37,719 nucleotides of DNA from a virus. The position numbers and the translations under genes are program-made. This document shows, in pieces, positions 1 to 37,719 of this stretch (positions are counted from its first letter, which is position 1; the number at the start of each line of letters is the position of its first letter). The notes beneath the pieces were generated by a model, which had not been told where the DNA came from, did not search any database, and worked only from the letters and a program-made list of their open reading frames with translations. The stretch covers positions 75,906-113,624 of IMG/VR virus record IMGVR_UViG_3300030101_002380, one strand, 5' to 3'.

Positions 1-386
1 GCTATTGTTAATGTATCTATATAATCAAAACCAAAGTCCCCTGCTACATACAATATTGTATCTTGACAATCATTTTGCACTAAAAGCCATCCTTCTGGTG
101 AGCCATTAAAGCCACCTAATCCATCTCCATATTGATCAAATAAAGAAAATATAATTGTTCCGCCAACCTCAACTGTATCAGAGTATAAGGTTTGATCAGT
201 CATTGTAGAATCAGACTGTGCAATAATTGGTGAACCACCTGGAGGAGTTATAGTCCATGATGTTTCTTCAGGATAATCATCTGTTAATAGTTGTATATTA
301 ATCCAACTATTTTGTGAACAACATTTTTTTGGTGCTGCACAAGCAGCTATCAGTATTAATACTAGTAAATATAGTTTAGTTTTCAT
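1..386 (-). CDS. Lipoprotein with DxYPxETSW / DQYGDG domain (C-terminus cut by window edge)
   Basis: The frame is open from an ATG at 386 to the window edge, giving 128 residues without a stop. It begins MKTKLYLLVLILIAAC, a short lipoprotein signal peptide with Cys16 as the likely lipidated residue, so the protein probably sits in a host membrane facing the periplasm or cell surface. The mature part has DDYPEETSW near residues 38-46, then a run of predicted beta strands, FDQYGDG near 84-90 and a closing VAGDFG. That order (D-x-YP-x-ETSW, then D-x-YGDG, then a-GG-x-FG-like end) is familiar from secreted proteins of marine Bacteroidetes; its function is not known to me. It starts one base after the stop of the exported thioredoxin-fold gene, so the two are probably co-expressed. 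Superinfection exclusion or surface modification are possible roles by analogy with other phage lipoproteins. The true C-terminus is not in view. Confidence 0.85.
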   Translation of the reverse strand, partial: MKTKLYLLVLILIAACAAPKKCCSQNSWINIQLLTDDYPEETSWTITPPGGSPIIAQSDSTMTDQTLYSDTVEVGGTIIFSLFDQYGDGLGGFNGSPEGWLLVQNDCQDTILYVAGDFGFDYIDTLTI

Positions 387-387
387 T

Positions 388-744
388 CTAAAAATCACTC
401 ATTAATAATTCATCTATATATTCTTGAACCTCTTCTCTTGTAGCTTTCATAGTAAATGATATATCAGCTTGAAATCTTTTTGCTTCTTCTCCATCTTTAA
501 AAACAATAATAGTAGGCACTACCACTATCTGATGTTTATCTGCAGCTTTAGCATCTTCAACTATACATACATTCTTGGTCTTATCTACATCAGATAATTT
601 TGATAACCAATTTACTTTATTAGCATCATTCCAATCTGCATTGTACTGAATCACTGTTATCTGTCCAAATAATGATGAACTAAATAATGCAAACATCAAT
701 ACAAGTATGCAATGCTTTATAATATTCCAAGCAGAAGTATCCAT
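388..744 (-). CDS. Exported thioredoxin-fold protein lacking the CxxC active site
   Basis: This 118-residue protein has a hydrophobic N-terminal segment (residues 11-27) ending SSSLFGQ, a typical Bacteroidetes signal peptidase site. A thioredoxin-like domain follows. The strand-turn that normally carries W-C-x-x-C reads W38-N-D-A-N42, so both catalytic cysteines are replaced. The cis-proline loop is kept as VVP77TIIVFKDGEE, followed by the usual C-terminal strand and helix. The fold is therefore well supported but disulfide exchange by the classic mechanism is excluded. One Cys (Cys60) remains in the middle of the domain. Inferred location is the periplasm or outer face, and an inferred role is a binding or structural one. 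The gene directly abuts its neighbours: its ATG is one base from the preceding stop, and one base separates it from the lipoprotein start. Confidence 0.8.
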   Translation of the reverse strand: MDTSAWNIIKHCILVLMFALFSSSLFGQITVIQYNADWNDANKVNWLSKLSDVDKTKNVCIVEDAKAADKHQIVVVPTIIVFKDGEEAKRFQADISFTMKATREEVQEYIDELLMSDF

Positions 745-1107
745 TTATTGAAATGCTCCGTACTCAACTAAACATCCTGTATTAGCAGATGCATAAACTT
801 TTAAGTCTACATTTGCAAACCAAGGAAATAAAGCCCACTCACCAGGTAATAGCTTAATTTCAGCTCCAGATCCACCAACTCTAAAGAATAGATCAAGTGC
901 CCCTGAATTTTTTAGATATACTTTTGTGCCTTTAGCATAATCTGCCGCTGTAAGTAGTGTAGCTGGAGATGCAGCCACTGCTGTAATATTTTCTCTTACA
1001 ATACCACCTTGAGTAACAGCCATCTGTTTAGTATAGTCTACTAAGAAGTCAACTTGGCTAGTTAAGTTTTTTGCTTCTATATATGAACGTGCGTTTAATG
1101 TTGCCAT
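745..1107 (-). CDS. Small GEWALFPW-motif protein, paralogue A (probable virion decoration or fibre component)
   Basis: This 120-residue protein has no signal peptide or membrane segment. It is rich in short beta-strand-like runs. The C-terminal half contains LLPGEWALFPW (residues 86-96) and ends VEYGAFQ. The next gene upstream in the operon shares the same layout (a GG-I/L-V/L-R turn, a DYxxGxxV strand, GEWALFPW, then VEYG-x-F at the very end), so the two are tandem paralogues. I do not recognise a named family. Size, beta-rich character and duplication fit a small decoration, head-fibre or tail-associated protein, but no functional residue proves this. Its stop is adjacent to the start of the thioredoxin-fold gene. 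Confidence 0.75.
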   Translation of the reverse strand: MATLNARSYIEAKNLTSQVDFLVDYTKQMAVTQGGIVRENITAVAASPATLLTAADYAKGTKVYLKNSGALDLFFRVGGSGAEIKLLPGEWALFPWFANVDLKVYASANTGCLVEYGAFQ

Positions 1108-1132
1108 TTTTTCTAATTTTATTAATTAATTA

Positions 1133-1528
1133 TTATTCAAATACCCCGTACTCAACTATATTAGTAATAGTCTTACCAAATACATGAATATCAGCTGGAG
1201 TTCCAGGATTGTTACTTGCTGTCCACGGGAATAATGCCCACTCTCCAGCCTCTAATGTTAAATGCTCTGTTGATCCACCATCTAAAGATATTGAAACAGT
1301 TTCTCCTGCTGATGTCTCACAGTTTCTAACAAAAACTCTTGCTCCTGCTACATAATCATCTTCATCTATTAAGATTTGAGATGAACCAGTAGCTGTACCA
1401 CCAACTCTTCTTCTTAATAAGCCTCCTTTAGTTGCACTTGAGTCAGTGTTATTTACCTGAAGAGACAATGCATCTGTAGTGAGATCATCTGAACTTAGGG
1501 TCAGATTAAATTTTACACTTGTTGCCAT
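1133..1528 (-). CDS. Small GEWALFPW-motif protein, paralogue B (probable virion decoration or fibre component)
   Basis: This 131-residue protein is a clear relative of the downstream 120-residue protein. Shared elements in order are a GGLLRRR turn (residues 35-41; GGIVREN in the paralogue), a DYVAGARVFVRN strand, LEAGEWALFPW (92-102) and the terminal VEYGVFE. Both begin MAT. This copy is slightly longer because of extra residues in the loop after FPW (TASNNPGTPAD). No signal peptide, membrane segment or catalytic motif is visible. The gap to the downstream paralogue is 25 A/T-rich bases with no obvious hairpin. The inferred role is a minor structural or decoration protein; divergence between the copies suggests they are not simply redundant. 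Confidence 0.75.
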   Translation of the reverse strand: MATSVKFNLTLSSDDLTTDALSLQVNNTDSSATKGGLLRRRVGGTATGSSQILIDEDDYVAGARVFVRNCETSAGETVSISLDGGSTEHLTLEAGEWALFPWTASNNPGTPADIHVFGKTITNIVEYGVFE

Positions 1529-1553
1529 TTTTAATTTATTTTAAAAGTTATTA

Positions 1554-1838
1554 TTATTTTAATTTGTCAATTTTATCTTCAATACGTCTTAGATCTTCTT
1601 TAATCTCTTCTACATCCTCTTGTGTATTCTCTATTGTTAAACGTATATTTTTATCTTTCATATCAAACTCCATTCTAGTTACATCAGGCTTTGGTGGTTT
1701 TGGTAATTCTTTTGCCTCTGCTATATCTGCTTGCAATGCAAACCACATTCCAACAACAGTTGCAATCCCAAATCCTATACCTATCAGTGTCTTAACACTT
1801 ACCTTAAATGATGTATCTTCATTTAGTTCTTTTGCCAT
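1554..1838 (-). CDS. Single-pass membrane protein with C-terminal coiled coil (holin- or spanin-like candidate)
   Basis: This 94-residue protein has a polar N-terminus (MAKELNEDTSFKVS), one hydrophobic segment at about residues 15-36 (LIGIGFGIATVVGMWFALQ), a proline-rich hinge (ELPKPPKPD) and a charged helical tail at about 57-94. The tail has heptad-like spacing of I/L among E, D, K and R. This architecture is common among small phage membrane proteins that sit near lysis or virion genes. The function cannot be fixed from sequence: a holin usually has one to three membrane spans and a charged tail, which fits, but an anchor for a virion or cytoplasmic complex fits as well. The start is two bases from the stop of the upstream gene in the operon. 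Confidence 0.75.
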   Translation of the reverse strand: MAKELNEDTSFKVSVKTLIGIGFGIATVVGMWFALQADIAEAKELPKPPKPDVTRMEFDMKDKNIRLTIENTQEDVEEIKEDLRRIEDKIDKLK

Positions 1839-1840
1839 GA

Positions 1841-2377
1841 CTATCTTCTTTTACTAAATCTACCTCCTGGCAAACCACCACCCCGTTTCATCATGCCACC
1901 TGAAGAAGACATAATTTCTATTTTCTTTCTTTTTGTGTTTGAACCACCTCTACGTTTAGGTGAGCTTACAGATCCTACCTGTTTCTTTGTTGTTCTAGCA
2001 CTATTAATCAAATCCATCTTTTGTATTTGAGTTTTTTGCAACTCATTTTGTTGTTGTAATAACATATTTTGCATCTGCATTTGTTGCATTACTCTTGCTA
2101 ACTCTTGCTGTCTCAAAGCAGCTTCTCGCATTTGCATATCAATCATTGCATTTTGAGTAGCTAATATTGTACTATCACGTCTTGCTGTTCCCTCATCAGA
2201 AGCTTGCATCATAGGTCTTTCTTTCATTGATTGCATTTGAGGACCCATAGGCGGAGTTGGACGGCTTTGGTTATCTGTGTTTATACTCATAATAGTACCT
2301 TTTTCAGCACCATCCTGAGCTTTATACATTCCTGGTACTCTTTTACCACCGTATCTATATCTTTTATATCTAGCCAT
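1841..2377 (-). CDS. Q/M-rich coiled-coil protein with basic tail and N-terminal RYGG...KAQ motif
   Basis: This 178-residue protein has three parts. The N-terminus is very basic and aromatic and contains RYGGKRVPGMYKAQDG (residues 8-23), a motif that recurs in the two giant virion proteins at the right end of the window. The middle (about 65-130) is rich in Gln and Met and looks like a long helix or coiled coil. The last 50 residues are strongly basic (SSPKRRGGSNTKRKK, then GGMMKRGGG and a terminal RFSKRR) and probably disordered and nucleic-acid binding. No known family is recognised. The shared motif suggests it is a virion or virion-assembly protein. Its own initiator ATG lies 12 bases downstream of the preceding stop. 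Confidence 0.7.
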   Translation of the reverse strand: MARYKRYRYGGKRVPGMYKAQDGAEKGTIMSINTDNQSRPTPPMGPQMQSMKERPMMQASDEGTARRDSTILATQNAMIDMQMREAALRQQELARVMQQMQMQNMLLQQQNELQKTQIQKMDLINSARTTKKQVGSVSSPKRRGGSNTKRKKIEIMSSSGGMMKRGGGLPGGRFSKRR

Positions 2378-2389
2378 AATTTTAATTTT

Positions 2390-3040
2390 TTATCTTGAAC
2401 CTCTAGATCTTGATTGAACACTCTTTGAACCTCCTGATCCAGATACTCTAGAACCTTTTCTAACAGAAGATCTTCTTTTTGATCCTGTTTTACCACCTCT
2501 TGTTGAACTAAAAAAGTTAGCCAAGTCTTTCTGATACGCAGTTGTTCTTGCTGTATTAGTTGCTGTATCTGCATTTCTTTGTGCAACTGCTGTATTATAA
2601 TTAGTTAAGTTTGACTGATATGTTCTTTGTGCAGTTAAGTAGTTATTATAATTTGCAAATGCAGCATTAAATTGTGCTATATCTGCTTTAAAAGTTGGGG
2701 CTTTAGTATTCCATCCTCCTTTACCATAAGAAAGAGGCGTCTTTCCCTTTCCTAAATAGGCAGGAAAATTAGGACTAGCTATACTACCTGGATTAGCAAC
2801 TGCTTTAGGTGCTGATGGTGCTTTACCTGGATCTGTAATTTGTAATAAAAGCTTTTGTGGCATTTGTGACCCACTAGGATTTCTTGTTCCTTTAGTTCTT
2901 GCAGCCTGTGATGTGCCTGCAACATTTAATGTATCTTGTACAGGTAATATACTAGTCAATGGTGTTGATGAAGTATAAATAGACTTCATTGCATCAACTA
3001 ACTTTTGTGAATGATTCTTTGCTTGTTTTTTACTCCTCAT
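2390..3040 (-). CDS. Unknown protein with N/Y-rich helical region and Ser/Arg/Gly-rich basic tail
   Basis: This 216-residue protein has no membrane segment. Residues 1-25 are basic. Residues 30-110 are low-complexity, rich in Ser, Pro and Gly. Residues 115-175 look helical with a repeating pattern of aromatic and Asn residues (FNAAFANYNNYL, YQSNLTNYNTAVAQR). The last 35 residues are almost only Ser, Gly, Arg and Lys. The tail resembles that of the next gene (both have K/R-rich stretches with RGG), so both may bind nucleic acid or a negatively charged partner. No homologous family is recognised. Position between membrane-protein genes in the same operon suggests a virion or late function, which is inference only. 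Confidence 0.65.
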   Translation of the reverse strand: MRSKKQAKNHSQKLVDAMKSIYTSSTPLTSILPVQDTLNVAGTSQAARTKGTRNPSGSQMPQKLLLQITDPGKAPSAPKAVANPGSIASPNFPAYLGKGKTPLSYGKGGWNTKAPTFKADIAQFNAAFANYNNYLTAQRTYQSNLTNYNTAVAQRNADTATNTARTTAYQKDLANFFSSTRGGKTGSKRRSSVRKGSRVSGSGGSKSVQSRSRGSR

Positions 3041-3042
3041 AA

Positions 3043-3342
3043 TTATATTTTTTTAAGACGTTCATTTTCAGCTTCAAGGAATTTAACTCTTTCTCTTAGT
3101 GTTGCAACTTCTTCTGTAAGTTTTATAATACGGAACCTTTGATCATCTTTTTCTTTTGATGACTCAGTAAGAAGAACTTCAAGTCTATTAACTCTTTTCT
3201 TTAAATCTTCTTTGTATTCTCCTTGTAAATCCATACTTTTGCTTTTTAATGCTAGCTTGGATTTGTAAAACTTGAAAGCTTCACTACTGCCTAGAACAGT
3301 TAACGCTGTAATGATAATAGTGCCTATTAGATTCCAATCCAT
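3043..3342 (-). CDS. N-terminal membrane anchor plus coiled coil (holin- or spanin-like candidate)
   Basis: The frame is open from an ATG at 3387, but I place the start at the ATG at 3342 (MDWNLIGTIII...). From there the protein is 99 residues with the hydrophobic segment at the very N-terminus (about residues 4-24), as usual for this type of small phage protein; the longer form would add 15 residues that overlap the divergent promoter. After the membrane segment come a short basic stretch (FKFYKSKLALKSKS) and a long charged coiled coil with regular leucines to the C-terminus (VATLRERVKFLEAENERL). The topology suggests an N-terminal anchor with a long helix in the cytoplasm or periplasm. It may be a lysis-associated or scaffold-like protein. 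It is the first gene of the leftward operon. Confidence 0.7.
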   Translation of the reverse strand: MDWNLIGTIIITALTVLGSSEAFKFYKSKLALKSKSMDLQGEYKEDLKKRVNRLEVLLTESSKEKDDQRFRIIKLTEEVATLRERVKFLEAENERLKKI

Positions 3343-3364
3343 GATTAATATATATAAATAATTG

Positions 3365-3394
3365 TTGACCATTTTCACATGGTACACTTATAAT
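3365..3394 (+). promoter_or_regulatory. Sigma70-like promoter TTGACC-N18-TATAAT
   Basis: TTGACC lies at 3365-3370 and TATAAT at 3389-3394, separated by 18 bases, with the first plus-strand ATG 31 bases after the -10 hexamer. It lies in the 83-base gap between divergent genes. The spacer contains ACCAT-TTTCAC-ATGGT (3369-3384), a small dyad that could bind a regulator. This hexamer pair matches the general bacterial sigma70 consensus better than the TTTG / TAnnTTTG pattern used by Bacteroidetes primary sigma factors. A promoter for the leftward operon must also lie nearby, but I could not identify a convincing one. Confidence 0.6.
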
Positions 3395-3425
3395 ATACAA
3401 AAAATAATAATAAAACTAAAATAAT

Positions 3426-3605
3426 ATGAAGATTAAAAGACATCAAATACTTTTTCAATTTTTACCTAAAACATGCCTGTTTGGCCTGTCTATATCACAA
3501 TATGAAACTAAGGTTGAAGAATCAAAAGAATGGCATCCTGCTTTTAATATAGAACTAGGATTCATTTTTTTCAAAGTTTCATATGTAAATATTTCAGTAT
3601 CCTAA
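3426..3605 (+). CDS. Small unknown protein, first gene of the rightward operon (59 aa)
   Basis: An ATG at 3426 opens a 59-codon frame closed by TAA at 3603-3605. The product starts MKIKRHQILFQFL and continues through a charged middle (YETKVEESKEWHPAF) to a hydrophobic, aromatic end (IELGFIFFKVSYVNISVS). A WHPAF-x-IELGFIFFKVSY-like ending with strong beta character resembles small proteins I have seen in Bacteroidetes phages, but I cannot name a family. Support comes from its position just downstream of a good promoter, in the strand and order of the following reductase gene, and from filling most of an otherwise unexplained gap. There is no Shine-Dalgarno sequence, as is usual in Bacteroidetes. 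A perfect dyad begins at its stop codon. Confidence 0.6.
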   Translation: MKIKRHQILFQFLPKTCLFGLSISQYETKVEESKEWHPAFNIELGFIFFKVSYVNISVS

Positions 3606-3628
3606 TTATAATTGGTATATTATAATTA
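3603..3628. other. Perfect A/T inverted repeat between the small ORF and the reductase gene
   Basis: TAATTATAAT (3603-3612) and ATTATAATTA (3619-3628) are perfect inverted repeats around TGGTAT. The left arm overlaps the stop codon of the 59-residue ORF. The arms are all A/T, so as an RNA hairpin it would be weak, and no U-run follows on either strand. It is better read as a possible operator or mRNA-processing site 58 bases ahead of the reductase start than as a strong terminator. Confidence 0.45.
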
Positions 3629-3685
3629 CCCTCAAAACTTTACCAGAGGTTTAAACAAACATTAACTTATTAAAAATTAACTGAC

Positions 3686-5545
3686 ATGAATTTAAATAAT
3701 CAAATTCTAAGTGACATTACTGTCCATATGAAATACGCTAAGTACATTCCTGAATTAAAAAGAAGGGAGACTTGGGAAGAGCTTGTGACAAGAAACAAAG
3801 CTATGCATATTAAAACTTATCCTGATCTTAAAGAAGAGATAGAGGATGTATATAAATTTGTATATGATAAGAAGATTTTACCTTCTATGAGATCTATGCA
3901 GTTTGGTGGTAAACCAATTGAAATAAGTCCTAATAGAATATACAACTGTGCTTACCTTCCTATAGATAGTCTTGATTCTTTTAGTGAGTGTATGTTTCTT
4001 CTTCTTGGGGGAACAGGTGTAGGTTATTCTGTTCAAAAACATCATGTTGAAAAGCTACCTCCAATTAATAAACCATATCAAAAAAGAACCAAAAGATATC
4101 TTATTGGTGATAGTATTGAAGGTTGGGCTGACGCAGTCAAAGTTTTAGTTAAGTCTTACTTAAATGGTAGATCATCTAAGATAATGTTTGATTTTTCAGA
4201 TATCAGACCCAAGGGTGCTAGACTTGTTACATCTGGTGGTAAAGCTCCTGGTCCTCAGCCACTTAAGGAATGTTTGTTAAAAGTTGAAGGTATACTAAAC
4301 GCTAAAGAAGATGGTGATCAGTTAAGTACACTAGAAGTGCATGACATGGTTTGTTACATTGCTGATGCTGTGCTTGCTGGTGGCATTAGACGTGCCGCTC
4401 TTATTAGTCTATTTAGTGCTGATGATGATGAAATGATCTCTTGTAAATCTGGATCATGGTGGGAACTTAATCCACAAAGAGGTAGAGCTAATAACTCAGC
4501 AGTACTTATGAGACATAAAATTACTAAGTCTTTCTTTATGGACTTATGGAAACGTGTTGAGTTATCTGGTGCAGGTGAGCCTGGTATATACTTTAATAAT
4601 GACAAGGACTGGGGTACTAATCCATGTTGTGAAATAGCATTAAGACCTTTTCAGTTTTGTAACCTTTGTGAAGTTAATGTATCTACTATAGATTCACAAG
4701 AAGATTTAAATGAAAGAGTTAAGGCTGCTTCATTTATTGGAACACTTCAAGCTGGATATACAGACTTTCATTATCTTAGACCTATATGGAAAGAAACTAC
4801 TGAAAAAGATGCACTAATTGGTGTATCTATGACTGGTATAGGATCTGGTAAAATACTAGGATATGATATGACAGAAGCTGCTAAGATTGTTAATAAAGAA
4901 AACTCGCGTATTGCTAAGTTAATTGGGATTAAAAGATCAGCTAGAACAACTACTGTAAAACCTGCTGGTACAACATCATTAACTCTAGGTACTAGCTCTG
5001 GTATTCATGCTTGGCATAATGACTATTATGTTAGAAGAATACGTGTAGGTAAAAATGAATCTATTTATACATATCTAGTAAACAATCACCCAGAATTAGT
5101 AGAAGACTGTGTATTTCGTGGTCATGATACTGCTGTAATTAGTATACCACAGTCAGCTCCTGAAGGATCTATACTTAGAACAGAGTCTCCTTTTGCACTT
5201 CTTGAAAGAATTAAAAAGGTTGCAATGGAATGGGTTAAGCCAGGTCATAGATCTGGAAGTAATACTCATAATGTCTCTGCTACTGTAAGTCTTAAACAAG
5301 AAGATTGGGAGATGGCAGGTGAGTGGATGTGGGAGAATAGGGATCATTATAATGGATTATCTGTTTTACCTTATGATGGTGGTTCATATACTCAAGCACC
5401 GTTTGAAGATATATCTAAAAGAAAATTCAATCAAATGTTTAAAACACTTATGGATGTTGACTTATCAAAGATAACTGAAAATGATGATAATACAAATTTA
5501 TCAGGGGAACTTGCTTGTGCGGGAGGTAGCTGTGAAGTCAAATAA
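3686..5545 (+). CDS. nrdJ: Adenosylcobalamin-dependent (class II) ribonucleoside-triphosphate reductase
   Basis: This 619-residue enzyme reduces ribonucleotides to deoxyribonucleotides using a vitamin B12 cofactor, supplying DNA precursors. All expected residues are visible. Cys88 in YNCAY and Cys325 in FQFCNL match the disulfide-forming pair. NPC314CE316 carries the thiyl-radical Cys and the catalytic Glu. Cys611 and Cys616 in the tail (CAGGSC) are the shuttle pair. The 11-residue spacing between Cys314 and Cys325 and the 5-residue spacing of the tail cysteines equal those of Lactobacillus leichmannii RTPR (C408/C419 and C731/C736). At 619 residues it is shorter than that enzyme (about 739), as is common in phage versions. 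The N-terminal part (LLLGGTGVGYSVQ) is typical of the monomeric family. The start has no Shine-Dalgarno. The end overlaps the next gene by 14 bases, implying translational coupling. Function depends on host cobalamin. Confidence 0.95.
   Translation: MNLNNQILSDITVHMKYAKYIPELKRRETWEELVTRNKAMHIKTYPDLKEEIEDVYKFVYDKKILPSMRSMQFGGKPIEISPNRIYNCAYLPIDSLDSFSECMFLLLGGTGVGYSVQKHHVEKLPPINKPYQKRTKRYLIGDSIEGWADAVKVLVKSYLNGRSSKIMFDFSDIRPKGARLVTSGGKAPGPQPLKECLLKVEGILNAKEDGDQLSTLEVHDMVCYIADAVLAGGIRRAALISLFSADDDEMISCKSGSWWELNPQRGRANNSAVLMRHKITKSFFMDLWKRVELSGAGEPGIYFNNDKDWGTNPCCEIALRPFQFCNLCEVNVSTIDSQEDLNERVKAASFIGTLQAGYTDFHYLRPIWKETTEKDALIGVSMTGIGSGKILGYDMTEAAKIVNKENSRIAKLIGIKRSARTTTVKPAGTTSLTLGTSSGIHAWHNDYYVRRIRVGKNESIYTYLVNNHPELVEDCVFRGHDTAVISIPQSAPEGSILRTESPFALLERIKKVAMEWVKPGHRSGSNTHNVSATVSLKQEDWEMAGEWMWENRDHYNGLSVLPYDGGSYTQAPFEDISKRKFNQMFKTLMDVDLSKITENDDNTNLSGELACAGGSCEVK
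5522..5527 (+). promoter_or_regulatory. Shine-Dalgarno-like site inside the nrdJ 3' end
   Basis: GGAGGT lies four bases ahead of a GTG at 5532 that is in frame with the CCxxGCxxC protein. It lies in the codons for Gly-Gly-Ser near the reductase tail, so it may be partly forced by protein sequence. It still decides the start: the upstream ATGs at 5481 and 5484 would give an N-terminal extension translated wholly out of frame over the reductase end. Strong ribosome sites are otherwise absent from the starts in this window that I checked. Confidence 0.4.
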
Positions 5546-5678
5546 ATTTACACCATATTTCTATAAAGATCAAGATGGGAATGTAGTCATGACTGCAGCA
5601 TATCACCTTAAAAGGGGATATTGCTGTGGTAATGGCTGCAAACACTGTCCTTATAAAAAGAAAAATGTTAAGAAATAG
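5532..5678 (+). CDS. DUF5522-like Cys-rich small protein
   Basis: From the GTG at 5532 the protein is 48 residues, with a conserved core AAYHLKRGYCCGNGCKHCPY (residues 22-41) and a basic tail. The YHLKRGYCC-x-x-GC-x-HCPY pattern is that of the DUF5522 family, found widely in Bacteroidetes, whose biochemical role is unknown. Four cysteines (31, 32, 36, 39) in CC-x3-C-x2-C spacing suggest metal binding or a redox function. The same CCxxGCxxC core is seen in the eukaryotic oxidoreductase-like N-terminal family. Its start overlaps nrdJ by 14 bases, so the two are likely translated together. A role in supporting the reductase (metal or electron supply) is possible but unproven. It appears to be host-derived. 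An in-frame ATG at 5481 gives a 65-residue alternative that I consider unlikely. Confidence 0.8.
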   Translation: MKSNKFTPYFYKDQDGNVVMTAAYHLKRGYCCGNGCKHCPYKKKNVKK

Positions 5679-5691
5679 TTTATTATTTAAC
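5667..5691. terminator. Weak imperfect dyad across convergent stop codons
   Basis: GTTAA (5667-5671) and TTAAC (5687-5691) pair across the two convergent stops (TAG ending at 5678, minus-strand TAA starting at 5683-5685), with only four bases between the genes. The stem is short and interrupted. A bidirectional terminator is expected at such a convergence, and this is the only candidate, but the structure is not convincing. Confidence 0.2.
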
Positions 5692-8600
5692 AAACCAATC
5701 ATTGATAGTGTCATAAGCAGACCATCTATTATACATGTATATAAGAGGTAAAGCATCTGCCCACTCTTTCTTAAGCTTTAAAGTACCTTTACGTCCTGTT
5801 CTTTGGTAATAAACTCTGGTATCTTTTGTTATATCATAGTCTTCTTCAAATAATCCATATACACCTAAGTTAGCTAAACCATATTGTCCTGTAGATTTCA
5901 TAGCTCCAGCTAATTCACCTAATGATCTCATGATTGGAATAGGAGACTTAGCCATCATATACTGCTCTGTTGCACCAATAACCGGGAAGAAAAACATAAA
6001 TTCTCTAGCTTGTCTATTAAACTGATAAACTAAAGCATTTTCTAATCTTTTTTGTGTTTGACCTTTATCATCATCATCATCATCAAACAAGTTTCCAAGT
6101 ATCATAGCCATAATAAAACTAGACATAGCAATACCAAAGTCAGCTAAAGTTCTATACATACCTTTTAATTTATTATCAGCTCTTTCTTTTCCAACTTGAA
6201 ACTCCATCTCTCTTAATGCTTTTCCAATCTGACCCTTTTCTTTTATAATGTAGCCCATCACATTTAAGAATGACTTGTATCTTCCTTCTACCCACCCTAA
6301 GTTTTCATTGTAGTACTCTTTTCTAAATCTTGCATCTAAACCAGGAACAACCCACTTATGGAACTGTGCAATTAACTGACCTAACACATGATCTTGAATA
6401 ACCATTCTATCAGCATATGCATAGTTACCATGAATTTGTTTGTTTACTTCACGGATCTGATTTCTTACATCATACCTAGCTGTTTCATCTAAAAGGCTTT
6501 GTGTAACTAGATTACCTTCACTATCTGTTCTTCTTTCACCAAATCTAATTAATTGATCAAAACCTTCTTTTAACTTAACTTCACCAGTTTTACTATTATG
6601 CTGCAACGCATCATAATATGACATCTCTTCACCTGTCTGTGAATTTCTTACAGTTGTAGACATCATGATAGCCATACCTACTTTAGTCTGTACATTATAT
6701 TCAGCCATATCTTGGAACATATAAGCTGCTGACCATGCTGCACTTTTTATATCTTGTGCACCTTCTCTACTTTGCTCACGTATATCAGCCTTTTCATCCA
6801 TCATTCTCATGTAATTAGCAATAGCTTCATACTTACTTCTAGGTATATATTTTTTATAACCATCTCCACCAACAACGGGGGCCCAAGTAGATGAGTCACC
6901 AAGACTTGTCATCATAAGGGGTATAGATTTATTGTATTCCATTTCTGCTCTAGCATATGCTGTTCTATCATAATATCTACCACCTGCAACCTCAACCATA
7001 TTATTAAGCCTACCCATAGCATAGTTGTTGATATTACCAAACCAGTTAAGACCTACATATGTTAAAGATGTATATGATACTAAACCTCTAGCCATCTTTT
7101 CCATCCAACCTTGTGTCTTTCTACTATTATCTAGATAGACCATATTGACCCACTTTTTAGCTCTTTTAACAATGTTAGAATCTTTACCTTGACCAACTTC
7201 TTCTGTTTGACCTTTACCCACAGCATTTCTTAAACTTCCAACAATACCAACAAAACCTTCTTTAGTGTATCTTCTATTCTCCATAGTCTTTATAATAGCA
7301 GCTACACTATTTTTAATTTCTGACATAGTTTCATAGTTCTGTGCCATTCCATTAAATAGTAAAAGATTCTTGGCCATGTCTTGACTTAGTTCTTTTTTAC
7401 TAGGAGCACTTTGTACGCTGTTTCTTTCTGCAACTAATTCAGTCTTCTTTTCTTTATAAGCATCAAGTTTAATCTTTTTGTTTGCAAAATCTTGTTCTAG
7501 TGCAGCTAACTCATCATTAATAGCTTTTAACTTTCTTTCATCTTGAGTATTTCCTACATAAAAAATTGGTAGAGTATCTTCTATAAAATTACCGTTTTCA
7601 TCAGCAACAACTTTTTCTACACGTAATGTAGTACTAAAAAAGTTTTTTATTCCTTGAGAAGCAGTAGATGTTAATTTACCAACAAGACCACCCTCTCTTC
7701 TAACTTCATTAAAAAAGTTTTCTCTGATTGTTAGTGAGTTACCTAACATCTTAGCTTGTATAGATTGTGGAAGTTTTCTAAGAAGATCTTCCTCAAACAA
7801 TCTTATATACATTAAATAAAATTCTTTTTGAGCAACTGCAAGTGAGTCATTAGGATTAGGATTCATAAGCTTTTCATACTTATCACTAACCATTCTATCT
7901 CCATTTCTTGCTACATCTCTAACTTCTACAAACTGAGACTTAACAAATCCAATACCGCCTCCATCATATCCAGAGTCCTGTCTTTTTACAACCCCAGTAG
8001 GTCTTCCATCTGCATCTTTATCAATATAGTTTCCTGGTGCAAGATTATGATACTTATCTAAAAACTCTCTTCTTTGTCTTTTACTAGCACTAGCTTTAAA
8101 TTTCCAACGTCCATTTTCTTTATTAGCAAATAATGAGAAGTACATAAGCTTCTCTCTTGCATCTTTATATTCTTTAGTGTATCTATGAAAATCACCATCT
8201 TGTGGTGCACCATCTATAACTCTTTCTCCTCGCATAAAGTCTGCATATGCTTTTCTTTGATCATAAAGTTTTTTATTATATGCTAGCTCTTCATCCGTAT
8301 AGTCTTCTAGATTATCTTTATAAACATAAGGATCTTTAAATATGGATTCACCTTGATCATTATATCTTAATGTTGACCACTGAGCTTCATACTTCTGACC
8401 TATTCTTTTTACATATGTTCCTGTAAAGTTTCCGTCCTTATCATAGTTAAGCATAAAACTATAATCCACTTTACCACCCGGTGATAACTTAGCTAGTTTA
8501 CTAGCTCTTCTTCTAATCTCATCTGCTCTTTCTTCAGCTAAATCAAGTGTTTTTTGTACCTGTCTTTTATATATTTTGTCTAATAACTGTGATAATGGAT

Positions 8601-11319
8601 CAGGACTTGTTGCTAAATCACTAACACCAAACCTTGTTGTACTTATATCAGCAATAGGAGTGTCATGAGTTGTAATAATATTTCTTATATCTTCCTCTGT
8701 TAGATTTGCATTAGTTGTGTTTGTTCTAAACAATTCTAAAGTATAGTTTGTTATACCAGCATTAATAAGACCTTTATTTGTATATGCCCCCTCACCTAAA
8801 ACTTGATCAAGAAGAGTTCTTAGCTGATCTCTTAGCTGTTGAGACCTATTACCAAGAGGTGCACCTTTTGGATTTGATATAATATCAATACCTCTATATG
8901 CTTTTGCAACACCCTCCATTGCAAATATTCTATCTATATATCTTGTTGTACCTTGTTCTTTAGGATCATTAATATAGTTTATAAAATCCTGAATTTCATC
9001 AACAGATCTTTGCAGTAGCTCATCATATATAACATCAGATGTACCTAACATTCTAGCTGTTTGGATATCATTTATAGCTTTATCCATAGCCTTAATGATT
9101 TGCTCTACATCTTCAGTTTGCTGACCTCTATCTTGTAATCTTTCTAATACCTCTTTTTGAGATACAAGCTTTACTTGATAACTCTTGAGTGTATCATCTT
9201 TAATCTTGTACATATCAGTTTCAGTATATGCACCATCTGGTTGTTGATCTTCTTCATTTAATTTATTTGTGTCAGCTTGATCTGCTCTTTCTTCTTTAGC
9301 AAATGCATCTTCATTCATAGGTACCACCTGATCAACAAAGTGACCCATCTGAGATGGATTATGATATGTTGTACCCTCTACTCTAAAGTTTGAAACTTTC
9401 TTCCCAGATAAATCAACTTTAATATGTATTGTTTGTGAGTCAGTACTAACTTCATAACCCATATTTTGAAGTATTCTTCTATATGTATTTACTTGTAAAT
9501 TATGTTGTGTCTTTGTAGTAAACTTTTGCTGATCATTCTTTGATGCATCTGGATCATAAAATTTACTACCCTCATTTACAGGGTACTTTCTATTACCATA
9601 CTGGTCATCCTTTATAGAGTTCTTGCTTGTTTTAAGATCTACAATAGTAAGTGTCCCATCATTATGTACAACAAGTAAATCAATTGTACCGGCTATTGAT
9701 GTTCCTGCATCAGCTATTACAACTTGTGGTATCACAACAGAGCCTTGATCTCTATACATAGTTAGCATAGTTTGTATTTGATCTACAGCTCTAACTACTT
9801 GGTCAGCCTTAAGCACTTTCATTTTACTTGTAAGTGATTCTATATCAGCCTCCTCACCTATAGGCATTACAGCTAGATACTCCATAATTGAATCAAAGTC
9901 ATCACCTATCTCTCTGTTAATCTTATATTTATTCTCAGGATCATTTAAATTACCCTTGATCATGCCAGTAACAGAGCTAAACTGCTCACCCGTCTCTACA
10001 TTAACGTATGTATGATCTTCTTTGTTTAGTATAACTAAAGGTGTCTCAGTTCCAGTTAGTGTACTTCCTACAGTAAAATCCTCAAAGTTCTCTTTATTCT
10101 CTATATTCTCACCGGTTAGTTCTGCTATCCTTTGTTCTTGCACATCTGTTGTAGCCTGATTTTTTAATTCTTTTACCTGTGCTTTTCTTTCTGGTGTAAG
10201 AGAAAATTTAACTCTACTATCTGAACTAACAGATGATCTGTCAAACCTAAACTCAAGTGCATCATTGTTTAAGAGCTTTGCTAAGCTAGATAATGTATTA
10301 TCTGATCTTAACATATTAGCTTTTACAGGAACTCTTTTACCTTGTAAATACAAGCTCATATCTTGAATAACATCAAGTATAAATCTCAATAGCTCAGATA
10401 GTTTTTGTTTCCATGACAGGGTAGGTCTTTCTTCATATTCTTTATTGAAGTGTCTAGATAAAGCCTGAGTGACTAGCTCAACATCTCTATCTTGATTTGT
10501 AAATCCTCTTCTAGATGTATATGTACCATCTATTTGTAACTTTAATTGAGGAAACATTTTCTTAGCTTCTGCTAAGAGACTATTAAATAATGCTGGCTTC
10601 TGTAACATTACCGCATCTATAAATGGATGAAGTACTTCTTCTACTGCTGTGTCAGCATTAACCCTTCCTTTAATAATGTATGCCACACCGTTGACATAGT
10701 AGCTTCGTAAACTATCAAAACCAACACCTCTTCTTTGATATGATTTTAATGAGTCATAATATTCCCTTGCTTCTTTTACACTAGCTACTCTAATATCTAG
10801 CTGAGGAAATATACCTTGCATGTGATTTACTATATCTAGTATGTGTGTTTTATTTTTATTATTATTTTGAGATATAATATCCTGTGGTGCAAATATTACA
10901 GGATTCATAGTAACTTTATATGTGTTCTCTGTTCTTGTAATGTTTACAGAGTCTCTAGATATATTCCAGAAATCAAGTAAGTTTAAAAGTTTTAATCTAT
11001 TATTCTCAGCTACCCTCCTATCAATCCTTTCTATTTGTCCTTTCTCAGTTACATTTACATAATACTCACCGTTGTATTTACTAATCAAACCTGCATTATC
11101 TAGATTAGATAATATAGCATCAGCATACTGCTTTTGCTTAAGAGAAAATTTAACTCTTTCATTTGCAATATACTTTTCTGCTTGAAATATAGTAGGAAAA
11201 TTATCTGATTTTGTACTCTTTTGCCATCTATCAATAATATTATCTACCAATATTTGATCACCATACTTACCCTCTAGGGCTTTATACTCTGCTGTATTTC
11301 TGTTAAAACACTTTGCCAT
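5683..11319 (-). CDS. Giant virion cargo protein with degenerate zincin and PD-(D/E)XK nuclease domains (1878 aa)
   Basis: Several regions are visible in this protein. Residues 206-340 resemble the zincin protease region of the neighbouring giant: EEVLH at 227-231 stands where HExxH is expected, so the first His is Glu, followed by a helix resembling the third-ligand region. Residues 436-640 look like a PD-(D/E)XK nuclease: HTY at 436, a FSSVTGM turn, GTIDLLV with Asp547, IVDLKTSK with Asp561 and Lys563, then a QHNLQVNTYRRIL helix. The hexapeptide RVKFSL occurs at 55 and 369, flanking the protease-like region. The rest is largely helical, with hydrophobic stretches near 1405-1430 and 1736-1752, the latter followed by six consecutive Asp. 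I infer an internal virion protein ejected with the DNA, able to contact membrane and cut DNA. The start lies two bases past the stop of the RNA polymerase giant. Confidence 0.8.
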   Translation of the reverse strand: MAKCFNRNTAEYKALEGKYGDQILVDNIIDRWQKSTKSDNFPTIFQAEKYIANERVKFSLKQKQYADAILSNLDNAGLISKYNGEYYVNVTEKGQIERIDRRVAENNRLKLLNLLDFWNISRDSVNITRTENTYKVTMNPVIFAPQDIISQNNNKNKTHILDIVNHMQGIFPQLDIRVASVKEAREYYDSLKSYQRRGVGFDSLRSYYVNGVAYIIKGRVNADTAVEEVLHPFIDAVMLQKPALFNSLLAEAKKMFPQLKLQIDGTYTSRRGFTNQDRDVELVTQALSRHFNKEYEERPTLSWKQKLSELLRFILDVIQDMSLYLQGKRVPVKANMLRSDNTLSSLAKLLNNDALEFRFDRSSVSSDSRVKFSLTPERKAQVKELKNQATTDVQEQRIAELTGENIENKENFEDFTVGSTLTGTETPLVILNKEDHTYVNVETGEQFSSVTGMIKGNLNDPENKYKINREIGDDFDSIMEYLAVMPIGEEADIESLTSKMKVLKADQVVRAVDQIQTMLTMYRDQGSVVIPQVVIADAGTSIAGTIDLLVVHNDGTLTIVDLKTSKNSIKDDQYGNRKYPVNEGSKFYDPDASKNDQQKFTTKTQHNLQVNTYRRILQNMGYEVSTDSQTIHIKVDLSGKKVSNFRVEGTTYHNPSQMGHFVDQVVPMNEDAFAKEERADQADTNKLNEEDQQPDGAYTETDMYKIKDDTLKSYQVKLVSQKEVLERLQDRGQQTEDVEQIIKAMDKAINDIQTARMLGTSDVIYDELLQRSVDEIQDFINYINDPKEQGTTRYIDRIFAMEGVAKAYRGIDIISNPKGAPLGNRSQQLRDQLRTLLDQVLGEGAYTNKGLINAGITNYTLELFRTNTTNANLTEEDIRNIITTHDTPIADISTTRFGVSDLATSPDPLSQLLDKIYKRQVQKTLDLAEERADEIRRRASKLAKLSPGGKVDYSFMLNYDKDGNFTGTYVKRIGQKYEAQWSTLRYNDQGESIFKDPYVYKDNLEDYTDEELAYNKKLYDQRKAYADFMRGERVIDGAPQDGDFHRYTKEYKDAREKLMYFSLFANKENGRWKFKASASKRQRREFLDKYHNLAPGNYIDKDADGRPTGVVKRQDSGYDGGGIGFVKSQFVEVRDVARNGDRMVSDKYEKLMNPNPNDSLAVAQKEFYLMYIRLFEEDLLRKLPQSIQAKMLGNSLTIRENFFNEVRREGGLVGKLTSTASQGIKNFFSTTLRVEKVVADENGNFIEDTLPIFYVGNTQDERKLKAINDELAALEQDFANKKIKLDAYKEKKTELVAERNSVQSAPSKKELSQDMAKNLLLFNGMAQNYETMSEIKNSVAAIIKTMENRRYTKEGFVGIVGSLRNAVGKGQTEEVGQGKDSNIVKRAKKWVNMVYLDNSRKTQGWMEKMARGLVSYTSLTYVGLNWFGNINNYAMGRLNNMVEVAGGRYYDRTAYARAEMEYNKSIPLMMTSLGDSSTWAPVVGGDGYKKYIPRSKYEAIANYMRMMDEKADIREQSREGAQDIKSAAWSAAYMFQDMAEYNVQTKVGMAIMMSTTVRNSQTGEEMSYYDALQHNSKTGEVKLKEGFDQLIRFGERRTDSEGNLVTQSLLDETARYDVRNQIREVNKQIHGNYAYADRMVIQDHVLGQLIAQFHKWVVPGLDARFRKEYYNENLGWVEGRYKSFLNVMGYIIKEKGQIGKALREMEFQVGKERADNKLKGMYRTLADFGIAMSSFIMAMILGNLFDDDDDDKGQTQKRLENALVYQFNRQAREFMFFFPVIGATEQYMMAKSPIPIMRSLGELAGAMKSTGQYGLANLGVYGLFEEDYDITKDTRVYYQRTGRKGTLKLKKEWADALPLIYMYNRWSAYDTINDWFVK
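6067..6084 (-). repeat. Six consecutive Asp codons (GAT)6
   Basis: A run of six GAT codons encodes LFDDDDDDK directly after the C-terminal hydrophobic segment of the 1878-residue protein. Trinucleotide expansion by slippage is the simple explanation. The acidic cluster next to a membrane-like helix could set topology or bind cations. Confidence 0.7.
10198..10215 (-). repeat. 18-base direct repeat, copy 2, encoding RVKFSL
   Basis: This is the second identical copy, encoding residues 369-374, between the protease-like region and the nuclease domain. Short F-S-L/I motifs between domains are a feature I associate with large multidomain phage and plasmid polyproteins; a protease-processing role is possible. 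Confidence 0.8.
11140..11157 (-). repeat. 18-base direct repeat, copy 1, encoding RVKFSL
   Basis: The 18 bases AAGAGAAAATTTAACTCT (plus strand) encode RVKFSL at residues 55-60 of the 1878-residue protein and recur identically at 10198-10215. All six codons match, including synonymous positions. The copy sits near the border between the N-terminus and the protease-like region. Confidence 0.8.
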
Positions 11320-11321
11320 AA

Positions 11322-14300
11322 TTATCTACATTTTTTAAGCCTGTCCATAAACTCTTCTTGAGATACAGGAACAATTGCATTTGTGGTTTTATATCTTTCT
11401 ATTGCTGATTCTGCACTAGTAATATTTTGATTCTCTGACAATGCACTTTTTTCTTCAGAAGTTAAATCATTCCATGCATTTTCTATGGTAGAGTAATCAG
11501 CATTAGGATCTTCTTTTACTTGAACCTTAATACTATTTCCAGTAGTATCTACATTTATATTTTCATCTAACTGCTCTGTATTATTCTCACTCATCTCTTG
11601 GATTTTCTCTAGCTTAGACTTTTCTTTATCTTGTTTAGTTTCTGCCATTATCTTTTTTAAATCCTGCTTGCTAACTGTTATTTGCACAGAGTCATTAGTT
11701 GCCTCAGTAATAACACCCTTCATACCCATACCTACTGGATCTTTGCTTGCTGCTCCTGCTATTTTGTCCATAGCATTTTCATTTGTATCAATAGCAGAAT
11801 CTCTATTTTCTTTTTTCTCTTGTAAATATTCATATGTTGATCTATCACCATGAATAAATCCAGCATCATACTGCTGCATAGATCCGTCTGGTTTTACCTC
11901 TTCGTATGTAGCTTTAAGTCCATATGCAATATCTTCTTCTGCAAAGTTAATAGTATCTGTATAATTACCAAACTCTTTTGGTGTATATAAATACTTAAGA
12001 ACAAATGTTCTAACATCTTTCTTTGTTCTACTGCCTGGAGTTTGATTTGCTACACTTACATCCATTTTTATCTCTTGAGGAAAACCTATAAGCTCCACTG
12101 TTTGTGATCCTCCTTTACGTATAATGTTTACAGACTTAGTAGGAGTAAGACCTCCACGCAATGCCGCTTTAATATTCTTAGTGTTTCTTTCTCTTCTTTT
12201 AGCAACAACAAAGTCTACATTCTGATACTTGCCTTTCTTTCTTTTTTCTTTCTTAGAAAAACTTTCTTTATGGTTAGTATTCATTTCAATAGTCCAAGTT
12301 AAATCTTCTTGCTGCTGTAATAATATAGGTTTAGTATTTCTATTTATAGCTTTCTTTCTATTTTTCTTAAATGGTATAACTTGAGATGTTATTCGTTTAC
12401 CAACTTTTCTTTTTACATTTTGTAAAAAATAAATGTTACCTCTAGAATTAGAATACCCTTCTATCCATTCTCTTAGTAATCCATCTCTTGTTTCTCCAAA
12501 CAATGAAACAAACTGACCATCAGAGATATTTTGATTATTAAATAAATCTGTAACGTTGCCAGAAACATTAAGTATATCATCTAATAATGGTACAGGTATT
12601 ATATCTATAAATGTGTCTCTTTCATAAGTAAGTCCATCTTTTAAAATTAAATAATGTATTAAATGCCTTACATCTTCTCTTAATTGAGGCATTGCATATA
12701 AATCTCTCAATCCATTTTGTAAGTTAGTAATCTGTGCACTATTTAAACTAGTCCAAGTTTTACCCTTTACCATATTAATCATTGCTTTATTTGTAGGATT
12801 CTTTGTATCTACTTTAGCTACAAACTCCATAAAAGCATTTGATTTTTGTTCTTGTTTTAATACAGTTCTGATATTATCAATAACGGAGTTTATAGTTATT
12901 GGGCCAGCAAACTCATCATAAATAAATCCATTGTTTAATGAAACTGCTAGCTTTGATAAACCTTTATCATTTAAAGCTTTCATGTATGCCTTTATAATAA
13001 AGAAACTTAAAAGATTTTTATCTACTTTATTTGTTTCAATATAAGGTAAATTCTGTTTTGTAACATTTCTAAACTTTTCAAAGGTTGGAGACATTGTAAC
13101 AAATATAGCTGGCATACTTTGTTTTAAATTTTCTAATATAGTAGCATATCTACCTTGGAAAGTTTTATCTTTCTTAAATAAGAATCTTACATCAAAAGGA
13201 ATTGTAGTATCTTTTTCAAAAGTTTTATCGTTCATAAAGACACCAATATCTGTCATATCATTAAATGCTTTAGAAATATCATCTATAGAGCTAAAGTCAA
13301 ATGATGTATTTGTAGATAGAACTTGTAAAGTTTGTAGTTTATTGCTTAATGAATATGCATTTCTAAATAAATATAATATTGATAGCTTTTCTATATTATC
13401 TACAGCCTCTGAACTTTGAATTTCATCAACTAATAAATCAGTTGTAACTTGAGTTTCAAAAGCTAACTTCTTAGCATCATCATTTAAATCCTCTAAATTA
13501 CCAATTTCATTAGCAAGTAAACTACCAACAGTACCTTCACCAGCTTCTGCACGTGCATATATATCACGTACGGTAGGTTGATTTACAAGTAGTATTGCCG
13601 TCTTAAGATCCACACCCAAACTAACAAGACCAACTGTAATTCCTAAAGCGTTTCTGTTTAAACCAAGTTTACCCAAAAGTCTTTCTTTGGCATTATCTGT
13701 TGCAGCTGTTACTAGTGCAGATATAATAAATTGTTTTCTATCACCACTAATTATAGGTCTGCCTGTATTTGGATCTATAATATAATCACCTTTAAATGAT
13801 CTATAATTATATCCATTTACTTCTATATTACCCCCACGTATAAGTTCTTCTCTAACATTTTGAGATCTAAGACTTACATTATACTCTTTTAAAATATTAA
13901 CAATAATATTAGGTAATACTGCTGCACCAATAGCACCCGCTCCAGCTTTATTATTTACCCATGATCTGTACATTCCTACAGGACTTTCAATAATAACACC
14001 ATCTTCTCTTGTTAGTTCAGCTAGCTCAGGTAATAAAGCTTCTGTTTCTTTAGTTCCTAGTAGTTCATTTGCAACTTCTATAACAGGATCTAATACTGCA
14101 GGTTCGTAAGCAACTCCAACGGGTCTATCAAACTTACCTTCTGTCATACTATTATTACCTAACAATATATACTTTAGATCTAATGCTTGATTGCTTTGTG
14201 CTGCTGTATACGGTAGTCTATTAAATTTATTTTTATACTGTTCAAACTCTTGTTTTGTAACAGGTAATTCTAATATTTTTAATGCACCCACTATACCTTC

Positions 14301-17300
14301 TGATGGTAATGATAAATCATCAACAGTTGCAGGATCTGTTATTCTGCCTCTAGACTTCCATAAGTCTAATGCATAATTCATAGATGTTCCCTTTTTCTTA
14401 GCATCAGCTATCATGTAGTCTAAGTACTCTTGATACTGCTGATTTACATTTTCTGTTGCACCATATTCAATAAACTCTCCATCCTTCATATAAAACTCTT
14501 TCATATGAGTATAAAGTTTATCAATATCAAAGTCAGCTCCTGATATTTCAACTAACTCAGTTGGGAACATTGCAGATGATCCATATTCTACCGGTAAGAA
14601 ATCTACTACCTTTAAGTTTATAGCTGAGTGCTTATCCTGTGAAGGTATACGCACACCAAACATTTTAGCAATTACATCTGGCAAAGCTTCTCCAGATTTT
14701 ACTTTTGATAATCTTGAGTCCCATGCAGGCATTGCTGTTTCAGAATAAACAAGACCAGTTTCATTACCATCTTTATCATACTCCTTAACGTTCATTCTTA
14801 ACTCATCAAGATATATATCCCCTACTTTTAAACCAGAGAATGTTCTTTCATCTTTATTATCATAATCTGTTTTAGCTAATTCTTCTCTATTCTTTAAGTA
14901 GTCTTCTCTTCTTATTACTTCCCATCTTATTGGTTGACCTGTCTCAGGATCAATAGCTAATGCCTTCTTGTAAAACTTCTTACCAAAGTTAGATACAAGT
15001 GCAAAGCTCTCTCCATTTACTCTTTCAGATAACTCCCCTTTAGAAAAGAATGCTAAAAATAATTGTTGAAATTTATTTTGAGTTATAGGATTATTTAAAT
15101 CATACTTTTGTGCACCTGTTTCATCAAGTTCAAATAACTCCATAAACTGAGGGCTTGCTGCAGAAGCAGCTAATGCAGACTGCGCATACTTTAAAAATGC
15201 ACTTAAATCTACAGTAACTTCACCTAGCTCTATACTATCTTGAAGCTCGTCTTGTGCTTTTTGGTAATCAAATATAAGGTTACGTCTTTGTAGATATTTA
15301 ATTTCTACTCTATCACCTATTGTTTTATTATATAAAGCTCTTACATCACCCAAAGACATTTCTTGATTACCAACTCTTACTCTAAGGCTATTGTCTTGCT
15401 CACTTGTAATAAGTTGCTTTATCTGTGTAGGATCACTAATAGTACCTTTATTTGAAGGTGTTATCTGCTGCAATCTCATATACTTAGCAGACAGATCAGT
15501 TACATAACCACTATTAAGAAAATCATCATACTGTGCATCATCATTTAAATTAAAACCAGGGTTCAAAATAACCTCTTTAGGCACAACATTTTTCTTTGCT
15601 GCTTTAGATGCAGAAGCAGGTAAGGCAACTGATATAGTGTCTATACCTTTTTCTTCTACAGATTCCATTGCAACTCTTAAGTTATGCAACTCTACTGCAT
15701 CAGGTAATGCTGTCTCAAAGTTTGTTTCTGGATCAGAAGTTAATCTCTTTGATAAGACAAAAGCAGACATCTTTAAGAACACCTCACCGTCAAAATACAC
15801 AAACTTTTTAGAGTTCATTATACCACCTAATGCTTTATAGCCTGCTTCATTTACACCAGCACCATAAAACTCAGATAAAGAAATATTTTCTCCTGCATCA
15901 ACTTTATCCATTATTCTAGCTTGTGCAGAAGTTAGACTACCTATACCAAACATTAAATATCTAAATGCTTTAGATGTATAATACATCTGAGCATCTGTAG
16001 ATGTAACTGGTTTGTCATCTGTTGGAGTTCTACCAAATCTTGCAGGTACATCTATATCTTCAAAAGTTATTAAGCTTATATGATTAACTGCATGATTTAT
16101 ACCTAAACCGGATTTAATACTACCATCTTCTCTAAATACATATGGAGCACTAATAAAACTTTGTGCACTTGGACCAGCCGCATTTAAAGCTTTTGCTCTT
16201 TTAATTTCATCTACAGAGTCTTTAAATAATCTAGACGGATCTTGTAAAAGCACTTGTTTAAATAATGTTCTATTTAACCAATCATTATAAAATATTTGCT
16301 TAAGGTTATGATTGTCAGGATTATTAGCAATAAGATTTAATTTGCTTGCTGACTTTGCTGCATTACCTTTTGTTTGACCCTTGCTTGTCTTAAGCACACT
16401 AATAAGTCTTTGATCAACAAATTCTAAAGTCTTATTGTTTTGCAATATTGTTAAATGCTCTTCAAACTCTTGATTTAATCTCTGCAAAATAAGATCTCTT
16501 ACACTAACTCCAAGATCTGCTTCTATCTGAGCCTTTGCTTCTTCATACGTAAAGTCCTCAGATTCATTAGCGGCCCTTTCTAATAAATCTATTACTTGAT
16601 CATTAATATCTTTTTGTTCTGTTGGTGTTTGATCTACAACTTCTACGGCTCCTGTTATTTCAAACATAGCTTCTGTAATAGCTGTAGGTTTTTGTACTAA
16701 CACTATATTTTCAGTAGTACTTCCCTTTAACCAGTTTTGTAATGCTTTAGTTCTTGTAAAATAGTCTACATCACCTAATGTTACTTTATACTTATTATTA
16801 TTAGTTTTAACATTAGTCATGTCATTACCAAGTAACTTTTGCAACTGTGTTATTGTATAATCACTTGAATCAATAACACCTATATTAGTAAATATATACT
16901 TTTCATCACTTAAAGTCTTATCACCTACAGTATTAATAGAACCATAAATATCAGTACCTGTTCTTAAATTAAGCTTAGCAACAGTTGCTGGTTTCATTAT
17001 AATTAATTGTTGTGACCCTTCTTCTAGATTTTCTATATTAGATCTTACTGATGCTGGTACACCAACACTTTGATTTACGCCAAGAGCATTTAGCTTCTTA
17101 ACTACTGTTTTACTTTTGCTTAATAAATTCTTACCATTATATAATCTATAAGCTCTACCAGAATCACTATCATTATATCCTAATATTTCATCTTCTGTGT
17201 ATCCTTGCTTTTGGAATCTTTCACGGTTTATTCTTTCTAGCTCAGCTTTAATAACAGCATCCTCAAACTTATCTATTGTTTCTTGGGTTACTGTTGATTT

Positions 17301-20300
17301 ACCAGCCTTGTACTCTACTGTCATAAGAACAGGTAATGGTACAAAGTCTGCAGTATTAGATTCAGATATAACTGTAAGATTATTTAATGATGTTACATAC
17401 TTTTTAGTTTTACCATCTTCATCTATATATTCTGATTCTGTAACTTCACCTGTTGCATTATTAAATGCAGATAAATATAAATTAATAGCTAATGCTTGAA
17501 ACTCTCTACCTGATACAGAGCCAAAACTTTTATTATTATCACTTGCACCAAGTTTATTATTAGCTTTATAATTACCATTATCATCAGCTTCTAATGATGT
17601 ATATTTAACACCACCCATTCTAGCAACCCTTAGCTTACCACTTACCACCAATGCTCTAAATCTAGGATCAGTAAGCATTGCATTAGTTGTCATAAATGGA
17701 TTAGTTAACATTTCATCTAGTGCATCTTCTGTATTTAATTCTGCTACTTTTTCTAAGTTATATGTTGGCATTTGATGTGCATAGATAAGTTTACCTTCTG
17801 CATTTCTAAATACTGTTGAGCCTACTGTAGAGTCAAATATTGCATTTAACTGGGCTAACTTTTTAATTCTAAATTTAACATCAGTACCTGTAGAAGATTC
17901 ATTATCATTATCATCAATGTCCTCTTCCGTCATGTCATAATAAAGATTAGCTTTTGCTCTACCATCTTTTGTTCTACCATGAGCATCTACAGCTGATTTA
18001 ATCTCTTGTACATCTTCAATACCAAATAAAGTAGAAGTATTTGGTGCAAATAGCTTAACAAACTTTCTTTGCTCTGCTGTTTTATTAGGCACACCTTCAT
18101 TTAGTATAATAAATTTAACAGTTGCTGGTGCAAGCTTCATACCTAATTTATTAAATAGGGCATCTGATATTTCTCTTGAAACCTTTTCTAATTCTGCATT
18201 TGTAACAGAATCTTTATTACTATAGAACTCTATTCTTCCAAGAACAGCTGATGCAGCATTTTTTGTTGATTGATCATCATTTAATTTATTCACTAAAACA
18301 GAGTAATGATCTTGCCAGTTATCTATTTGTGTAGATGCATCATCTCTAGATGTTGACTTAAATATATTTACAACACCAGCATCTTGATCAACTTCCAATT
18401 GATAGTAATCAGATCTTAACTGTGTAAATCCTTTTAGTATAGATTGGAAAAATCCTTGGCTTCTTATCTGCTCAGCATTATAATTACCAGCAGTAAAATC
18501 TTCTACTGACTTATCTGATAAATTAAACTTAGCAAATAAATCTCCTATTGCAGCTCTAGTATCATCGTTCTCATTTTCAAAATACTTTAATCTAGCAAGC
18601 ATTTGATTAGGGTCAGTAATACCTGCTAAAGCTTTCATAAATGTATTATAAATATTTACATAGTTAACAGGTGTAAGAACTTGCTTCTCTGTTACAGGAT
18701 CTTTTATACTTTTAAATCTTGTTGCAAAAAATATACGGATACCCTTACTAAGTGATTTAGATCCACCAATTTCATTTGCAGACGCTTCAAAGTCTTCATC
18801 ATTTTTAAGTGATGTATCTAGTGCTGCTGTATTTCTATCTAGTATAATCTCAGCATCTTCTATTTGAGTATCAAATAAATTTAAAAAGTCTGATACACTC
18901 TTCTTTACATCTTCTTTATATGTTTTTAATCCTTCATATCTTTCCTCTAATAAATCTAACTGAGGATCACTTAAGGTTTCTGCATAAATTAGTTCTCCAT
19001 TCTCTTCTCTTGCAGGATTCTGTTCTTCTATATATTCATCTATTATTCTTAATAATAACTGATTAGAATTATACTTACCATCAAAGTCTTTTGCTTTTGT
19101 TAACTCTTCCTGAGCCTCAAAAAATCTAGCAGTTATAGTTCCTACAACTAACTCAGTTTCTTGCTGTGTAAAATAGTTATTAATATAATAGATTTCACTA
19201 TCTTCTGATCTAGGTAATAATCTTGTCTTTGGTATAGGATCACCTTTACGTATTGCAAATGCCATACTAGTAGATGCACCAGTTTGTTCTAATACAGCTG
19301 AATCTAATGCAGAAACTGTAAATCTATTATTTTGAATTGGTGCTGATCTATACTTACCACTATCTATATCATTAAATAATCCTTGTATATCTCCCTTACT
19401 GTATGATAAAAACAGATCTTTAATAAAATCAATTATACGCTGGAAAAAACTTTTAACTTCAGGATCAACTATTGCACTTTTAGGATCAGCTTTAAAAGCC
19501 TCAAACTGATCAGCTAAATACTCTTCATGAATAACTTCATTTAATTCTTCATTTGTCATGTCAGAATATGTCTGAGATAATGTTCTCATATACTCTCTTG
19601 CCTCTGCCATAGATGTTACAAAAGTATTATTATCTATTTCATAACCTCCTGCATTCATCAATCTTCTAACTTGATCACTTGCAGATCTTAGATATCTTTT
19701 AATCTCTGCTTCAGTTAACATCATTCTAAACACTGCATGAAATGCTTCATGGTATCTAAAACCTGTCTGTTTACCAACATAAACAGTACCAGCTAAACCT
19801 TGTATACCTTTAGATATTTTACCAACCTCTATAGCAAATGCACCTAATGTAATACCCTTGCTAATAAGTCTTCTACCTAAGTCATCTATACTTTTAATTC
19901 TAATATAATCTGGTAAATTATCATTAGCCCACTTAATAAACTCATTAATCTCTTCAACATTTCTGCCATCAAAATTATCTAATGTAATCTTACCTATTAA
20001 ACCTTCCTTAAGTTTTTTAATTTCACTCTCAAGCTTTTTAACTCCAGGACTATATTTTACAGCGTTTCTAGCTTGTAATCTATATTGTCCTTTAGTTTGT
20101 CCAGGATTCTCCTTCTTAAATTGTTCTGTAAATTGATTTATTAATTTTTGTTTTAGTAACTTGAGTTCTTTTTCTTTATTAACAATCTTTTTAGCTAAGT
20201 CTTCATTACCATATTCTGCCTGCACTCCATCTTCATCTTTCTCTAATGCTCCTTCTATTGTAGAAGTTTCTGTTGCTAATGCTAAATCTATACCTGATTT

Positions 20301-23300
20301 CTCTTTGTATGCTTCAGCTATATCTTTTTCAATCTGTGTTAACTCATCAAATCCAACATCATTAATCTTTTGTCTTATACCTTCTATAATCTCTTCTGGT
20401 ATATTTTCAAAGTCATTCTCTAATAAATCATTATATATTTCTTGAGTTGTAGGTTGAGGTGCATTATTGTCATCATCTACAGTTTCTGATGTTGTATCTA
20501 CATCATTTACTGCATTAATGTTATTCATAGACTGCTTAATCCTATCTTCATTTGTATAGTTTAAATCAACCATCTGACCCCATCTTAAACTTGGAATTAT
20601 ATTAGCAGATAAACCAATACCTTCTAGATCAGATACATCAGATAAGTTTCTTGGTAGATTAGGAACAAAGCTTTGATCATTTAATTTTATTTTAAATTTA
20701 GCTCCCTTAGCATCTTTAGATTTATTAATCCTGTTATTAATAATTGTAGCTAAACCATTTAAATCTGAAATCTCATTTAAATCTTCTATATTTAAATATT
20801 CTGTAATAGTAATATCATTATTCTTTACAGTAATTTCTAAACCACCTCTTTTGTTAAATCTCATAAAGACATTTGTACCAGGTGCACCAGTTTGAATATA
20901 AAAGTTTAATTCTTTTAGTTTAGCACTAGCCTGATCACCAATTTCTTCAGGATCAAATTTATCTGTCTTTGATTTAAATTTACCTTTATCATCTTTAACT
21001 TCTGATAAAAGTTCTTCTTGTATACCTTTAATATCTGTTACAATCTGCTTTCCGTCTTCTGCTGATATAGCATCTAATTTAATTTCAAAGTATGCTATTG
21101 TACCATTAGGCATAGTCACAAACTGCACATACCTACCCATACCTAACTCACCAATATTATTAAAACCATCTTTTTGTAACTGATTAAATATCTTCAATTG
21201 TATATCTTGCTCTTCTCTAGATCCTGGTTCTAAATTTTTAGATGGTACCAAAGTTGCTCTTCTTACACCTTTCTCATCTTTTCTTGTATCATATATAATT
21301 GTATAGCTACCATTTTCAGTTGAGAAAGTGCTAGACTCTAAATCCTCATATGGTGTTGATGCTGTCTTACCACCTTTAAGAACAGGATTACCATTTGCAT
21401 TAACTCTCCAACCATGGTAACCAGGTGTAATATTTAACTCTACATTATTAAGATCCTTAATATCTACTTTTGCATTTTCTTTATTACCTAAAACTTTTTC
21501 TAGCTCTTGTGTAATTAATAACGCTTTAGTATAATTTCTTCTTACAGATGCTGCTAGCTCTTCTGCACTCTGACCTCTATTCTTAATAAATAATTTTTCT
21601 GCTTGTTCTGCTGTTATCTTAGTTCCATCTATTCTGGTACCATCAGTATCAAATAATAATGTATTTGTAAGGCCTACCATAATACCTACAGGTTTACCTT
21701 GATATATTATTGTTATTTGATATTTATTTTGTCCATACTTAAGTTGATTATTCTCTGTATAGCCTGCTGTTGTACTAAACTTTTTACTGTTAGACTGATC
21801 TTCTTGATAGTCTGGATTTCTTTCAATAAGAAGTTCTAGATTTTCTGTACTATCAACAGGTATAGTTCTTAATAGTTGTTCAAACACATCATCCTGCTCA
21901 TAATTAATATCATCAAATTTGCCATGTAAAAAGAATCCAGGCTTAACCTTTATGCCATTAAAAGGGATTATAGTAATAGGTTGGAACTGAGAAACCTTAG
22001 TTGTAAGTGAACCAACAAGATCTACATCTTCTTCTTTTACCTTTTTAAATCCTTCTTTTGTATAATCTGCTTCAGTAATATATCTTCTACCGTCTTCTCC
22101 TTTCTTTTTGTTTGCATTATTAACAGGTACTAAAAATAAATTTTTAAACTTAGACACCATCTTTGGAGTAGATCTAATTAGATATTTATTACCTGAACTG
22201 TCTTCTATAATATCATTACTATTAAATTCTATTCCGTTAAATGTAAATGAACCAGATTTACTTATATTATTTTTATACCAAGTAAAAGCTTTCCTTGCTC
22301 TCTTTTCTAAATTTTTAGTAGTTTCTTTTGGTAATAGTGCATAACCTTCTGATATATACTTTCCATCTTGATCTAAAGATTTAAATTTATTGTATAAATT
22401 ATTACCTTTACCATCTACAATAGTATATACAACTTCTGGTTTACCTTCTTCATTAACAGTAGTTGTCTTAATAAGATTTATTCCTAAAGTATCATCTGAT
22501 ACAACAACTTCTTCTGTTGCATCCAGCTTGTCTTTTGCAATAGTTCCTTTACCAGCAAACTCTGGTGATACATCAGAATAATCTACATCATTCTTTGTAA
22601 GTATACCATTTGTTCCAACAATAAGGGGATTCCTTTGGTTAGCTTTTAACCAGTCATCCATTGTAGGAAATTTAGTTTTATCTATATTCTCATCATTTTG
22701 ATAATACTGATCTAACTCATACCTAGATTTAATTATATTTTTACCACCCTGTGCAGAAGCTGCCCACTGGTTTAATGACATAAACGGTCCATCATTTACA
22801 GTATAAGATGCTTTGTACTGTGCATATAACTTATTAATAATCTCTTGAGTATTTTTATCTTTCTTGTAAAATTGCTGATACTTACTTCTACCTACAACAC
22901 TTTCAAAATCTGGCTCAGCAGATGTATCTTCTTCTTGTGTTGCTTCAGCTTGAGTTGTTTCTCTTTTTGCATCTTTAGATTCTGCAGTTTCTACTGATTG
23001 AGATTTTTTAAGATCCTCAATTCTAGATATTATTCTTTTAAACAAAGCTGGGTCAGACAGTTGTGTAACTTGCCCTTCTTCTGTATAATACTGTGTAGGG
23101 ATTATACCTCTTTCTAAGAATAGTATTGTTTCATCTGGATCAGGTTGTACACCATCTTCTTCTGCTAATGTTTGCAACCATTGTATACGTATTCTTTTAT
23201 CTGTATATCTTTTTAATCTAAGTGTTTGATTATTTTTATCTGTATACTTTTTATATACATCTCCCATTATAGATGCAATCCTATCAATATATTCATTCAT

Positions 23301-26300
23301 ATATTCAGGATTCATTATAGTCATATGAGCTCTATAATAATCACCAGCTCTACCTTTTAGATAACTATGATCTATAATATCTATTATAGTTTTTCTTAAA
23401 TCTTTACCTTCAAGTAGCTCACCTTTAGTATCAGCAACATAAGCAATATAATCTATCATTGCTTTTTCTAAACCAGATGATTTAATTTTTCTTCTGTCAA
23501 ATCTACCAACTGTTCTTGTTGCACCAGGCTTTCCTTTAGCACCAAACACAGGTCTGCCTTCTTCATCTATACCAACAATATCTTGAAATGCTAAACCTTC
23601 ACTTACTATAGCATTTTCTGGATTGTCTAAAATTTCTTGTATGTTAGAAAGTAGCTCAAATCTTTTCTTCTTATCAGCAATTAATTCTTTTTCTTTTTTA
23701 GTTGTTCCAACTTTATTACTCTCTTCTTCAAGTAATGCTAACTCTTTTACTAGTTTGGTAGGATCTGTTAGAATGTCTATATCTAATGCGTTCAAAGATT
23801 TAAGTGCATCTATATTGGATAATTTTTCATATATTTCTTTAGATCTAATTAATGATGTCTGAAAAGTATTTTTAGTGTATAAAGCCATCATTCTTGCATG
23901 ATTAAATGCTGCAGCTTTTATAACTTCTTCTTGATATTCTCTTGAACCTTTATCAAATCTACTTGGGTTAAATGGATTTACAAATTCTGAATTAAATTGA
24001 TCATAGTTTTCTTGAACTTCTTTTGCTCTATCTTCAAACTTATTTAATCTTTTTCTTAGTGTTTCTGCTTTAGAATTAGGAGCTGAATCTTTGAATGCTT
24101 CTTTAAGAGTTTTGTCATCCATCTTTTTCATATCAGCTAACATATCTCTAAAGTGCCCCATCTTACCCAATGCTGCTGCTGTTTCTAATGCACCAAATAT
24201 TGCATTATCTTGAGAATCAAAGAAACTTAATAAGTCAGTGATATCAGCAGAATCAAACATTGCTTGATTAAATGCTTTTTGTTGTAATGCATTTAGTTTA
24301 GTTTTATCAAAAAACTTAGCTGGATCAGAATATATATCATTAAGTACTTTTACAGCTTTTTCTACAGCTGCATTTTTTTCTGCAACAAATTCATCCCACT
24401 TACCATCCTTCATGTACTTACTATATCCTTTCTTAAATATATTAGGTACATTATTAAATAAAAATCTTTGAGGACCTTGAACCATACCACCCATTAAGAA
24501 TCCTGACATAAATACTTTAAACCCTTCACCGCTCATTTGTGATCCAACACCTCTTTTAATTGCAGCATTAATATCAACAGCAGGGTTTCTATGTAATATA
24601 TCTGTTCCTAAAAATGTTCTTCTAGCATTATGATAATTTTCTGTCATGTCAACTAATTGCATGTCTAAGTCAGCTGCCATGTCTAAAGAATATAAACCAT
24701 CATAATATGACGTTACACCTTTAGCTGTAGCTTCTTGTGCAAGTTCTTGAATACCTTCTGCAAAATTTGCAGTTGAGTATGTTAATCCTGCTGCTGCAGC
24801 ATGTTTTAGAGTTCCCCCTACACCAGCTTGATACATTTTTCTAAATGTATTTCCTATCAACCAATCTTCACCAAGATCTTTAAAACCTGTTTTACCTCCT
24901 TGAAAGAATATTCTACCAAAAGGACCACTTAATGAATTTTGTATTTGCTTAGCTAACGGTTGAAAACCTCTCATAGCTGTTCCTAACACTAACTTATTAG
25001 AAAAGAAAATGATTGGAAAATTGATCATCTGAGTTGTAAATGCAGCTTGCCTTGCATCAGCACTAATCATATTTAACTGCTCCATTGATGGAGCGTTATT
25101 ATTGTTGTACTTATATATATCAGCATACAAATTATCTCTCATCTCCATCTCAACAAGACCACCTTCCATCTTAGACTCTGCCCAAGCTAAATTTACATTT
25201 CTAACATCTCTATAAAAATCTCCTAATAGTATAGAACCTTTTGCAAGTTGTGTTAAATTTTCACCTGCTTTTGCAGAGTGAGCTATACGCCTAAGTCCTT
25301 GTAAAGTTTGAGGAGTCAACATTCTACCCATTAAATTACCTGTTGCAAGTGTTCCTGCTTTTGCTGCATTAAACCAAGCTGTAGCATTATCTAATGATTT
25401 TAATTTAGTCATTAAGTTAGTTGCAGCCGTTGTATATGTCTTTGCAGTAAACATTCTTTTGATAGCATCTACACCTCTTTTAAAATTAAATGCAGTTCTT
25501 ACGCTTGCACCACCACCGGCACCACCACCAGATAATGCAGTGGCTCCTAAAAGAACAGCTTCTTCTAAAAGTATATTACTGATAATACCCATAGTATATG
25601 CACTGTTAACAAATAGATCATTAAAGAAAGCTCTTGTTCCTGTACTAGAAGATCTACCAATTCTCATTGCATCTTCCATTGCTTGAGCTCCTTGCATATC
25701 TGATAAAGAATTATCACCAGTAAAAAAATCTGATATAGCTCTATAGTTAGATGTAAAAGCATCACCAAATAGTGTACTAAATGCTGCTCTTGATCTAGAA
25801 AAATTATCCCACTTACTAGAATGTAAGTTATAATATGAATCATTGTTAGCAAAAGGATGAAAACCTAAATCTTTAAATCTAGGATGATTATAGTATCTAT
25901 CTAATTCATACTTCCTAGCATTATAACTTAGTGGATGCGTATATTCAGGAGTTGGGTTAGGTTCTGCAAATGCTGCTGTTATATTTTGTCCAGCAGCTAA
26001 ATAAGATTTTCTTCCCTCAGCTGTACTTAAATCAAAAGATCCTGTACTAGTTTCATAAGGATTAAAAGTACTACCCTGCATACTAGGTATAGGAGCATTT
26101 AAATTAGCATTTGTAAGTTGCATAGGATATTTAGACATATCAATAGCATGAGCTTCTAAATTGTCTAAAAATGGTTGATCATCAAACTTTGGTTGCTGAT
26201 CTATAGCAAGCTGTACAGCACCATCAAAAGAATCTTCATTAACAAAATTATTATCAAATCTTAATGAATACTCTGTAACACCTGTAAGAGGTCCCTTTAT

Positions 26301-26453
26301 TTCTTGTTGAAAAGATGGTGTATCTAGTGATGTATTTGCAGATGATTCTATAACAGGTGCATTGCTTATTTCATTAGCTATGTTAGCTTCAACATTAGCA
26401 TCTACACTTTCATTAAATACAGACTCATTTACATTTTCATTTAACTCTGCCAT
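11322..26453 (-). CDS. Giant crAss-like virion RNA polymerase polyprotein with zincin domain (5043 aa)
   Basis: This gene fills 40% of the window. The N-terminal third contains a conserved-looking crAss-like block (YELDRYYNHPRFKDLGFHP, then EDAMRIG), a hydrophobic Gly-rich stretch at about 283-312 and EGIQELAQEA near 567. A zincin metalloprotease motif, HEAFH, is at 2235-2239, with a likely third ligand in the later EEYLADQFEAF helix. The RNA polymerase active site is DFDID at 3974-3978, preceded by RIPSQ and VVDFLPVEYG and followed by NNKAGAGAIG. This matches the packaged single-chain RNA polymerase of Cellulophaga phage phi14:2 (gp66, roughly 2200 residues), whose DFDID Asps bind catalytic Mg and which is related to eukaryotic RNAi polymerases. 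I infer it is ejected with the genome to transcribe early genes. The large size implies fusion of cargo protein, protease and polymerase, perhaps with proteolytic release. No frameshift is seen. Confidence 0.93.
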   Translation of the reverse strand: MAELNENVNESVFNESVDANVEANIANEISNAPVIESSANTSLDTPSFQQEIKGPLTGVTEYSLRFDNNFVNEDSFDGAVQLAIDQQPKFDDQPFLDNLEAHAIDMSKYPMQLTNANLNAPIPSMQGSTFNPYETSTGSFDLSTAEGRKSYLAAGQNITAAFAEPNPTPEYTHPLSYNARKYELDRYYNHPRFKDLGFHPFANNDSYYNLHSSKWDNFSRSRAAFSTLFGDAFTSNYRAISDFFTGDNSLSDMQGAQAMEDAMRIGRSSSTGTRAFFNDLFVNSAYTMGIISNILLEEAVLLGATALSGGGAGGGASVRTAFNFKRGVDAIKRMFTAKTYTTAATNLMTKLKSLDNATAWFNAAKAGTLATGNLMGRMLTPQTLQGLRRIAHSAKAGENLTQLAKGSILLGDFYRDVRNVNLAWAESKMEGGLVEMEMRDNLYADIYKYNNNNAPSMEQLNMISADARQAAFTTQMINFPIIFFSNKLVLGTAMRGFQPLAKQIQNSLSGPFGRIFFQGGKTGFKDLGEDWLIGNTFRKMYQAGVGGTLKHAAAAGLTYSTANFAEGIQELAQEATAKGVTSYYDGLYSLDMAADLDMQLVDMTENYHNARRTFLGTDILHRNPAVDINAAIKRGVGSQMSGEGFKVFMSGFLMGGMVQGPQRFLFNNVPNIFKKGYSKYMKDGKWDEFVAEKNAAVEKAVKVLNDIYSDPAKFFDKTKLNALQQKAFNQAMFDSADITDLLSFFDSQDNAIFGALETAAALGKMGHFRDMLADMKKMDDKTLKEAFKDSAPNSKAETLRKRLNKFEDRAKEVQENYDQFNSEFVNPFNPSRFDKGSREYQEEVIKAAAFNHARMMALYTKNTFQTSLIRSKEIYEKLSNIDALKSLNALDIDILTDPTKLVKELALLEEESNKVGTTKKEKELIADKKKRFELLSNIQEILDNPENAIVSEGLAFQDIVGIDEEGRPVFGAKGKPGATRTVGRFDRRKIKSSGLEKAMIDYIAYVADTKGELLEGKDLRKTIIDIIDHSYLKGRAGDYYRAHMTIMNPEYMNEYIDRIASIMGDVYKKYTDKNNQTLRLKRYTDKRIRIQWLQTLAEEDGVQPDPDETILFLERGIIPTQYYTEEGQVTQLSDPALFKRIISRIEDLKKSQSVETAESKDAKRETTQAEATQEEDTSAEPDFESVVGRSKYQQFYKKDKNTQEIINKLYAQYKASYTVNDGPFMSLNQWAASAQGGKNIIKSRYELDQYYQNDENIDKTKFPTMDDWLKANQRNPLIVGTNGILTKNDVDYSDVSPEFAGKGTIAKDKLDATEEVVVSDDTLGINLIKTTTVNEEGKPEVVYTIVDGKGNNLYNKFKSLDQDGKYISEGYALLPKETTKNLEKRARKAFTWYKNNISKSGSFTFNGIEFNSNDIIEDSSGNKYLIRSTPKMVSKFKNLFLVPVNNANKKKGEDGRRYITEADYTKEGFKKVKEEDVDLVGSLTTKVSQFQPITIIPFNGIKVKPGFFLHGKFDDINYEQDDVFEQLLRTIPVDSTENLELLIERNPDYQEDQSNSKKFSTTAGYTENNQLKYGQNKYQITIIYQGKPVGIMVGLTNTLLFDTDGTRIDGTKITAEQAEKLFIKNRGQSAEELAASVRRNYTKALLITQELEKVLGNKENAKVDIKDLNNVELNITPGYHGWRVNANGNPVLKGGKTASTPYEDLESSTFSTENGSYTIIYDTRKDEKGVRRATLVPSKNLEPGSREEQDIQLKIFNQLQKDGFNNIGELGMGRYVQFVTMPNGTIAYFEIKLDAISAEDGKQIVTDIKGIQEELLSEVKDDKGKFKSKTDKFDPEEIGDQASAKLKELNFYIQTGAPGTNVFMRFNKRGGLEITVKNNDITITEYLNIEDLNEISDLNGLATIINNRINKSKDAKGAKFKIKLNDQSFVPNLPRNLSDVSDLEGIGLSANIIPSLRWGQMVDLNYTNEDRIKQSMNNINAVNDVDTTSETVDDDNNAPQPTTQEIYNDLLENDFENIPEEIIEGIRQKINDVGFDELTQIEKDIAEAYKEKSGIDLALATETSTIEGALEKDEDGVQAEYGNEDLAKKIVNKEKELKLLKQKLINQFTEQFKKENPGQTKGQYRLQARNAVKYSPGVKKLESEIKKLKEGLIGKITLDNFDGRNVEEINEFIKWANDNLPDYIRIKSIDDLGRRLISKGITLGAFAIEVGKISKGIQGLAGTVYVGKQTGFRYHEAFHAVFRMMLTEAEIKRYLRSASDQVRRLMNAGGYEIDNNTFVTSMAEAREYMRTLSQTYSDMTNEELNEVIHEEYLADQFEAFKADPKSAIVDPEVKSFFQRIIDFIKDLFLSYSKGDIQGLFNDIDSGKYRSAPIQNNRFTVSALDSAVLEQTGASTSMAFAIRKGDPIPKTRLLPRSEDSEIYYINNYFTQQETELVVGTITARFFEAQEELTKAKDFDGKYNSNQLLLRIIDEYIEEQNPAREENGELIYAETLSDPQLDLLEERYEGLKTYKEDVKKSVSDFLNLFDTQIEDAEIILDRNTAALDTSLKNDEDFEASANEIGGSKSLSKGIRIFFATRFKSIKDPVTEKQVLTPVNYVNIYNTFMKALAGITDPNQMLARLKYFENENDDTRAAIGDLFAKFNLSDKSVEDFTAGNYNAEQIRSQGFFQSILKGFTQLRSDYYQLEVDQDAGVVNIFKSTSRDDASTQIDNWQDHYSVLVNKLNDDQSTKNAASAVLGRIEFYSNKDSVTNAELEKVSREISDALFNKLGMKLAPATVKFIILNEGVPNKTAEQRKFVKLFAPNTSTLFGIEDVQEIKSAVDAHGRTKDGRAKANLYYDMTEEDIDDNDNESSTGTDVKFRIKKLAQLNAIFDSTVGSTVFRNAEGKLIYAHQMPTYNLEKVAELNTEDALDEMLTNPFMTTNAMLTDPRFRALVVSGKLRVARMGGVKYTSLEADDNGNYKANNKLGASDNNKSFGSVSGREFQALAINLYLSAFNNATGEVTESEYIDEDGKTKKYVTSLNNLTVISESNTADFVPLPVLMTVEYKAGKSTVTQETIDKFEDAVIKAELERINRERFQKQGYTEDEILGYNDSDSGRAYRLYNGKNLLSKSKTVVKKLNALGVNQSVGVPASVRSNIENLEEGSQQLIIMKPATVAKLNLRTGTDIYGSINTVGDKTLSDEKYIFTNIGVIDSSDYTITQLQKLLGNDMTNVKTNNNKYKVTLGDVDYFTRTKALQNWLKGSTTENIVLVQKPTAITEAMFEITGAVEVVDQTPTEQKDINDQVIDLLERAANESEDFTYEEAKAQIEADLGVSVRDLILQRLNQEFEEHLTILQNNKTLEFVDQRLISVLKTSKGQTKGNAAKSASKLNLIANNPDNHNLKQIFYNDWLNRTLFKQVLLQDPSRLFKDSVDEIKRAKALNAAGPSAQSFISAPYVFREDGSIKSGLGINHAVNHISLITFEDIDVPARFGRTPTDDKPVTSTDAQMYYTSKAFRYLMFGIGSLTSAQARIMDKVDAGENISLSEFYGAGVNEAGYKALGGIMNSKKFVYFDGEVFLKMSAFVLSKRLTSDPETNFETALPDAVELHNLRVAMESVEEKGIDTISVALPASASKAAKKNVVPKEVILNPGFNLNDDAQYDDFLNSGYVTDLSAKYMRLQQITPSNKGTISDPTQIKQLITSEQDNSLRVRVGNQEMSLGDVRALYNKTIGDRVEIKYLQRRNLIFDYQKAQDELQDSIELGEVTVDLSAFLKYAQSALAASAASPQFMELFELDETGAQKYDLNNPITQNKFQQLFLAFFSKGELSERVNGESFALVSNFGKKFYKKALAIDPETGQPIRWEVIRREDYLKNREELAKTDYDNKDERTFSGLKVGDIYLDELRMNVKEYDKDGNETGLVYSETAMPAWDSRLSKVKSGEALPDVIAKMFGVRIPSQDKHSAINLKVVDFLPVEYGSSAMFPTELVEISGADFDIDKLYTHMKEFYMKDGEFIEYGATENVNQQYQEYLDYMIADAKKKGTSMNYALDLWKSRGRITDPATVDDLSLPSEGIVGALKILELPVTKQEFEQYKNKFNRLPYTAAQSNQALDLKYILLGNNSMTEGKFDRPVGVAYEPAVLDPVIEVANELLGTKETEALLPELAELTREDGVIIESPVGMYRSWVNNKAGAGAIGAAVLPNIIVNILKEYNVSLRSQNVREELIRGGNIEVNGYNYRSFKGDYIIDPNTGRPIISGDRKQFIISALVTAATDNAKERLLGKLGLNRNALGITVGLVSLGVDLKTAILLVNQPTVRDIYARAEAGEGTVGSLLANEIGNLEDLNDDAKKLAFETQVTTDLLVDEIQSSEAVDNIEKLSILYLFRNAYSLSNKLQTLQVLSTNTSFDFSSIDDISKAFNDMTDIGVFMNDKTFEKDTTIPFDVRFLFKKDKTFQGRYATILENLKQSMPAIFVTMSPTFEKFRNVTKQNLPYIETNKVDKNLLSFFIIKAYMKALNDKGLSKLAVSLNNGFIYDEFAGPITINSVIDNIRTVLKQEQKSNAFMEFVAKVDTKNPTNKAMINMVKGKTWTSLNSAQITNLQNGLRDLYAMPQLREDVRHLIHYLILKDGLTYERDTFIDIIPVPLLDDILNVSGNVTDLFNNQNISDGQFVSLFGETRDGLLREWIEGYSNSRGNIYFLQNVKRKVGKRITSQVIPFKKNRKKAINRNTKPILLQQQEDLTWTIEMNTNHKESFSKKEKRKKGKYQNVDFVVAKRRERNTKNIKAALRGGLTPTKSVNIIRKGGSQTVELIGFPQEIKMDVSVANQTPGSRTKKDVRTFVLKYLYTPKEFGNYTDTINFAEEDIAYGLKATYEEVKPDGSMQQYDAGFIHGDRSTYEYLQEKKENRDSAIDTNENAMDKIAGAASKDPVGMGMKGVITEATNDSVQITVSKQDLKKIMAETKQDKEKSKLEKIQEMSENNTEQLDENINVDTTGNSIKVQVKEDPNADYSTIENAWNDLTSEEKSALSENQNITSAESAIERYKTTNAIVPVSQEEFMDRLKKCR

Positions 26454-26463
26454 ACTAATAATA

Positions 26464-29400
26464 TTATTCAGATGCTTCCTCTAAAGACTCATCTGCTATT
26501 CGGTTTTGAATTTTCTTTTGTGCTGCAATATTATGAATACTAATTTGATATAGCATTGATTGTAAATCTACCTTTAAAGCATCTAATTCTTTTGGGTCTA
26601 CTATTTTAGTAAGTAATGTTGCCTCTGGTTTATCAGGTACAATATTACCTGTAGTTGGATCTACACCAAAACTATGCATTTGTTGTACAAACTGACCTTT
26701 AGAATTTGTAAAGAATGTAAAGAATCCACCATTTGCAATAAACGGACTTTCATATTTACCTTCATTTCTAATAACAGTTTCTACCTGATTAATTATTTGA
26801 TTCTTGCTAGCATAAGGATTATTATCTCTATCAGAACCATACATAATAGTAAAACCTTTTTGAACTTGAGCAAATGCCTTATCACTCAAATTACTTTTTC
26901 TTTCTTTTAAAAACTCAGGAGAAAATTGTATATATCTTGCAGCTACAGGTTGATCACCAGGTTGATCTATACCACCAGCCTTTTCTACATATGTGTCTGT
27001 AACAAAAAATCTAGATTGAGTTTTATCATTACCTATACCTTTTCTAAAGTCATTTAGTGCAGCTAGTACAAAGTTTCTTGCTTCTAGATTATCAGGTTGA
27101 TTTTCAAATGATGATGCTCTAGTATCACCATAACTAATTCTTATATCTGCTTTAGGTGTACCAATAACAACATTATATAAGTCTTTAAATTGTCCTACAC
27201 TTTGAACATTAGGGTTAGCTACATCAAAAGATGTCTTATATTGATTTTCTAATATCTGATCACCAAACTCAGGTAAGCCTCTCATAAATGCACGTCTATC
27301 AAAAGTAAGTTCTAAATTATCTGCTGATGCACGTGTAGATGTGCTTTTCATATTTTTAATCATTTCATCATATCTATCTAACCCTTTCTCATATGCTTTT
27401 TCACGGTCAAATTCAGGTCTTTCAGGCCTATCTTCTAAATCATAGTATTGTACACCTGGTTCTGTATATCCTTCAAAACCCCAAAAGTCACTACGTCTCC
27501 ATTCATAATCATCTATAAAACCTAGACCTCTCCCTATATTACCAAAAAAACCTAAATCTTGATCATCACTAATACCTGCATTCTTTTCTCTTGTAAAGAA
27601 ATCATAGTTATCCTTTTTTATACTTCCAGTATTATAAAACTGATTCATCATTGCAGCTCTCTCTGTTTCAGTACCATACATTACATCTGCAAAAAGATTA
27701 GCATACTCTTCTCTACTTAACATTCTATATACAGGATCACCATTTACATCTTTAAAAGGTTCTTCTAATTTACCATTCTTATGTGCAAAATTTACCTGCC
27801 AAGGCATTGCACCTTGTTTAAGCATATTAATCATACCTTCTGTTAGTACAATACCTGGTTCTTCCTGTATAACTGCTCCCTTAACACCTGTCATTTCTCC
27901 TGTTACATCTATGTTAGCATCACTACCACCTCTAGCATAACTTGTGCCAGCAGATAAATTACCTTGAGCTAATTCTTGAGATTCAACAAAAGCAGCTACA
28001 TCTCTATAAACTTTATTTTGTTGTGCATCTGCATTTATAATTGCATCAGTCATCATATTGATATTCTCAATAGTCATTCCAATCTTTCTAGAAATTTCAG
28101 CACCATTTGCGTTTTCTGTTAAACTAGGGAAATTAAGATTTACTACAGAACCATCACTTAATGTAACATATGAGCTTTCACTATCGTTAGGATTTGTAGT
28201 TTCTAACATATTCATTAGAGCACTTGTCTTTCTTTCCATTTCCTGAATGTTAGCTTGATTATATCCTTCAAAGTCTAACCTTATTTCTTCTTTTGTTTTT
28301 TTCTTTCCTTTGGTAGCTGGTTGATTTTCATATATCTGGTTTAGTACTTCATCTGTTACCTCAACAGGATCTAATGCTGCAAACATTTGATCTATAGTAC
28401 CTGTAACTTCTTGTCCATTTGGATATTGAGAGTTATATACAGTATACTTATATTGACCGCTCCCTTGATATCCAGCTGTGCCTATAAAATCACTACTTAA
28501 ATTTTCAGTCATTAAATCAAATAATTCTTTAACTTGTCCATTCCTTGCTCTTATTTCTTGACGTTTGCTTTCATTATTAGCTGCAAACATATCATAAGCA
28601 TCCATAGGATCACCACTTATACTTTCATCACCTGGTACTACATCTACATTACTAAATAGATTATTCATTAAAGAATTACCACTAGCTTGATTCTTCATAT
28701 TCTGAAGTTCTGCATCATATATAAACTTCTGAGCCATCTTAGCCATATCAAACTCATGCTGAGCAGCCATCCTACTTAATGCAAACTGATGCTGTCTTTC
28801 CAATTGTTTGAACGGATTTGCTTTTAATGTTCTCTCAGCACCAACAAGACTATAAGCTTTAGCTGCTTGCATCATTTTAGGTGCCATATTACCTCCCATA
28901 TATGCACTATATGCAATATTCATTAATGAATTTTGATCACTAGCAGGAGATTTAATCTCTTTAACTCTTTGTTCTGTTGCCTCTTTATTAGCTTTTGCAA
29001 TATTTAAATTATACTGACTAAGTAATAAAGCCTCTTCTGCAGATGACTTTGGACTTATTTTATTTCTTTTCTTATATTCTTTCCAGTTATTATTTGCTGT
29101 TAATGCTTTATTATAAACTGCATTATCTTCTACAAGTTTTTGAGTTTGCTCATTACCATATTTTTCAATAGTCTGTTTTGCCCATTCAGCTTCTGCCTGT
29201 TCTCTTCCGCCATACTGTTCAGCATTTTCTTTACCAAAATTATATGCTAATACTTGTGCTTCTAACATATAAGCTGCACGTACAGAAGGATCTTTCATAA
29301 CAGTATTAGCTAAATATTCTGCTGCAGGATTAGTTACTATTGGAATAGGCTGCTTATTATCATCATATTTTAAAGTACCATCTTCTTCTCTTTCATAGCC

Positions 29401-30030
29401 TGTTATATGATTAGTTAATGCTGTTCCATTTTTAGTAGTAACAATCCAATCTCCTTCAAGTGTAGTTTGTTTAATTTCTAAACCACTATCTTTTAATGCA
29501 TCAAATGATTTTTTATAAAGATTTGGATTTGCAATATAGTTAGGCATACCCATTACAGCAGCTTCTTCAGCCGTGCCATCTCTAAATTTTTCCATTTGCA
29601 TTTGTAAACCTTGCACACCTATGTCCCAATACTTATCTGAAGTACTATCAGTTCTTAATCTATTAGCAGTACCCATTTGAGTTTGATAAGACTTAGTAAA
29701 AGCCATATCTTTTATAAGTGCCTTATCTTCAAAGAAAGGTTTGAATACACCCTTAGCTACATCTACATTTTGCTGTAGTGATAAATCTAATCCTGATACT
29801 TGTTTTAAACCATTACTAATCTTATTAGAATATTGTTCACGTCTTTGCTTATTATCTTCTCTAGTCAAAGGAGCATATACAACTTTACTATATAAGTTAT
29901 TTAATGATTTAAAATTTGTATCATACCTATCCTGCCTAACTGATAAAACATCAGAAAGAAACTTATAGTTTGGCTTGAATGGCTCCAAGACAGGTATATA
30001 ATCCGTTACTCCTTTTATATAAGTTGCCAT
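26464..30030 (-). CDS. Large conserved-type crAss-like virion protein, probable cargo (1188 aa)
   Basis: No catalytic motif, signal peptide or membrane segment is visible. The N-terminus (residues 10-110) has the pattern YIPVLEPFKPNYKFLSDVL, a VRQDRYD helix, ALIKDM and LDLSLQQNVDVA, which I associate with a conserved but functionally unknown class of crAss-like phage proteins placed beside the virion RNA polymerase. Residues 330-450 are strongly helical and rich in Ala, Glu, Lys and Met (MAAQHEFDMAKMAQKF). The C-terminal 400 residues are mixed alpha/beta and end in an acidic tail. Position between the RNA polymerase giant and the GG-motif proteins suggests an ejected cargo or inner-virion protein. 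It is preceded by the only sizeable gap (62 bases) in the giant-gene block, which carries a promoter-like box, so it may start its own transcript with the polymerase gene. Confidence 0.75.
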   Translation of the reverse strand: MATYIKGVTDYIPVLEPFKPNYKFLSDVLSVRQDRYDTNFKSLNNLYSKVVYAPLTREDNKQRREQYSNKISNGLKQVSGLDLSLQQNVDVAKGVFKPFFEDKALIKDMAFTKSYQTQMGTANRLRTDSTSDKYWDIGVQGLQMQMEKFRDGTAEEAAVMGMPNYIANPNLYKKSFDALKDSGLEIKQTTLEGDWIVTTKNGTALTNHITGYEREEDGTLKYDDNKQPIPIVTNPAAEYLANTVMKDPSVRAAYMLEAQVLAYNFGKENAEQYGGREQAEAEWAKQTIEKYGNEQTQKLVEDNAVYNKALTANNNWKEYKKRNKISPKSSAEEALLLSQYNLNIAKANKEATEQRVKEIKSPASDQNSLMNIAYSAYMGGNMAPKMMQAAKAYSLVGAERTLKANPFKQLERQHQFALSRMAAQHEFDMAKMAQKFIYDAELQNMKNQASGNSLMNNLFSNVDVVPGDESISGDPMDAYDMFAANNESKRQEIRARNGQVKELFDLMTENLSSDFIGTAGYQGSGQYKYTVYNSQYPNGQEVTGTIDQMFAALDPVEVTDEVLNQIYENQPATKGKKKTKEEIRLDFEGYNQANIQEMERKTSALMNMLETTNPNDSESSYVTLSDGSVVNLNFPSLTENANGAEISRKIGMTIENINMMTDAIINADAQQNKVYRDVAAFVESQELAQGNLSAGTSYARGGSDANIDVTGEMTGVKGAVIQEEPGIVLTEGMINMLKQGAMPWQVNFAHKNGKLEEPFKDVNGDPVYRMLSREEYANLFADVMYGTETERAAMMNQFYNTGSIKKDNYDFFTREKNAGISDDQDLGFFGNIGRGLGFIDDYEWRRSDFWGFEGYTEPGVQYYDLEDRPERPEFDREKAYEKGLDRYDEMIKNMKSTSTRASADNLELTFDRRAFMRGLPEFGDQILENQYKTSFDVANPNVQSVGQFKDLYNVVIGTPKADIRISYGDTRASSFENQPDNLEARNFVLAALNDFRKGIGNDKTQSRFFVTDTYVEKAGGIDQPGDQPVAARYIQFSPEFLKERKSNLSDKAFAQVQKGFTIMYGSDRDNNPYASKNQIINQVETVIRNEGKYESPFIANGGFFTFFTNSKGQFVQQMHSFGVDPTTGNIVPDKPEATLLTKIVDPKELDALKVDLQSMLYQISIHNIAAQKKIQNRIADESLEEASE

Positions 30031-30034
30031 ATTA

Positions 30035-30042
30035 CAAAGATA
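30035..30042 (-). promoter_or_regulatory. Bacteroidetes-type -7 box TATCTTTG
   Basis: On the minus strand TATCTTTG matches the TAnnTTTG consensus of the Bacteroidetes primary sigma factor exactly. Only four bases (TAAT) lie between it and the ATG of the 1188-residue gene, so a transcript starting at the usual distance would be leaderless or nearly so. No clear TTG or TTTG -33 element is seen at 19-25 bases upstream. In A/T-rich DNA such an octamer can arise by chance; its place in the only large gap of this block is the main support. Confidence 0.45.
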
Positions 30043-30092
30043 CTAAATTTTTATAGTTTGTCATATTTATCATAATACACTTTTAAAGTTTA

Positions 30093-33000
30093 TTATTTAC
30101 CATAGGGTAGAAAAAAGTTTCTTAATTCTGCACCTTTTCTTAATATTCTCATCTTTCTCTCTCCTCCTCTACGTTGATTACCTGGATATCCACCTTGAGT
30201 AATTACATCAGCTAATTGTTGACCTGTTGTTGTTTGCCCTGCTTTAGAATTATCTGGTCTTTCATATTCAGGGAATCCATCATATGATCCTGTTAAATCT
30301 TTCCACTCTTCTCTTTCTTTTATATACTGTTGTGCAGCAGAGTTAGGATCTGTGTAGTTAGGATCAGAATAAAATGCTTTAGGATCTGTAATATTAATAA
30401 TACCACCTGTTTCTGGTGTTATATCAAACTGAGGATATATACTATTTAGATTAGCAGTTTCTGCTCTATTAGTATAAGCATTTTGTAATTGCTGTGTAAT
30501 AGCCGCATTTGCTTTTCTTAATGCATTATCATAATTCTCTTCTACTAATACAGTGTTATCATATAATTGTTTTTTCTCATTGTTATTAAGCATTTGAGTT
30601 TTATATTCTAACTCTGCATTCTTAACTGCAGCTTGGTTAGCTACTGTTACATTATCACTTTGAATTTGATTCATTGTGTTAGCAATAGCTTTATTAGCTT
30701 CACCTTGTGCTGCTAATGCTGCTGCCATTCCTCTACCTGCACCAGATCCAAATGCTTTAGCCACATCAGCAGCTTGAGCAGCTTGCTCACCTATTGCAGC
30801 TATCTCTCTTGTAGGATCTTTAAACACAGTGTCAATTTCTGGTTGATTATAGAATGGAGACCAAGGATATCTTCTTCTTAAACTTAACTTTGCATCTCTT
30901 GCATTAGCTAAACCTAATTCATCTTGTAACCAGAATGGAGTATCCTTTGGTGGTGTCTCTCTTTCTGGTGGAGAAATCTCTTTATCACAAGTACAACCTG
31001 ATGCTGGTGTTGTTTCATTACCATCAGCATCTGTAACAGCAGGAACAAATGGTGTCCATGTTCCTCCAGCTTCAGTACAAGCTGCTTCCATCTCTGCTGC
31101 ATTTGAACAAGGAACACGCTCTTCTCCAGGTATAGTTTTTACAGTACCCTGTAACTGTCTATTAGTTGTATTACCAAAAAAACCATCATCACCAGATATA
31201 TTAAATGTTTGACCATTGAGTGTTATTGTTTGATCATCTACTCCTGTTGCATAAAGCTGTTGTTTATCATTATCACCTAATTCTAAAATCTTACCTCCAA
31301 TAAAACCAGCTTGCATGTGACTAATCATATCCTGATCAAAAGCATCCATATTTGCTTCTTCCATAGCTTGCGTATATCTCCAGTTTGGATCTTTACTTTC
31401 ACCTTTTAACCACTTCTTACCATCAATTTCTACACAATTTGCTTCTTGTCCTGCTGGACATGGTGTGTATTCATTCTTTCTATCCCAACCTGGATTACTT
31501 AAATCTTCTTCAGATATATTTTCATTCATCCACCTATTTTGTTGTTGGAACTTAATGTAATTATCTATAAACTCTTCTTTAGATAAAACATCTTTAGGCC
31601 CTTTCTTCTTTGCTTGTCTATATCTTACATACTCATTATAAAATGCATCTTGATATGCTTCATCATTTTTAAAATTTTCTATCCAATCTACATTACCACT
31701 ATCTGTATATGTAGTAACAGACTCTGTTCCTTCTGTATCAACACGCATAGAGTTAATTTCATTCATTATAGCCTTTTGTTTTTCTGTATTAGCTCTAAAC
31801 ATTAACTCCTCAAACATTCTAGGATCTTTTCTTTTCATTCTTCTTAAATCCCTTTCAGTATACTCTTGACCATTAAAAGTCATTACAACATCACCACCCT
31901 TCCTATATATTGGCATCATAGGACTTCTACTGCTTCCTGTAAAGTCTTGCAACGAAGGTTGACCTCCATCTGCAAATGACCATTGTGATCCTACATAATA
32001 AGGACTATCTACATTTGTATAATCTAAAGGCAAACCCTGAGCTCTACCTGGACTAGTAAATCCTAATTGATCTGACTCTTCATCACTAGCAGGATCAAAC
32101 CCTCTATCAACATAACCAGCCGGCATCATACCATCATCAGAAGGTGGTTGTGTAACATTATAAACATTAGTTATATTTTGTTGCTTATCATTTTTATTGT
32201 CAGTCTTTTTATCAGTATTATAATCTGGTAACTCACCATGAATATTTTCATATGCTTTTGAATAATTTACATCTGGTTCATTTGGTGCTGTTCCACCTTG
32301 CTCAATATGTTTTTCCCAAAATTCTATAGTATCTTGATCAAGAGTTTGATTACCAGCACCAGCAGGCATTGCCCCAAACATCATCATCTGTTCTTCTACA
32401 GATGGAGGTTGATACCCAGCTGCAAAAGAATTCATATTATTAATCATAGTATTATTATACTCTTCCATCAACTTTAATTGATCAGCTTGATATTGTTCAA
32501 ATAATTGTTGCTCATTTGGTGTAACAGGACTATTATTATCTTGTACAACTGGAGGTGCACTTGGAGCTTCAGGAGTTTCATCACTATCTCCAAAAAATGA
32601 AGCAAGCCAACTCATACCTATAGGCATTAAAGGCATTCCAAATTGTGCTTTAGGTAATGATCCGCCATATCTTGTTATTAAATCTCTTTCTATCTCAGTT
32701 GGATCATCTACTGTATTAAGATTTTGAGCCATATTTGCATTTGAATTATCTACTGCATCTATTGTAGTTTTAATTCCAGTTTTAACTCCACCCTTTACTG
32801 TACCTTTAGCTAAGTTTTTACCAGCTGCTTGAAAACCAGCTTTTGTAAATCCTCCTACAGTTTTTCCACCTGGTATTGTAGATAGTACAGCTCCTGTAGT
32901 TCCTTTAGCAAATTCTTTTTTTGCTGTATCATAATCACCTTGTGCATATGCCATAGCTGCATCACCAAAATCAATACCAGCACTACCATATCCTGCCGCT

Positions 33001-34808
33001 TGACTTACTATTGGTATACCTGTCATAGATACAGCATCAAGTCCTTTTTGTACAGTATCTTTGTTATCTAAATATGTTTGTGTTGTAGACTTCCCTCCAT
33101 AATCTGGAATCAATCCTTGCTCTCCTTTAAAATAGCCTTTTAAATCAAAACCAAACTGAGCTTTCTTCATTTCATCCTCATGCACATAACCCATTTTTTC
33201 CATACGTAAATGATCTTCAAATGTCTCAGCCATATAACCTTTACCTGTTTCTGGATCATACATCATGTGCGGTTTAAACTCTTCCTCACCACCAGCTTGT
33301 CTAATAGGTGCACCAATACCAATACTAAATTGAGGAGACTTAGTATCTAAATTATATCCTCCTTTAAAATTAAACTTTCCAATGTTAGCATATCCACCTA
33401 CTGTTCTACCTTGATCTCCCATAAGAGGATGTGTATAGTATGCACCTAGACCATATGATAATGGATTTCCTCTTCTACCTCTTTTGTAAGTTTTAAAACT
33501 ATAAGGATTTTCAAGATCACCTTCATAACCAATACTTCCAACTGCATCTGAAAAACCTTGAGTTGTAGCATCACCTGTTGGAGATACATTTAATCTACCT
33601 CCTATATTTGCACCAAGGTAACCTTTAGCTCCAAATACTCTACCTTGAGATCTTATAGGTGGGTTTAATGAATAACCACCAGTAAGTTTTGCCATTCCTG
33701 TATAATCATTTCCCATCATACCAAGATCATAGCCCATACCTAAAGATAAGTTATGTGGCGGATTAGTTACTCTTTGTATACAGTTGTAAACACACTGACC
33801 TTGTAAATCAAATATAGGAGCGTTTCCAGAAAATACTTTCATACCAGAAGTCTCTACACCACCTTGAGCTTCTACTAAATTAGATAATTGACCTCCACGT
33901 CTAGCCATAGCTGGTTGCATATTAGGCTGCATATTAGGCTGCATGTTTGGTTGCATAGACATCATTTGATCCTGACTTGGTGCAGGAGCTTGCATATTAG
34001 CTTGTGATGGCGGTAACATACCAGCTCCAGCAAGTTGTGATTGCTGTTGCTGTCTTCTTTGTTGTTCCTCTGCCATTTGTTTTGCACTTAATAATTGCAT
34101 TCTTTGTTCAAATGGAAGTTGCACTAACATTTGTAGTTCAGCTTCTTTCCTAGATATGTCTTGTACTTGCTGTGAAAACTGTATTGGGTCAACACCTTTC
34201 TCAGATAAGTATGGATATGCAGCTAATGGCACACCATCTTCAAACTCTTTCTTAGCTTCTTGTAAAAATGCTAGCTGAGATAAAGCTCTTTTATTTTTAC
34301 CTATCATATATTCAGCTGTATCTCTTGTTATATTATCTGAAGACTCATCATCTAATAAGCCCATAAAATTATTAAGTTGATACTTTTTAGAAACAGCTGC
34401 TGGAGTTAATCTTTTTTTAGACTGTAGTCCCATTTCTGCAAGTTCATACTTGCTAAACTTCATTGCCGGTGTGTCAGAATAAATAAAAGATTGTGGTGGA
34501 AGATTTAACGGAGTACCACCTTGATGATGTCTTTTACCTTGTATTTCATATAACTCAAAGTTCCCATCATCATTGAGATCAGTAAGGACGGTCTCACCTT
34601 TCTCAGCTTCAAGATTTGCTTCATCTCTAGGAACAGCATTAATAGAATAATTAACTTTAGACATTGCGTCTCCAGTTGCAAACGGATCTAAATGTGGATA
34701 TGTTACTAACCCATAGTCTGACTGATTACCAGTAGTACCTCCGTCTTGATACACCTTTCCATCTCTAATGGAAAAGCCAGCTGGTAATTTATTAATGTTT
34801 ACTTTCAT
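30093..34808 (-). CDS. Giant virion protein with GG motifs, beta-barrel-like region and pretoxin-like hydrophobic segment (1571 aa)
   Basis: Visible regions in order are as follows. Residues 60-105 hold NLEAEKGETVLTDLNDDGN and KRHHQGGTPLNLPP, a block I associate with crAss-like and related Bacteroidetes phage structural proteins. Near 290 is a MQPN tandem repeat. At 345-505 about eight Gly-rich amphipathic strands alternate with aromatic ends, resembling a small outer-membrane beta-barrel. At 588-655 a hydrophobic, Gly/Ala-rich segment (AMAYAQGDYDTAKKEF, TIPGGKTVGG) resembles the pretoxin translocation region of polymorphic toxins and also the equivalent region in the next giant. RYGGSLPKAQFG lies at 713-724. 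Two Cys clusters lie at about 1114-1124 and 1227-1274. The C-terminus is helical and basic. No enzyme motif is seen. I infer a virion protein that takes part in crossing the host envelope. The start lies two bases past the upstream stop. Confidence 0.78.
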   Translation of the reverse strand: MKVNINKLPAGFSIRDGKVYQDGGTTGNQSDYGLVTYPHLDPFATGDAMSKVNYSINAVPRDEANLEAEKGETVLTDLNDDGNFELYEIQGKRHHQGGTPLNLPPQSFIYSDTPAMKFSKYELAEMGLQSKKRLTPAAVSKKYQLNNFMGLLDDESSDNITRDTAEYMIGKNKRALSQLAFLQEAKKEFEDGVPLAAYPYLSEKGVDPIQFSQQVQDISRKEAELQMLVQLPFEQRMQLLSAKQMAEEQQRRQQQQSQLAGAGMLPPSQANMQAPAPSQDQMMSMQPNMQPNMQPNMQPAMARRGGQLSNLVEAQGGVETSGMKVFSGNAPIFDLQGQCVYNCIQRVTNPPHNLSLGMGYDLGMMGNDYTGMAKLTGGYSLNPPIRSQGRVFGAKGYLGANIGGRLNVSPTGDATTQGFSDAVGSIGYEGDLENPYSFKTYKRGRRGNPLSYGLGAYYTHPLMGDQGRTVGGYANIGKFNFKGGYNLDTKSPQFSIGIGAPIRQAGGEEEFKPHMMYDPETGKGYMAETFEDHLRMEKMGYVHEDEMKKAQFGFDLKGYFKGEQGLIPDYGGKSTTQTYLDNKDTVQKGLDAVSMTGIPIVSQAAGYGSAGIDFGDAAMAYAQGDYDTAKKEFAKGTTGAVLSTIPGGKTVGGFTKAGFQAAGKNLAKGTVKGGVKTGIKTTIDAVDNSNANMAQNLNTVDDPTEIERDLITRYGGSLPKAQFGMPLMPIGMSWLASFFGDSDETPEAPSAPPVVQDNNSPVTPNEQQLFEQYQADQLKLMEEYNNTMINNMNSFAAGYQPPSVEEQMMMFGAMPAGAGNQTLDQDTIEFWEKHIEQGGTAPNEPDVNYSKAYENIHGELPDYNTDKKTDNKNDKQQNITNVYNVTQPPSDDGMMPAGYVDRGFDPASDEESDQLGFTSPGRAQGLPLDYTNVDSPYYVGSQWSFADGGQPSLQDFTGSSRSPMMPIYRKGGDVVMTFNGQEYTERDLRRMKRKDPRMFEELMFRANTEKQKAIMNEINSMRVDTEGTESVTTYTDSGNVDWIENFKNDEAYQDAFYNEYVRYRQAKKKGPKDVLSKEEFIDNYIKFQQQNRWMNENISEEDLSNPGWDRKNEYTPCPAGQEANCVEIDGKKWLKGESKDPNWRYTQAMEEANMDAFDQDMISHMQAGFIGGKILELGDNDKQQLYATGVDDQTITLNGQTFNISGDDGFFGNTTNRQLQGTVKTIPGEERVPCSNAAEMEAACTEAGGTWTPFVPAVTDADGNETTPASGCTCDKEISPPERETPPKDTPFWLQDELGLANARDAKLSLRRRYPWSPFYNQPEIDTVFKDPTREIAAIGEQAAQAADVAKAFGSGAGRGMAAALAAQGEANKAIANTMNQIQSDNVTVANQAAVKNAELEYKTQMLNNNEKKQLYDNTVLVEENYDNALRKANAAITQQLQNAYTNRAETANLNSIYPQFDITPETGGIINITDPKAFYSDPNYTDPNSAAQQYIKEREEWKDLTGSYDGFPEYERPDNSKAGQTTTGQQLADVITQGGYPGNQRRGGERKMRILRKGAELRNFFLPYGK
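33915..33956 (-). repeat. 12-bp tandem repeat encoding MQPN
   Basis: Three and a half copies of a 12-base unit (plus-strand form TTGCATATTAGG with C or G/T changes) encode MQPNMQPNMQPNMQP near residues 285-298 of the 1571-residue protein. It lies in a Gln/Met/Pro-rich linker. Copy number may vary between related phages. Confidence 0.85.
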
Positions 34809-34810
34809 AA

Positions 34811-37719
34811 TTATAATATTGTTATCTCTGCTCCTGCAGCAACTAATTGTTTATATGTATTCATATCTATATCTATTGCTCCACCAGACTTGTAGAATGA
34901 TCCTCCAAATCTAGCTGAACCTGTTGTACCTACAACTACCTTATCATCTGGTCTAAATAAACCTGTGTTAGGATCATAGTTACCTTTATTTCCTGATGTA
35001 TCAGCATCAGTAGCTGCAAACATATTATCTGACAAATATGCATTTCTCATCATATTAGATTTTTGTTTTCTTGCATTTCTATCTGCAGCTATTTTAGTAA
35101 TAGGCTTTGCCATATCAATTGCCATATTACTTATCTTACTGTATGTTTGTGCACCTTTACTATCTACAGCTCTTAATAATGTATTATATGCTCTATCAGC
35201 AAGACCTGGTTTTTCACTTGCTAAATCTATTTGTGTACGTGCTAAATCAGCATCAGCTTGTTCTTGTTCTTGCTGTGCATCAAACTCGTCCATAGCAGCT
35301 AAATCACCATCAAATCCTCTTTCATTAGACTCTTCAAATCTATCTAAGTTTTCTTGTGTACCTTGGTACTCTGGAATATTACTCATTTGCTCTTCCAAGT
35401 TTGCACTAAATTCTTCTGATTGCTGTTGCATATCTTCTCCAGATGGTACAATTGTAGCATCAAATCCAGTTCCCATCAATCTACCCTCTTGTTCTGCCAT
35501 TGTATAATCCATTACATCAAATGATTTTTGTAACTCAGGTGATGGACTAAAGTCTACCTTTGGAACATTTAATGGGTTTGTATCAACTTGATTCATACTA
35601 AGTGAAGGGTTCTCAATTCTTTTATTCATGTCTGCTGTAAATGCATCAAAGCTATCTATAGATCTTTGAACTGCCTGTGAACTAGCATACATATCTGCAT
35701 CAGTCATAGGTTTGTATTGATCCTCAGTAGTTGGTGTAGTTAAGAATGAAGTATTTATTAATCCTGTTGGATTAGACAAACTTGGCCCTGGTGTAGTAAA
35801 TGGTGAAGGTTGATTACCTGATAAACTATAACCTGACAATGAAGGAACTGTTAATCCTAGTGTTGGATTATTAAACTCTCCAAGCTGTTGTGCTTTTGGT
35901 AATGAACCACCATCCTTCTTGTATTTGTTCATTATATTTAAAAAGTTTTGTTGTGCTCCTGGTGTATTTAAATTTAAATAACCTTGCATACCATACATAT
36001 TTCTACTTTGATCTCCAAATAAATCTCCACGTATACGGCTAAACATACTAGGCTCTGTATATTTTTTTAACATGTCCATTGTAAACTGATCACCAGGCAT
36101 TAATCCTTCTTTTTGTCTCATTTGAAACATACGTGCTTTTATTTCTGTTGGATCTGTAAAATAATTATAATCTTTTAAAAAGTCAGGATCTTCTTTATTC
36201 CAATTCATTATACGCTTATCCTTTCTTCTTAAGCTAGAAAGATCATCTACCTGCCTTTGACTAAAATTCCTACCAGCATGATCTAAAAAATGGCTATACT
36301 CATGCACACCTACACTACCATCTGCTCCCTTTACATAAAACCTTCCATCAGGAAAAGGGTTATACAAGTTTCCAGCACTAGACCTGCTAGTAAAACGGTT
36401 TGCATTTTTACCTGAAAAAAAACTAGCAGGATAAAAAATTCCAGCACTTGTATTCATATCATCTATAACTTTAGATGAAGATCTAAAACCAGACCGTTGA
36501 GCATCCTTAAATAAATCATCATATGTATTACGGAAATCACCTATACCTAAATTTAAATCACCTGGACGTTTGTATAAATATGGATTTTTATAAAACTCAA
36601 ACTGATTATTAGCAGACATAACCTTTTTATTAGGGTTTGTCATATCAGCAAAAGAAACCCTGCTATTTATTTTGTCATGTATACTTACACCAGGTACTTT
36701 AGCGGTGGGGTCAAAACTATATGGTCCTCCTATACCAGTTGGTTTATTTATATCATAATTTAACTTTGCATTATTTAATTCTCTAGAAAGACGCACCTTT
36801 TCTGTATTCATGTATCTTAAATAATCAGGATCACTTGTATATTTAGCTGCATATTCCATGCTTTCATCTATACCTTTTTTACCCCCGCTTAATATACCTT
36901 TGTTAGCTTTTGATTTATTAACCCCTTTAACAGCTTTATTTACATACTTACCACCTGTTGCTGCCCATCCTGCAAATGGAATCATAGCTGCAGCTGATAG
37001 AGCTGCATTTACTTTGTCACCTTCTGCTGCATACCAAGCTGCATTAAGCCCATCTGCAAGTTCTCCAACGCCTGGAATAAGTCCAGCTACATCTAATATA
37101 CCGTGTCCAATATTAGATACTTTTCTTTTATTTCTTCTCCACCAGTTTGGATCTTTCTCTATTAATTCTACTTCAGGTAACATTATGTTTATAGGTTCAC
37201 CATCTGGTCCTGTCATCATACCTTCTTCATTTACCTGCCCTTTATCTTGATAACGTGTTAAGCCACCGCCATAACGTACCATGTTTGGTGGTAAAGGTTT
37301 AAGATCTTCTAAGCCTGGCTCTTGATAGTCTGTAGGAGAATCTACTGGTTCATTAGCAAGTATTGGTTCCGGTAGAGTATTATCAACAGGTATTGATGAA
37401 GGTCCAATTTTAGGCAATGTAATTGGTTGATTTAAAGGATTTCTCATTGATCTTTGCCACTCTTCAGAATCATCACTACGGTCAAACGTGCTTGATCCTT
37501 CAAAGTCTTGTCTTATATAAGTATTAGGATCTCCATCAACAGTTGCAAAACCCGGTCCTTTTGTTAAATAATCAAGGGGTCTTACATTACCATTTACATT
37601 ACTAAATCCTAAATAACTTGCATCCTGATATTTGTTTTCCATTTGATCACCTATACCTGGACCTTTTCTACCATATGTAGCTCCAATACCTGTTTCTCTA
37701 AACTGATCTACATCAAAGT
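34811..37719 (-). CDS. Giant virion protein with pretoxin-like segment and zincin protease (N-terminus cut by window edge)
   Basis: An ATG at 37642 gives 943 residues, but the same frame stays open to the window edge (another 25 codons, reading FDVDQFRETGIGATYGRKGPGIGDQ), so the true start is probably outside and this entry is partial. Numbering here is from the ATG at 37642. RYGGGLTRYQDKG lies at 123-135. Residues 178-231 are a pretoxin-type hydrophobic segment (LDVAGLIPGVGELADGLNA, then AMIPFAGWAATGGK), closely resembling the region before toxin domains in bacterial polymorphic toxins. HEYSHFLDH at 447-455 is a zincin metalloprotease motif. GGSLPKAQ is at 578-585. Residues 600-800 are Gln/Asp/Pro-rich and probably disordered. 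The C-terminus has RFGGSFYKSGGAIDID. I infer an ejected virion protein with membrane-insertion and protease activities. The stop is two bases from the next gene start. Confidence 0.85.
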   Translation of the reverse strand, partial: FDVDQFRETGIGATYGRKGPGIGDQMENKYQDASYLGFSNVNGNVRPLDYLTKGPGFATVDGDPNTYIRQDFEGSSTFDRSDDSEEWQRSMRNPLNQPITLPKIGPSSIPVDNTLPEPILANEPVDSPTDYQEPGLEDLKPLPPNMVRYGGGLTRYQDKGQVNEEGMMTGPDGEPINIMLPEVELIEKDPNWWRRNKRKVSNIGHGILDVAGLIPGVGELADGLNAAWYAAEGDKVNAALSAAAMIPFAGWAATGGKYVNKAVKGVNKSKANKGILSGGKKGIDESMEYAAKYTSDPDYLRYMNTEKVRLSRELNNAKLNYDINKPTGIGGPYSFDPTAKVPGVSIHDKINSRVSFADMTNPNKKVMSANNQFEFYKNPYLYKRPGDLNLGIGDFRNTYDDLFKDAQRSGFRSSSKVIDDMNTSAGIFYPASFFSGKNANRFTSRSSAGNLYNPFPDGRFYVKGADGSVGVHEYSHFLDHAGRNFSQRQVDDLSSLRRKDKRIMNWNKEDPDFLKDYNYFTDPTEIKARMFQMRQKEGLMPGDQFTMDMLKKYTEPSMFSRIRGDLFGDQSRNMYGMQGYLNLNTPGAQQNFLNIMNKYKKDGGSLPKAQQLGEFNNPTLGLTVPSLSGYSLSGNQPSPFTTPGPSLSNPTGLINTSFLTTPTTEDQYKPMTDADMYASSQAVQRSIDSFDAFTADMNKRIENPSLSMNQVDTNPLNVPKVDFSPSPELQKSFDVMDYTMAEQEGRLMGTGFDATIVPSGEDMQQQSEEFSANLEEQMSNIPEYQGTQENLDRFEESNERGFDGDLAAMDEFDAQQEQEQADADLARTQIDLASEKPGLADRAYNTLLRAVDSKGAQTYSKISNMAIDMAKPITKIAADRNARKQKSNMMRNAYLSDNMFAATDADTSGNKGNYDPNTGLFRPDDKVVVGTTGSARFGGSFYKSGGAIDIDMNTYKQLVAAGAEITIL

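Follow-up and report, generated by a model that had tools for sequence, protein, structure and literature searches.

In PhicrAss001 (Steigviridae), gp47, gp49 and gp50 are virion proteins (PMC10172136; PMC6235969) whose exit is thought to proceed via partial unfolding. The masses of gp49, gp47 and gp50 are 154.5, 262.5 and 276.9 kDa (PMC10172136), and bands of ~150, 270 and >300 kDa were identified by MALDI on virion gels (PMC6235969). All three modules resemble those of the locus described here, with HEAFH near the C-terminal end of gp47 and DFDVD in gp50, but they are separate genes and gp47 lies on the strand opposite gp50. The polymerase of Cellulophaga phage phi14:2, gp66 (2180 aa; PDB 6VR4), which transcribes the early genes (PMC7886860), is also a separate gene; gp65 and gp67 accompany it, and gp67 lacks HExxH. 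The p-crAssphage type (LMMB), crAss002 and cr11_1 (Intestiviridae) have giant transcription proteins, as our locus does, but their zincin protein (A) is separate and the polymerase (B) is fused to the third partner (C); the LMMB record already carries the label "RNAP catalytic subunit/RNAP subunit fusion protein". A review gives crAss-like RNAP genes as "up to ~6000 aa" (PMC10136315). Outside the crassviruses, the vRNAP of coliphage N4/Schitoviridae is likewise a giant polymerase that is packaged and then ejected, and its chain also bears a zincin-like HExxH domain (PMC12633501, PMC5512222), but it is an unrelated T7-type single-subunit polymerase of 3500 aa, and the zincin is C-terminal to the polymerase. 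An unfolding model is used to describe how this chain is ejected through a ~35 Å tail (PMC12633501). Iyer et al. 2017 proposed that N4-type virion polymerases are cut autoproteolytically by the zincin-like domain they carry; the same authors report that N4 vRNAP is packaged unprocessed, whereas P1 DdrB undergoes cleavage ahead of packaging (PMC5512222).

Architecture of the 5043-residue chain

The window, as we call the whole stretch of DNA analysed (37,719 nucleotides), is the terminal part of a 113,624-base virus record (IMGVR_UViG_3300030101_002380). Its features are given in Table 1. The initial annotation had reported a single chain of 5043 residues and more than 500 kDa with the polymerase motif at residue 3974, and the minus-strand ORF was found as stated, with an ATG start, no internal stops and a calculated mass of 566 kDa. 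HEAFH (residue 2235) is the sole HExxH of the chain and DFDID the sole DFDxD. Scans of the chain against Pfam and PHROGs matched no family.

Table 1. Features of the window (strand and positions on the window; residues are those of the encoded protein)
Feature	Positions	Strand	Basis
A+B fusion: gp47-like zincin protein and gp50/gp66-like virion RNA polymerase, 5043 aa	11322..26453	-	ORF reading, orthologues of 5033 and 5029 aa
Module A, residues 1-2379	19317..26453	-	gp47 similarity limited to C-terminal ~200 residues; remainder by position and size
Zincin-like domain, residues 2173-2379, C-terminal end of module A	19317..19937	-	blastp and profile to gp47
HEAFH motif, residues 2235-2239	19737..19751	-	motif search, 42-sequence alignment
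A/B junction, residues 2380-2426: linker of low conservation and variable length	19176..19316	-	conservation across alignment
Module B, residues 2427-5043: virion RNA polymerase with the domains on either side	11325..19175	-	blastp, profile comparison
RNA polymerase core, residues 3304-4638	12540..16544	-	hhalign; 6VR4 by profile and fold
DFDID catalytic motif, residues 3974-3978, in conserved block RIPSQDKHS...GADFDIDK	14520..14534	-	motif search, alignment
Gene C, 1878 aa, gp49/gp65-like RNA polymerase-associated protein, next gene downstream	5683..11319	-	blastp, profile
PDDEXK/exonuclease-like domain, gene C residues 443-573	9601..9993	-	phrog_298, hhalign
Three large upstream ORFs (1188, 1571 and 943 aa), position of ejection/tail cargo genes	26464..37642	-	position only

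Orthologues of near equal length are found in two other IMG/VR contigs (5033 and 5029 aa, 80% and 67% identity). As far as residue 5000, each 250-codon block, the one holding the junction among them, has clearly less nonsynonymous than synonymous change (residues 2251–2500 against L006, pS 0.53 and pN 0.15); the final block, with 43 codons, is too short for this judgement. In view of these orthologues and the purifying selection across the junction, the ORF is genuine and not a product of misassembly or readthrough. Related phages do have split forms, as would be expected had truly separate genes been joined by misassembly or readthrough, but the fused ORF recurs in dozens of independent contigs in the zincin-anchored scan and again in the polymerase-anchored one, named gut crassviruses have fused ORFs too, and selection acts across the joint. 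Because independent contigs carry the fused ORF, we regard an artefact as excluded.

The polymerase lies in the C-terminal half. Using tblastn against annotated phages, 141 records match at the DFDxD region, nearly all of them crAss-like, and GADFDIDK (residues 3972–3979), a GxDFDxD motif, aligns with crAss001, p-crAss, crAss002, DAC15 and phi14:2. A profile of the window and its two orthologues was matched by hhalign to a profile of crAss001 gp50, DAC15 and phi14:2 gp66 along the whole core (1128 columns, E 6.7e-27). When the sequence alone was run against the PDB with phmmer there was no match, and a profile was needed; with 31 sequences covering residues 3320–4495, 6VR4 is the sole convincing PDB sequence match (E 5e-14). 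The predicted model of the same residues (pLDDT 81, pTM 0.81) has 6VR4 as its sole PDB match at E <= 0.001 in Foldseek (E 4e-27, prob 1.00, TMq 0.61, 1304 columns), the match being scored on the whole model and not on the two double-psi beta barrels of the gp66 fold singled out. On the strength of the profile matches and the 6VR4-like predicted fold, residues 3304–4638 are assigned as a true crAss-like virion RNA polymerase of the gp66/gp50 family. The relationship to the phi14:2 enzyme noted in the initial annotation thus holds both by profile and by fold, and the structure prediction in segments that it called for gave, for the polymerase segment, no other significant fold match.

In L110:3179-13063 the polymerase half is ~50% identical to that of the window, while the N-terminal ~1730 residues have no detectable similarity and no HEAFH zincin; this may reflect a half-protein swap or a loss, judging from the sequence of a single contig in which misassembly is possible. 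ORFs for crAss-like polymerases are also present in contigs of cultured Bacteroidota genomes, namely a 5491-aa open frame with GSDFDID in Chitinophaga sp. YR573 (L175:1067-17539, NZ_FOJF01000001.1) and a 3367-aa open frame in Spirosoma oryzae DSM 28354 (L173), and these are possibly integrated or co-sequenced phages.

Within module A, residues 2173–2371 match residues 2103–2293 of crAss001 gp47, its C-terminal end (blastp, 28% identity, E 2e-9). A 42-sequence profile of the zincin-like domain matches gp47 with E 2e-44, gp47 being itself a member of the alignment; among non-members, the profile finds cr1_1 (E 1e-21), cr273_1 and cr52_1, with E values from 1e-14 to 1e-21. Both YHEAFH and a Glu further along (alignment residue 218) are invariant in the 42 aligned sequences; for YHEAFH this is partly imposed by its use as a search pattern, which does not apply to the Glu. 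The strong conservation of the domain fits an active protease. The internal protease of the initial annotation therefore stands as a zincin-like motif with an invariant Glu, the word "protease" being a reading of the motif: a 340-aa model (pLDDT 68.6, with the stretch ahead of the motif unreliable) has no PDB fold match, and a Pfam search of the domain gave none. The large N-terminal region, labelled cargo, is indeed a large protein fused to the polymerase. Alignment to the separate cargo and polymerase genes of relatives, another check proposed there, succeeded for B with gp50/gp66 and for the zincin-like domain with the gp47 C-terminus; for residues 1–2170, profile comparison with the A proteins (gp47/gp67) from three groups of crassviruses yielded no significant match. 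We call these residues gp47-like, and cargo, by analogy: from their position, their size (gp47 with 2341 aa and gp50 with 2412 aa sum to 4753 aa, compared with 5043 here) and the presence of gp47 in the PhicrAss001 virion.

Since the zincin-like domain aligns to gp47 and the polymerase to gp50, which are separate genes, the ORF is a head-to-tail fusion of a gp47-like protein (A) and a gp50-like protein (B). In split crassviruses HExxH is located 154–284 aa ahead of the end of gene A, which places the joint in the window just after the zincin-like domain, at ~2380–2426. Mean conservation of this linker is 0.29, compared with 0.62 in the zincin-like domain, and its aligned length is 26–59 aa. 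In L176:3046-3050 (DRHS01000117.1), a gene A with YHETFH, ending ~135 residues later, overlaps the polymerase gene B by a few bases at the expected A/B joint.

Gene C, the neighbouring genes and the identity of the phage

By sequence similarity gene C is the third partner (gp49/gp65): its residues 1302–1793 match crAss001 gp49 (blastp, E 6e-21), and it matches a gp49/gp65 profile with E 3e-25. Residues 410–633 match the phrog_298 exonuclease (E 2e-6) and the PDDEXK-like stretch matches a profile of A (hhalign, E 1e-5). That crAss-like phages can carry PDDEXK domains in their large proteins associated with transcription is already known (PMC7886860). In crAss001-type phages the related stretch lies in protein A, just ahead of the zincin. 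By these sequence comparisons, the PDDEXK-like domain has moved between chains A and C.

The three upstream ORFs have no clear homologue, and sequence and profile comparison gave no assignment to gp44–gp46 or gp68–gp70; the 1571-aa ORF weakly matches Fpv20 gp31 (E 0.002). The 943-aa ORF (window 34811-37642) has a HEYSH motif at residue 447. TerL is 26% identical over 90% to that of cr50_1, and the phage families matched by TerL, by the portal and by the MCP include crassviruses (PHROGs: TerL, portal, major head protein). With these three genes and the A+B and C transcription block, the virus is placed, by sequence, at the level of the order Crassvirales. Among annotated phages the best match of the MCP is Leptolyngbya phage Lbo-JY46 (L168, PP438436.1; 28% over 99%). 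This phage was considered as a cultured fused relative and rejected, as a search of PP438436.1, run without a positive control, gave no RNAP match.

Occurrence of the fusion and arrangement of the modules

The initial annotation had treated the fusion and its size as exceptional, which the relatives do not bear out. In a zincin-anchored scan of IMG/VR, 65 loci were obtained among the matches listed; zincin and DFDxD are on one ORF in 57, not in 5, and 3 are undeterminable (57/62 scorable). A first contig scan based on the RNAP gave the two closest relatives only and a wider alignment was needed. The polymerase-anchored scan, which is independent of zincin presence, had 71 fused loci among the best 80 of 563, with 4 not fused and 5 undeterminable (71/75 scorable). 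Both scans favour near relatives and their contig sets overlap, so that the fused fractions describe this clade and not the whole order. Orthologues of equal length in relatives, which had been named as evidence against the proposal, are largely found as far as the fusion is concerned; the lengths vary, and complete fused ORFs among the matches listed in the zincin-anchored scan are 2958–5705 aa long, with a median of 4649. In L065:14167-14278, L091:9089-9131 and L126:7919-7979 a break interrupts the fused ORF at some distance past the zincin, in the case of L065 ~130 codons ahead of DFDID; intron, frameshift and assembly error are candidate causes.

Gut crassviruses in GenBank have the same arrangement. 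In the Suoliviridae (delta crassvirus) cr1_1 (MT774380, 4551 aa), cr52_1 (NC_055888) and cr273_1 (NC_055904, 5794 aa), a HEAxH zincin and the polymerase are in one ORF, DFDxD follows the zincin by ~1440–1870 residues, and a separate C gene lies downstream, as in the window. These chains are nevertheless distant in sequence, with blastp matches to the window of 51–135 residues, and those of cr52_1 and cr273_1 differ in having in-frame stops under table 11. Flavobacterium phage Fpv20 has an A+B-type chain of 4419 aa with the polymerase on the C-terminal side, but it has no recognisable zincin. The fusion of zincin and RNAP is thus the usual state in environmental relatives and is also present in gut crassviruses, which rules out that it is peculiar to this virus.

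Three arrangements of the modules are observed. A, B and C are separate in crAss001, DAC15, cr128_1 and phi14:2; A is separate and B is fused with C, the alpha-type fusion, in p-crAssphage LMMB, crAss002, cr11_1 and cr127_1; and A is fused with B, with C separate, in the window, cr1_1, cr52_1 and cr273_1. On a quick tree of 46 polymerase cores, A+B is widely spread, and at least 4 changes are required to account for the three arrangements; the order of fusion and fission is not decided by this tree because the sample is enriched for fused loci, several branches are long and the tree is unrooted. One could speculate that A+B is ancestral, that gp47 and gp50 arose by fission at the linker and that in fused lineages the zincin may cut the linker after entry, giving the same protein set in all crassviruses; we consider this combination decidedly improbable.

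Probable packaging and ejection, and possible roles of the zincin-like domain

Given the observed chain, its homologies, module boundary and conserved fusion, together with the predicted polymerase fold, the best explanation as a whole is the following. A, ending in the zincin-like domain, the linker and B form one chain, which thus unites two of the three large transcription proteins known from crAss-like virions, and C comes from the next gene. As judged from relatives, the full chain would be packaged in the head, would unfold to leave through the tail and would then refold, a route proposed for crassvirus cargo and for the 3500-residue N4 vRNAP; once in the host, B would transcribe early genes. 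The zincin-like domain would act elsewhere than in a mandatory cut before ejection, either within a packaging/ejection module or, after entry, on proteins of the host or the phage. We give this reading, which draws on analogy, a probability of roughly 0.7. Ejection at full length is favoured because N4 vRNAP is reported to be packaged uncut and the PhicrAss001 bands fit uncut proteins; the bands are consistent with intact gp49, gp47 and gp50, A and B being already separate chains in that phage. An active protease inside the fused chain could, however, cut that chain.

Cleavage of the A/B linker by the zincin, in the head or after entry, would yield two proteins equivalent to PhicrAss001 gp47 and gp50, and thus recreate the natural split products, in which gene A ends 154–284 aa past HExxH. 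HEAFH and the downstream Glu are conserved, the linker varies in sequence and length, and zincin autoprocessing is a published proposal, with processing before packaging in the case of P1 DdrB (PMC5512222). Self-processing, already put forward for N4-type polymerases, is in this sense possible for the 5043-aa chain, but we do not favour it and judge it unlikely. The linker alignment revealed no conserved cleavage motif, and N4 vRNAP with its zincin is reported as packaged unprocessed (PMC5512222). The gp47 zincin and the polymerase of crAss001 are on different chains; therefore its conserved role there cannot be to free the polymerase. Fpv20 retains a chain of the fused type without a recognisable zincin, and L110 keeps the polymerase, having apparently lost the zincin-bearing half. 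The same separation of zincin and polymerase in crAss001 speaks for an injected effector that cleaves host proteins (e.g. defence or transcription factors), the link to the polymerase being a delivery arrangement only. That MPTases within injected polyvalent proteins might target the host has been suggested in print (PMC5512222), and the PDDEXK domain, a further enzymatic unit, is mobile between modules A and C; the zincin model, on the other hand, has no PDB relative and the domain no Pfam family. We view such an effector as a tentative possibility, at rather less than even odds.

The chain itself belongs to a known crAss-like fusion type, and the value of the analysis is in the module map and the precise joint. 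If the chain is processed, a cut is expected just after the zincin-like domain, which makes the cleavage idea testable, and relatives are named in which intact and cleaved chains would be distinguishable on a gel. The passage of a protein of >500 kDa through a phage tail, and its conversion into an active enzyme, is a problem that this virus has in common with N4. Crassviruses distribute one set of three modules over their chains in different ways, as three separate proteins, as A alongside a B+C fusion, or, as in this virus, as an A+B fusion alongside C.
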